From Malania oleifera (taxonomy: Eukaryota; Streptophyta; Magnoliopsida; Santalales; Ximeniaceae), in contig NC_080419.1 in NCBI RefSeq assembly GCF_029873635.1, positions 65,514,323 to 65,578,322 on the forward strand: DNA of 64,000 nucleotides, written 5' to 3'. The notes below the pieces were generated by a model that worked only from the letters and a program-made list of their open reading frames with translations, was not told where the DNA came from and ran no database searches. Below are positions 1-64,000 of the stretch, piece after piece. The translations under genes and the position numbers were made by a program. How positions within the stretch are numbered: position 1 is the stretch's first letter; every line of letters begins with the position of its first letter.

Positions 1-540
1 AATTATGATAATCAATGTAAGAATTTATGTTTATTATGTTATGGATTATGCCAGTGTAAATGTTGTGATTTTTACGTTATGAATTATGTCGACGTAAATG
101 CCGTGATTTTTACGTTATGAATTATGTTGGCATTGATGCCATGATTATGTATGATATGTAAGAAATCATGAAATATGTTTATGTCAAATATTACTCTAAC
201 TTACGAAATAACTATGTTTTAATATGGAATATATTATATGTTATCACAACCCAAATAGCTTACTTCAGTTTTAGGAAGTACGTTACCGTAGCTATATGTT
301 TACGTTTACGTTTACGTTTATGTTAGTACTATCACATATCTTATTTAAAGTGTGGGAGATGGTAGTCGATGTGGCTTTATGGGAGTGTCGAAGTTCCCTT
401 GGTCATCCGGCACAGGTGGAATAGGCCCATCATACTTACACACCTATGTTTGACTTAGCATGGTCGGCCAACCATAGCTAGTCCCGCCTTCGGGCCACAC
501 AACCTTGTCATGTGGGGGGTAAGATATGACAATAACTAAC
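1..540 (+). mobile_element. Left part of an older gypsy-type LTR, interrupted by element A
   Basis: This matches the middle of element A's 3' LTR (about 7537-8024) almost throughout, including the GTGGGAGATG block near 352 and the TGTGGGGGGTAAGA block near 511. The match stops at 540, exactly where a new LTR begins, and resumes at 8673. It contains three copies of a 38-bp unit near 36-155. The upstream end lies outside the window, so it may be a solo LTR or part of an older element. Confidence 0.85.
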
Positions 541-1835
541 TTTAGAGACCCAAAGAATTATAGAAATTAAGTAAATAAAAGAAAGGAGAGAAAATGATTT
601 TTCAAAATGGGATTCAACAGGGTCTCATCAACAAGTGCAGAGTGCTCGTCGACGAATAGCTTCTTGGGCTCGTCGACATGGATGTGTGTCTCGTCGATGG
701 GACATTACCAAGAAGGCTGATTTCAAGGCATCAAACTCATCGACAAAGAGTAAGTGTTCATCAACGAACTCCCTTTATGGACTCGTCGACGAATTCATGT
801 TTTATAAATATACCAATCTCGGGTTTTCAGCATGAAAATTTTGCATGAACCTCTTTCTCTCTTTACGTTTCGACTCTCCCACCTTCTCTCTTCAATTTCG
901 GCTTTGTTCTCCACCGGTTTGACGATCGAAAGCCGCCACGCTACTCTTGGGAAGATTCTCTTCAAGTCCGCTGGATTAGTTCGTTGGTTAGGCTAACTTG
1001 GGCACCATCCCAAAATCTAGGTAAGTTGGTTATTTTAGGATTTTTAAGTTAGTTGGTGTTTCTAGACTAAGGAAAATACTTTAGATAGTATAATACTGAA
1101 TTTTTTTTGGGGAAAATATAATTTCAGGGTGTTGTGCCTGGGAACATACGGGTGTAGGTTTGGTTTAAATTGTGGGCTTCTCAATGACAGTAAGGGGATA
1201 AATTAAGTTAATTTTTCTTATGAAATTATTTATTATTATGCAATATTTATTTTTAGGAAAATATGTATGTTATAGAATTATGTTTGGGAATACTGTTGTG
1301 GAACAGGGAAATGATTTTAACACATTTGATAAGAAAAAATGATTTCAGAATAAATTATGAGTTTATAAGGCTACTTATGTTTGTGTGGCATGAGTATAGT
1401 ATTTCCATTAAATTATGTTATACTGGATTTTTCCATGATAAGCATGTTATAGCAGTTTTCAAGAAAGCCCTAAAACAGTATAGGAACTATGGTTTTAAGA
1501 TTATGTTAAATAGTGCAAGAATTTATGTTTATACGTTATGAATTATGCCGGTGTAAATGCTATGATTTTTACGTTATGAATTATGCAGGCATTCATGTCG
1601 TGATTGTGTATGATACATATGAAATCATGAAATATGTTTATGTCCAATATTACTCTGAAATATGAAACAACTATGTGATTTCATGTTTTTTGCTGCTTAG
1701 GTGTCAGAATTGTATGACAGGTATATCCCTGGTACCCATGGGTCTAGGTTGATTACGACTATGACAGCTTAGCTGGATCATTATGTATATTATTATGTCG
1801 AAAAAATATATATGGAAAAATAGGAGGTCGTTACA
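541..1835 (+). repeat. 5' LTR of element A, with internal deletion
   Basis: It starts TTTAGAGACCC (the 3' LTR has TGTAGAGACCC, so the first dinucleotide is mutated) and ends GTCGTTACA next to the primer-binding site. It is about 1.3 kb against 2.1 kb for the 3' LTR. The difference is an 806-bp gap whose ends are two TATGT copies in the 3' LTR (7703 and 8509) and a single TATGT at 1672. A TATA-like TTTTATAAATATA near 801 follows a cluster of TCGTCGACGA motifs. Confidence 0.85.
645..800. repeat. TCGTCGACGA palindrome cluster in 5' LTR of A
   Basis: Perfect or one-to-two-base variants of the self-complementary decamer TCGTCGACGA recur near 649, 670, 692, 741, 759 and 783. They end immediately before the TATA-like box. 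The 3' LTR has the same cluster. Confidence 0.75.
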
Positions 1836-1838
1836 ATT

Positions 1839-1850
1839 TGGTATCAGATC
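1839..1850 (+). other. Primer-binding site of element A
   Basis: TGGTATCAGATC follows the LTR end after three bases. It differs by one base from TGGTATCAGAGC, the complement of the initiator-Met tRNA 3' end used by many plant LTR elements. Confidence 0.75.
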
Positions 1851-2097
1851 CTAGGTTGCTAGGTTCTGTAGACTCTAAAGTGCAGCGGAAACAATACTAA
1901 AGTATAGGAAAAAGAATTTGAGGTTTTGTTTGGCAGTTTAGAAGCTAAACTTTTGTTGTGGTTTCTGTGTCTTTCCTGGGATAACAATTTCAGGAAAGTC
2001 ATAGTAAACTATTGTCGGGTTGTATTTCTAAAGTGTAGAATTAAATCTTAAATTAAGATAAGGATGTCAAGAAGGAGTAGAAGATCTTATTTGCCAC

Positions 2098-2760
2098 TTA
2101 TAAACTGATAATGGAGGCTAAAAGATGGTGGACTGTGGTGAAATTATTGGAGGAACAGAGAGCGGTGCCTATAACTATGAATTGGTGCCAGTTTATAGAA
2201 TTGTTCATTAACAGATGCTTTCCAGCCACTATCAGGGAGGCTAAAGTAAGCAGGGACAACAAACCATCTAGCAATATGTGGTAAGGTTTATAAAGTTGTC
2301 CCGCTTCGCCCTGTACATCATACTCAATGAGGCAAAGAAGGTGAGACAGTTTGAAAAGGGTCTGAGGCACAAAATTTACACACAATTAGTAGTGTTGAAA
2401 GTGCAGGACTTTACCGAGTTGGTGGATAGAACAACTGTGGTTGAGGCTAGTGAGTGGATGGGTGCGGAGGAGCAGGGACAGAAGAAGAGATCTATGCCTT
2501 CAGGCGTATAAGCAAGCTCTAGTCAGAGCCAGTGGAGGAGAGGTAATTATGGCAGGGGACAAAGATAGGAGAAGAGAGGTCGTGAGACTCAGGGTATGTA
2601 GATCTGCCCAGTTTGTCAGATGTGTGGAAAAAGACACTTAGGAGAGTGTCGAGCAGGGAGAGGCGTCTACTATTACTGTGATGTACCGGGACATTTAGTA
2701 TGAGATTTCCCTATACCACCTGGTACCGCACTCACTCTCAGACCGCACCGAGGAGGTTAT
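2098..2760 (+). pseudogene. Element A gag (capsid/nucleocapsid) remnant
   Basis: The gag protein of gypsy elements packages the RNA. Several frames show its signature: a stretch near 2275-2450 reads QYVVRFIKLSRFA, then a charged helix ending FEKGLRHKIY, then FTELVDRTTVVEASE, as in chromovirus gags. A CCHC-like cysteine cluster follows at about 2605-2700 (CPVCQMCGK, then YYYCDVPGH). Stops and frame changes occur throughout, and the N-terminal part is barely recognisable. Family assignment is secure; exact ends are not. Confidence 0.7.
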
Positions 2761-2814
2761 CAAGTGGCTCGTTGAGGCCAACAGAGGAATGTAGCCCTAG
2801 CGAGGGTTTATGCT

Positions 2815-3160
2815 TTGATTCCGGGAGACGTGGAGGCCGCAAATGACATCGTGATAGGTACCTTCATTGCTTTATCATATCAAGTTATTGTTTTATTTAA
2901 CATAGATGCCACCCACTCTTTTGTGTCTGTGGGGTATGTTAAATTGGTTAGTGTTGAGATAGAGTTACTAGATGTTGAATTGTCAGTAGGAACATCGATA
3001 GGGTCAGTGGTGAGATGTCATAGGGTGCTCAGGGGCTATCTAGTAGAAATTCAGAGGAGAGTATTACTAGTTGACCTAATTATACCAGATTTGTATGGAT
3101 TTGATATTATACTGGGTATAGACTAGCTGGCTACTAACCATGCTAGTATAGACTGACATA
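2815..3160 (+). pseudogene. Element A aspartic protease remnant
   Basis: This would have cut the Gag-Pol polyprotein. The open frame of about 103 residues aligns with gypsy proteases: hydrophobic strand VIVLF, the active-site region, then THSFVS, LVEIQRRVL and a C-terminal YGFDIILGID. The active-site tripeptide should be DSG, as in element J near 62578, but here it reads NID. The catalytic Asp is therefore gone. A stop follows at 3124, where relatives continue with WL. Confidence 0.8.
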
Positions 3161-3399
3161 TGAAAGAGGTGATTTTTATACCACCAAGTGATTTTTACAC
3201 CACCAGGAAAGCCAGAATTCAGATTTGTGGGATCGTGGGTGCTATCCCCACCTCATTTAGTGTCAACAATGCAAGCGAGGAGATTACTCTGGGATGGATG
3301 TCAGGGGTTTATGGCCTATGTAAAGGAGGTCACAGAAAATGAATTGTAGCGTGTCAGTACACCAGTGGTTAAGGAGTTTACAAACATTTTTCCAAAGGA

Positions 3400-4560
3400 A
3401 TTATCTGGGTTGCCTCCCGATCCTAAGATAGATTTTGCTATCGACTTACTTCCAGGGACGATGCCGATCTCTAAAGCTCCTTACTGAATGGCTCTAGAAA
3501 AATTAGAAGAATTAAAGGATCAGTTGCAGGATTTATTGAATAAGGGGTTTATCAGAACTAGTGTTTCGCCCTTGGGAGCTCTAGTGTTATTTGTGAAAAA
3601 GAATGATGGGTCTATGAGGATGTGTATAGATTATAGAGAAATAAACAAAGTAACAATTAAGAACAAGTATCCTCTACCCCGTATTGATGACTCATTTGAT
3701 CAGCTTCAGGATACATGGGGCTATTCCAAGATCGACCTCCGGTCAAGTTATCATCAGGTGAAAGTTAAAAGTGAAGATATTTCAAAGACAACTTTCAGGA
3801 CTAGGTATGGGCATTATGAATTTCTAGTTATGCCATTTGGTCTGACAAATGCTCATGCTATATTCATGGATTTGATGAATAGAATCTTTCACAAGTATTT
3901 AGACTTTGTTGTGATTTTTATTGATGACATACTAGTCTACTTGAGGAGTTTTGAGGAGCATGGACGCATCTAAGGCTAGTATTTCAAATGCTTGGGGAAA
4001 AGAAATTATATGCCAAGTTTAGCAAATGTGAATTCTGGTTAGAGAAAGCTGCGCTTTTGGGGCATGTTATATCAGGGGATGGATTTTCTGTAGATCCCAA
4101 TAAGATAGAGGCACTAGTGAATTGGGTTAGGCTGAGGAACATACAAGAAGTTAAGAGTTTCTTAGAACTGGCAGGTTATTACCATCGGTTTGTAGAGGGA
4201 TTCTTAGCGTTATCAGGACCTTTGATGCAACTAACCAGGAAGAATGTCAGCTTTGAATAAGATGACAGTTATGAGTAGAGCTTCTAGGAATTGAAGCAGA
4301 GGCTCGTCACTGCACCAGTATTGACTATTCCATCGGGAGGTGATGGTTACGTGATCTATTGTGACACGTCTCTTAGGGAACTCGGATGTGTATTGATGCA
4401 ACAGCACGGAGTAGTAGCATATGCCTCTAGACAATTGAAAGAATATGAAAAGAATTATCCCACTCATGATCTAGAATTGGTTGCAATGGTTCATGCACTG
4501 AAGATTTGGAGGCATTATTTGTACGACGAGAAATGTGAAATATTTTTTGACCATTAAAGT
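3400..4560 (+). pseudogene. Element A reverse transcriptase and RNase H remnant
   Basis: RT copies the element RNA into DNA and RNase H removes the RNA strand. Visible motifs in order: LPPDPKIDF linker, [59 protein letters not shown], and the catalytic FIDDILVY (Asp pair near 3920). The thumb/connection follows at 3988-4257 ([24 protein letters not shown]). RNase H spans 4291-4557, with [14 protein letters not shown] and [24 protein letters not shown]. Stops at 3486, 3971, 4258 and 4555 break what was one frame. The catalytic residues are retained, but no continuous protein could be made. Confidence 0.9.
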
Positions 4561-4599
4561 TTAAATTACTTCTTCACGCAGAAAGTGTTGAATATGCGG

Positions 4600-5760
4600 A
4601 AGAAGATGGTTAGAGCCCATCAAGGATTATGACTGTACCATCAGCTACCATTCAGGTAAAGCTAATGTTGTGGCTGATCCTTTGAGCCAAAAATTAGGGG
4701 AAACAACACAATTAGTAGCAGTAATTCAACACCTGATCTAGATGGACTTGGAGAGGCTTGACATGGAATTAGTAGAGAGTGATCACCAAACATTTATTGC
4801 CAACCTGGTGGTGCATCCTACACTATAGGAAAAGATTAAAGCAGCCCAGAAGAATGAGGTAGAGTTGATGGAGTTAATAGAAAAGGGGTAGGACGGACAT
4901 GGTGAGGAGTTTAGTATTTCTGATGACAGAACTCTAAGGTTCCATACTAGATTGTGCGTGCCTACATATAAGGATATCAGAAGGACGGTCCCTGAGGAGG
5001 CTCACAGGTCCCTATACACGGCAGATCTAGGTAACACTAAAATGTATAGTGATCCACGAGAGTATTTCTAGTGGAGCAGCATAAGGAGAGAGATTGCCAA
5101 ATTTGTGTAGCATTGCTTGACGTACCAACAAGTAAAGGCTGAACACCAGAGGCTAGCGGGCTAGCTATAGCCAATGTACATCTCGAAGTGGAAATGGGAT
5201 CACATGTCTATGGACTTTGTGATGGGTTTACCGCTGGTACGAAAAGGCTAGAATGCTATTTGAGTGGTCGTAAATCGACTGACGAAGACTGCTCACTTTA
5301 TTCCTACTAAAGTCAACTACTCCATGGACAGACTGGCAGAAATATATATTAAAGAGATAGTATAATCACATGGTGTTCCAGTATCTACAGTATCAGACCG
5401 GGATCCATGTTTCACATCACGATTTTGGAGGAGCTTGTAGGAGGCTATAGGGTCTCAGTTGTCATTCAGCACGACATTTCATCCTTAGACGGATGGGCAA
5501 TTAGAGATGATGATTCAGATATTAGAGGATATGCTACGGGCATGTGTTCTGGATTTTGGGGGTATTTGGACCCAATATCTGCCGCTGGTAGAGTTTGCAT
5601 ACAATAATAGCTATCATACCAACATTGACATGGTACCTTACGAGGAAGTATATGGTAGGAGATGTTGTTCTCCTCTATACTAGGATGAAGTAGGTGAGAG
5701 GTTAGTTGTGGGACTAGAAATAGTGCGACAGGCATACGATAAAGTCCAGCTTATTAGAGA
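4600..5760 (+). pseudogene. Element A integrase remnant
   Basis: Integrase inserts the DNA copy. The zinc-binding region is visible in pieces near 5050-5160, where codons read close to the family pattern of a Trp, an RREIAKFV-like helix and CLTYQQVKAEHQR. The catalytic core follows at 5190-5620, including a KWKWDHMSMDFV-type strand near 5195 and an EFAYNNSYHTNI-like helix near 5592. Frames shift repeatedly, with many stops. Confidence 0.75.
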
Positions 5761-5863
5761 ATGAATTAGTGCAGCTCATAGTCGGTAGAAAAGGTATGCA
5801 GATAATCACAACCAAAAATTAGAATTCAAAGTAGGAGACCATGTATTTTTTAAAATAGGACCA

Positions 5864-6232
5864 TTGAAAGGTATTATGAGGTTTGGGAGGAAGGGTAAGC
5901 TGAGCCCTAGGTTTATTGGCCCTTTCGAGATACTTGAGAGAGTGGGGTCAGTTGCCTACCGGCTAGCCTTACTACCAGTTTTATCCAAAATACATGATGT
6001 GTTTCATGTTTATTTTGAAGAAATATGTCCTAGATCCCTCCCACATGGTCAGTTATGCAGGGATAGAACTCAGAGGATCACTGGCTTGTGAGAAGACACT
6101 AGTGCAAATCTTAGACAGGAAGGAACAAGAATTGCGTAATAAGAGAATTCCATTAGTAAAAATCCTGTGGAGGAATCATGCGGTAGAAGAAACTTCATGG
6201 GAGCTTGAGGAAGAAGTACAATAGAAATACCC
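5864..6232 (+). pseudogene. Element A integrase C-terminus and chromodomain remnant
   Basis: The first frame (5864-6091) has [26 protein letters not shown]-like sequence, then KIHDVFHVYF, which is the GPY/F module of gypsy integrases. An overlapping frame (to 6224) carries QILDRKEQELRNKRIPLVKILW and then VEETSWELEEE, a short chromodomain. In chromoviruses this domain reads histone marks and guides insertion. A frameshift lies between the two halves, near 6080. Confidence 0.85.
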
Positions 6233-6510
6233 GCATATATTTAGTAGGGATCAGTAGTAATCTGGAAAAGATACAGGTAAGTATGTTAAGTTTCTTTTGG
6301 GCAAGTTAGTTAGAACATGTAATAATTATCTGTTAGTAGGTAGTATTTTGATTCAAGATAATTTTTATTTTACATATTTGTAATCTCCTAGAACCCTAAA
6401 TGTAACCACGAGATTCCTCCGCCATAAGTGACGGTAAGTAATAAAATAAGTAGTTCATTTTCCTCAAAGGATGGTGTTTAATATAGATACTAAATTTCAA
6501 GGACAAAATT

Positions 6511-6527
6511 TTATAAGGAGGAGAGAA
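6511..6527 (+). other. Polypurine tract of element A
   Basis: TTATAAGGAGGAGAGAA lies directly before TGTAGAGACC, the start of the 3' LTR. Purine runs at this position prime plus-strand DNA synthesis. Confidence 0.8.
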
Positions 6528-6611
6528 TGTAGAGACCCAAAGAATTATAGAAATTATGTAAATAAAAGAAAGGAGAGAAAAGGATTTTTCAAAAGGGGAT
6601 TCAGCAAGGTC

Positions 6612-6806
6612 TCGTCGACGAGTGTAGAGTGCTCGTCGATGGACAGGTTTCTTGGGCTCATAGAAGTAGACGCGTGTCTCGTCGATGAGACATTATCAAG
6701 AGGGCTGATTTTAGGGCCTGAAACTCATCGACGAGGAGTAAGTGTTCATCGACGAACTCCCTTCATGGACTCGTCGACGAGGTGACGTGTCTCGTCGACG
6801 AATCCA
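6612..6806. repeat. TCGTCGACGA palindrome cluster in 3' LTR of A
   Basis: About eight exact or near copies of TCGTCGACGA lie between 6612 and 6806, ending just upstream of the TATA-like box at about 6810. The arrangement parallels the 5' LTR. Confidence 0.8.
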
Positions 6807-8416
6807 TGTTTTATAAATATACCAACCTCAGGTTTTCAACGTGAAAATTTTGCGTGAACCTCTTTCTCTCTCTAAGTTTCAACTCTCCCACCTTCTCTCT
6901 TTGATTTCAACTTCGTTCTTCACTGGTTTGATGATTAGAAGCTGCTACGCTACTCCTGGGAAGATTCTCTTCAAGTCTCTTGGAGTAGTTTGTTGGTTAG
7001 GTCAACTGGGTCACCATCCCAAAATTTGGATAACTAGGTTATTTTAGGCTTTATAAGTTATTTGGTGTTTTAGGACTAAGGAAAATGCTTTAGGTAGTAT
7101 AATACTTATGTGTTGTTGGGGAAAATATAATTTCAGGGTGTTGTGCTGGGAAACACATGGGTGTAGGTTTGGTTTAAATTGTGGGCTTCTCAGTAAGTCA
7201 AGCAAGGGGATAAATTAAGTCAACCTTTTTCATGAAATTATTTTTTATTATTATTATGTAGTATTTATTTTCAAGAAAATATGTTTGTTATAGAATTATG
7301 TTTGGGAATACTGTTGTGGAATAGGGAAATGATTTTAACACATTTTATAAGAAAATATGATTTCAGAAAAAAAATTATGAGTTTATGAGGCTACTTACGT
7401 TTGTGTGGCATGAGTATACTATTTCCATGAAAATTATGTTATACTGAAATATTATGATTTTTCCATGATAAGCATGTTATAGCAGTTTTCAGGAAAACCT
7501 CAAAAACAGTACAGGAATTATGGTTTTAAGATTATGTTAAATAGAGCAAGAATTTATGTTTAAACGTTATGAATTATACCGGCATAACTGTCATGATTTT
7601 TACGTTATGAAATACGTCGGCGTTGATGTCGTGATTATGTATGATACGTATGAAATCATAAAATATGTTTATGTCAAATATTATTCTGAAATACGAAACA
7701 ACTATGTTTTAATATGAAATGTATTATATGTTATCAAAACCCAGATAGCTTAGTTTAGTTTTATTAAGTACGATACCGTAGCTATATGTTCATGATTATG
7801 AATATGTTAGTGCTACTACACATCTTATGTAGAGTATGGGAGATGATAGTCGATGTGGTTTTATGGGAGTGACGTAGTTCCCCTGGTAATTCGGCATTGG
7901 TGGAATAGGCCTATCGTACTTACACACCTATGTTTGACTTAGCATGGTCGGCTATCCATTGCTAGGTCCTGCCTTCGAGCCGCACAACCCTGTTATGTGG
8001 GGGGTAAGACATGACAATAGCTAACTAACTATCTATCCTGGGTAATAATTCAAGTATGATATAATTATATAAAATGATTTCCCAGTATAGAAATTTAGTA
8101 TGATGTTATCATAAACCATGTTTTATTCAAACTCAATACAACTGTTATACCAGTTATAAATTATGTACTGTTTATATGTATATCACTAAAAATACTCATG
8201 TTGCCACACACTGATATTAGTTTATCTCGCTTACTGAGAGGTGTCTCACCCCAGCATTACCAACAATTTTAGGAAATCTAGGTAGGAGGGTAGATAGAGC
8301 CTTGCAGCAGTAGAAAGGGACTAAGCTACCCTGTCTGTAGGGTAAGTGGATGAGCTAGGGTCAAATGGATTTTTGGGTTATGACCCAAGGATACTTTTTG
8401 GTCTTTTTGTGGATTA

Positions 8417-8419
<3 letters not shown>

Positions 8420-8450
<31 letters not shown>
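8420..8450. repeat. (TA)n microsatellite
   Basis: About fifteen AT dinucleotides in the 3' LTR of element A. Confidence 0.95.
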
Positions 8451-8458
<8 letters not shown>

Positions 8459-8672
8459 ATGACAGATTTAGTAGTACTTTGATATGGTTTCTGGTGTTTT
8501 ATGACATGTATGTGATTTTATGTTTTCCGCTGCTTAGGTGTTAGAATTGTATGATAGGTATATCCCTGATACCCATGGGTCCAAGTTGATCACGACGATG
8601 ATAGCTTAGCAGGATCATTATGTATGTTATTATGTGGCAAAAAATATATGGAAAAATAGGCAAGTCATTACA

Positions 8673-9308
8673 CTAAATATCTATCTTGGGTAATAATTCA
8701 AGTATGATATGGTTATAAAAGATGATTTTTTAGTATAAAAATTTAGTATGTTAAGTTATGTTTTGATAAATCATGTTTCACTCAGATATGATACAACTGT
8801 TTATACTTGATATGAATTATGCACAATTTATATGTATATTACAAAAAATACTCACGTTTCCACAAACTAATATTAATTTGTCTTCTTTACTAAGAGGTAT
8901 CCCACCCCAGTATTACAAACATTTCAGGAAATCTAGGTAGGAGGGCGGATAGAGCCCCGCAACAATAGAAGTGGACCGAGCTACCGTGTCAGTAGGGTAA
9001 GTGGTTGATCTAGGGTCAAATGGGTTTTTGATTGAGACCCTAGGGATAATTTTTGGAACTTTTTATGGATGACTTTATGTATATGTATATGATAGATTTA
9101 GTAGAACTCTGGTATAGTTTCTGGTGTTTTATGACATGTATGTAATTTTATGTTTCCCACTGCTTAGGTATCAGAGTTATATGACAGATATATCCCTAGT
9201 ACCCATGGGTGGGTTGATCATGATTATGACAGTTTAACTTGATGTTAGAATTATTAATATTATTTTTATGTGAAAAAAAATATATGGTAAATTAGGTAGG
9301 TCATTACA
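8673..9308 (+). mobile_element. Right part of the older LTR split by element A
   Basis: It begins CTAAATATCTATCTTGGG, which continues the sequence broken at 540, and ends GGTCATTACA like the other LTRs of this family. It is parallel to 8024-8672 of element A's 3' LTR. Read alone it would look like a tandem duplication of the LTR end; the left half at 1-540 shows it is the insertion target. Confidence 0.85.
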
Positions 9309-9568
9309 TAATGAGTGGATTTCCATCAACCGTGCCTTGGAGGGAATGTAGGCTCCCTAGAAATCTGGGTTGAGGTGGCTAGTTTGACGAGGGAGATGTC
9401 AGTTACCATGCCTTTGGAGGGATTGTAGAGTGGCTGGTCCGATGATGATAGAGTTACAATTGACTTATCCTGGTAGGTCAACCAGTGTTAAGTCCCGCCG
9501 ATGGGCCGCACAACCCTATCATGAGGGGATTAAATCATGACATACACTTTTCTAGGGAAGTTTCACAG

Positions 9569-9615
<47 letters not shown>

Positions 9616-9962
9616 TTTACTGAAATCAGCAGACTTACCTATAGATTATAAAAGTATGATTAAATAGAAAATTAAAAAACAACTGTATTTTAAATCACAT
9701 AGGTGTGAGTTACACAGTATTATGTTTTACCTGTTATCTTAGTTCAGTTATTTGTTATTTTATAGTTCATGTAAACTCAGATGCCACACACTGGTAATAA
9801 CATATTTCTTCTTACTGATATTTGTCTCATCCTAGTAATTTAACATTTTTCACGTGATCTAATTAGTTGAGCAGATCAGGCTTGGAGGTAGAGATACCAT
9901 ATGCACTACCCTGTCAGTAGGGTAAGTGTTTTTAGGAAGATGCATTTTTGGTAGGTTTTAGG
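9309..9962 (+). mobile_element. Diverged gypsy LTR-like segment
   Basis: No gene is seen. Short blocks match the A-type LTR in the same order: GTCCCGCC...GGGCCGCACAACCCT near 9492, a CCACACACTGGTAAT block near 9782, a TTACTGATATTTGTCTC block near 9816, and ACCCTGTCAGTAGGGTAAGTG near 9907. It is more diverged than the other copies and is cut off by element C. Confidence 0.55.
9570..9613. repeat. (TA)n microsatellite
   Basis: About twenty TA dinucleotides. The frame across it (IYIYIY) is not a gene. Confidence 0.95.
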
Positions 9963-10021
9963 ATAAAAAAACCCAATACGTATATGTGCACAATGTCATA
10001 TGCAAATGCTCATCCCCCTAA

Positions 10022-10690
10022 CTAAAGTGGAACAATGTCCTCAATGTGAAAGCATAGAGGAAATAAAAAAACTATGCACGGGAAAAGTAGGGCGTACCTG
10101 GGTGGCGAAGTAATGGAAGAGGAAAAATGAACTACAAGAAATCGTACCTGAAAATTAACTAAAAATAATATAAGGTAAAATAAAAGGAAAAGAAGGGAAA
10201 GAAAAACATCACAGTTGTCCGGTGGAGGCTCTGGAAGAATTTCGTCTGGTGGGTGCAGGTATATAAATTGCACTAGCGGGTCTCCAAATTTGAGCAGCCA
10301 CAATGGATCAGTCTTTATACCTGCATGAAAATTAGCCTCAAATGAATTAATACTCGTCAAAATACTAGACAATATGTGTGCAGATCGACCCTTGTGTTCA
10401 ACAAGGGTCTTTATTGAACATATTTTCCAACAAATTTACTTCCTTACGAACTAGTGTTTAAGGAAAAGTTATTGGAACAATTACCTTTAGTTCTTCATAA
10501 GCATTAAACATTAAAAATTTACTTGATTCTTTGAAAGTTAGACTCTCACTAGTCTGCTCACCCTCTTTATCGGGTGTACCAATCATCTTACCACTGCAGG
10601 GATCTATTTCAACATTGGGTTCCTTGACATCTAATTCAGTCGGGAGTGACGGTTCCACAGTTTCCAAGCTCTGAGTATGAGGTACCACAT
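10022..10690 (-). pseudogene. Conserved C-terminal module of element C gag
   Basis: Two open pieces (10688-10458 and 10372-10022) align with the plus-strand module of element D at 30900-31460. Shared landmarks in order: EPNVEIDPCSGKMIGTPDKEGEQ, a short FEELKV-like segment, SILTSINSFEANFHAGIKTD, LKFGDPLVQF, PPDNCDVF, then a run of about 25 hydrophobic residues. I do not recognise this module as a named domain. The break between the pieces is a frameshift or stop near 10380-10450. Confidence 0.6.
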
Positions 10691-10741
10691 GTTGGTACTC
10701 CTAATTAGTATCAGCCTCCTCATTAACTGACTGCTCCGCTC

Positions 10742-11332
10742 CTAGGCCCGTTTCCTCTTATTTTTCTTTGAATCATCTGCTTCAGCCGTAACTTCTGGTG
10801 CTGGGACAACTGGTTGACTGGCGATGAGCGTCTCGGGTCGAGGAACTTCTTTCCTGCTTCTTGAAGTGTTGGCGGCCTCCGCTGTCTCAAGAGGATCATT
10901 ATGTTCTTGTTGTTGTGGCTGCTGGTATTCTTGAGGACTAGGCTGAGGTTCCACGAGAAATTCATCTTCTTCTAAAATGTCCAACTGCATGCTCAATGCA
11001 TTAATGGTATCCCGCAATTTAGTATAATGATTGACTTGAGTTTGCATGAACTGCTGGAGCATGTTCACCATCTGTGTCATGCTATCCTCAAAAATTCCGG
11101 ATGACGTACAACTCTTAGGGATATGTTGTGGCTGATATTGCCGTCGAGGATTGTCTGGATAGTATGTCAGCTCATATGCATCTCTACCACTGATTATGCT
11201 GATAGGGTGTACTATCATGGGTGCCCGATTATATCGTGTATTCCACTGTGGGACACTTTCAGCTAAGTAATCAAAGAATAATAGTACCTGATCTGGATCC
11301 TTACTGACGCGTTCTCCATTGCACATGGTCTA
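10742..11332 (-). pseudogene. Element C gag, middle and C-terminal part
   Basis: This is an open frame of 194 residues. It starts MCNGERVSKDPDQVLLFFDYLAE, the helix that follows the capsid core in Athila/TAT gags, then a Pro/Gln-rich region (PQPSPQEYQQPQQQ) and a basic end (KKNKRKR). The D copy at 30236-30830 aligns along its length. A stop near 11330 separates it from the N-terminal part. Confidence 0.8.
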
Positions 11333-11339
11333 GACAAAG

Positions 11340-11875
11340 TACTTGCAATCAGGGGTAAAAGCAGTATAAAAACAATCAGCTAACCTCCATGAGTCAAACC
11401 CGTGACGTGGACAAGTACTTAGTAGATCCTTAAATCACTCCAAGCAAGCCTGAAAAGTCTCATCACCTTGCTCCACAAATTGTATAATCTGTTCGTGCAA
11501 AAATTAAGTTTTCTGTGAGGGACAAAACATATGCAGAAATTCACGCTCCATATCAGCCTAAGTAGTGATAGAGTGAGGTCTCAAGGAATGAAACCACATC
11601 TGTGCCCCATCCTGCAAAGAAGCAATAAATAAACTCAGTCTAGTAGATTCTTCAGTTCTAGCATGAGAGAAAAACATATTGCAGGTTAACTCAAACTCTG
11701 ATAAGTGCTTACATGGGCACTCAGATTCTGTCCCATAGAACTGGGATAGCAATGACATCCTCCCGTGCTGCATCATGAAATCAAACTCTTCATTAGGCAA
11801 AACAGTGAAAGAGGATGTAATGGCATATTCAAACTGCAAAAAGTCCATTATCATGTGCAGTGCAGGCGCAACCAT
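11340..11875 (-). pseudogene. Element C gag, N-terminal capsid part
   Basis: I place the start at the ATG at 11875 (MVAPALHMIMDF) because the D copy starts with the equivalent Met; a longer reading from 11908 enters poly-T-derived sequence. The frame contains SQFYGTESECPCKHLSEFELTCNMF and then RLSLFIASLQDGAQMWFHSL, the retrotransposon gag fold of Athila-type elements. It stops near 11558; the continuation to 11340 is recognisable but broken. Confidence 0.8.
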
Positions 11876-12022
11876 ATTTATGTGTTTGTTTTTTTTTTCA
11901 AAACTCAATTTTTTTCTTTTTCTTTTTTTGTTTTGTTTTGTTTTGTTTTTTTTTTTTTTTCTTTTTCAATGGGCTAATTAAAATGACAGGATAAACGCTT
12001 ATTTAAGACTAAGGCTAACATT

Positions 12023-12040
12023 CCCCGACAATGGCGCCAA
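12023..12040 (-). other. Primer-binding site of element C
   Basis: On the minus strand this reads TTGGCGCCATTGTCGGGG, close to TGGCGCCGTTGCCGGGG, the Asp-tRNA-type site used by Athila elements. It lies five bases after the LTR end GAGTGAGTCA. Confidence 0.8.
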
Positions 12041-12045
12041 ATACT

Positions 12046-12851
12046 TGACTCACTCGAAAAATGAGCAGCTCAGAAGCTATCCCAAGTATAGGAGTTATGT
12101 CATGTAATACTCAGCCCAAAGTCTAGATCATCTCCTCAGAGAATGCATTTTAATCTTAAATTTTACGCTTTCCCAACCGAAATTAAAAGTTACTGAACTC
12201 AATTCAGATTCAAGGTTTTCGAGATTGGTTGAGATTTATTTTAACAAATTAAATGAACACGCAAATTAAAACCCTAAACCTAGCATACACTGAATTAAAG
12301 AGTAAAAATGGAAACCCTACGTCTAATTAGGCAAGAATCGGATCACGCGTTAACTAAAGACAGTAACTTTGAACACGGAATTAAAACACACAATGGCAAA
12401 ACTCATTCAAACACATACGAAGACGATAAAAACCAAATCTTTAACAAAATGAAAAACTTGAACTAAAATTAATCATTAACGACTTAAACGAGAATGGAAC
12501 ACAATAAAAACACGAGCTTTAATAAAATAGACATTAAACTAAGTCAGGCTTCAACCAAACGACTGATTTAATAAAAATAATAATTTTTTTTTTTGTATTT
12601 TATTCTCTTTTTATATTTTTTTTCTTCTAGAAATCAAACGAACCTAGTTAAACAAAAAAGGGAAATTAACTCAAGCAAACAATACAAAAAAAAAAACAAC
12701 TTTAATATAAAAGTAATACTCAATTAAAAAAAAAGAATTTAAAATTCTTAATAAATAACTCAACCTGAAATTAAAATTATACTTCAATTGAAATAATAAA
12801 AAAAACCATTAATATTACTTAAAGTAAAATAAAAGAGAAAGTAAGAAGAAA

Positions 12852-12887
<36 letters not shown>

Positions 12888-14021
12888 AGCCGTGGAAGGT
12901 GGCTCTCGGGCGGTGCTGGAGGTCTGGTGTTGCTGGTCTGGCCTGGTGGCTCTCGGGTTTGTTGGTGTTTGAATGTTGTGTTGGAGCTCTCAATTGGTGC
13001 TGTGGTGGCCGAGGATGGTGGAGCTTCTAAAGAAGCCTTCGACTGCTGGAGGTCTAGTCGGTGTGGTTCAGCTTGTGGCTGTTGCTGTGGTGGTGTTCGG
13101 GTCGGCTACAGCTGGTGTAGAGGGTGACTATTGCAGTGGCTAGGAGTAGGGGTGCTGGAACAGAGGAGCTTCATGAGGGCCGACAGTAAGAGGTGGTCTT
13201 AGCTGCTGCAGAGGGGAGTCGTGGTCGCTAGTGTGGTGCTTGGAGGTAAGGAAGAAAATAGAGGGAGTCAAAGATAAATAGCAGAGGGGCAGGGAAAGAG
13301 AGAATAAAAGAGGGAGAGAAAGAGAAGACAGAGAGAGAGTTGGAGGAAGAAGATAAGGGAGCAAGGGGGAATGAGAAGGGAGAGCTGGGAGAAGGAGAAG
13401 GGCTGAGAGTGCGGGAAAAAAGAACGGAGAACGAGAGGGAAAGAGAGGGGGCGTAGAGGAGAGACAGGGAAGAGAGTTGAGAGAGGAGGGTGTGCTGGGC
13501 ACACAAAGGCTGCTGCCAGAAGGAGGAGAAAGAAGGAATTATAAAGGGGAGGGGGGAGTATGCCCTATGCACGACCCGGATGGCTGATGGGTTCAACTTG
13601 ACCCGGCCATGCATGGCCAGGTCACATCAAGCTTAATCCTTTATATTTTTTTATTTATTTTTTCTCATTTTTCTTTCAGCGATCATGGCCAATTTTTACC
13701 TTCCTGGAGCCCCTTTCTCTTGGAACTCAAAACATGGAAGTTGTAGATAATCCTCTCATCTTTCTCTAGAAATTCAAGTTGTCTCGATCAGAGCTCGAAT
13801 AGGAAAATTATGCATGAATTACAAACTAATGAATGTTTTGGCTCACGGGAATTTTGTTGCGATAAAAAAAATACCAAAAATTCATAAATTGCTCAATAAA
13901 ATTCATAAATTATAAGCAGGGCACTTTTTAAAAATATTGAGAGTAATTAGACATTAATTAAAAATAGAAGCCCTAATGCATGGATTAAGATGCCCGATTA
14001 CGTAGTTTTAGCGCGTAATCA
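12046..14021 (-). repeat. 5' LTR of element C
   Basis: Reading the minus strand it starts TGATTACGCGCT near 14021 and ends GAGTGAGTCA at 12046, about 1.98 kb. It aligns with the B and D LTRs in order: start block, a TATA-like TTTATAATT near 13545, a long pyrimidine-rich stretch (13140-13530), a CT microsatellite (12856-12884), and the terminal CCTATACTTGGGATAGCTTC block. A near-perfect palindrome lies at 13600-13623. Open frames in the pyrimidine stretch are compositional. Confidence 0.85.
12856..12884. repeat. (GA)n microsatellite
   Basis: About fourteen GA units, at the position where the B LTR has a CT run (22187-22236). Confidence 0.95.
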
Positions 14022-14773
14022 TGGAGACATGGCTTTTGGTGAGAAAGTTATGGGGTAGCGTACTTTGGTAAAGGAAGAGAAAAAAATGCTAGAAAACTAT
14101 AGTAGCAGCTGCAATGAACATATTATTTTGGTGGAGCTAGATACCCCAGGCGGAAATGCAGGGAGTTCTATCTTGGGTCAACAATATCACAACATAAATT
14201 GCAGCAAAAATGGGCATAAATGCAGGTGGAGCTACAGACTCAGGGCAGAGATGATATTGTTCATATTGCAGGGAGTTTCAGCTCTGGAGATCAGCAGAAT
14301 CATGGTGGGCCCAAGTGAGCTATCAGACCACCACTCAGGTATAAATTTGACATTCTGGTGTTTTATGTATTTAATACTACCAACATTAAGATTTCTACTA
14401 TTTTTCAAGTTGCAGTGCATAACAAAGGAAAAAGTAGATGGATGGCTATTACGGTGGAGGAAATAGAAGTATTGCATAAGAACTAGGTGTGGGAGTTGGT
14501 GAGGCTTCCAGTAGGGAAGAGGGTAATAGGATGCAAGGGAGTGATGTATCTATTGTTTATGAATAACATGCTATTGGCTGGGAAGGATTTGATTTAGGCT
14601 AATCAGTGGGGAACTATATTGAAAGGTTTTGACATAAATGTTTTGGGTACGACCAAGAAGGGCCTTGGTTTGAAGATTCACATGGACAAACCTGCAGGGA
14701 GATTAGAGTTATCTCAGGGTGGCTTTGTGGACATAACTATAGGGAGACTTTGTTTGCCATTTTAGGGGAGTTC
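14022..14773 (+). pseudogene. Copia reverse transcriptase debris
   Basis: From about 14436 the translation reads MAITVEEIEVLHKN, VWELVRLPVGKRVIGCKGV, then MNNMLLAGKDLI, ILKGFDINVLGTTKKGLGLKIH and GRLELSQGGFV. These are the N-terminal and C-terminal portions of a Ty1/copia RT with the central catalytic part removed between GCKGV and the MNNML segment. In the second segment the usual YVDDML is changed to FMNNML, so even the remaining catalytic motif is lost. I could not identify 14022-14430. Confidence 0.65.
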
Positions 14774-16618
14774 TGTTGGCCTAACATGGCTTTTGAATCT
14801 TATTTTGATGATAACAAATAAAGGTAAATTTAACATGTTGTGGTTAAGTGATGATGTTTCAGGAAATCAAGTATATGAAGTTCAAAAATTCAAGTATCAT
14901 GAGTTCAAGATCACAAGTGTAATTAAATGTTCATACTCCAAACAACAAGTGATCAAAAGGAAGCTTAAAGGGAAAAAGACAGACAAACTTTATGAAAGCT
15001 TAAAGGATATTGAAGCTCAAGACAAAACGGACTCAAAGCAAAGATATAAAAGAAGACTTCAAGTTTAGAAAGTTTTAAAGTCTTAAGGAAGTCCTGTGTA
15101 AGTACTTCATTTAAATATCAAAATGAATGTTTTGAAGCTCATTAGGGTTATTCATGGACTTAGAGACCTTATTTTGAAAACCCTTGAAAATATCTTTCTA
15201 AAGTATCAAAACAAGTTGGCAAGAGTTTTTGGAAACAAAGTTTAAAAACAGTGTTTTAACTGTTCAGGTGACTAACCCTTGTCTGGTCAGGCGACAGATA
15301 ATTTTGCTGAATTAAATTTGGATGACAGTATAGGCTTAAGTGACTTACCCCTATGAGATTAGGCGACTGACCTTGTTTTGACCTTGAAATTACAATGTAT
15401 TTAAAGATCAAGGGATTGACCCCGATGAGTTCAGGCGACTGACCTTCGTAATGGCTAGTTTAAAACAACATTTAAATGTTTCCAAAATGAGTTGCTTGTG
15501 CCCCAAACTTTGTCAAAACTTGGGAAACACTCCAAGTAACTTGGGCAACACAAAAATATGACTTTTTAGCTTTATAAAAACATGATTTCTTAAATCAAAT
15601 TGAATACCATGAATTGAAAATCTAATTTCAAGCCTATATTTCTTATACTCTCTCAAAACCTTCTTGCACACATATACTTGTAGAGATTTTCTAAGAAATA
15701 CTGAGTTATTGTTCATCGATCTCTAAGCACAACTTTTGAGTTTTGAATCAATCAAAGAAAGATATCGGTTATATACTCTTTGAGCTTCAATTTTTTCATT
15801 GATATTTACATTGAAGTAATGATTAGTTGTGTTATATCTCGTACTAATATGCTCTATTTGAGAGTAATTCTTGTACGCAAGAAATTTTTCTTATTTTCTT
15901 GTATTCTTGATGGTTTAGAGTTGTTGAATCGTTGTACGGAGCATAGGGTATCACTTTGAGAGGAGGCCTCCAATCTATTGAAGGGGTGTTGTAATGGTTT
16001 GCTCCACCTGAAAAGGAGAGTTATAGTGGAATCCTTAGGTGGTGTGCCCAATGCAAGGACGTAGGCGGGTATAGCTTAACCTCGTAAAAACTCGGTTTCA
16101 CTCTCTTCCCTTGCTCTTTAATTTTCTACATATATAAATTGCATGGTTGCTTATTTAAGCATAGGAAACAAAACTGATATTGAGATTGAGAAAACTTTAA
16201 TTAAAGGGAGTACATTGATTAATCTTTTGTGGAAACCTTAAAGGGAGTACATTGATTAATTGTTTGCAGAAACCTTGATTATAGGAAGTGCATTGATCAA
16301 GGAACCTAATTGACAACAAAGATTGAATCTTCGAAGCACTGTTGTAATTCATATATTATTTAAGTAACTTGTGGATTGTGTTGATTTATTGATTGATTGG
16401 GTGTTGGTTTAAATTGCTACAAGATCAAGTTGATACACTTTCCAATTAAGATTTAAAAGTGAATGTGATTTTCCTATGAATATTGTAATTGAAATTCAAA
16501 ACCATCCTTGTGTGATTGCTAAGAATAAAATAAGTTGGGAAAAATTTATTAAAAGAATTCAAAAAAAAATTTATAAAACCAATTCAGCCCCCCTCTTGGG
16601 ACTACACCTTACTTTTCA
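14774..16618 (+). repeat. Copia LTR (element K)
   Basis: It starts TGTTGGCCTAACATGG and ends CTTACTTTTCA, followed by a primer-binding site. L at 26967 shares its beginning (TTTTGAATCTTATTTTGATG) and its middle. A TATA-like TTTATAAAAA lies at 15571, and the GGACGTAGGCGGG...CCTCGTAAAA block at 16057. The last part, a C-rich run before GGGACTACACC, resembles the E and F LTR ends. Confidence 0.85.
15262..15460. repeat. CAGGCGACTGACC motif cluster in K LTR
   Basis: Variants of CAGGCGACTGACC occur near 15265, 15287, 15360 and 15433, with a related GGGATTGACCCC near 15410. All lie upstream of the TATA-like box at 15571. Confidence 0.65.
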
Positions 16619-16819
16619 ATTAGTATCAGAGCAAGGTTGTAGCGAATCTTAACCTAGTAGCTAAATAAAGATCTTTATGGCACACCTAGGCATAGTTCCC
16701 TTTGCCGAGGATCAATCCTCAACTAGGTCTCTTATCTTTTGTGGTCTTAACTATACTTTTTGGAAACAAAGAATAAGAATCTACCTTCAAACTATGGATG
16801 GTAAAGCATGGAGGGTTGT
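16619..16819 (+). pseudogene. Element K primer-binding site and gag start, truncated
   Basis: TTAGTATCAGAGC (16619-16631) is a Met-tRNA-type primer-binding site with one change. An ATG at 16677 opens a frame reading MAHLGIVPFAEDQSSTRSL, then FCGLNYTFWKQRIRIYLQ and GKAWRVV. This is the N-terminus of a SIRE/copia gag, as in elements E and F. It is cut after 47 codons by the LTR of element B. Confidence 0.8.
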
Positions 16820-17463
16820 TGATTACATGCTTAAACTGCGTAATTAGGCGTTTTAATTTATGCATTAGAGCTTATATTTTTAAATAAATACCTAATTACT
16901 CTCAATATTTTAACACGGTATCTTATTTATAATATTTGGGTTTTATCAAGTAATTTATGAATTTTTGGAATTTTTTTTATCATAGAAAAATTTTCGGGAG
17001 CTAAAATAGGCATCAATTTGTAATTCGTGCATAACTTTTCCATCCGAGCTCCGATTATGATGATTCAAAATTCTGGAGAAAGATAAGAAACTTATCTAAA
17101 ATTTATTGCTTCGAGCATTGAGAGAAATAGGCTCCAAGAGGATCAAAATCACCCTTGTTTTCCAAGAAATAAAAAAAGAAAAAAAATTTAAAATTTATTT
17201 GATGTAATCCGGCCATGCAGTCGGGTCGAGTCCTTTGGTCCGAGTCTTTCTTGGGCTCGCTGGGCGTAGGGCATTCTCTCTTCCTCCCCTTATATTTCTC
17301 TCTTCCCCAACTGCTACAACTGAGCCCCATCTTCCCTTCTCCTTCACCTTCCCCTTCCCTCCCTCTTCTCTCCCTCTTCTCTCTTGACCAGCCTCTTTTC
17401 CCTTTCTTTCTCTCCTCCCCTCAACTCTCTCTCCTTTCTGCCTTAGCCGGCAACCCCAGCCAT
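16820..17463 (+). repeat. Truncated 5' LTR of element B
   Basis: It matches the first 640 bp or so of the 3' LTR (21189 onward), from TGATTACATGCTTAAA through the pyrimidine-rich segment to GCCGGCAACCCC. It then jumps into unrelated sequence. About 1.1 kb of LTR, the primer-binding site and the gag start are missing. Confidence 0.85.
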
Positions 17464-17690
17464 TCTCGAATACTTGTAATCTTGGGTGGAGGAATCACCC
17501 AAACGTCTCATGGAGGAATGATTAGTCCTGTTTATCATTGTTATAGTATCAACAAGTTCCTCAACCTTATGGACCGTCTCCATAACTAACATATCATCTA
17601 GTTGCAGCTCCTCAACCATAGTATTAGCCACAACAGATTCATCATAGTTACGCATCTCCGGGATTTCAATCAAATTTAGCTCCTATTCCA
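17464..17690. other. Unassigned insert between B LTR and gag
   Basis: I see no match to other parts of the window. The minus strand has an open frame of 76 residues rich in Val, Glu and Met with no motif that I recognise. It probably belongs to rearranged element sequence. Confidence 0.3.
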
Positions 17691-18300
17691 ACAAAGAAAT
17701 CTCCTGATGATAGCATGGCGCAAATGGCAAACATGTTTTAGAAATTCATGCAGATTCACGTCATGACCAACAATCAGAGTAATCAAGCCTTTAGTGAATT
17801 AAAAGTTGCCATGAATAAGATAAGTATGCAGCTGAATACCCTGGGAAAAGGGAAATTCTTTGCACAGCCTCAGCCTAATCCTCAGGTATATAGAGAGCAA
17901 TAGCAACTGGTGCATAATGTTTCAGGTGATGCGTTTGAGTCAACTAAAGCAATTATTACCTTGAGAATTGGAAAAAAAGTTGCTCATTCTAAAATGCCCA
18001 TTGATCAACAAACAGTTGCTCCAGCACCTGAAATGACAGCTAAGACAGATAAGGGAAAAGAAAAATCAGATGAATCCATCTCAGGTTTAACAAATTCAGA
18101 TAATAAGAAGGATAATTAAGGAGTATCAACCTATGGCACCCTATCCTCAGCAGTTGACATCTAGTCAAAAGAATAAGTATCACACCAAAATCCAAGAAAT
18201 ATTCAAACAGGTGAAGATCAATATTCCACTTCTAGAGGTCATACAACAAATCCATGCATATGCAAAATTCCTTAAAGACCTATGCACAATAAAATAGAAA
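17690..18300 (+). pseudogene. Element B gag C-terminal part
   Basis: Translation gives AQMANMF, KISMQLNTLGKGKFFAQPQPNPQ, then KKVAHSKMPIDQQTVAPAPEMTAKT. These correspond to the Pro/Gln-rich gag region of elements C and D. Near 18210-18290 the sequence reads KVNIPLLEVIQQIHAYAKFLKDLC, the hallmark linker before Athila protease. Stops at 17740, 17901 and 18117 break the frame. Confidence 0.75.
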
Positions 18301-18960
18301 TTTAACATGAAGAAAAAAGGCTTTCTTGACTGAGCAAGTTAGTGCATTGATATTAAGTTAGACTCCACAGAAACTTAGAGACCCTGGTTCTCCCACTATT
18401 TCGATCATGATTGGTGAATCTCGTATTGGGAGAGCTCTACTTGATCTGGGGAGTAGTGTGAACTTGCTCCCATTTTTGATATATAAACAGCTGGATTTAG
18501 GTGAGCTGAAGAAAACTACGATGATGTTATAGTTGGCAGATAGATCTGTCAAAGCTCCGTAAGGCGTTGTTGAGGATGTATTGGTTCAGGTTGACAAATT
18601 TTACTACCCTGTGGACTTCGTTGTTCTGGACATGCAGCAGTCTATTTCCACCACATATCAGAGCCCTATTATTCTTGGTCGACCATTCCTTGCTACTTCT
18701 AATGCCTTGATTAACTGTCGAAGAGGAGTACTCAAGCTCACGTTTGGAAATATGACACTGAAGATGAACGTGTTTAATAAGACGCCGACTGGGTGTGATG
18801 ATTCAGAAGTACACGTATTAGATGTGGTAGATGACTTGGATATGCTGGAGTTGTTTTCAACATTTGGTCCTGATGGTGCATTTAAGAATGAAGGTCCCGA
18901 ACAACTTAAGGTGATTGATGAAAATGTTCCCTTGATTAGCGTGTTACTTGAATCGTAGGA
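18300..18960 (+). pseudogene. Element B retropepsin-like protease
   Basis: This is the Athila-type aspartic protease. The first part (about 18358-18560) reads RDPGSPTISIMIGESRIGRALLDLGSSVNLLPF, where Athila relatives have D-L-G-A-S as active site. The second part is an open frame at 18581-18958 with QVDKFYYPVDFVVLD, IILGRPFLATSNALINCRRGVLKLTFGNMT and an acidic tail. A stop near 18530 and one near 18561 separate them. The DLGSSV motif keeps the catalytic Asp. RT and RNase H, which should follow, are absent. Confidence 0.8.
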
Positions 18961-19189
18961 GTAGTCCACAAAGATAGATGCAATACCGATCCGTGATGTG
19001 CGATGGAGACCATCGGAGTTGACAATCTTAGAAATCATCTATCCTATCACCGACATGTCATGCAACCCTCGGGTTGATAATATTCTAAAACTACTCTGCT
19101 ACCAATCAAACACAAATGCAAGATAAGTGGCAGTTCTTTTCAGAAGTCAAGATCATATTTGAGAAGACGGGTTGCCCTAATCGAAAAGC

Positions 19190-19330
19190 CTAGTTCGAGA
19201 AATTGGTTGATGCGTGCTGGGCTTACCGAAATGCAGTCAAGAAAATTTCAGGGATGACTCCATATAGGTTGATTTACAGTAAGATGTTATGTACCTATTA
19301 AAATTCAGCATTATGTATTATGGATTATAA
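19190..19330 (+). pseudogene. Element B integrase scrap
   Basis: Translation near 19200-19295 gives LVDACWAYRNAVKKISGMTPYRLIY. This is the end of the Athila/TAT integrase core, whose usual form has LWAYRTA and a G-M-S-PYRLVYG end. Sequence from 18960 to 19190 is not clearly assignable. A large deletion removed the rest of pol. Confidence 0.65.
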
Positions 19331-21188
19331 AAAAGATTGACTTTTTTACTTTAGAATTCCATAGGGTTCATAAAGTTCCAGGTGCGTGCGCTTACAGAAT
19401 CCAAGAGGAAAGTCTATGACAAGGACCACTTAGTGAAGAAGCAGATGAAGCTGCTACATAAACTCAAGGATAAACAACCCTTCCCAAATCAGCAAGACCC
19501 TTTTCGACCATTCTATTTTATTGTTTTTCCTTTTCATTTTTTTTCTTCTTTTCGTCTTATTTGTTTTCATTTGCATCTTTCTTTTCGTTTTTTTTTTAGT
19601 CGCTTTAGTTGGTAGTGATGTTCTATGAGTTTGTGCACCCATGAACAGTTTTTCTATTTCCCCTATGCTTTCACATTGAGGACAATGTTCTACTTTAGTT
19701 GGGGGGTGAGCACTTGCATGTGACACTATGCATGTATATTTGCTAGGTTTTATATATTAATTTTTTTTAAAAAAAAAAACAAGAAAAAAAGAAAGAGCAT
19801 TGAGGATTAACGATTATGTCATAATTAACATTGACTTATACCCTTTACATACTTGCATATAAACTAAGAATTACACACTTGAGTCATTTATGCGTAGTTT
19901 CTCTTTATATGACTCTGTAACTCCATGAAGAATTGATCAGTAGTACACGTGTTAATCTGGCTATATAAACTCTTGTATTTACATGACATCTCATGAGGCT
20001 GAATAGACACATTCACGTGATTCATTGCACTTAGGGTTCCTTGTGAGCACTGAGAAAACACCCGTGCTGACTATGACACCTTGTGAGGTATCCTTGAGTT
20101 ATTTATCATCCTTTTAAGTGTTAACATCAAATCAGAGTTCACGAAACTCAGTTCTCTTTTCTTCTGGAAGATTCTTTGTACTCTAGTCTTTGTTTTTTAT
20201 TTGCTAGCCTAGAGGTGACATCTATTGGAGAGATAGAAACCTAGGTCTTGTAGCCTACTCAAGATGTGAAGGCTGAACCACCCTAGAAATAGACTTAGTT
20301 CATGGACCACTGTTCGAGCTTAATTCCTATTGATGGTTTGAAGACAACAAAAGAAGTGTAATGATTATCCTAATTGATCAATAAAAGACAAAAATTGAAG
20401 AATGAGTAGAAGAAAGAATTAGAAATAGAAATGCCCATGAAATGAAATGCTAATGTCTGCTCCATAGAAATACCACAAAAAAAGTCAAGGACACGACACA
20501 TATTCTCCACGTGTAAAGATTCTTTAACCATTTAATTCCTCATATGTATTCATGCCAAGTTTGTGAATAATTTGATCTAAGGTGGCTTCAGTTGGACATG
20601 GCGAGTAGGTGAGAAGATGCTACGGTGAAGGACCCGACACCTCATGGATAGGCTAGATCCTTCTCAGACTAGTCCACTCCATACATTTAGCGCTTGTTCC
20701 TTGCAATATGTGGGATGTTTGATCACAACACTCCTCCTCATATATGATGAGTGAACCCATTCTTTTTTAGTGTTCTTGAGGGTATACCAATTAGGTTGAT
20801 TCAAAACGATCATTTTGTAGGTGTCCACTAGTATCCTAGGTGTAATAAGTCACACACATCACACACACCTCGAGATTTCGTCTATTTATACTCAAATTTA
20901 TATGACCGCATTAACTCTAAATAGTACCTCTAGTTAACTTCATGTGAGTATATTATTCTTAATTGCTATATAAACAATGAAACTTACATGAGTGATGTGC
21001 TTTGGAGTTGTGTGCATTGAATATGAACAAACTTGTGTGAAATTCAGTTATATTCCTGTATGTGAAACGGTATGATTCGGTTGTATGGGTATTAATTTCA
21101 TGTTTGCTGGAGTTAGTAATTTTGGATACCGCCTTGAAATTCATTCACGTTATTTGCTAAAGACTAGCAAAACGTTAGTTGGGGGGTG
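19331..21188 (+). other. Element B 3' untranslated region and polypurine tract
   Basis: There is no credible gene here. The block CTATGCTTTCACATTGAGGA near 19664 and the following 800 bp are shared with the tail of element D (41232-42090). The block itself is also shared with element C (near 10035). The region ends with GTTAGTTGGGGGGTG (21174-21188), a purine-rich tract directly before the 3' LTR start TGATTACACGC. The short frame at 19382-19615 ends in a Phe-rich poly-T translation and is not convincing. Confidence 0.75.
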
Positions 21189-22183
21189 TGATTACACGCT
21201 TAAACAACGTAATTAGGCATTTTAATTTGTGCATTAGAGTTTATATTTTTAATTAAATACATAATTACTCTCAATATTTTAACACGGTGTCCTATTATGA
21301 ATTTTTGCTAGTTTTTTAATCATAGGAAAATTTTCGGGAGCTAAAACCGACATCAGTTCGTAATTCGCACATAACTTTTCCATCCAAGTTCTAATCGAGA
21401 TGATTCAAAATTCTGGAGAAAGACGATAAGATTATCTACAATGTCGTGCTTCAAGCTTATAGAGAAATGGGCTCTAGAAGGGTCAAAATTACCCTTGTTC
21501 GCCAAGAAATACAAAAAAAAAATAATAAATAAATAAAAATAAAAATTTATTTTATGTGACCCAGCCATGCAGTCGGGTCAGGTCCTTCGGTCCGGGTCTT
21601 TCTTGGGCTCACTATGCATATGGCATTCTCTCTCCCTCCCCTTATATTTCTCTCTTTCCCAGCTACTGCAACCAAGCCCCATCTTCCCTTCTCCTTCACC
21701 TTCCCTTTCTGTCCCTCTTTTCTCCCTCTTCTCTCTCAGCCAGCCTCTTTTCCTTTTCCTTTTCTCCTCCCCTCACTCTCTCTCCTTTCTCCCATAGCTG
21801 GCAGCCCCTGCCTCCTTTCTCTCTTCTCTCCTTCTCTTCCCTTCTTTCCTCCTCCTTCCCTTACTTCTATCCTCTTCCTTGCTACCATCACTTTCTTCCT
21901 TCTCCCTGGGACTACCTACAAATCAGCCACCCCGCCAGTGACCTGCGGCCACCTGCAGATCAGCCACCCCAAGAGCTCCCTGGCCAAAGCTGCACTGCTG
22001 CTCTGCTGCAACTCCAGGCATCCTAACTGCTTTGTTGCAACTCCGAAACTCCCAAGTTGCTGCTGCCAACCACTAGTCTCCAGGTTGTCCAGGCTCCTAC
22101 TGCCACACCCGAGAGTCTTCACTGCTATTGCCAAGAACTCCAGAACAACCGAGAGCTGCTCCAGCCACGGCCAATAGTTTAAT

Positions 22184-22239
<56 letters not shown>

Positions 22240-22942
22240 CTTTTTATTCTTTCCTTTAAATTATTATTATCTTTCTTTAGAATTCCAAGTAAAGTTAAGC
22301 TTTTAAATACACATTGGATTATTATTGTTAAAGTTAGTATTTTTCTTTTATCTTCTTATTTACCATCATTATGAGAGTTAAACTTTGTTTGGTTTTTTTT
22401 CTTTTATTAAAGTTTGGTTTGTTTCTTAAAAAGAAAAAAAAAATCTTCTTTTAGGATTTAAATCTTGTTGGGTTTATTTGATTCGAAGTCGGTTTAATTA
22501 AAATCTGATTTTTTTTTCGGGTTTAAATTTATCATTTAGTTTTTAAAGTTCAAATCTTAGTTTGATTTTTTATTTAATTAATTAAAGCTTGAAAATTTCT
22601 ATCGTCTTTCTGTTTAGTTTTATTGTTAAAATTTTAAATTTTGGTTAGTCCTTAGTTGCGTAGAATCTTTGGTTCTTGAGTTTCGAGTGAGTTTTTATTG
22701 TTGCGAGCTTTAATTACGTTTTAAAGTTATCATCTTTAGTTTTCATTCTGAAGCTCAACGCGTGTTTAAATTCTTGCCTAATTAGACGTAGGTTTTTTGT
22801 TTCGTATTATTTAATTCAGTGCATGTTAGGATAGGCTTTAATTACATATTAAAGTTATCATCTGGCCTTTGGGTTGAATATTACATGATATAATTCCTAT
22901 ACTTGGGATAGCTTCCGAGCTGCTCATTTTTAGAGTGAGTCA
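21189..22942 (+). repeat. 3' LTR of element B
   Basis: It starts TGATTACACGC and ends GAGTGAGTCA, 1754 bp. A TATA-like CTTATATTTC near 21641 precedes a pyrimidine-rich stretch of about 500 bp and a CT microsatellite (22187-22236). The terminal CCTATACTTGGGATAGCTTC block near 22897 is shared with C and D. The long open frames at 21556-22177 arise from the pyrimidine bias. Confidence 0.9.
22187..22236. repeat. (CT)n microsatellite
   Basis: About twenty-five TC units in the B LTR. Confidence 0.95.
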
Positions 22943-23610
22943 GTCGTCACATATGGTGATCTTCTCACTCATGTACATATTCTAAAGAAATTCAAAGTAC
23001 CTGATTTTAATAAATATAGTGGAACAGGATGTCCAAAGATTTCATTTTCAAATGTATGCTTGTGAGATGACACCATATGATAAAAAATGAAAAACTATTG
23101 ACTCATATTTTCTATGAGAGTTTAATTAGCCCAACCTTACGATGGTTTGCTTCGCTAGACAAAAATAGAGTTCAAGAATGGCAGGGCTTGGCTAATTTGT
23201 TTCTAAAACAATACTAGTTTATTAGTGAGATTTCCAAAGATCAAATGTGTCTTCAGAATATGAAGAAGAAAAGTTTTGAAACTTTCAAGGAATATACTCA
23301 AAGATGGAGAATGGTTGCTGCTCAAATAAATCCACCATTGTTAAATATTGAAATGGTCAACAATTTGGCGAGAACATTGAAAGGTGTATACTTTGACAAG
23401 TTAATTTCATAAAGTCTATCCAACTTTGCAACAGTTGTGGCTATTGGAGAAATAATAGAAAGTAGGCTAAAATTTGGGAAACTAGATGACTACACCACCC
23501 TTAAATTTGTTGAACAAGTCATTGGAAAGAAAGTATTCGTCAAGAAAGAGAAAATTGAAGGAGAAGTGAATCAGTTTCTAAAAACAAGGCAAAAAACCCG
23601 AATCTAACTC
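22943..23610 (+). pseudogene. TAT-like Ty3/gypsy gag remnant (element M)
   Basis: Reading across frames gives KKFKVPDFNKYSGTGCP, RWFAS-like sequence, RMSLQNMKKKSFETFKEYAQRW, then VAAQINPPLLNIEMVNNLARTLKG and YFDKLI. This is the gag order typical of TAT-lineage elements. Many stops and frameshifts occur. No LTR of this element was found in the window. Confidence 0.7.
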
Positions 23611-24501
23611 AAGCTATTTGCACCTATACTACCCAACCCATCATTAACTTTCAATCCAACGACAACCCAAATCAAGTCAATCCCAACCTAATACCAAGAA
23701 GGAAATTCACCACTCTTCCAATTCCCTTAATTAACTTATACCATCAACTACTAGCTCAAAGGAAAATTGTGCCAATACACATAAAATTAGGACATAATAT
23801 GAAATTCTATAATCTAAATTAGAGTTGTGAATATCATATGAATGCGCCTAGCCATGCTACTAATAATTGTTTAGCCTTGAAGCATCAAATTAAAGACCTC
23901 ATTGATGCCAATATCTTGAAAAAGTGATGTAACAATTAAGGCTTTTAATGGAACCATTCAAGGAGTTGTAAGAGAGATCAATCTTGATATTGAGATTGGT
24001 CCCTGTATCTTAATAGTTGCATTCCAAGTTTTGGAATTTGTGTCTTCCTTCAATATGTTACTGGGTAGACCATGGATCCATACAATAGGGGTGGTGCCAT
24101 CCTCATCGCATTAGAAGTTAAAATTCATTCATAGTGACCATTTGATTACTATGAAGGGAGAAGAGAATGTTAAGGCAATTCAATCAAAAGTAATACCTTA
24201 CATTGAAGTTGAGTCAAACAATTGTTTTCTTAATGCAATAGAGACAATACCTTCATTATTTGGCAATGAAAACCTAGAGGTTATAGAAATCAATATGACA
24301 ACTATTGAACGAATGTTGGAACAAGAAGGTGAGATGAAAAAAGAAACCATGTATGATTCTGATATAGTAATCTCAAATATTTGGCACCATTTTGCTAAGT
24401 CATGGAATGTTTTGAGTCATGTATTGGAGATTGTACTAGAAGATGTCAATTTATTCAAGAGGGCGTCAATTAGGTGTTCCCAAGCAAGAGTGATTTGCTA
24501 G
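23611..24501 (+). pseudogene. TAT-like protease region remnant (element M)
   Basis: Near 23830-23930 there is a histidine-rich segment reading CEYHMNAPSHATNNCLALKHQIKDLID, the cysteine/histidine motif that precedes TAT protease. The protease end follows: NMLLGRPWIHTIGVVPSSSH near 24054, KFIHSDHLITMKGEENV, then VIPYIEVESNNCFLNAIE. The last open frame (24142-24501, 119 residues) ends in a region I do not recognise. Catalytic Asp is not visible. Confidence 0.65.
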
Positions 24502-25869
24502 ACACAAACCCTTCTTTGTTTTGACTTGTATCCAAAGGATGGGTCATCATTGTAAATATACTCACTTTTATAATTTCCTCTATATTTGTACCATCCAGCA
24601 ATTCTTTGTATAATTCCTTAAACCCTAAGACATTGTTGATTGTAATAAGAATACTTTATCTAATCTAAATGGAAAGATAAGAAATTAGGAGATATAAAGA
24701 AACCTTTGAAAATGATCAAAGCATGAAGATCAAGCATGTGGAAGTTACGAAAGGGAGATTCAACACTAAACATGATATTTGATATCTCATAGAATCAGTA
24801 ATGATGGTGTTCAAAGATGCATTCATTTTATAAAGTAAAAAAATAAGGTTTAAGATAATGAACAAAAACATCAACCAAAAAGGATCTACACTACTAAGGG
24901 CCATATGTAGTGAAGATAATTCTTTGGAGGAGTCTGGTGTAACAAAAGAGTCTAAGTCTTAGAGCTTTGTCTTCAAATGATGTAATTCCTTTTGACAAGC
25001 AATAAAATTAACTTTTTCACTTCAATATATCTTCGATTTCATTGTGACTTCATTATTATCCATGGGAGATGGTCTTTGAAGAAAAAAAAATAGTAAAATA
25101 ATAATAAAAAAAGATGTGATTATTGCCAAAAGAAGTATGTTACAAGACGTCATATCAATAACATTTGAATATGATGGACTTGATCCCCAAATATGGTGAT
25201 GGGTTCAATCCAAATAGTCATAAGGTTGAGGTCTCCAATGATAATTTGATGCTTGTTAATTAGCTTCATAAAATAAAGCTCATGATTCATGTAAGACTTA
25301 AATTATTGGTTGGAGGATTGATTCTATTAAAACTTGGGTAGTTAGAGATGTTATTTTTAGAGAATGGATGATCATTTTCAAAAGGTTATTTTTTTTATGC
25401 TCAAAGTTCTCATTTATTTCATGAAGAGTGGTAGGAAAGGTATTATCAGAACAATCAACAATGGTTTTGCCATCGTACCAAATTTTCCTTTAACCTCAAT
25501 TTCCAATAATTCTTTATTTCCTTGACCTCATCATTTAAAATTCCAAATCCACACTGTTTACTAAGTGTTTGGCAATATTAGTGATGACAAGAATACAAAT
25601 GTACAACACATCTTAAAGGAGCAGATAAGAAGGATGTAGAAGCATGAATAAGTTTTGATGGTTTTAGAAATTCTATGAAAGTGTTTAGGCCCAAATAATT
25701 ATTAAATCATAGGGGCAATTTATATCCTTCTTATTGGAGTTTGGTACAAAATGACATCTCTATCTTTTCCTAAAATCTTAATTCAAATATATTAGTAAAA
25801 AAAAAAAGGGAAACCGTTGATGATCGAGTTTTTACCAAAAAAACTTTGACTCAAATGAAGATACAAAAA
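24502..25869. other. Gene-free AT-rich sequence, unassigned
   Basis: I see no coding motif, terminal repeat or RNA gene. It may be the decayed pol or untranslated part of element M, but I cannot show it. Confidence 0.4.
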
Positions 25870-26966
25870 TCTAGGCGAATTAAAGAGAAAAGCCAAAAAT
25901 TTCACTAAGCAGTTGACCAGTCCACATGGATGGTCAACCGGCCTTCCCTCTATTCTAGCTATTGGCATCATCTTGTAAGCAGACCAGACCCTTTAGGCAA
26001 TCAGCTGCTTTGCCTAAAATTTGAATTTTTAAGTTGTCTTCATGTAATTGGTTTGAAATTCTAGACCAACCACTTGTCCCATTGATGCCACATATCAACC
26101 TTCGACATTTTTGGTTGGTAGTTATTTCTAGTTATTTTTCAATTTGAATTCTTGAAATTCAAATTCGAAAAGGGTTTTCCCTCCCTTCAATTGAAGGTAT
26201 ATAAAATGATCTCCTATGGGAGAGCTGAGGGCATGTCTAAGTGGGGGCAAAGTGAGGTTTTCAAGACCAATTTATGGGTTTCAAGAAGGTTTTATATTGA
26301 AGGAGAGAAAGAAGAGATTTGAAAGTCCTTCTCTTTTGCAAAGGGGCTTTGGGAGTGTGATTCTAAGTGAGGGGCCTTCCACTTGATCAACGGAGGTTTT
26401 TTCTTCAAAAATGTCAATTTCAAACCCTTTACATCATTCATTTCCATGCATGCGATTAATTTTGGAATGTTGAAGCATACATGTGTTTCTTTGATGTTAT
26501 GATTTATGTTTTATGATTTCCCTACTTTCCTATATCAAAATTACATGTTAGGAGTAGCAGGACATGTTTTTATCATAATCACTCAAGAAAAAGCATATTA
26601 GCATGTCAAAATTGCATGTGTATATTTGATCTATTTTGGATAATCAACTAGCCTATGCAGACAGTTGACCAACTTTTCTTCATTTTGAAATTGTAGTAGT
26701 TGGCTGTAGGTAGTTGACTAGCTTCTGCATGTTGTCAGTCGCCAATTCCCAAGAGTGCTCATTTTGTACTCTTTATTGATTTCTTTTGGGATTTCAAGTG
26801 TGTTATTGTCTTTACACATGGTAGAGCACTTTTGATTGATAGTGATTGATCTTTTCTTTAGATTTTTATGGTTTCCCAATAAAAAGTCACTTTCCATAAA
26901 AAACAAATGGGTTTACAAGAGTTTTCTTAAAAAACATCAATGATTTTTGTGAACTTTTAAAGTTAT
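25870..26966 (+). promoter_or_regulatory. LTR-like promoter region with motif cluster
   Basis: Near-palindromic GTTGACC/GGTCAAC motifs recur at about 25913, 25937 and 26077, and again at 26661 and 26717. A strong TATA box, TATATAAAA at 26198, follows the first cluster. This matches the layout of the E, F, K and L LTRs (motif cluster, then TATA), so it is probably a decayed copia LTR. I could not define its ends. Confidence 0.4.
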
Positions 26967-28741
26967 TGTTAGTTTAACAAGGTTTTGAATCTTATTTTGA
27001 TGATAACAAACGAAAGGAACTTTACATGTTTTGCTAAGATAAGTTTCAGGGCTCAAAAGTTTTCATGAAGAGATCAAGCTCAAAAGTTCTTTAAAAGATC
27101 AAGTTCCTAAAAGATCAAGCTCAAGTGTTTAAAGAAGATTACATATGATTAGAGACATGGCTCATGATAATGTAAAAGTCAATTGAAGGAAGAAGCTTAA
27201 GAATAAAAGCAAAAACATGAAGACTTAGTGATTAAAAAGTCTTAGTCTTTTAAGAAGTCTCATGTAAGTACTTCAAACGATTTCAATATGAATGCATGAA
27301 ACTCTTAGGTTAATTACTTGTACCTAGATATCTTTTCAAATACTTGGAAAATATTTTTATAAGGTCAAAACTTATTTCAAAAAGGTTAAAATTATTTTAG
27401 GAATGGAAAGCACCAAAACAGGATTCTCCAAATTCCCTTCTTTTTTTTCTACATCTACATTGATGAGCACCTTTATATATAAAAAAACTCCTTCTCTTAG
27501 CTTTCTTTTGATACCAAGATCATCTTATTTGGAGTTGTATAAGAAAAGTTATGACCAAAATACTGAAGGGTGGTTGGAGCTGACAGCACTTCAGGTGACT
27601 GATCAGTTGACTGACAAGCAGACAAAACATGCCCAGTCAACTGACCCCTGTGAGTCCAGGCAACTGAACCCATTCTAAATTTGATATTTCGCTGAAATTC
27701 AAAGTCCAGGTGATTGACCCCGAAAGTCCAATTGACTGATCTTCATAACTGTCAAATTTAAATAGTGTGGGAAGGTTTCCAAAAGTGTTTTTTTGGCCCC
27801 CAAACTTTGAAAAAACTTGGAGAATACTCAAAGCAACTTGAGGAATATGAAATACTACTTTTTTTTCTATCAAAGCAACTTGAGGAATATGAAATACTAC
27901 TTCTTTCTATCTATAAATAAATATTAAACCCAAGAATTAAACACAACAACAAAGATCAAATCAGCTATTGATCAAGTTCTTTCTCAATTAAAGCATTCTT
28001 GCTGAATATTTTCTGAAAGTTAAAGCTGAGTACTTGCTGATTTAAAGGCTCACGAGTCTTGTCCTCTACTTGAAATTTTCAATCTAAGAAAAAACCTGGT
28101 GATATACACTTGAGCTTCATCTTTCTATATTATTATTTTACTGAAGTATATTGGTTTTAAATTGTATTGATCAGCTCTGTTTTAAGAGTCTCTTTGTACA
28201 CAAGAATTGTTCTTTTTCTTATTGTTTTGACGGTTTAGGATTATTGAATCTTTGCATTGCCGAGTGTGGGGTATCGCTTCGAGAGGATGGCTCCATCCTA
28301 CATGAAGGAGTGTGTAAACAGTTTGCTCCACCCGATTAAAGGAGTGGTGTAGTGAAATCCTTGGGTGGTGTGCCTAAGGCAAGGACGTAGGCGGGTATAG
28401 TCGAACCTCGTAAAAATTTTGGTGTCACAGTCTTCTCTCTCTTTAAATTTTAGCACATATAAAACTACATGGATGCTTATTTAAATTGTTGGAAATTATT
28501 TTTTTGATTGAGAATTGCGAAAACCTTAAATAAAGGGGAGTAAGTTGATTGAATCTTGTGAAAACCTTCTAAGGGAGTACGTTCATTGTATAGGTCATTC
28601 ATCAGCTACAACTCAATATCAAAAGACTGAATCTTGGAAGCTTGGTGGAATTGTTATAGTATTCCATATTGTGAAGCTTATCTTGATTGATTGAATGGAC
28701 TTATTGAGTTTTGATTTGATTTACTATCAAACCTTATATGT
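26967..28741 (+). repeat. Truncated copia LTR related to K (element L)
   Basis: It starts TGTTAGTTTAACAAGG, then TTTTGAATCTTATTTTGATG as in K. It keeps a cluster of CAGGTGACTGA-type motifs (27588-27750), a TATA-like CTATAAATAAATA near 27910, and the GGACGTAGGCGGG...CCTCGTAAAA block near 28383. It is cut at 28741 by the start of element D, before the C-rich end seen in K. Confidence 0.8.
27588..27750. repeat. CAGGTGACTGA / GTCAACTGACC motif cluster in L
   Basis: Related motifs occur near 27592, 27604, 27637, 27657, 27708 and 27732, upstream of the TATA-like box. The consensus differs from K, although the LTRs are homologous. Confidence 0.65.
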
Positions 28742-29661
28742 TGATTACGAGCTTAAAATGCGCAATTAGATGTTTTAATTTGTGCATTGGGGCTTATATT
28801 TTTCAATTAAATACCTTACTACACTCAATATGTTAACACGGCGTCCTATTTATAATATTTGGGTTTTATTGAGCAATTCATGAATTTTTGGCATTTTTTT
28901 ATCACAGAAAAATTATCAAGTGCTGGTATTAGTTCGTAATTCACGCATAACTTTTCCATCCAAGCTCCAATCGAGATGATTCAAAAATTTGAAGAAATAT
29001 GAGAAGACTATCTACAATTTTTGTATTTTGAGCTTTGAGAGAAACGGGTTCCAGGAGAGTCAAAAATGGGGCTCGTTCGCTAAGAAATAAAAATAAGAAA
29101 AAAGAAGGAAAAGAAAACATATATATATATATATATATATAGCTGATGTGACCCGACCATGTAGCCGAGTAGGGTCTTCTTGTCTGGGGCTCACTAGGCA
29201 TAGAGCATCACCCCCTCCTTTTATATATTTTTTCCCTTCAGGCCAGCTCGCACCCCTACTCTCTCCTTCCCTTCCCTCTCTTACTCTCCCTTCTCTCCCT
29301 TCCTTCTTCCTCTGCAGCTCTCTCTTCTCCCTTTCTCTTCTCTCTCGGCTCTCTCTGCCTCAGTCTCCTTGTCCTTCTTTTTCTCCTTCTCCCCGCTTCT
29401 TCCTCCCTTTCTTGCAACACCAGGCCACCACCAGTGCCCTTTCTCTTTCCCTCTCTCGGCCAACTCTCTTCCTCCATGTGCTTTTGAAACTCAACCATAT
29501 GCTCCGAGTGCCTTCCTCCATTGATGCTTGCTACCAACCCCACAGACCTAAGAAGCCACTACTGCAGCTGCTATCATGGAACACCCAGCCACTATCTCTA
29601 GCCTGCCAATAACTCCTATACTTGGGATAGCTTCCGAGCTGCTCATTTTTCAAGTGAGTCA
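28742..29661 (+). repeat. 5' LTR of element D, internally deleted
   Basis: It starts TGATTACGAGCTT and ends AAGTGAGTCA. At 920 bp it is about half the B LTR. The start, TATA-like TTTTATATATTTT (near 29219), pyrimidine stretch and terminal block are present, but the roughly 700 bp between the pyrimidine stretch and the terminal block are missing. Confidence 0.85.
29119..29141. repeat. (AT)n microsatellite
   Basis: About eleven AT units in the D LTR. Confidence 0.95.
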
Positions 29662-29663
29662 AG

Positions 29664-29683
29664 TTTTGACGCCATTGCCGGGG
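29664..29683 (+). other. Primer-binding site of element D
   Basis: TTTTGACGCCATTGCCGGGG differs slightly from the Asp-tRNA-type TGGCGCCGTTGCCGGGG and sits three bases after the LTR end. Confidence 0.8.
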
Positions 29684-29774
29684 AATGTCTGTCTTAGTCT
29701 CAAATTAGCATTTTTTCCATCATTTTAATTAGCCTCATGAAAAATAAAAAAAGAATTAAGCTTTGAAAAAATTT

Positions 29775-30830
29775 ATGGCTGCACCTACACTACGCACACT
29801 TATGGATTTTTTGCAATTTCAATACACCACTGCACCATCTTACACTACTTTACCTGATGATGATCTTAATTTCATAATGTAGTGCGGGAGGAAGTTATTG
29901 CTACCTCAGTTCTACGGGATGAAATCTAAGTGCCCTTATCAGCACCTGTTAGAGTTTGAGTTGACTTGCAATATTTTTTTCTCTCATGCTAGAACTGATG
30001 AATCTACTAGACTGTGTTTATTTCCCGCCTCTTTAAAGGAAAGGGCATCGATGTGGTTTAATTCCTTGAGACTTCACTCTATCTCTAATTGAGATGATAT
30101 GGAGCATGAATTTCTGCATAGGTTTTTTCCCTCACAGAGAACTCAATTTTTGCAAGAACAAATCATTCAGTTAGTTAATTATTTCTATACAACTCTTACT
30201 CTTGATTGCAAACACTTTGTCCAGACCAAGTGCAATGGAGAACTCTTCAAAAAAGAACCGGATTAGGCACTATCATTCTTTGATTACCCAGCTGAAAGTG
30301 TCCAACAATGAAATACATGATATGATCAGGCACCCATGGTAGTACAACCTATCAGCACAATCAGTGGTGGAGATAAATATGAGCCAACATATTATCCAGA
30401 CACTCTTTTGCCTCAGTATCAGCCACAATAGATCCCTCTGAGCTATGTGCCATTAGGATTTATTGATGATATCATGAAGCAGATGGCGAATATACTCTAG
30501 CAGTTCATGCAAATTCCAATCAATTAGTATACTCAGGACATAAATGAATTGCAGGACGCCATAATGTGATTAGAATGCAGTTGGATAACTTTAAAAAAAA
30601 AGGAATTTCTAGTGGAACCTCAGCCTAGTCCTCAAGAATACCAATAGCAACAACAACAACAAATACATAATGTTTCTCTTGAGACAGCAGAGGCCACCAT
30701 TACTTCGAGAAGCGGGAAAGAAGTTCCCCAACCTGAGATGCTCATTGCCAGACAACCAGTTGTCTCGGCAGCTAAAGTTACGACTAAAACATATAAAGTC
30801 AAAGAAAAACCAGAGAAAGCGGGCCTAGAA
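29775..30830 (+). pseudogene. Element D gag, capsid and Pro/Gln-rich region
   Basis: It starts at the ATG at 29775 (MAAPTLRTLMDFLQF), parallel to element C. The capsid fold is recognisable at 29898-30092: LPQFYGMKSKCPYQHLLEFELT, then RLCLFPASLKERASMWFNSL. The following RFFPSQRTQFLQEQIIQL helix, SFFDYPAESVQ segment and PQPSPQEYQ repeat are in frame with C but interrupted by stops (29880, 30092, 30265, 30434 and others). Confidence 0.8.
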
Positions 30831-31460
30831 GTGAAGCAGCCAGTTAATGAGGAGGTTGATATTAATAAGGAGTACCAACCTATGGTACCTTGTCCTCAGA
30901 GCTTGGCAGCCGGGGAACTGTCACTCCCGATTAGAATAAATATCAAGGAGTCCAATGCTGAAGCAAATCCTTACAGTGGTAAGATGATTGGTACACCCGA
31001 TAAAGAGGGTGAACAAAATGGTAAATGTTAAACTTTCAAGGAACCAGGTAAAACTTTTAATGCTAATTCTTTTGAAGAACTAAAGGTAACTGTTCCAAAA
31101 AGTTTTCCTCAAACACTAGTTTGTAAAGAAGTAAATTTCCTAGAAAATATGCTGAATAAAGACCCTTTCTAATTAAAAAAAGAAAGTCAATGTGCACACG
31201 TATTATCTAGTATTTTGAAGAGTATTAGTTCCTTTGAGACTGACTTTTGTCCAGGTATGAAGACTGATTCATTGTGGCCGCTCAAATTTGGAGACCCGCT
31301 AGTTCAATTTATAGACTTACACTCACCAAACGAAATTCCTCTAGAGCCTCCACCAGACAATTGTGATGTTTTTCTTTGCTTTCTCTTAATTTTGTTGTAC
31401 CTTATTTTATTTTTAGTTAATTTTCAGGTACATTTCGTTATAGTTTAGTTTTCATTTTCC
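30738..31460 (+). pseudogene. Conserved C-terminal module of element D gag
   Basis: Two open frames (30738-31031 and 31215-31448) carry PYSGKMIGTPDKEGEQ, then ELKVTVPKSFPQTLVCKEVN, then SSFETDFCPGMKTDSLWPLKF, PPDNCDVF and a hydrophobic segment of about 25 residues. Element C keeps the same order. I do not recognise the module as a named domain. A stop at 31029 and another at 31171 separate the pieces. The hydrophobic stretch could be a membrane segment, or simply translation of a T-rich untranslated region. Confidence 0.6.
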
Positions 31461-31527
31461 ATTACTTCTCCACCTAGGTATGCCCTATTTTTCCCGTGCA
31501 CAATTTTTCTATTTCCTCTATGCTTTC

Positions 31528-33779
31528 TGCTAATTTAGGTGTAATCCCAAAAGGGGGGTGAATTGGGTATTTTCAAAAACCTTTACCACTTAATCCCTAT
31601 TTCTAAATTTAATAGATTGATAACTGAAGTATAAGACTGATTTAAATTATTACACCAATGAATTCTTTCCACCTAATTAATTTTTAAGTACGCATGGGGT
31701 TATTCAAAATACACATGCAAGATAAATATTTAAATGCGATGCGAAAAATAAAAAAGAGTAAAAGGAAGAGAGAAGGGAAACACAAATTTTACGAGGCTCA
31801 GCCAACCTGACCTACGACCTCGCCTTGAGCAACCCACTCAAGGATTCCACTGATTCTCTGCTCCTTTAATCGGGATAGAACTTCCCTTACATCCGTTACT
31901 TACAAAAGGCACAGCTTCCTCCTCACCTAGTTCACAACCCGAACCGTGATTACAATATAATATCAAATCTGTAAAAAAACTCAAGTTCGCTTCCAACAAA
32001 GTTAAGCAAGTATAATTGAAACCTAACACATATACATATGATGAAACTTGAAGCTCAGTATGTATGAAACGATACAATCGTTATATGAATGATATGCTTC
32101 AACCAATATCCCTTTTTCTTTCAAATCTCCCAAGTAATGATATAAGTAAAAGCTTTGGAGAAAATTAGGGTTCTAGTTCACTTTGTGAAAATGCACGAAT
32201 ATCAAATGTGAACATATCAAAAGCTTTGTCTTGAATATTATATCAATCAAAATCAAAAAGCTTTCTTTCAAATATTCAACCACAATACGATCTTTGTAAT
32301 ATGCAAATATATATAATCTAATTTCCAAAGATCAAAAAACTGAATATTATGTTTTCCAGAAAAAATCCCTCAATAAAATATATATAGTTATGAACACTAA
32401 GGATTTTTAATCAAGTGGTTTTAAGATATCAAAAATATTGAGCCTTTAACCAAAAAAAAAAAAAACACTTGAATCAAAACCATTTAACCAATGATGAAGC
32501 TTTTCTCAAGTATTGATCTTATCAAAATAATCTATAAGTAAGTACACTCAAGATCAATCACTAAGTTTATATTCAATAATAGATTTTGAGATGACAAGTT
32601 CTTTGAAAACTAAATATCAACATGTAAATCAGTTTATATGAAGAACTCTGTGTGACTGAAGATTAACAAGTAGTTTGATTTACCAAACCTCAATATCAAA
32701 ATGCTTGCACAGTAATCACAAGAAAACCTTTTGAAGATCAAAGTAGCTTTAGCTCAGATGTGTAGTATAAGATTTGAAATCCCAATCACAACCTCAATAG
32801 TATGATCTCCTAAGCTGTGCTAATATGCTTAATCGTATGCCAAAGGTTTGATTTTCTTCTTCTTGTGGTTGTTTCTTATTGTTCTTCTTGTTCTTGTTGA
32901 TCTTAGATCAGGCACTAGGGTTTAGATGTTCATTATATAGGTGGTACCTTGCCCTTAGAATGAATCTTAACCGTTGGATCAAAAAATAATTCGGTAGTTC
33001 TCTCATTAAAAATTAAAATTTTAAAGTTTCCCAACGGTTCAGATGACTAAGGGTTAAGGCTCAGACGATTGAAGTTCCTTAGAGCTTTGAAAAAAATTAA
33101 CTTGGACATAGGGTCAGCAACCGAGATTTGGGTTCAGTCTTCCGAAGTGTCATGTTTAGACGACTGAAGTCCGAGTTCAGTCTTCTGATGTGCTTCTGCC
33201 AAGTTATATGTTTCACCAATAATTCTTCATACAATTGAACTTAATTTTTGATCTTTTGAAGAAATTCTTCAGATGACTGAACTTAACTTCGATCTCCTGA
33301 AGCTGAATCTTTAGATGACTGAACATTGAGTCGGTCTTCTAAACTAACCAACTTTTGGATTTTCCCTTTTAATTTGAAAAATTTTATTTTGCACTTTTGT
33401 AAAATATTTTTCGGGGTTTTAACAATATCTCTAAGTCCATAAATATCCCGTAAAGATGTTCATGAGATGCATGAGTCCTAAAGTCAGTCTAGGGTATATG
33501 TTTAGCCTCAAATTAAATCATATGAAATATGTAAATACATTCAGTTCTAAATACTCATTCCCATGACGCTCTTGAACTTGCCGCATGCATCTTCATTCTT
33601 CAACTCTTTTTGTTCCATGGAGTTTGCAAAGATGTATATACTTTAGTCTTCATGGCTTCAATGACTTTCTATCCTTCCGTGCATGCTAAATATTGTTCAT
33701 ATTCACAATCTCAATGTACAAATCAAATACCAAGTGATTTTGTCATTATCAAAACCGGATTGGACCCATAGAGTCAACA
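31528..33779 (-). repeat. 3' LTR of element E
   Basis: On the minus strand it starts TGTTGACTCTATGGG at 33779 and ends TTTGGGATTACACCTAAATTAGCA at 31528 (given as a boundary only). It is 2252 bp and aligns with 39000-41231 along its length. A TATA-like CTATATAATG lies near 32930-32941 (minus). Confidence 0.9.
33040..33345. repeat. TTCAGACGACTGAA motif cluster in 3' LTR of E
   Basis: Near-palindromic variants of TTCAGACGACTGAA (or its complement) recur about every 20-35 bp near 33047, 33062, 33135, 33155, 33174, 33270 and 33313. They lie upstream, on the minus strand, of the TATA-like box. Confidence 0.7.
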
Positions 33780-33797
33780 ATCTCCCCCTTTTTGATG
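33780..33797 (-). other. Polypurine tract of element E
   Basis: On the minus strand, CATCAAAAAGGGGGAGAT directly precedes the 3' LTR start. Confidence 0.85.
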
Positions 33798-34229
33798 ATG
33801 ACAAATACACGAGCAAAAATATAGATTGGGTTATGCCTAACAAGGCTCCCCCTCAAATAATGCATCAAATATTCAGCAAGTGAAATATGCTCATGCCAAA
33901 TGAAATATGGTCATGCTCATACACAATTAGTTTTACCTATCCTTATTTTTGCTATCGCCTGATCTCCTCCTTGCTAATGCAAAAAGTTGTGTTATTGAAT
34001 GTAAATTGCAATATGAACATACACAGTGTGTCAATTTTCATATATTACTAAGGTTCAAAGATTACGTGATGATGAATATGTTCAAGTCAATATGCTCTTA
34101 TCATGGTGTGAAAAAATGTGATGCCAAATGAGAACAAATGAACTTAATATGAAATTTTTGTCTATTGTGAATATTAAGTGACGTTGCTCCCCCTGGATTA
34201 TATCATCTAATATAATTCTAGGCAACCTC

Positions 34230-34600
34230 TCAACTATGCATTAGGCCTAATTCATGCCTAATTTGGATAAACCTATCCTCCGTAAATGGTTTCGTGAACA
34301 TTTTTGCCCATTGTTCATCAGTACATACAAACTCAAGCGTTACATCTCCCTTTTGCACATGATCACGAAGAAAATGATGTCTTATTTCTATATGTTTAGT
34401 TCGTGAATGTAGTATGAGATTCTTTGAGATGTTTATTACACTCATATTGTCACATCTTATAGGTATTGTGTCATATATTAATCCAAAATATGTTAGTTAT
34501 TGCTTCATGTATAGTGTTTAAGCACAACAACTTCTTGCCGCTACATATTCTGCCTCAGCTGCGGAAAAAGCTACTGAATTTTGCTTCTTGGAAAACCAAG
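34230..34600 (-). pseudogene. Element E RNase H remnant
   Basis: The frame at 34445-34230 reads INISKNLILHSRTKHIEIRHH, then FVCTDEQWAKMFTKPFTEDRF. This is the C-terminal half of copia RNase H and the end of the polyprotein. The N-terminal half (SYSDTD, then a shifted frame for [15 protein letters not shown] and SWFSKKQNS) lies at the end of the RT frame, so a frameshift divides the domain near 34680. Confidence 0.85.
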
Positions 34601-35968
34601 AGACAAGCGAATGTCCCAAGAAATGACATGTACCACTCGTGCTCTTCCTATCCACTTTGCTACTAGCAAATCAGTATCTGAATAGCTGATAATCTCAAAA
34701 GATGTATAATTTGGATACCATAATCCAAGTTCCATGGTTCTCAACAGGTATCTAAGTATTCGTTTGACAGCTAACAAGTGTGACTCTTTTGGTGCAGCCT
34801 GAAATCTTGCGCACAAACATACGCTAAACATTATGTCAGGTCGGCTGGTAGTTAGATATAGTAAGCTACCGATCATTCCATGATAGAGCTTGACATCTAC
34901 TGGTATACCTTGTTCATCTTTGTCTAACTTCAAAGAAGAGCTCATAAGTGTTCCAAGTATTTTTCCATCTTCCATATTAAACTTTTTGAGCAAATCTCTA
35001 ATATACTTCGATTGATTTATAAAAATTCCATGTTTAGCTTGTTTTATCTGAAGTTCTAGGAAGAAATTTAGTTCACCCATCATGCTCATCTCAAATTCAT
35101 TTTGCATAGTATTAGCAAACTCATTGCACAAGTCTTTATTTGTAGCTCCAAATATGATGTCATCTACGTATACTTGAACTAAGAGCATGTCATCTTTCTT
35201 AGACTTGATGAAAAGTGTTGTGTCTATCCTTTCTCTGAAAAATCCATTGTCCAATAAAAAGCCACTTAATCTCTCATACCAAGCTCTAGGAGCTTTCTCT
35301 AAGCCGTACAAGGCTTTTGGTAGCCTATAAACGTGATCTGGATTCTTGTGGTTTTCAAAGCCTGGGGATTGTTCTACATATACCTCTTCACTTATGTAGC
35401 CATTTAAAAATGCACTTTTGACATCCATTTGATACAACTTGAAATCCTTCAAAGTAGCATATGCTAAAAGCAATTGAATGGCTTCCATTCTAGCTACAGG
35501 TCCAAAGGTTTCTTCAAAATCTATTCCTTCTTCCTGGTTATATCCCTGAGCCACTAGTCTTGCCTTATTTCTAACAACTATTCCATGTTCATCTTTCTTG
35601 TTCTTATATATCCATTTTGTTCCAATGATTATCTTATCCTTAGGTCTAGGATCTAATGTCCATACTTTATTTCTCTCAAACAGATTTAACTCTTCTTGCT
35701 TGGACATCACCCACAATTCATCCTCAATTGTTTCACTCACAGTCTTAGGTTTTTCTTGAGAGAGAAAGGAAAAATGACTAATTATATTCCTAAGTGAGGA
35801 TCGAGTGGCTACACTATGTAATGGTTCACCTGTTATTTGATCAATGGGATGATTCTTTATGTACTTCCACTCTCTAGGTAGTTCATTAACCTCATTTTCA
35901 ATTTGAGTAGTTTCAGCCGATGGTCCCTTAATTTCATTTTTCTTTCCTGAATCATTTTTAATGGACAT
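34571..35968 (-). pseudogene. Element E reverse transcriptase (long open frame)
   Basis: This is an open frame of 465 residues and the best-preserved pol piece in the window. Motifs in order: [16 protein letters not shown] linker, [85 protein letters not shown], then [12 protein letters not shown] with the catalytic Asp pair, [17 protein letters not shown], and [15 protein letters not shown]. These match SIRE-type copia RT. The end of the frame is shifted relative to RNase H. Upstream, the integrase frame is broken, so the polyprotein is not continuous. Confidence 0.92.
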
Positions 35969-35999
35969 TTTTTCAAATTCCTTATTTATCTCTATATCA

Positions 36000-36960
36000 T
36001 CTTCATCAGGCCTTTTTTAGAAAGGATTTGACTCATTGAACACTACATGAATGGATTCTATGACATTTAATGTTCATTTAATATATACTCTATAGGCTTT
36101 ACTATCTAAGGCAAACCCTAGGAAGATACCTTCATCTGATTTCACATCAAACTTTCCTAGATGTTCATTGTCTCTAAGCACAACGCATTACTAGCCAAAG
36201 ACATGAAAATATGATACATTTGGTCTATGACCATTCCTTAATTCATATGGAGTCTTATTAAGAGATGGTATAATTAAAACTCTATTTAGAACATAGCAGG
36301 CGGTATTTACTGCCTCAGCCCAAAAATACTTAGGTAATTTATGTTCGTTAAGCATGGTTCTGGCCATTTCTTGTATAGTCTTATTTTTCCTTTCAACTAC
36401 ACCATTCTACCGTGGTGTTCTAGGAGCCGAAAAATTATGATCTATTCTTAACGAATTGTAGTAGTCTACCATGCTTTGATTTTTAAATTCTCTACCCCTA
36501 TCACTTCAGATTTTAGTGACAGTATAACCCTTTTCATTTTGAATTTTCTTACATAGATTTATGAATTGTTCACACGCTTCATTTTGTGACCTAAAAATAG
36601 AACCCATGTATATCTTGAATAATCGTCAACTATAACAAATGCGTATGATTTTCCCCCTAAACTCTGAATAGGGTTTGGACCAAATAAAATTAAGTGTAGC
36701 ATTTGTAGTGGCCTAGTAGTAGAGATTACTTTCTTCTTCTTAAAGCTCATTCTTGCTTGTTTTCCTAGTTGGCACGCATCACATATTTTATCTTTCATGA
36801 ATTTAGTCTTAGGCAATCTCTTAACTAATTCATCCTTAACAAGTTTAGATACTAAATCCATGTTTGCATGTCCTAGTCTCCTATGCCAAATCCAACTAAT
36901 CTCATTTATGGCGGAGAAACAAGTAACATGTTGAGATGCAAGGTTATCAAGGCTAGTGAT
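36000..36960 (-). pseudogene. Element E integrase remnant
   Basis: The clearest piece (36861-36559) reads MDLVSKLVKDELVKRLP, ICDACQLGKQARMSFKKKK, then LHLILFGPNPIQSLGGKSYAFVIVDDYSRYTWVLF. It contains the zinc-binding CDAC and the first core strands; the catalytic D of the usual H-L-D-L-F-GP is changed to I here. Downstream to about 36000 the core (APRTPxxNGVVERKN equivalent) and an ELRNGHRPNVSYFHVF-type segment are recognisable but broken. Confidence 0.8.
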
Positions 36961-37330
36961 GTATACATTTTCATGACGATCAGCAGTAAATAATATTTTA
37001 TTTTCATATTTGTTCTCTATAGTGCATTTTTCATGTTCAAATGAGACTTTATAAACTTTATCGCATAATTAACTTATACTCAATAAGTTATGTTTCAATC
37101 CCTCTACTAAAAGCACATTATCAATGACAAGTAAATGTTCCTTACTAACTTTACTAACTCCAATGATTTTACCTTTAGAGTTATCCCCAAATGTAACGAA
37201 TCCTTCATCTTTGGATATAATCGACGTGAATTTTGCTTTATCTCTTGTCATGTGTCATGAGCATCCGCTATCCATATACCACTTGTCCTTCGAGGAGAAC
37301 AATCTCAAGCACATCTGCAGGGCATAATCA
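36961..37330 (-). pseudogene. Element E protease and pre-integrase remnant
   Basis: The piece at 37251-37069 reads MTRDKAKFTSIISKDEGFVTFGDNSKGKIIGVSKV, then VLLVEGLKHNLLSIS, the copia protease region. Just upstream (about 37290-37250) the WYMDSGCS-type active site is damaged. Element F has the same region with DSGCSRHM intact. Confidence 0.8.
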
Positions 37331-37387
37331 GATAATTACTTTTGGTACTCAGATTTTCTTAGGTCCATGGGGGTTAGTGCTAGATTC

Positions 37388-38944
37388 TCATTTGACTTTC
37401 CAGACTTTCTTAATTTTGACATATTTATTTTTGAAAGGACAGTCAAATTTTATGTGATCCAACCTTTTGCAATTAAAACATGTAATATTTTTATGATAGT
37501 CTTTAGTTGGAACATACAATTTTGACTCTCTTAAAAAATGTCTTATGTAAAGATGTTTCCATTTTAGGTTATCCTTCCCATTAAAACCAAGACCTTCCTT
37601 CTCTAGGGAATTTCTTTGAGCTCCTAGGAGTTTTTCAAAATTATTTTGGCCCTCAATAAATTTACAAATAATTTGAGTTTTATCTTTCAAATTCTTTTCT
37701 AACTCCTCAATTTTCAAATCCTTGTCTTTCATGAGGGATACATGAGATTCATTTTGATGTTCAACTAACTTTGAAAATTCTTTCAATTTTAATTTCAAAT
37801 TAGATTTTTTTTTATTCATTTTCTCAAGCATTTTAAGGGTGTACAAATATTCCTGATGCAATTCATCATACGAAAGCATGCTATTTTCATTTTCTGAATC
37901 ACTTGAATAGTAAGATGAAACAGAACAAAAAGATTGTACCCCGTGGTCCTCGTGTGCCATCAGACATAGATTCACCATCTCATCATTACCGGATTCAGAT
38001 TCTGAACTACTGGTGTTGTGCGTGTCCCAATCCACTTTTAGAGCCTTCTTCTTCTTCTTCTTAGACCCTTTCTTCAGTTGGGGACAATCCGGCTTGATGT
38101 GTCCGAATTCTTTACAATCATAACACATGGGAGGGTCATCTTTTTGCTTCCTCCTACTTGACTCTCCCCTTTCTTCTTTTGAGCCCTTGAATTTTCTAGT
38201 GTATTTCTTGTTCTTTCTCATAAACTCTCCAAATCTCTTGGTGATTAGTGCCATGTCATCCTCTTATTTTGAGTCACTTCCCTCACTAGAGCAATGAGAT
38301 GGTGCCTTAAGTGCTATGGCTTTCTTTACTTTGCTTTACTCATTTTTCCTCTCAATTATTGCAAGCTTATAGGTGATTGGCGATCCAATTAGTTCGTCAA
38401 CCGACATCTCCTTGAGATTTCTCCCTTCCGCTATTGCAGTAGCTTTAGCTTCCCAAATTAGAGGTAGTCCCTTGTGATGTGCGTGAATCTACTGTACATG
38501 GATTGAATAAATTCATCAGCAGTTTCTAAATGCTTCATACTCACTAGTGAGCATGTCTATCCTACTATCCTTTACTTCCTTAGTGCCTTCATATGTAACT
38601 TCTAACTTTTCCCATATTTCTTTAGCAGTGTTACATGCCATTACCCTATTAAACTCATTTACATATTGTGCACAGAATAACCGATTTATTGCAATAGCAT
38701 TTATTTGCAGAGATTTCTAGTCCTCTTCAGTATACTCATCTTCAGTTTTGGGTATATTAACCTCATAACCTACTTTCATAGGGACATGGTTTCCCTTGGA
38801 AACAATTTTTCACACTTTCCAATCCACATTTAAAAGATATATGTTCATCCTACATTTCCAATAGGTGCAATTTACACCGCAAAAAATAGGTGGTCTAGTG
38901 GACGAGTGTCCCTCACCGAATGGAGTTACATTGATGTGTGCCAT
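37388..38944 (-). pseudogene. Element E gag
   Basis: It starts at ATG 38944 (MAHINVTPFGEGHSSTRPP). The capsid region is broken by several stops to about 38260. The rest is one frame of 288 residues: a basic segment, zinc knuckle CYDCKEFGHIKPDC, an acidic Ser-rich region, a long coiled coil (KKKSNLKLKLKEFSKLVE, then KDLKIEELEKNLKDK), and a second knuckle CFNCKRLDHIKFDC. The paired knuckles and coiled coil are characteristic of SIRE-type gags. Element F carries the same protein. Confidence 0.88.
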
Positions 38945-38983
38945 GTGATCTTTTTACAAATGAACTGTTAAGTCTATGTAAAC

Positions 38984-38998
38984 CCGCTCTAATACCAA
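38984..38998 (-). other. Primer-binding site of element E
   Basis: On the minus strand, TTGGTATTAGAGCGG follows the 5' LTR end. It is one base from the Met-tRNA-type TGGTATCAGAGC. Confidence 0.8.
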
Positions 38999-39778
38999 AT
39001 GTTAATTTAGGTATAATCCCCAAGAGGGGGGGTGAATTGGGTATGTTAAAAAACCTTTACCACTTAATCCCTATTTCTAAATTTAATAGATTGATAGCTG
39101 AAGTATAAAAATGATTTAAATTATTACACCAATGATTTCTTTCCACCCAATTAATTTTCAAGAAAGTGTGGGGTTATTCAACATACACACGCAAGATAGA
39201 TATTTAAATGCGATGCAAAAAATAATAAGAGTAAAGGAAGAGAGAAGGCAAACAAGATTTTACAAGGTTTAGCCAACCCGGCCTACGTCCTCGCCTTGAG
39301 CAACCTACTCAAGGACTCCACTAATTCCCTGCTCCTCTAAACAGGATGGAGCCTTCCTTACATCCACTACTTACAAGAGGCACAACTTCCTCTTCACTCG
39401 ATTCACAACCCAAATCGTGATTGCAATATAATATCAAATCTGCAAAACAACTCAAGATTCACCTCTAACAAAGCTAAGTGAGTACAATTGAAACCTAACA
39501 CATATACATATGATGAAACTTGAAGTTCAGTATGTATGAAACAATACAATCGTTATATGAATGAAATGCTTCAACCAATATCCCTTTTTCTTTCAAATAT
39601 CCCAAGTAATAGTATAAGTAAAAGTTTTGGAGAAAATTAGGGTTCTAGTTCACTTTGTAAAAATGCACGAATATCAAATGTGAACTTATCAAAAGCTTTG
39701 TCTTGAATATTATATCGATCAAAATCAAAAAGCTTTCTTTCAAATATTCAACAACAATACGATCTTTGTAATATGCAA

Positions 39779-39799
39779 ATATATATATATATATATATA
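39779..39799. repeat. (TA)n microsatellite
   Basis: About ten TA units in the 5' LTR of E. Confidence 0.95.
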
Positions 39800-40509
39800 A
39801 TTTGATTTCCAGAGATCAAAAAACTAAATATAATGTTTTCTAGAAAATATCCCTCAATAAAATATATAGTTATGAACACTAAGGATTTTTAATCAAGTGG
39901 TTTTAAGATATCAAAAATATTGAGCCTTTAACCAAAAAAAAAACTCTTGAATAAAAATTGTTTAACTAATGACGAAAACTTTTCTCAAGTATTGATCTTA
40001 TCTAAATAATCTATAAGTACACTCAAGATCAATCACTCAGTTTATATTCAATAATAGATTTTGAGATGAAAAGTTCTTTGAAAACTAAATATCAACAAGT
40101 AAATCAGTTTATATGAAGAACTCCATGAGACTGAAGATTAACAAGTAGTTTGATTTACCAAACCTCAATATCAAAATGCTTGCACAGTAATCACAAGAAA
40201 ACCTTTTGAAGATCAAATTAGCTTTTGCTCAGATGTGTAGTATAAGATTTGAAATCCCAATCACAACCTAAGTAGTGTTATCTCCCAAGCTGTGCTAATA
40301 TGCTCAATCATATGCCAAAGGTTTGATTTTCTTCTTCTTGTGGTTGTTTCTTATCATTCTTCTTGTTCTTGTTGATCTTAGATCGGGCACTAGGGTTTAG
40401 ATGTTCATTATATTGGTACCTTGCCCTTAGAATGAATTTTAACCATTGAATCAAAAAATAATTCGCGAGTTTTCTCATTAAAAATTAAAATTTTAAACTT
40501 TCCCATCGG

Positions 40510-40795
40510 TTCAGAGGACTAAGGATTAAGGCTCAAATGACTGAAGTTCCTTACAGTTTTGATAAAAATTTACCTGGACACAGGGTCAGATGACCGAGAT
40601 TTGGGTTCAGTCTTCCAAAGTGTCGGGTTCAGACGACTGAAATCTGAGTTCAATCTTCTGATGTGCTTCAGACGACAAAACTTAATCTTTGATCTTCTAA
40701 AGAAATTCTTCAAACGACTGAACTTAACTTCGGTCTTCTAAAACTAAATCTTCAGATGACTGAACGTTGAGTTCAATCTTCTGAAGTGACCAACT
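40510..40795. repeat. TTCAGACGACTGAA motif cluster in 5' LTR of E
   Basis: Copies near 40509, 40538, 40606, 40629, 40671, 40712, 40753 and 40776 mirror the cluster in the 3' LTR. Confidence 0.7.
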
Positions 40796-41231
40796 TCTGG
40801 ATTTTCCTTTTTAATTTGAAAATTTTTCTTTTGCACTCTTTATTTGTACTTTTGTAAAATAGTTTTCGGGGTTTTAACAATATCTCTAAGTGCATAAATA
40901 TCCCCTAAAGATGTTCATGAGAGGCATGAGTCCTAAAGTCAATCTAGGGTATATGTTAAGCGTCAAATTAAATCATATGAAATATTTAAATACATTCAGT
41001 TAATACCCATTCCCATGACGCTCTTGATCTTGCCGCTTGCATCTTCATTCTTCAACTCTTTTAGTTCCATGGAGTTTTACCAAGATGTATATACTTTAGT
41101 CTTCATGGCTTCCATGAATTTCTATCCTTCCGTGCATGCTAAATATTGTTCATGTTCACAATCTCAATGCACAGATCAAATACCAAGTGATATGTCATTA
41201 TCAAAATCGGATTGGACTCATAGAGTCAACA

Positions 41232-42090
41232 CTTTCACATTGAGGACAATGTTCTACTTTAGTTGGGGGGGGGTGAGCATTTGTGTGTGACACTATACAC
41301 GTATACTTGTTGGGTTTTACATTAATTTGAGAAATAAAAATAAAAATAAAATCAAAAAATCAAAAAATAAAAAAAAAATCAAAGAAAGAAAGAAAGAAAG
41401 AGCATTGGGGATAAACGATTATGCCATTATTAACACTAACTTATAACTTTCAAATACTTGTATATAACCTAAGAATTACACACTTGAGTCATTTATGTGT
41501 AGTTTCTCTTTATATGATTTTGTAACTCCATGAGAAATTGATTGGTAGTACACTCATGTTAATCTGGCTATATAATCTTTTGTATTTATACGACATCTCA
41601 CGAGGCTGAATAAACGCATTCATGTGATTCATTGCACTTAGGATTCCTTGTGACAATTAAGAGAACACTCGTGGCGACTATGACACCTTATGAGATATCC
41701 TTAAGCTATTTATCGTTTTTTTGAGTGTTAACATCAAATCATAGTTCACGAAACTTAGTTCTCTTTTCTTTTGGACGATTCTTTGTACACTAGTCTCTGT
41801 TTTTTATTTGCTAGGTTAAAGGTGACATCTAGTGGAGAGATAGAAACCTAAGTCTTGTAGCCTACTCAAGATGTGAAGGCTGAACCACCCCTAGAAATAT
41901 ACTTAGTTCATGAACTATTGTTCGAGCTTAATTCCCATTGATGGTATGAAGACAACAAAAGAAGTATAATGATTGTCCTAATTGACCAAGAAAAGACAGA
42001 AATGGAAAAATGAGCAGAAGAAAGAATAAGAAAAATAGAATTGCACATGAATGAAGTGGAACGTTAATACCTGCTCCACAAAAATACCAC
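41232..42090 (+). mobile_element. Element D, right part (untranslated tail)
   Basis: It begins CTTTCACATTGAGGACAATG and follows the tail of element B (19672-20475) in order, including ACTTTAGTTGGGGGG and the late block GGTGACATCTAGTGGAGAGA. It ends at 42090, where the LTR of element F starts. The rest of the tail and D's 3' LTR are missing from the window. It has no gene. Confidence 0.85.
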
Positions 42091-42448
42091 CGTTGACTCT
42101 ATAAGTCCAATCATATTTTGATAATGACAAATCACTTGGTATTTGATCTGTACATTGAGATTGTGAATAGGAATATTATTTAGCATGCATGAAAGGTGAA
42201 TGAGTCATGAAATCCATGAGGAGAAAAGCATATACACCTGACACAACCCATGGAACTAAAAGCGAAGAAGGATGAAGGAACAAGGTTCTAGTTGAAGACT
42301 TTAAAGGGAATTGGTATCTAGATTTAATGTATTTTAATGTCATATGATATATTTTGAAGCTCAATTACATCTTCGAATGACCTTAGGACTCATGCATTTC
42401 ATCAAATATTTATTTGAAATAGTTTTAAGTTTTCGAGGCAAATTATTA

Positions 42449-42650
42449 GAGGCCTCGTCGATGAACCCCTTCGTCTCGTCGACGAACATATGAAGTCCAC
42501 TCAGCGACGAACACATTGTCTCGTCGACCAGAAAATACCGAGAGCACTAAATTTAAGACAAGGCTCTCGTCTACAAACTCATAGCCTCGTCGACGAACGA
42601 GTGTTATACACTCGTCGATGAACTTACCCACTCGTCGACGAATGTCGGGA
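42449..42650. repeat. TCGTCGACGA palindrome cluster in F LTR
   Basis: Exact or near copies of TCGTCGACGA occur near 42455, 42476, 42518, 42586, 42614 and 42633, with partial copies between. The TATA box is about 100 bp further on. The motif is the one in gypsy elements A and J. Confidence 0.8.
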
Positions 42651-42968
42651 TGCTGAACGTAGTTTTAGCGCAGACACGAATGAAAAATTGAGTTTTTAAT
42701 AGATCCAACGGTCAGGATTCATCCTAGGGCCAAGAACACATATAAATATACTTTCTAAACCCTAAAGACACAAGGAGACACACATTAGAGAGACTAATCT
42801 AGTGATATTGTACAAAGTGAGCCTCCACTCAAAAATTTTGCCAATACTCTATTGCGTTCATACTCTTTGGGCAAATCAACTCAGCTTTTCAAAGGGATTT
42901 AAATCTACACATCTTGCAAGAGATCCTTGGTGATTGAGGTTTGATAAACTAGTGATTGTTTGTGGCAT

Positions 42969-42970
<2 letters not shown>

Positions 42971-43002
<32 letters not shown>
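42971..43002. repeat. (TA)n microsatellite
   Basis: About sixteen TA units followed by GTATATGTATATG repeats to about 43020. Confidence 0.95.
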
Positions 43003-43008
<6 letters not shown>

Positions 43009-44068
43009 GTATATGTATATTTCAAAGATTCTCTATCTTTCTTACTCATATATCTACTATTTTTGTTGACAAGCAAAATTCGTGGGTTATTACTTGATAA
43101 GTTTTATTTGAGAATGGACTTTTGCTAAAAGGTTGAATATTTGTGATATTCAAGGTTATATTTTCATTTAAAGATTTGATATTTGGTTACTGCGAAAACT
43201 ATTTGTTTGAAAATTCTCAGAGTGTCTAAATACATATTCTTGAGGAATATCTTTCAAATATAGAGTTTAAGTCTTTGGAATATTTAAAATCATATTTTTA
43301 TTCAAAGATTTAATCTTGCAAAATATTTGATAGCAAGAATGTAGATCCACATATTATTCTAGTTTATTTTAAAAGGATCTCGTTTTATATTCTTGCTTAA
43401 AGTATTTGAAAATCAAACCCTAAGTTCTCCAAAGCATTTATTTGTAAAAATTACTTTTTGGGAGATATTGAATAAAGGGTAGATTTTTGAAGCATTTCAT
43501 TCTTAATATAAAGATCATATTGGTACATACACATTGAACTTCAAGCATTTATCATATGATTATGTGTTAGGATTTATCTTTTACTCACTAGCTTTGTGTA
43601 GAAGCATTTTAGTTTTTGCAGAAATTGTAATTCCATTTTGTATACATGGTTCGGGTTGTGAACCGGAATTGAGGAGGAAGCTACGCCTTTTGTAAGCAGC
43701 AGGTTGTAAGGGAAGCTCTGTCCCAGTTAAAGGAGCAGATTATTTAGTGGAATCCTTGAGTGGGTTACTCAAGGCGAGGACGTAGACTAGGCTAGGCCGA
43801 ACCTCGTAAAATTGAGTTTGCATCTCTTTTACCCTTACCTCTATTTAAATTCCGTGTAATCATATTGTGTATGTATTGATCAATTGGTGAATGATCGAAT
43901 AATTGGGTAATATTGTATGCTTGATAAAGACACATATAAAATTACACATTGGGTTGATTAATTTAAATATTTGATAAAGGTAGTAATTAGTAGCTTGGAG
44001 CTTTGTAATTGATTGTTTTCAAAATTGGAACCTAAAGGACTTTTTTTTTTTTTAAATACTCAATTCAC

Positions 44069-44082
44069 CCCCCCCCCCCCCA
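44069..44082. repeat. Poly-C run at LTR end
   Basis: An uninterrupted C run inside the C-rich block that precedes GGGATTATACC. E, K and F all have C or G runs here, but this one is the longest. Confidence 0.9.
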
Positions 44083-44109
44083 CCCCTTGGGATTATACCA
44101 TAATTTACA

Positions 44110-44123
44110 TTTGGTATTAGAGA
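44110..44123 (+). other. Primer-binding site of element F
   Basis: TTTGGTATTAGAGA directly follows the LTR end and matches E's site except at the end. Confidence 0.75.
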
Positions 44124-44165
44124 GGGTTTACATAGACTTAATCGTTATTTTTGTAAAATGATCAC

Positions 44166-45770
44166 ATGGCACACATCGGTGTAACTCCATTCGATGAGGG
44201 ACACTCTTCCACTAGACATCCAATTTTTTGTGGTGTAAATTACACCTATTGGAAACGTAGGATGAGCATATACCTGTTAAATGTAGATTGAAAGGTATGG
44301 AAAATAGTTACTAAGGGAAATCATGTTCCCATCAAAGTAATTGATAAGGTAAATGTACCTAAAATTGAAGATGAGTATACAAAAGAAGACTGGAAATTTG
44401 TACAAATAAATGCTACTGCGATGAACTTGCTTTTCTATGCACTAGATGTGAATGAATTTAATAGGGTGATGACATGTAACTTTGCTAAAGAAATTTTGGA
44501 AAAATTAGAGGTCACATATGAAGGTACTAAGGAAGTAAAAGATAGTAGGAGAGACATGCTCACTAGTGAATACAAGGCATTTAAAATGACTACTGATGAA
44601 TCTATTCAATCCATGTACACTAGATTCACACATCATAAACTCTTTAAATGCCCTTCGAAAATCTTATCCTACTTATGAGTTGATCAGGAAAATCCTTAGG
44701 GGACTACCTCCAGTGTGGGAAGCTAAAGCTACTGCAATAGAAGAAGGAAAAAATCTGAAGGAGATGTCTGTGGATGAACTAATTGGATCGCTCATCATCT
44801 AAGAGTTATCCATAAATGAGAGGAACAGTGAACAGAATAAGGCAAATAAAATTACCGCACTTAAAGCATCATCAACAACTCTAGTGAAGGAAGTGATTAT
44901 GATACAAAAGACGACATGGCCTTGCTAACAAAGAAGTTCAGTAAGTTCTTGAAGAAGAATAAGAAGTTCAACAAAAAATTCTAGAACTTAAAATCAAAAG
45001 GAGGAGAGTCAAGCATCAAGAAAAAGAAGGAAGATCCACCAACTTGCTACAACTGCAGAGAGGTTGGACACATAAAGCCCGAGTGTCCCAAACTAATAAA
45101 ATCCTCCAAGAAAAAGAATAAGGCGCTAAAATTCGGTTGGGATACGCACAACACAAGTTGGTCAGAATCTGAATCCAGTGATGACAAGAATGCAAATTTG
45201 TGTCTAATGGCACATGATGACCTTAAGGTACAGTCATCATTCTCATCATCTTCTTATTATTCCATTGATTCTGAAAATGAGAATAGTATGCTTTCATATA
45301 ATGAATTGAAACAAGAATATTCGTACGCTGTTAGAATGCTTGAGAAGAAAACTAAGAAAATTTTTTATTTGAAAACTAAAGTTAAAGAACTTTCAAGGTT
45401 AGTAGAAATTCAAAATGAATCTCATGCATCCCTCATAAAAGACAAGGAATTGAAAATTGAAGAACTAGAAAAGACTTTGAAAGATAAATCTAAGATTATT
45501 AGTAAGTTTACAGAAGGACAAACTACTTTTGAAAAACTCCTTGGAATTCAAAGAAATTCCTTGGAAAAGGAAGGTCTTGGTTATAATGGAAAGGATAACA
45601 CAAAACAGAGACATCTTTACATGGGATATTTCGTAAGAAAGTCAACAGCTTATGTTCCAACTAAAGACTCTTATAAAAATGTTACATGTTTTAAATGTAA
45701 GAGGTTGGGCCACATTAAGTTTGAATGTCCTTTTAAAAACAAAAATGTCAAAATTAAAAAAGACTAGAAA
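44166..45770 (+). pseudogene. Element F gag
   Basis: It starts at ATG 44166 (MAHIGVTPFDEGHSSTRHP, FCGVNYTYWKRRMSIYL). The capsid continues to about 44800 (ATAMNLLFYALDVNEFNRV, KEILEKLEVTYEGTKEVKDSR) with a stop at 44292 and a frameshift near 44650. The C-terminal half has knuckle CYNCREVGHIKPEC near 45048, then an open frame of 189 residues with the coiled coil (LVEIQNESHASLIKDKELKIEELEK) and second knuckle CFKCKRLGHIKFEC. It aligns with E end to end. Confidence 0.85.
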
Positions 45771-45846
45771 GTCAAAGGAGAATCAAGTGCTAACCCCTAT
45801 GGACCCAAGAAAATTTGGGTACCAAAAGTAGTTATCTAATTATGTC

Positions 45847-46250
45847 TTGCAGATATGCTTAAGATCATCCTCCTCAAAATATAGATGGTATATGGATAGT
45901 GGATGTTCACGTCACATGATTGGGGATAAAGCTAAGTTCACATCCATCACACCCAATGACGGAGGATTTGTCACTTTTGGGGATAATGCTAAGGGAAAGA
46001 TCACAGGCGTAGGTAAAGTTGGTAACGATTCATCACTAATTATAGATGATGTTTTATTGGTTGATGGTTTAAAGCATAACTTATTGAGCATAAGCCAACT
46101 GTGTGATAAAGGTTACAAAGTACCTTTTGAACATGACAAGGGAATTGTTGAACACAAAACTGATAATAAGATACTATTCATTGTTGAGCGTCATGAAAAC
46201 GTATACACCACCAGTCTTGATAACCTAACCTCACAAAGTGTGACATGCTT
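45847..46250 (+). pseudogene. Element F protease
   Basis: This is part of an open frame of 187 residues. KYRWYMDSGCSRHM shows an intact copia protease active site (DSG). DKAKFTSITPNDGGFVTFGDN and VLLVDGLKHNLLSISQLCDKGY follow, as in SIRE-type elements. It continues into the pre-integrase region (VYTTSLDNLTSQSV). Confidence 0.85.
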
Positions 46251-47060
46251 CTCTGCTATGAATGAAATTAGTTGGATTTGGCATAGGAGACTAGGACACA
46301 CAAATATGGACTTAATATCTAAACTAGTCGAGGGAGACTTAGTTAAGGGATTGCCTAAGACAAAATTCGTCAAAAATAAAATCTGTGATGCTTGTCAACT
46401 AGGAAAATAAGCAAGATCTAATTTTAAGAAGAAGAAAGTAATTTCCACTTCTAGGCCACTCCAGTTTCTACACTTAGATCTATTTGGTCCAAACCCAATT
46501 CAAAGTTTAGGACGAAAATTATACGCATTCGTTATAGTTGATGATTGTTCAAGATATACATGGGTATTATTCTTAGGTCACAACGATGAAGCGTGTGAAC
46601 AATTTGCAAGAAAATATAAAATGAAAAGGGATATACTATCACTAAAATTCGAAGTGATAGGGGTAGAAAATTTAAAAATCAAGGCATGGAAGACTACTGC
46701 AATTCATTAGGAATAGCTCATAATTTTTTGGCTCCTAGAACACCACAACTGAATGGTGTAGTTGAAAGAAAGAATAGGTCTATACAAGAAATGGCTAGAA
46801 CTATGCTTAACGAATATAAACTATCTAAGTACTTCTAGGTTGAGGCAGTAAATACCGCCTGCTATGTTCTAAATAAAGTTTTAATTAGACCATCCTTAAA
46901 TAAAACTCCATATGAATTGTGGAATGGCCATAGACCAAACATATCATACTTTCATGTCTTTGGCTGCAAATGTTTTGTACTTAGAGACAATGGACATTTA
47001 GAGAAGTTTGATGTGAAATCTAATGAAGACATTTTTCTATGATATGCCTTAGATAGTAAA
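46250..47060 (+). pseudogene. Element F integrase remnant
   Basis: It starts with the zinc-binding region (WIWHRRLGHTNMDLISKL, then ICDACQLGK), then a stop at 46408 and a recognisable core: FLHLDLFGPNPIQSLG, FVIVDDCSRYTWVLF, and after a frameshift near 46650 the equivalents of NGVVERKNRSIQEMARTML and ELWNGHRPNISYFHVFG. The first catalytic Asp (HLDLFGP) is kept. Frameshifts and stops disable it. Confidence 0.8.
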
Positions 47061-47099
47061 GCCTATAGGTCATATAATAAATGAACTTTAACTATTGCA

Positions 47100-47711
47100 A
47101 AATCTATCCATGTCGTATTTGACGAGTCAAATCCTTTCTCCAAAAAGACTGATGAGGATGAAATTGAGATAAATAATGGAATTGAAAAATTATCCATTGA
47201 AGATAATTCAGATAAGAGAAATAAAATTAAAGAAACATCTTTTGAAGATAATCAAGTTGAAAATGCGGTTAATGAATCATCTAAAGAATGGAAGTACATA
47301 AAGAATCACCCCGTAGATCAAATCATAGGTGAACCATCACGTGGAGTAACCACTCGATCCTCACTTAGAAATAAGGTTAGTCATTTTGCATTCCTATCTC
47401 AAGAAGAACCTAAGAATGTGAGTGATGCAATAAAGAATGAATCTTGGGTGATGTACATGCAAGAAAAGTTAAATCAGTTTGAGAGAAATAAAGTTTGGAC
47501 ATTAGTTCCTAGACCTGAGGATAAATCAATTATTGGAACGAAATGGATATTTAAGAACAAGAAAGATGAACATAGGATAGTGGTTAGAAATAAGGCAAGA
47601 CTAGTAGCTCAAGGATATAATCAAGAAGAAGGAATTGACTTTGAGGAAACCTTTGCACTTGTAGCTAGAATGGGAGCCATTCTAGCTACTTTTAAGGATT
47701 TCAACTTCTAC
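47100..47711 (+). pseudogene. Element F RT, N-terminal part, truncated
   Basis: The linker ([26 protein letters not shown]) runs in frame into an open frame at 47418-47711: [56 protein letters not shown] small deletion follows ([13 protein letters not shown], where E has [18 protein letters not shown]). The RT ends after KDFNFYT and the catalytic motif is absent. The rest of the open frame is antisense sequence of element G. Confidence 0.85.
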
Positions 47712-47995
47712 ACAAGAGCATTGAACTCCTTGAACTTGTCGAACACCTTTGACTTCCTTTTCAGGAAGTAGATCCAAGTCTTCTTGCTGTAATCATCAGT
47801 GAAGGTGAGGCAGTATCGGTTCTGTCCATTTGAAAATGGGCTCAATGGACCACACATGTCTATATGTACTAGCTGGAGCGGCATGGTAGATCTACAGTCG
47901 GCTTGCTTTCCAAAGTCGTTTCTATGTTGCTTGCTCAGAAGACAGCTTTCACATATCACATTTGGGTGGTGGATGTTGGGTGAGCCTTTTATCAT
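47712..47995 (-). pseudogene. Element G integrase, N-terminal part
   Basis: This is an open frame of 95 residues: NVICESCLLSKQHRNDFGKQA gives the zinc-binding [43 protein letters not shown] covers the first catalytic Asp (HIDMCGP) and DDYS, then VFDKFKEF. It ends at the junction before the rest of the core. Upstream, 48000-48110 holds the HRRMGHL-type region with stops. Confidence 0.85.
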
Positions 47996-48199
47996 CTTCT
48001 TACTTCCCAGCTATTTCAAACTTTCAAAATTCATATGTCCATACCTGAGATGCCATAGTCAGTCTTTGTCTTTGATGATAGCACTTAAACACCTTGGCAT
48101 ATCATGTTGAATGGCGAGTGGGAACATTCGATTCTTTGCCATTTGTACTCGAGTAATAAGCTTACCTTAAGCATCAGTTATCACCATCTGCTTATCTTT

Positions 48200-48460
48200 A
48201 AGGCTAATTTGGTAGCCTTTCTCCACAAGCTATATGAGACTTAATATATTAGTCTTCATGGCTGGCACATAGTACACGTTGGAGATAAAAGCATGGTCTC
48301 CATCCTTCCTCTTGATTAGGACATTTCCCCTTCCTCGAACTAGGACTTTAGAGAGATCACCAAATGATATCTCTCCCTGGACTTTCTCATCAAGTTCATT
48401 AAATAGGTTCTTTCTTCCAATCATGTGATTGCTGGCTCCAAAGTCAAGGTACTAAACATT
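48200..48460 (-). pseudogene. Element G protease region
   Basis: The frame 48424-48230 reads [37 protein letters not shown], then [20 protein letters not shown]. This is the protease and following segment of Tnt1/Tork-type copia elements. The active-site DSG, expected just upstream near 48440, reads as [10 protein letters not shown], so Ser is replaced. Confidence 0.75.
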
Positions 48461-48479
48461 TTGGTCCTGGTGGGTTAAA

Positions 48480-49574
48480 TTATGTGCCATCAACATCAAC
48501 GATACTCCTTCGACTTTCTCCTTTTCTGCAAAGTTAGCATTTTCATTTATTTCATGACTTTAGGGATTACCTCTGCACTCATTACTGTAGTGTCCATACT
48601 TGTGGCAGTTGTAGCACTGAACGTTTCTCTTGTCTACATTTGGACGATTATTGTATCCCCCTCTTCTTCCGTGTCCTCTATCTCGTGGGACATAGTTCTG
48701 TTGATTGTGTTCTTCTCTAGTGGGACCTATTCAGCCTCTACCACCTTCTCTGGAGTCAAAATTTTCATAATTTCTTCCACGAGATCCTCGGCCTCGTCCT
48801 AGTTCCTCGCTATGATGTCCCCCCTTTATCGTATCCATCTGTAGTGAAGGACAACTTCGTTTGGAGGGCTTGCTCCAATGCTTTATCATCACTTCTTCTG
48901 TTGACTTTCTGCTCATGTTCTTAGAGTGAGTCCACAAGTTCTTCTATGAACATGGTTTCCAAATCTTTTGTTTCTTCCATGGTCATCGCTATATAATCAA
49001 ATTCTGGGTCCAAAGATCGCAAATTTTTTTCACAAATTCTCTCATCTTTGAGAGTCTCTCCATTTTTTCTCAGTTGATTTGATACTACCATAACTTGTGT
49101 ATAGTAGTCAACAATAGATTTAGTAGATTTCATTCTTAAGGATTCAAAATCACCTCGCAATGTTTGAAGATGAATCTTCTTCACTTTGTCTGCACCTTTG
49201 TGTGTTCGATGGAGAGAGTCCAAAACTTCCTTGGATGTCTTTGCGGAGGTGATGATTTTGAACATGGCCTCATCAAGGCCTTGGTAGATTATGGACTTTG
49301 CCTTGCAATCCTTCTTTCAATCGACTCACAAGATCGTTCTTTGAGCGTCAAACATAGTTGCTTCGGCTTCTTTTGATGGGCTTTCTCTGTTCCCATATTC
49401 AACGATGTCCATGACATCCTGAACACTTAGAAGGGCTGTCATTTGAATAAACCAATTGTCATAGTTCTCCCATGTCAGCTTTGGAATCGCTGCTTGTGTA
49501 GTACCATTAGCCATCGAATTTAATGTATCAAAAAATAGAGTGATGGAGATTGATTTTGGCAAATCTGATGCCAC
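48480..49574 (-). pseudogene. Element G gag
   Basis: It starts at ATG 49574. PKLTWENYDNWFIQMTALLSVQDV is the copia gag N-terminal motif; a break near 49326 is followed by an open frame of 114 residues (MFKIITSAKTSKEVLDSL, KIHLQTLRGDFESLRMK, IVDYYTQVMVVSNQLRKNGE). A Gly/Arg-rich segment then leads to the knuckle CYNCHKYGHYSNEC near 48570-48620. Two or three stops interrupt it. Confidence 0.85.
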
Positions 49575-50133
49575 AACTGTGTTTAGAAGGTAAAAAAACC
49601 TTAAGAATCGGTTTTAGATTGCAAAGAACCAGTTTAAAAATAACTAAACCGGCTAAAGGAAGTTCTGGACCATTTTTTTTAAAGGGTTCAACTTAACGAA
49701 GATAACAGCGTCAGCATTACCATTAGGGCCACGTGGTGGCTTCTGCGCATGCTGCGTGTCGGCGACTTGACACGACTCAGTTAGCCGGGTTAGGTTGTGT
49801 TCGCGAGTCATGATCTAGGTTGCTAGGCTGGGTCGCTGATCGGGTTTTTGAGTCGAATCTCACTTACTGGGCGAGGAAGACGCATGTGAGCATGTGGAGC
49901 GCGTGATCTCGGTGGTCAGTGACGTTGAAGATGCTGTTTCATCTCTTGGCATGTGAGAGCGCGTGTGGGGTCCTCCGAATTCCATTTGAAGCATGGTCTT
50001 CACCTTTGCAATCGTCTCAACGCGAATTTCACAATGGTATGCTCAATTTTGGATATTGAGTAACTTCATATTTGGGCAAAAAATCGAATTTCCCTCTGTT
50101 CGCCTCTGTTTAGAGAATTCCAAAAAACCTGAA
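49575..50133 (-). other. Element G untranslated leader
   Basis: About 560 bp between primer-binding site and gag ATG. No gene seen. Confidence 0.6.
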
Positions 50134-50146
50134 GCTCTGATACCAT
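50134..50146 (-). other. Primer-binding site of element G
   Basis: On the minus strand ATGGTATCAGAGC directly follows the LTR end; it contains the exact Met-tRNA-type TGGTATCAGAGC. Confidence 0.85.
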
Positions 50147-50490
50147 TGATGGGTGGAGAGTACTCACTCAATCACTGGTTGTGATTGAAATTTAGTGAAG
50201 ATTGCACACAAATACAAAACAATTAATTTCAATCTGAAAAAAAAATATAGAGATGAATTCAAGATACAATTTTCTCTCTTCTCACTGGTTATTCACCATC
50301 ACTACACCACACATTACATTACATAGACACATCTATTTATAGCAACGGATGAATGGTAGGTTGATATTAATTTCAAGAAAATTGGCTGGTAGGTGGAGTA
50401 TGTTCCTTGCAATTCAGAAATTTCAACAATATTGGGTTGGGTTGGTGGAGCAGCTGCCAACCAAGTTTTGCTGCCACCGTCCCACCGTCA
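50147..50490 (-). repeat. 5' LTR of element G
   Basis: On the minus strand it starts TGACGG and ends CCATCA (near-perfect inverted ends), 344 bp. A TATA-like CTATAAATAG lies near 50335. The outer end sits inside the gag of element H. Confidence 0.7.
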
Positions 50491-50811
50491 AGTTTAGTCT
50501 TCAGCAATAAAGACTTGGACATATACTGACTCTCCAGCTTCAGCCAAACTGTTACCGGTGATTCATCATCAATGACGTGATACATCATGTCATCGGCTAG
50601 ACAACGCCTGATAGTAGCCATAGTCTTCGCTTCCAACTCCTTCCAACTTATGTCATCTATGTCTTCTGGCTTCCTCCCGTATAGTGCCTTCATCATACCT
50701 TGCCCTACCAACACGTCCTTAATCTTCCTCTGCCAAAGTCCAAAATTTCTCTTTCAATCAAACTTACCAATCTCAAACTTTGCAGAAGAAATCCCAGCTA
50801 CTACAACCAAT
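50491..50811 (-). pseudogene. Element H gag, interrupted by G
   Basis: Minus-strand translation gives AKFEIGKFD, then VLVGQGMMKALYGRKPEDIDDISWKELEAKTMATIRRCLADDMMYHVIDDESPVTVWLKLESQYMSKSLLLKTKL. This is a Ty1/copia gag N-terminal half. It ends at 50491 where G's LTR begins; the rest of H is not in the window. Confidence 0.82.
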
Positions 50812-50825
50812 GGCTTTGATACCAA
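50812..50825 (-). other. Primer-binding site of element H
   Basis: TTGGTATCAAAGCC on the minus strand, one base from the Met-tRNA-type site, two bases after the LTR end. Confidence 0.75.
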
Positions 50826-50827
50826 TT

Positions 50828-51377
50828 TGTTGTGTAGAGTGGCCTGAATGCTAATGCATAGCGGAAAACAACAAATCGAATCGAAACAAGTAATGCAAGC
50901 AACTAACGATGAATATACGGAACAACCAATCACAATGAGAATAAAGGAAAACAATAAAATCAAAGACACAATAATTTATGTGGTTTGACAAGTACCTACA
51001 TCGACGGGAGCAAGCGGCTAATTTTCACAATCAAATTGTCAAGCTTACATCAAGGGTTATAAATATAATTTATATATCAATTCTATACATATAGGAGGCT
51101 TAGACTATATCTAAAACACTCTCGTAGCAATCCTAGAGGAAAATTCTCCAAAATCTTCTAATATACTAATCTCCCAATTCAAAATCTGTGACCTACGCCG
51201 AACAATACCATTGATGGTTTAATACTGAGCCCCAATAATGAAGACTAAAATCGTTGACAATTTGATACCGAGAGCCAACCGTCGACGATTTTTTCCTGCA
51301 TCCTCCTTCCTTGTTCTTTGCTTCACTGTGTTTTCCTAACACATGTGTTCCACTCAAATTGAGCCACATATCCAACA
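50828..51377 (-). repeat. 5' LTR of element H
   Basis: On the minus strand it ends CTCTACACAACA at 50828. I place the start at TGTTGGATATG (51377) because its first bases are the inverted match of that end. The inner end is secure. The outer end is an inference. Confidence 0.6.
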
Positions 51378-52158
51378 AAATCATATGTTTTCACCACTTG
51401 GAAAATCTTCCTTAGAGATCGAAAAAATTACATGCAAGTATTTTTTACTCCAACATTGCAAAACTTGTTTGATAATGTTGATTTTGAAATATTTTATGAC
51501 ATTCTTTATAAATTCTCACTTAAAAAAAAAAAAAAAAAAAAAGCTATCGAATTTGAAATGATGGTATTCGAAACTCTTTGAAAATCAATTAATCCATAAG
51601 GAATAATTGGACCGCCATTCAACCATTCTACCTTATGTGTGAAGGTATTAACTCAAATGAAAAGTTGCTGCATAAAGCATATTTTGCTCAAATTTTTTTA
51701 GGAACAAATCTTGTGGTTACCATAAAATATAATATTTTAGCAAATTGTATAATACAATGCAAGTAAATTTGGTTGAATTTCATTAAAATTTGAAGTAGGT
51801 AAGGAAGTCATGAGTCGTCTTTTACAGAAGAAAAAAAGGGAACATCAGCCAAACCCAGCTTTGCTGCTTGCAGTTTCGTCTTTTAATTGGGTTGCCCACA
51901 GCCCTGGTTTTTTTCATAGAGAAAATTTTATCTCTCGAGTCCAGAGCCAATGGGTGTCCAAAACTTGAAAAGATGCCAAACTGCATTACAGAGTTAAAAG
52001 ATAACACCAACTTCTATTTCCATTTTGCCAACTCTTTTATTATACTTTTCCCTATTCATATGCCAACTGTCCACAGCTGAACTGAAGCTTCATGCCGCTT
52101 TCCTCTTCTCCCTCCCTCCCTCTCGTATAAAAAACCCAACACACCTTCCATCCCAAAC
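51378..52158 (+). promoter_or_regulatory. Upstream region of the XTH gene, with TATA box
   Basis: No coding sequence is credible here. A poly-A run lies at 51523-51542. Near the downstream end is a pyrimidine-rich stretch followed by TATAAAAAA at 52126-52134, then CCCAACACACCTTCCATCC. Removing element I joins this to CAAACACACTCC at 56395, about 95 bp before the XTH ATG. This is the expected geometry of a plant core promoter and 5' leader, so I take it as the original XTH promoter. Confidence 0.65.
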
Positions 52159-52679
52159 TGTCATGAGCTAAGCATGTTCAGGGCATTATGCTTGCCTGTG
52201 ACCGCTTATCTCTTGTGCTTAGGATGAGTTTCCATCATGTAAATACTAGTGTAGGGTTATTCTCTGCTAGTAGAGTCTCTGTAAGCCAAATAAGGCAATA
52301 TGACTCCTTGGTCATTTTGATGTTTCCTAGTGCCAGAATGATAATTACATAAAAACCTCTTTAGGGGAGGGTGAGTGTTCATCAATCATTGTAAAACTCA
52401 CTAGCAATTGTCAACGTGCTTAGCCTACTTGCCTTCCTCGCTAAGTACAACATGTCAATGGAGGATTTGTTAATGAATTACGTTTGCTTCAATGTTTACT
52501 GCTTGCTTACCACGACTTTCATGAAGTGATTACTGTTTCCACTGCTATCTGAATGAATGTTAATGAAAGTGCTTTGTGGATGAATGTTGATAAACGATAG
52601 GCTAGCTAGTTAAGCAAAAGTGCTTTAATTAGCGCCGCACGGCCCTTCACAACAGTGTGAAAAGAGTCGGACCGTGACA
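52159..52679 (+). repeat. 5' LTR of element I
   Basis: TGTCATGAGCTAAGC to GACCGTGACA, 521 bp. My hand alignment with the 3' LTR finds about 40 differences, mostly transitions, so roughly 8 percent divergence. Confidence 0.92.
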
Positions 52680-52693
52680 TTTGGTATCAGAGC
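52680..52693 (+). other. Primer-binding site of element I
   Basis: TTTGGTATCAGAGC: exact Met-tRNA-type site directly after the LTR. Confidence 0.9.
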
Positions 52694-52787
52694 TAAGTTG
52701 GTGACACTTGGTTAAAGCCCAAGGTTGAGTTGCTATGTGAATTCGATTGCCTTCGTTGTTGGATTTGGGAAGCTTTGGTAAGTGACC

Positions 52788-54000
52788 ATGGCACCAAACA
52801 CTGCTGAGAGGATCAGGGTGCTGGAAGCACAGGTTGAGACAACAACCAACACTATGGCCGCCGAGGTGGCCTAGATGAGAGAACTTAAGAGAACTTGTTG
52901 ATGAGGTGATGGGATCACAAAAACATTAAGCAAGTTTGATAGGCGACTTGTCAATGGACTTTTTCCACACAGTTGAAACTTTGTAGGCCTGGATGGCAGA
53001 TCTGGATGCAAAGATGAATGCGATGGTTCTTGCTATGGGGAACTCCAACACTCCTGGAGTTAGCAAGACCAAGGTGCCAGAACCCAGGACGTATGGGGGT
53101 GCCCGAGATGCCAAGGAGTTAGAGAACTTCTTGTTTGATGTGGAGCAATACTTTCGCGCTGTGAGGATGGCCTCGGAATAGGCAAAGGTGGGTACTGCGA
53201 CCATGTACTTGGTTGGTGATGCCCAAATGTGGTGGCGTACCAAGTACAGAGAAATTGAAAATGGAAGCTGTGCAATTGATAGTTGGGCAGACTTGAAGAG
53301 AGAGCTCAAGGCCTAATTCTTTCCTGAGAATGTTGAGTATAATGCAAGGAGAAAACTGAGAGATCTCAAGCATACGGGGTCGATTAGCGAATATGTGAAA
53401 CAATTTTCTACTTTAATGTTGGATATTCGGGATATGTCGGAGAAGGACAAGTTGTTCTATTTTCTAGAGGGGATGAAACCGTGGGCAAGAACTGAACTTC
53501 ATAGGAAAAGGGTTCAAGACTTGTCAACTACACAAGCGGCTGCAGAACGCTTGAATGACTACGCTGGTGATGATACCGCTTCGTCCAAATGGCTTGGCGG
53601 AGAGGGAAATAGTGGAAAGTCTTTCAAGAATGGAAAACCCAAGAGTGGGGGAGCTGACTCTAAATCATCAACCTCAAAGGAAGCTTCGTCGTCTCAAGGG
53701 TTCAACACATCCAAGGGAAAGGGTAAACTTGAGTGTTTCTTGTGCCGAGGTCCTCATAGAGTTTTTGAGTGCCCTCACAAAGCATCACTTAATGCCTTAC
53801 AGGCTTCCATTGTAGAGCAGGCGGTTGAAGACTATGAGGAAGAGGATGATGCCCCGAGGGTGGGTTCAATGCGGCCGATGAACGCATTGGAAAAGACAAC
53901 AAAAACACCGAAAGTGGCACAAGCAAAAAGGTTAATGTTTGTGGACTTGAGGATAAATGGGAAGAGTACTAACGCTATGGTGGATACGAGGGACTCATAA
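52788..54000 (+). pseudogene. Element I gag
   Basis: It starts at ATG 52788 (MAPNTAERIRVLEAQVE). The capsid is spread over frames to about 53390: KVPEPRTYGGARDAKELENFLFDVEQYFRA, then MYLVGDAQMWWRTKY and LKRELKA. The open frame at 53395-54000 continues with SEKDKLFYFLEGMKPWARTEL and ends with a zinc-knuckle-like CFLCRGPHRVFEC near 53736. FVDLRINGKSTNAMVDT, where protease begins, closes the frame; the usual active-site DTGAS here reads DTRDS. Several stops lie in the N-terminal part. Confidence 0.85.
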
Positions 54001-54160
54001 TTTTGTTTCGTAGTTGGAAGCATGGAGACTCATCTTATCCTTAGGGAAGGATACAGGACGCATGAAAGCAGTTAACTTTGTGGCCCAGCCTACTCTGGGA
54101 GTAGCCAAGCAAGTGGCTATAAAGCTTAGATAGTGGGAAGGTCATGCGAATTTCACAGCG

Positions 54161-55015
54161 GTGCCATTGGATGACTTTCCAATCATTCTAGGAATGGAGT
54201 TCCTAAGGGGGACGAGGGCAGTGTTGATGCCTTCGGCTGGTTCCCTGTGTCTGATGGGAGATCACTCGTGCATGGTGCAAGTCGTTGCAACGAAAGGAGA
54301 CGACGGGAATTCCCTTTCAGCCATACAACTCAATGAGGGATTGGGTAAGGGTGAGCAAACACATCTAGCCATGGTGGTGGTAGACAAAGAAGTAGGCCAA
54401 AAGCTGGAGCCTACGACCATCCAAGCGATGTTGGATGAGTACAAGGAGGTGTTACCGAATAAGCTACCTCACAATTTACCTTCACGAAGGACTATGGAGC
54501 ATAAGATCGAGTTATTATCAGAAGTGAAACCACCTGCTAAAGGGCCATGTCGAATTACACCTCGAGAGATAGTAGAGTTAGGGAAGAAAGTTGATGAAGT
54601 GGAAGCGGGATGTGTTCGCCCTTCCAAAACACCGTTGGGAGTATCAGTGTTGTTTCAGAGGAAACATAAAGAGCATCTACGAAAGGTGTTCAACAAGCTA
54701 AGGGGAAACAGTCTGGATGTGAAGAAGGAGAATTTCTCTTTCGCTCGGCGGAGCAACAAATTCCTTGGTCAAGTGGTTGAACAAGGTCATATTTGGAGGG
54801 GTATGGAGAAGGTAAGTGTGATTCAAGAACAGAAGATCCCCACGACAGTGAAGGAGTTACGTTCCTTTCTTGGCCTTACTAGATACTGCAGGAAGTTCAT
54901 TGAGGGGTATTCACGAAGAATGACTCCAATGACAGGACTATTGGGGAGGTATTATTGGCCGCACACGCGGGATGATGTGGTTGATTATACCAAAACTTGT
55001 CTCATTTGCAAATAA
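54161..55015 (+). pseudogene. Element I fused protease-RT-integrase frame with internal deletions
   Basis: This is an open frame of 284 residues stitched from separate pol segments. Residues 1-75 are the protease end (DFPIILGMEFLRG). Next comes the linker and RT start (EYKEVLPNKLP, GPCRITPREIVELGKKVDEV, RPSKTPLGVSVLFQRKHK). Residue 168 jumps to the RT connection region (HLRKVFNKLRGNSLDVKKENFSF, TTVKELRSFLGLTRYCRKFI). A second jump near MTGLLGR goes into the integrase zinc region (YYWPHTRDDVVDYTKTCLICK). The RT palm and YxDD motif and all of RNase H are absent. Both deletions kept the frame. Confidence 0.85.
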
Positions 55016-55500
55016 GACAAGGGGAAGCGAAAGAAGTATAGTACTTTCATGGCCGCACCAAAGTACTGTTCGGCAGAGGGGACGACACAATTGTTCCTTG
55101 TGACTATTGTGGGATATTGGGGTTTTCCCCAAGTTATTATTTGTGACCAAGATTTAATGTTCACTAACAACTTCTTGATAGAGTTTTTCAGGATATTCAG
55201 GTCACATCTTGACATCTCTTCAAGTTATCACCGATAGACAGATGGATAGATGAAGAGATTCAGAGAGCTTCTAGATTACTACTTGAGCCATTTTGTCAAT
55301 GACAACCAGAAGAATGGCGTGCAACTACTTGATGTGGCTCCATTCTATGGCAATGCCCAAAGGCGCTCAACAACCAACAAGAGCCCTTTTGAGCTTGTTA
55401 CAGGCCAACTGCCACTGTTACCTCACACAATGGGTGAGCCGTACAGATGAAAGAGTCCCAGGGCGTACATCTTCACCAGTGAAGGGAGACAGAATGCAGA
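55016..55500 (+). pseudogene. Element I integrase core remnant
   Basis: The pieces read FLVTIVGYWGFPQVIICDQDLMFTNNFLIEFFRI (second catalytic Asp region), then SSYHRXTDG and after a stop LLDYYLSHFVNDNQKNGVQLLDVAPF, and SPFELVTGQLPLLPH. The first catalytic segment, between the zinc region and FLVTI, is deleted. Confidence 0.8.
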
Positions 55501-55864
55501 GTTTGCCTAAGCCTATCTAGAGAAAGCTTCTGAGCAGATGAAGAAGTGGGTAGATAAGGGGAGAAGACCGTAGTTTCATGTTAGCTGCCTCAAGCCATTC
55601 AACGCCAACACCAACGACCTGAGCAGAAGTCAATTACATAGCACATAGTTGAAAACAGTGCAACTTGACAGACATGAAGTTGAAAAGATCCTTCAAGATA
55701 GAAAGTTCATATTCTCAAGGAAGAAGCGGCAGAAGTTCCTAGTGAAGGGGAAGTGCCTTGATGACAAAGAAAATAGCTGGATTTATGCGGAAGATTTGAA
55801 GCAATTCATAGACAAAGTTGAAGTGTACCTATCGCCAAAAGTCTACAAGGACGTCGACCGCATA
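55501..55864 (+). pseudogene. Element I C-terminal chromodomain remnant
   Basis: VSCLKPFNANT near 55580 is the end of the integrase C-terminal module. After a stop the open frame from 55649 reads VEKILQDRKFIFSRKKRQKFLVKGKCLDDKENSWIYAEDLKQFIDKVEVYL, a chromodomain with the aromatic W kept (SWIYAEDL for the usual SWE-x-E). The frame runs into the polypurine tract and LTR. Confidence 0.75.
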
Positions 55865-55876
55865 AGTGGGGGAGAA
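55864..55876 (+). other. Polypurine tract of element I
   Basis: AAGTGGGGGAGAA directly before the 3' LTR TGTCACGAG. Confidence 0.88.
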
Positions 55877-56394
55877 TGTCACGAGTTAAGCTTGGTCAGG
55901 GCATTATGCTTGCCTTGACCGCTTATCTCGTGTGCTTAGGATGGGTTTCCTTCATGTAAATACTAGTGTAGGTATTTTCTGCTAGTAAAGTCTTTGTAAG
56001 CCAAATAAGGTAGTATGACTCCTCGGTCACTTTGATGTTTCCTAGTGCCAGGATGATAATTACATAAAAACCTCTTTAGGGGAGGGTGAGTGTTCATCAG
56101 TCATTGTAAAACTCACTAGCAATTGTCAATGTGCTTAGCCTACTTGCCTCCCTCGCTAAGTACAACATGTCAATGAAAGATTTGTTAATGAATTACATTT
56201 GCTTCAATGTTTACTGCTTGCTTGCCACGGCTTTCATGAATTGATTACTGTTTCCATTGCTATCTGAATGAATGTTAATGAAAGTGCTTTGTGGATGAAT
56301 ATTGGTAAACGATAGGCTGGCTAGTTAAGCAAGAGTGCTTTAGCTAGTGTCGTACGACCCTTCACAATGGTGTGAAAATAGTTGGACCATGACA
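55877..56394 (+). repeat. 3' LTR of element I, next to the XTH leader
   Basis: TGTCACGAGTTAAGC to GACCATGACA, 518 bp. Its last six bases are ATGACA, which gives an ATG at 56389 in frame with the XTH reading frame. Its position 94 bp before the XTH ATG means any promoter activity of this LTR would run into XTH. Confidence 0.92.
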
Positions 56395-56487
56395 CAAACA
56401 CACTCCAATACCATCCCTCCTCTTAATCCCAGTATTATGGGTACCAACAAATTCCAATTCCTCCCTGTGCTTAGTACAACCATATCC

Positions 56488-56781
56488 ATGGCTTCGTCTC
56501 TGCTTTCTTCTTCAAATGTTGTGAAGATGCTACTATTCTCTCTTATGTTTGGCTCTTCAGTAGTACTCCTCTCGTCTGCAACCAACTTCTACGAGAACTT
56601 TGACATCACTTGGGGAGACAGTCGTGCTCAATTTCTCAACAATGGCGACCTTCTCACTCTTTCCCTCGACAAAGCCTCTGGCTCTGGTTTTCAATCCAAG
56701 TAGGAGTACCTATTCAGCAAGATCGACGTGCAGCTCAAGCTCGTCCCCAGTAACTCCGCAGGCACCGTTACTGCCTACAAT
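56488..56781 (+). CDS. XTH: XTH exon 1 (contains in-frame TAG)
   Basis: It covers the signal peptide and the first beta-strands ([31 protein letters not shown], stop, [20 protein letters not shown]). The donor is AAT|GTAAGT at 56782, phase 0, at the conserved family position after GTVTAYY. The in-frame TAG is at 56701-56703. A GT at 56700 could act as an alternative donor before the stop, but it would shift the frame into exon 2. Confidence 0.85.
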
Positions 56782-56937
56782 GTAAGTAGATAGTCCAAGC
56801 TTTTCAATCAACTTTTAATTTTAATTAATATTTTGGAATAAACATGTGAAATATTTCAGAGGTAGGATAAAATTTAGCTTTATCACCATCCAAGGAATGT
56901 TAATTTGTTTAACTAACGCATCAAGTATGTGCTGCAG

Positions 56938-57131
56938 TTCTCGTCCCAAGGATCGACCCACGACGAGATAGACTTCGAATTCTTGGGGAACATAAGTGGA
57001 GATCCCTACATTCTTCATACCAATGTTTTCGGCCAAGGCAAAGGCAATAGGGAGCATCAATTCTATGTGTGGTTTGATCCCACTGCTGACTTTCACACCT
57101 ATTCCATCCGCTGGAATCCTCAAGCCATAAT
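56938..57131 (+). CDS. XTH: XTH exon 2 (catalytic exon)
   Basis: The acceptor is GTGCTGCAG|TTC. It encodes [20 protein letters not shown], then [19 protein letters not shown] and [17 protein letters not shown]. The two catalytic Glu and the Asp between them in DEIDFE are intact. The donor is AT|GTAAGT at 57132, phase 2. The intron upstream is 156 bp and the one downstream 115 bp. Confidence 0.92.
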
Positions 57132-57246
57132 GTAAGTATATGTACTCCCAACTAAAGTGACAAAATTAATTATATATACAGTTCCAGCGAACCTAGTTCA
57201 ATCTAAATTTATGTTTTTTAACATCTTGACCGTGTCTCTATTTCAG

Positions 57247-57658
57247 CTTCTCTATCGATGGCATGCCTATTAAGGAATTCAAGAACATGGAATCAATAGG
57301 TGTTCCTTTTCCTAAAAATCAGCGGATGAGAATATACTCCAGTCTTTGGAATGCGGATGATTGGGCCATAAGAGGTGGGCTGGTGAAGGCAGACTGGACC
57401 CAAGCACCCTTCATCGTCTCCTACAGGAATTACAATGTTGATGCTTGTGTGTGGTTATCCGAAGCATCTTCATGTAGTTCATATCCATCTTCTTCAACCT
57501 CTAGTACAGCGAATTCGTGGCTCACTCAGGAATTGGATTCTACAAGTCGAGAAAGACTAAAATGGGTTCAGCAAAACTACATTATTTACAATTATTGCAC
57601 GGACATGAAGCGCTTCCCACAAGGTCTCCCTCCAGTGTGCACCTCCAGCATGCCTTAA
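57247..57658 (+). CDS. XTH: XTH exon 3 and stop
   Basis: The acceptor is TTTCAG|C. It encodes [21 protein letters not shown], then the substrate-binding [17 protein letters not shown], a Ser-rich linker ([15 protein letters not shown]), and the conserved end [22 protein letters not shown] and PQGLPPVC. It stops at TAA 57656. All four C-terminal Cys expected for two disulfides are present. Confidence 0.92.
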
Positions 57659-59165
57659 AGGAAGAGCATCCAACCACTTTTTTTTTTCCTTTTATTTTTT
57701 TCCTTCAATCCTATATAATTAATTTATTCTTTCATTATTTAGTACGGTGGTGTGTGTATATATATATTCATTCGTTTTGATTGATGTACCATGTAATACC
57801 CTCTACAATCATATTAATTCGATGTTGTAAAACTTGAAGATTGCGCAGACCAATGCTGTTTCTTTGGGTATATTACTTACCTAAATTCTAATATTTGCTT
57901 CTAATTAATAATTAACCATCAATTTTTATCAAACTGCCTAGGCAATCACAATCATAAATTAATTAGTTATGAAGGGGGCATAAAAATTTAAAACACTATC
58001 CATCCTTCAAATTTCTATCCAAAACTTATACCAACAAATTTGGCTTTTTGATGATTCATAAGGTCATTTTTCCAATGATGACAATTTTTTCTCTTCCTTT
58101 CTAAGTTTTAAGTTTTGTTTGTAAATTGCTACATCATATAACATTTTAATAAATTATGATCCTATTGACGTACGACTCATAATCAGAGGAGCTATTCCCT
58201 TGAACACTCGATCGTACAAGTAAAAGATTTTGCGTGGAGGCCAAGGGGTGCATTGGATCGCTGGACCTTCCATGCATGAGACATTTATATCTACTTGAAA
58301 AAAAAAATCCAATAGTTGCATTGGGGTGGTGCAAAGAAGTCAAGCCCTTTACCCCTCCTCCCCAACCCCATCAGTACAATACAATACGTATAAGTTAGTG
58401 TGTAGAATATTTATTTTTATCATATGAGGGTATTTTAGGGTTTTCATGTGAGCTATATATGGTTGAATTCCTAAGAAAATTTTAGTTCAATGATTTAGTG
58501 AAAATTGCAGAGGCGCTCCATGGACGTAGGCAGAATGTTGAACTACATAAATTCGTTGTTCTTCTTCTCTCATTTGATTTTCTCTATTTTTCATATTTTC
58601 TATGTGTGTGATGTAACCTTTGAGTACGATTTCACAACAGATTGATTAATCACATTTTTCACTTTAATTGTTGATTATATTCTTGAAATATGCAAATTTC
58701 AAAAGTTAGGTTATTGTTCATCTAAATCATATTGAACATTTTAAATAGATTTTCAAGATGTTAAAAAAATTTAGATCATGCAGTGAGTTAACTTGCTTCT
58801 TGCAACTATTTTTGAAAAAAAAAAAAAAAATTGGAAGAACTTGCTTGTGGCCCAAACTCTTTATTCTCTCTTAATCTCTCTCTTTTTTAAAGAGGCATAA
58901 AAAATCTTGTGGCGTAATCTTGTATATCCTTTGAGAGTAGTTTGTTATGGTTAAGTTTATAGATCATTCCTTGTGAGGAAATTTATTTTCTAAGTGTCAT
59001 AACGTCCCCGAGGAGGGGTCCGGAATGGTGAAAGGTCATAATAGTATTGATGATTCAATGGAGTCATTAGTAACCTGTTATTTACATAGGTGAAGTTAGT
59101 TCACCTAATTATTACACATTGATTCATCTATAAACTAATCCTAAGCTGAAGGGGCTAGTAGTATA
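57659..59165. other. Intergenic region downstream of XTH, with a possible decayed copia LTR
   Basis: There is no gene. The 3' untranslated region of XTH probably ends within 57660-57850. Near 58509-58560 the block GCTCCATGGACGTAGGC...GAACTACATAAATTCGT resembles the GGACGTAGGC...GAACCTCGTAAA block of the copia LTRs in this window, suggesting a degraded LTR around 58390-58650. Ends are not definable. Confidence 0.45.
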
Positions 59166-59209
59166 TGTAGAGACCCAAACTCGTAATAGGCTAGGTTCAT
59201 TGGCGAAGG

Positions 59210-59345
59210 AGTCATGTTCGTCGACGAAGTCCTTTAGAGCCTCGTCGACGAAATTCAGAGTGTCGTCGATGAGGAGATACCAAGCGGGTCAGAGAAATAT
59301 CTGGAATTGGGCTCGGCAATGAAGCAATGGCTTCATCAACGAGTT
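59210..59345. repeat. TCGTCGACGA palindrome cluster in J LTR
   Basis: Exact or near copies lie near 59219, 59242, 59264, and degenerate ones near 59312 and 59333, 45-180 bp from the LTR start, as in element A. Confidence 0.75.
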
Positions 59346-59450
59346 ATGTGGCGGATTTTTCAACGAAGACGCCACCACTTTGACGAGTTTGACTCGGTCA
59401 AAGGCTCTATCAATATCCATTTCAGTTTCTTAGAAGCTAAGTTTCTCCCA

Positions 59451-59453
<3 letters not shown>

Positions 59454-59494
<41 letters not shown>
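59454..59494. repeat. (CT)n microsatellite
   Basis: About twenty CT units, followed by a second short CT run at 59513-59526. Confidence 0.95.
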
Positions 59495-59496
<2 letters not shown>

Positions 59497-61084
59497 AACC
59501 AACGAAATTCTTCTCTCTCTCTCTCTAAGATTCTTCACCATTCGACGTCCGTTTCTAAAAATAGAAGTTCTTGCAGGGATCAGAGGAGGAAGTTCTACAA
59601 CTTTAGCAGATCGGATCGTTGTTTTGAGGATTTTCGAGTCTTCCCAAAAATCGAGGTAAGGATCTTATTTCAATTTCTATTGAATATTTGGATAGTAGTC
59701 GAAAATAAGGTTATGTTCTGTGGTTTTTAGGTTTTGAGGATCCCGGGTTGTTCGTTTGGATCGTTTTCGTACATAGTTTCATTTCGGGTTTAAGGTAAGG
59801 GAATTTGATTACAACGGCATTTTTGGAAAATTGAACTGCTAAAAAGTTATTTTATACTTATATGTATGATTTAACTACTTATTTGCTAAATTCCACCGAG
59901 TAAAAATGTCAGTTTTACGATTTTTCGATTTTTGGAAAAAATAAGGATTTTGGCGTATGATCTCCTAATTTTATGAAAATCACATATTTGCATGAGATAT
60001 GGGAACTGAAGTTCCATTTTGCTATACTGAAATGTGGAAAACAGAGGCTGGTTATACACCGATTTGTATCTGTAAAAAAGGGTAAACTAAGTGGATATGC
60101 GCTGGTTTGTACCGATGGGATGATCTGAATTTGTGAAAATATTGGAATTGCACAGGTTACTATATTTTGTTATAAATTTTATATATGATATGGGAACCAC
60201 AGCTTGCTACCAAAAGAAGTTGAAAAAAACTTCCGTGAAGAAGTTGAAAAAACTTTAGTGATAGGGTTGAAAAATACTCTAAAACTATTATAAGCATGGT
60301 TCCAATGTTGGCAGTACAGTGCAACCATACATAAGGGATCAGTATGGGTACTTGAGATAGTTGACCTGCAAGTCGTTAGTAAGCTACTGGTAAAAATAAA
60401 CCAAGGGGTGGTCGGACTATAAAAGATGCTCGGCTTTGTCTGTACGAATAGGACACTGTCAGAGGTATCAGTGCACAACCCGTGCCATGGAGGTAAATAG
60501 GAAAATTGTCATACCAAGCTGGAAGTTGTTCTAATATTCATATACATGATTTAAATACTTGAATGTGCAAATAAATTTTATATGATACAGTATTTTAAAG
60601 AAATGTTCCATATGTATGAGTTTTTATGAAAATATGCATATATGCAATCACACACTGTTGTAACACTTTCTTCTTTACTGAGAGGTGTCCCACCCCATTA
60701 TACAACCTTTGTTTTCAGGTCCATCAGTACGTTGGTCCTAGTAGCCAGAGGGAATGGGGAGATTGTTTTTGGTTTAGCTTACATAAGTGTTCAAATCATT
60801 TATTAAACTTAGATGAAGTTCCTTTTTGGAGGGTCGTAATAACAGGTCATATTCAATGTTCGAATTTATGTACTTAAGGATGTAATAGTAAGCTCTGGTA
60901 TAAGTCTCGCAGAAATCCCAATGAATGTTTATATTTTTTTCGCAACATTTACATTGTAATTATGTATGGTTTACACCCGTATGTCCTTTTTTAGGGTGGG
61001 TTGTCTATGTATCTTGAATAGGTACAGGTATTTTGTATTTGGGTTAACGGTGCTGGTCCGTATAAAGGGTCGGGTCATTATAGT

Positions 61085-61097
61085 TGGTATCAGAGCC
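61085..61097 (+). other. Primer-binding site of element J
   Basis: TGGTATCAGAGCC, exact Met-tRNA type, two bases after the LTR. Confidence 0.85.
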
Positions 61098-61473
61098 CTT
61101 ACCCAGTCGAAAGTGTGTTTTGATGCATGTTGTCTGGTTAAGGATGTGTTCAAGACTTAGGAGTTGCTAGTTCTATAGCCTAGAATATACGAGAGTATAG
61201 GGCAAGGATAAGACCTTGGATTTTTCTTTGTATATCTGGAGACGGAAATTCATTGATAGACTTCTATGTTTTTCTAGATCAATCGAAAGGTTCAAAAAAT
61301 CATGGCAATCCATTGATGGTTTTGTTTCCTAGTAGAAGGGCGGAATTCGAGTTCAAATGATAATGTCAAATTAATGGAGTATGTCAATATTAGGGATATG
61401 AAGTTAAGGAATTGAGTACTAGTCGATGCGTAGGCTAATACCTTTCTAATGGATTCTCATAATTGTTTTCAGG

Positions 61474-62400
61474 ATGGAATCTAGGGATATTACTGCCAAC
61501 GTGGGAGGTAGTAGTAGTGAGGGTGCCGGCCCTAAGGTTGGTAATGACTCTACTAGTGTATTGCGGGAGTTTGCACGGCAACTTATGGCTGAGGTAGTGC
61601 GAATGAATAGGGGGCAGGATTGTCCTACGACTGAGTTGGGTTGCTTTATTAAGCAGTTCACTAGGTTGAAGCCCTCGATTTTTGTGGGCAGTGTAGATCC
61701 AGTTCGTGCTGAGAATTGGATCCAGGAGATTGAGAAGATCCTGTATGTTTTGAACTACACGAAGAGGCAGAAAGTCACCTTCGCCATGTTCAAGTTGGCA
61801 GGGGAGGTTGAGAGATGGCGGCTATCGGTTAAGAAGATGGAGGAGCACCGACCGATACCAATTGCGTTGATGTGGGTCTGGTTCAAAGAGCTCTTCTTTG
61901 AACGTTATTTTTCAGCCATGGTTAGAAACGCGAAGATAGAGGAATTTATGAACCTGACGCAAGAGTTGTTGACAGTGCAACAGTATGCTGCTAAATTTCA
62001 AAGTTGTCCTAATTCACTCCATTCGTGATACCAGATGAAGCGAAGAAACCTGGAAGCTCTAAAGGGGTTTGAGGATGGAGATCGGTAGGCAGATTGTGAT
62101 CATGCAGTTGTAAGACTTTGCTACGTTGGTTGATAAAGCCACGGTAGCAGAGGAGTGTTTTCTAGAGGATGTAAAGGTTCAGGTCTCGAAGAAAAGGCCA
62201 GTGCCTCCTAACTCTTTGTCTGGGGTAGGATAGGGTAATTGGAAGAAGAACAGTGGTGGTATGTCCCAGAACACTACATGTGTTCAACGTTGCTCTTTGT
62301 GTGGTAAGAAACGCCCTGGGTAGTGTTGGTTGTCTATAGGGACTTGTATGTGGTGTGGTAGACAAGGGCATCAAATGAAAGAATGTCATGTGTAAAGGAA
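61474..62400 (+). pseudogene. Element J gag
   Basis: It starts at ATG 61474. The open frame of 184 residues has FIKQFTRLKPSIFVGSVDPVRAENW, then KILYVLNYTKRQKVTFAMFKLAGEVERWR and FKELFFERYFSA, the Retrotrans_gag fold of Tekay/Del-type chromoviruses. A stop at 62026 or a nearby frameshift interrupts it (relatives continue SRFAPY). Two cysteine clusters near 62290-62395 (CSLCGKKRPG, CMWCGRQGHQMKEC) are zinc knuckles. Confidence 0.88.
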
Positions 62401-62482
62401 AAGTGGAACCTCGCAGCAGCCATACAGGGGTGATACTCAGGAACAGCTTAGTGGTCAACAAGGGGGTACGACCCAGGCTAGG

Positions 62483-62914
62483 GTGCATTCTCTGACTCCA
62501 GCCGATGCTAAGAACGCGGGCGATGTTGTCACAGGTATCATTTACATGCTTTCTCATAAAGTTGTTGTATTATTTGATTCTGGGGAAATGCATTCTTTTA
62601 TTTCCTGTGGATTTGTTAAACTATGTGGGTTAGAGGTGCGATTGCTAGATTATGAATTGGTAGTGGCTACACCGTCCGGGTCTGCGATTGGGTGTAGTAG
62701 TGTAGTTTGTGACTTCCCGATTGAAATACAAAGAAGGATTCTACCCGACGACCTTGTGGTGTATGACATGTTTGGCTTTGACATCATCTTTGATATGGAC
62801 TGGTTGTCACCCAATTATGCCAATATTGACTGCCACAGGAGGGAGGTGTTGTTCAGACCTCCTGGAGAGTATGAATTTCAATTTTTAGGGTCGTGTGTGC
62901 ATTATGCACCATGA
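62483..62914 (+). pseudogene. Element J aspartic protease
   Basis: This is an open frame of 143 residues with VVVLFDSGEMHSFIS. The DSG active site is intact, unlike element A. It continues with LVVATPSGSAIG, FPIEIQRRILPDDLVVYDMFGFDII and DMDWLSPNYANIDC. Near the end, HRREVLFRPPGE is the usual linker to RT. Confidence 0.88.
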
Positions 62915-62926
62915 ATCCTTTCTGCT

Positions 62927-64000
62927 ATGCAAGCTAGAAGGTTACTCCTTGGAGGGTGCCAGGGGTATCTAGCATTTGTGAAAGACACGCCAGTAGAAGA
63001 AAATAGATTGGAGATGATTGCTGTAGTGCGCGAATTCCCTGATGTATTTCCAGAGGACTTGCCAAGTTTACCTTCGGATCGTGAAGTCGAATTTTCCATA
63101 GAATTAAATCCAGGTACGGCACCGATATCAAAAGCTCCGTATCATATGGCTTCAGCCAAATTGAGAGAGTTGAAAGATAGCTTCAGGAGCTGCTAGACAA
63201 GGGGTACATTCGACCCAGTGTTTCTCCTTGAGGAGCACTGGTGTTATTTGTGTAAAAGAAGGATGGGTCGATGAGAATGTGCATCGACTACCGAGAACTA
63301 AATAAGGTGACGATAAAGAACAAGTATCTGCTACCTAGGATCGATGATTTGTTTGATTAGCTTCAGGGCACGCAGATCTTCTCTAAGATTGATCTACGGT
63401 CTGAGTATCACCAGCTGAAGGTGAAAGCGGAGAACGTCCCGAAAACTGCATTTCGAACCCGGTATAGCCATTTTGAATTTATGGTTATGCCTTTTGGTTT
63501 GACTAATGCACCTGCAGCATTTATGGATTTGATGAACAGGGTCTTTCATTAAATATCTAGACCAGTTCATCGTGGTATTTATTGATGATATCCTAGTGTA
63601 TTCTAGAAGTGCTACAGAGCATGAAGTTCATTTGAGGCTGGTATTGCAAATGCTTAGGGATAAGAGGTTGTATTCTAAGCTAAAGAAGTGCGATTTTTCA
63701 CTAGAACAAATTGCATTTCTGGGGCAGGTAGTGTCTAAAGAAGGTGTATCAGTGGACCCGAGTAAGATTGAAGCAGTAGTGGACTGGGCGAGACCGAAGA
63801 ATGTTTAGGAGGTCGGAAGTTTTATGGTTCTTGTAGGTTACTACCGTCGGTTTGTAGAAGGGTTCTTCAGTTTAGCAGGTCCTTTGATGAGACTCACATG
63901 AATGAACGTGAGGTATGATTGGATGGATGAGTGCGAGTTGAGTTTCCAAGAGCTGAAACGGCGACTAGTCACTACTCCAGTTTTGACTCTTCCATCCAGT
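62927..64000 (+). pseudogene. Element J reverse transcriptase and RNase H start, cut by window end
   Basis: The linker ENRLEMIAVVREFPDVFPEDLPSLPSDREVEF leads to the RT. RT motifs are recognisable in shifted frames: [17 protein letters not shown] near 63262, [12 protein letters not shown] near 63380, [15 protein letters not shown] near 63498. The catalytic FIDDILVYS near 63577 is within an open frame (63572-63808) that continues [27 protein letters not shown]. Stops at 63194, 63229, 63255, 63358 and 63806 and a frameshift near 63550 inactivate it. RNase H begins near 63940. Confidence 0.85.

Follow-up and report, generated by a model that had tools for sequence, protein, structure and literature searches.

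Two neighbouring LTR retrotransposons in the genome of Malania oleifera, here called E and F, carry different clusters of short palindromic motifs at the same place in their LTRs. What are these clusters, and are they private to each element family? A preliminary description had proposed a position-conserved, fast-turnover module, perhaps an array of transcription-factor sites, perhaps an RNA or DNA structure. Here we study the whole stretch of DNA around the two elements (64,000 nucleotides, hereafter the window) together with the genome it comes from.

Two related LTRs and the block that does not align

E is a complete Ty1/copia element on the minus strand (31528-41231), with LTRs at 41231-39000 and 33779-31528 that are 88.4% identical and both flanked by GAAAG. 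F is represented by one Ty1/copia LTR on the plus strand (42091-44109), recognised by its alignment with E, with an RVT_2 domain downstream; neither a second F LTR nor the F 3' end was found within the 64-kb window. The piece between the two elements (41232-42090), which lies inside the interval first described, is a fragment of another element. RVT_2 is located at 34574-36016 in E and at 47085-47768 in F, so both have a Ty1/copia polymerase, and the reverse transcriptase of E has plant copia relatives.

Both elements are Sirevirus-like. In Sireviruses the PPT AGGGGGAG begins 10 bases before the 3' LTR, with more copies upstream (PMC2829016). This arrangement is found in E, the element whose 3' end lies in the window; there the LTR starts at 33779 and minus-strand copies lie at 33789, 33853 and 34194. 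The Sirevirus PBS TATCAGAGC is matched in E with one mismatch at 38994 and was not found in F at up to one mismatch. The polyC-rich integrase signal at the LTR end, searched with our own rendering of the published wording, is present in E (39037 and 31563) and in F (44063).

When the F LTR is aligned with the E 5' LTR (E5) and identity is read in 60-column blocks, it is 65-92% across the LTR start (F 42091-42426), falls to 32-54% with many gaps across approximately 42427-42689, and returns to 76% and 71% at 42690-42762, which covers the GATCCAACGG stretch and the TATA box. Further downstream it is 45-54% (42763-43130), mostly 58-83% (43131-43858) and 40-51% (43859-44033), with 72% and 81% at the extreme LTR end. 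The two LTRs are thus alignable at the start, just before and at the TATA box, and at the end, as had been claimed, and the two segments do occupy homologous positions: flanks shared on both sides enclose a block that does not align and that holds unrelated motif arrays. The TATA box of F (TATAAATA, 42741-42748, plus strand) was read in the sequence and aligned with E.

In E the block holds TTCAGTCGTCTGAA-type sites whose orientation alternates and whose distances are mostly 18-22 bp, located by site search and copy alignment on the minus strand at 40505-40800 in the 5' LTR and at 33030-33350 in the 3' LTR. Two further plus-strand arrays belong with it. K (15264-15442) has TCAGGCGACTGA-type pairs 23 bp apart with a period of 72 bp, although two of its six paired sites are weak, no better than background matches. 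L (27591-27739, from the site search) is of the class of K, with gaps of 12, 30, 23, 50 and 22, and every copy is in one of the TG and CA forms expected from CAGGCGACTG, the motif of K, and from CAGTCGACTG. From its letters, L reads as a K-type motif after CpG decay.

The three arrays had been given separate motifs. This is not borne out: in a motif scan E, K and L all appear to fall into one class, TCAG-N4-CTGA. Since they share these arms and L appears to be a deaminated K, there are fewer motif families than first stated. Part of the supposed fast turnover, namely the difference between K and L, looks like CpG deamination. An unassigned region that had been listed as a further array (25870-26206) holds only two near-matches (25911 and 25932) and is not counted.

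An eight-site comb in copia and gypsy LTRs

The F array is of another kind. Eight TCGTCGACGA-like sites of 12 bases lie on the plus strand at 42454-42642, starting at 42454, 42475, 42500, 42520, 42566, 42586, 42611 and 42631, that is with gaps of 21, 25, 20, 46, 20, 25 and 20. An exact central box, ATACCGAGAG, found by box search at 42535-42544 (plus strand), follows site 4 after 3 bases, and the TATA box lies 98 bases beyond the last site. The motifs had been described as repeated every 20-40 bp. They are indeed arrayed, but the F-type spacing is rigid, with eight sites at about 21-25-20-46-20-25-20 bp and the box at its fixed place.

The same arrays are found on the plus strand in the LTRs of two other elements, A and N. 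The site search located seven F-type sites in the left LTR of A (A5, 624-793; gaps 21, 24, 21, 46, 21, 25) and eight in the right LTR (A3, 6611-6802; gaps 21, 25, 21, 46, 21, 25, 21), the latter with a box TTATCAAGAG (3 mismatches) at 6693 and TATAAATA at 6812. N has eight (59196-59387; gaps 21, 24, 21, 50, 20, 24, 20) and a box ATACCAAGCG (2 mismatches) at 59277. To within 1 bp, F, A and N have the same eight-site series, except at the centre of N. RVT_1 and protease domains identify A and N as Ty3/gypsy elements; A has RNase H in addition, and N has gag. Of the domains of a chromovirus, A carries RVP_2, RVT_1, RNase H and SH3_Tf2-1, and its chromodomain match (Chromo; E 0.0052, 17.1 bits) is below the cut-off of 25.1. 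In the LTR region of A (74-541, 543-1835 and 6528-8672) another incomplete LTR copy stands immediately in front of the left LTR, which itself is missing a portion that the right LTR has.

To what extent could such arrays arise by chance? TCGTCGACGA occurs in the window 10 times exactly (three in F, two in A5, three in A3 and two in N) and 18 times at up to one mismatch; in 200 dinucleotide shuffles the means are 0.005 (maximum 1) and 0.25 (maximum 3), respectively. With a tolerance of 1 bp, F scores 83 of 96 on the gap template of A, a value reached by none of 300 free, none of 300 jittered and four of 300 permuted templates. N scores 68 of 96, reached by none, two and 21 of 300. Without tolerance neither F nor N fits the template of A significantly (for F, 105 of 300 free templates reach the score). 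F also has the highest CpG count in the window, 25 per 250 bases with an observed/expected ratio of 1.84 versus 0.51 window-wide; E is outside the top 30 of the windows counted.

The motif of F is therefore not private to its family, and the supposed homogenisation within each element family finds no support: motif, spacing and central box are common to F and to the unrelated gypsy LTRs of A and N. A module that copia and gypsy elements share with fixed spacing points to a constraint on architecture, probably set by a host protein. It is quite likely, we believe, that copia and gypsy retrotransposons of this one plant genome make use of a single composite cassette, a rigid 20/24/20/46/20/24/20 comb of eight palindromes around a central ATACCGAGAG box, either through movement of the U3 module between copia and gypsy or because one host protein assembly forces the same architecture on them.

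The sharing also bears on the idea that the sites are targets of an anti-silencing protein encoded by the element itself, by analogy with VANC and the VANDAL transposons. VANC targets are arrays of short motifs diversified between families, like here (PMC5735166, PMC10398659), and the VANC6 motif is reported in an unrelated element as well (PMC5735166). However, as these sources present it, VANDAL is a DNA transposon whose motif sits in dynamic tandem repeats and is bound by the element's own protein, while the module in this genome is common to copia and gypsy elements with different proteins, among which no additional shared gene was noticed. An element-encoded factor is accordingly quite improbable.

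Three other places in the window were noted. At 51185-51290 (plus strand) an exact ATACCGAGAG (51265) is found beside a one-mismatch TCGTCGACGA (51279), outside every recognised LTR. Direct repeats of 0.5 kb at 52159-52679 and 55877-56394, 91.7% identical, surround gag and integrase remnants, and 49601-49950 is CpG-rich with up to 19 CpG per 250 bases; both lack an F-type site at up to one mismatch.

The arrays across the genome and within families

The genome (1.494 Gb, 510 contigs) holds 25,387 exact pairs of TCGTCGACGA sites separated by 4-34 bases, and a site plus the box 3,584 times (1,828 + 1,756); the reversed controls gave 0 in both searches. Together with the shuffles of the window, these reversed-sequence controls lead us to reject chance as the origin of the arrays. 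Among the matches listed, the distance from site to box is identical at all but one place.

Forty loci were sampled. The first sample has 20 distinct arrays from the first 1.4 Mb of contig C1 (27 loci were returned, and seven repeats of the same array were dropped), some of which may pair up as the LTRs of a single element. The second has 20 loci with the exact site-and-box combination, hand-picked from the matches listed at 3-43 Mb of C1. Taken together they contain 177 gaps of 12-44 bp: 116 at 19-21, 55 at 24-25, four at 44 and two others, so that 171 of 177 are either 19-21 or 24-25. In a constrained-gap fit of the first sample 16 of 20 arrays score 83-93 of 96 and the other four 70-78, to be compared with 56 for the best of 50 mononucleotide shuffles. 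The central spacer contains the box ATACCGAGAG at up to 3 mismatches in 17 of these 20 arrays (exactly in five), in 15 of the 17 at 3 bases after site 4.

By LTR similarity, array included, 14 arrays of the first sample group with A, five with N and one stands alone; the loci of the second sample fall into 9 clusters when grouped at 75% identity over 250 bases. Protein matches within 1.5 kb of the first-sample arrays are to gypsy in ten, to copia in two and absent in eight, and for 28 loci of the F family the numbers are five copia, one gypsy and 22 without a match, a thin context because most loci are short. In the second sample, read on the strand that the box defines, nine loci have a TATA-like box 7-8 bases beyond the last site and four have one 10-20 bases beyond it; in the other seven none was found. 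The TATA box of F, 98 bases away, differs in this from the sampled loci that have it close by.

Four loci (L179, L188, L191 and L196) represent a third type of LTR, in which site and box are the same but the box is preceded by two sites. An LTR-end signature was found in L179 only, and protein tests on the four gave no match; perhaps this is a short non-Sirevirus copia element. In IMG/VR, a search with the RT protein gave pattern matches, but tblastn found no relative, and the site-pair query returned 100 stretches, nearly all with at least 40% GC, which we take for unrelated coding DNA.

Within families the arrays are kept. From 1,511 first-look candidates for F, 40 were scored and 28 loci aligned; six of the seven spacer lengths are retained in at least 27 of them and the remaining one in 26. 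For E, 39 of 40 scored copies cover at least 278 of the 301 query bases and one covers 248, and 20 further copies of these 40, aligned with E5 and E3, keep their own array and spacer lengths. This retention is partly by construction, because the array was the query and copies without it would be missed. With this reservation, the comparison supports the proposal that the array has a conserved position upstream of the TATA box, is retained within a family and differs between E and F.

In the site columns of the 28 F loci, 20.8% of the cells at CpG differ from the majority, versus 4.8% at other C/G and 1.8% at A/T, a pattern as would be expected of methylated, silenced copies. Conservation of the non-CpG site columns is not significantly higher than that of the spacer columns within the F family (p 0.12 and 0.26).

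Next, we compared 24 fitted arrays: 28 of the 40 sampled loci entered, of which 21 reached the fit threshold of 82, and these were joined by A3, N and F (copy L103). F is 80% identical to the other 23 in the sites and 85% in the box, values that are inflated because sites were placed by consensus fit and orientation by the box. In the short spacers, which were not fitted, the identity is 27-28%; in the right-hand end of the centre it is 26%, and in the flanks 26-35%. Among themselves the other 23, with the same inflation of the first two values, are 77% identical in the sites, 75% in the box, 41% in the short spacers, 48% in the right-hand end of the centre and 38-45% in the flanks. Between F and the other arrays the sites and the box are alike, while the spacers are at background.

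This pattern, spacers unrelated in sequence and nearly fixed in length, is unlike homogenisation of tandem repeats. Neutral tandem-repeat growth without function would be in line with the array of E, which has a two-site period of about 42 bases and partly similar spacers. As an account of the arrays it is very improbable: in the F type sites and gap lengths are kept across families and spacer sequence is not.

How the copia element F came by the module is evenly balanced between two origins. Recombination or template switching in U3 may have brought it whole into F from the LTR of a gypsy element, or F may have evolved it independently under the same host factor. A transfer would agree with the replacement of one block within otherwise alignable E and F LTRs, with the other motif class in E, K and L, and with the site, gap series, box, box distance and orientation that F shares with the gypsy arrays. 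The F centre (32 bases) further resembles that of A, a similarity reached by 0 and 1 of 500 shuffles; however, it is less pronounced when a different F copy and scoring are used (p 0.06 and 0.15 against A, 0.02 against N). The six short F spacers show no convincing likeness to any array compared, which makes a recent transfer from any of the sampled families less likely, and no donor family was found in this small sample.

A candidate host-factor module

An array of transcription-factor sites stays the best reading of these blocks, although no known plant factor was matched to them; a literature text search for CGTCGACG with binding-motif terms gave no usable match. We favour, with moderate confidence, a promoter-proximal cis-regulatory module in U3 that is used by both superfamilies and would combine sites of a dimeric host factor with those of a second factor. 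Binding, dimerisation, activation and the host origin of the factor are here what we infer from the arrangement of the letters. Each palindrome would be a candidate site for a host protein that binds DNA as a homodimer. Neighbours at a spacing of about two helical turns (20-21 bp) would form pairs, and pairs with 24-25 bp between them would form tetrads, set for cooperative binding. Two such tetrads flank the box ATACCGAGAG, the putative site of the second factor, and the assembly, standing upstream of the TATA box where one was found, may recruit the transcription machinery. E, K and L would carry the same kind of module with the other motif class.

Alternatively, the palindromes could act as RNA or DNA hairpins and as small-RNA hotspots. 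Plant small RNAs are similar in length to the gaps of 20-21 and 24-25, perhaps by coincidence. Relative to dinucleotide shuffles the folding z-scores are low for F (-4.2), A3 (-3.2), N (-3.8), E5 (-3.7) and E3 (-2.6), but weak for A5 (-1.6), L (-1.3) and K (0.15). When the sites are kept and only the spacers are shuffled, most of the folding is reproduced (F -1.3, A3 0.16, N -2.1), so it is mostly due to the sites themselves; RNA structure is rejected as the main signal, and the structural half of the preliminary description gains little. In maize, palindromes in LTRs are small-RNA mapping hotspots (PMC5311732). A box on one strand at a fixed distance, and a spacing that is kept regardless of spacer sequence, are better explained by protein binding, and we regard the hairpin reading as unlikely. 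Like an element-encoded factor and neutral growth, it ranks below binding by a host factor.

This kind of module is already known. Sirevirus LTRs contain repeated-motif (RM) boxes (Bousios et al. 2010), palindromes present in at least 8 copies that lie ahead of the TATA box within the first half of the LTR, differ between elements and often form CpG islands (PMC2829016). That source treats them as a Sirevirus trait with no established function and no binding factor found to be common to them, and as Sirevirus-specific in a comparison made within Ty1/copia (PMC2829016). The arrays of F (8 sites) and E (about 10-11 near-palindromic sites) are likewise palindromic and upstream of the TATA box, and the Vitis RM CGGTCGACCG and the Tnd-1 RM ACAATCGATTGT likewise have TCGA at their centre. 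The RM core CGG-CCG, present in all RMs listed in that source except that of Tnd-1, is absent from both TCGTCGACGA of F and TTCAGTCGTCTGAA of E. F-type arrays are further not confined to Sireviruses, being found in the Ty3/gypsy elements A and N, and neither a fixed comb spacing nor a central box is seen in the available RM description (PMC2829016).

Related observations exist for other LTRs. Palindrome-rich cis-regions of maize Sirevirus LTRs are, as here, the variable part of the regulatory LTR, and were reported there as small-RNA hotspots (Bousios et al. 2016, via PMC5311732). The LTRs of Del (Ty3/gypsy) have 5' CpG islands in monocot groups and none in eudicot groups (Cruz et al. 2014; PMC4029996); this variable, CpG-rich first half of a gypsy LTR is similar to what is seen here, and the available text of that study mentions no motif comb.

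Text searches of the literature, with subscription papers mostly outside their scope, found the RM boxes and no report of the F motif, of its spacing or of a module shared by copia and gypsy. As far as these searches tell, the motif without a CGG-CCG core, the rigid comb spacing, the central box and the sharing with gypsy LTRs are new. That unrelated retrotransposon families have the same rigid palindrome array by their promoters suggests one common host DNA-binding protein. The comb is a precise probe for finding this putative protein, and it allows a direct test of module exchange between LTR promoters of different superfamilies. Given the 25,387 exact site pairs of this genome, such a factor would meet a very large retrotransposon load.

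Two observations concern other plant promoter elements. The core of the W-box is TTGAC, and a W-box reading of F and E was rejected, their motifs being without it. The pattern YCYAACGGYYA, the mitosis-specific activator element, occurs exactly at only two places in the window, 42704-42714 (plus strand) and 32968-32978 (minus strand), before the TATA boxes of F and of the E 3' LTR.
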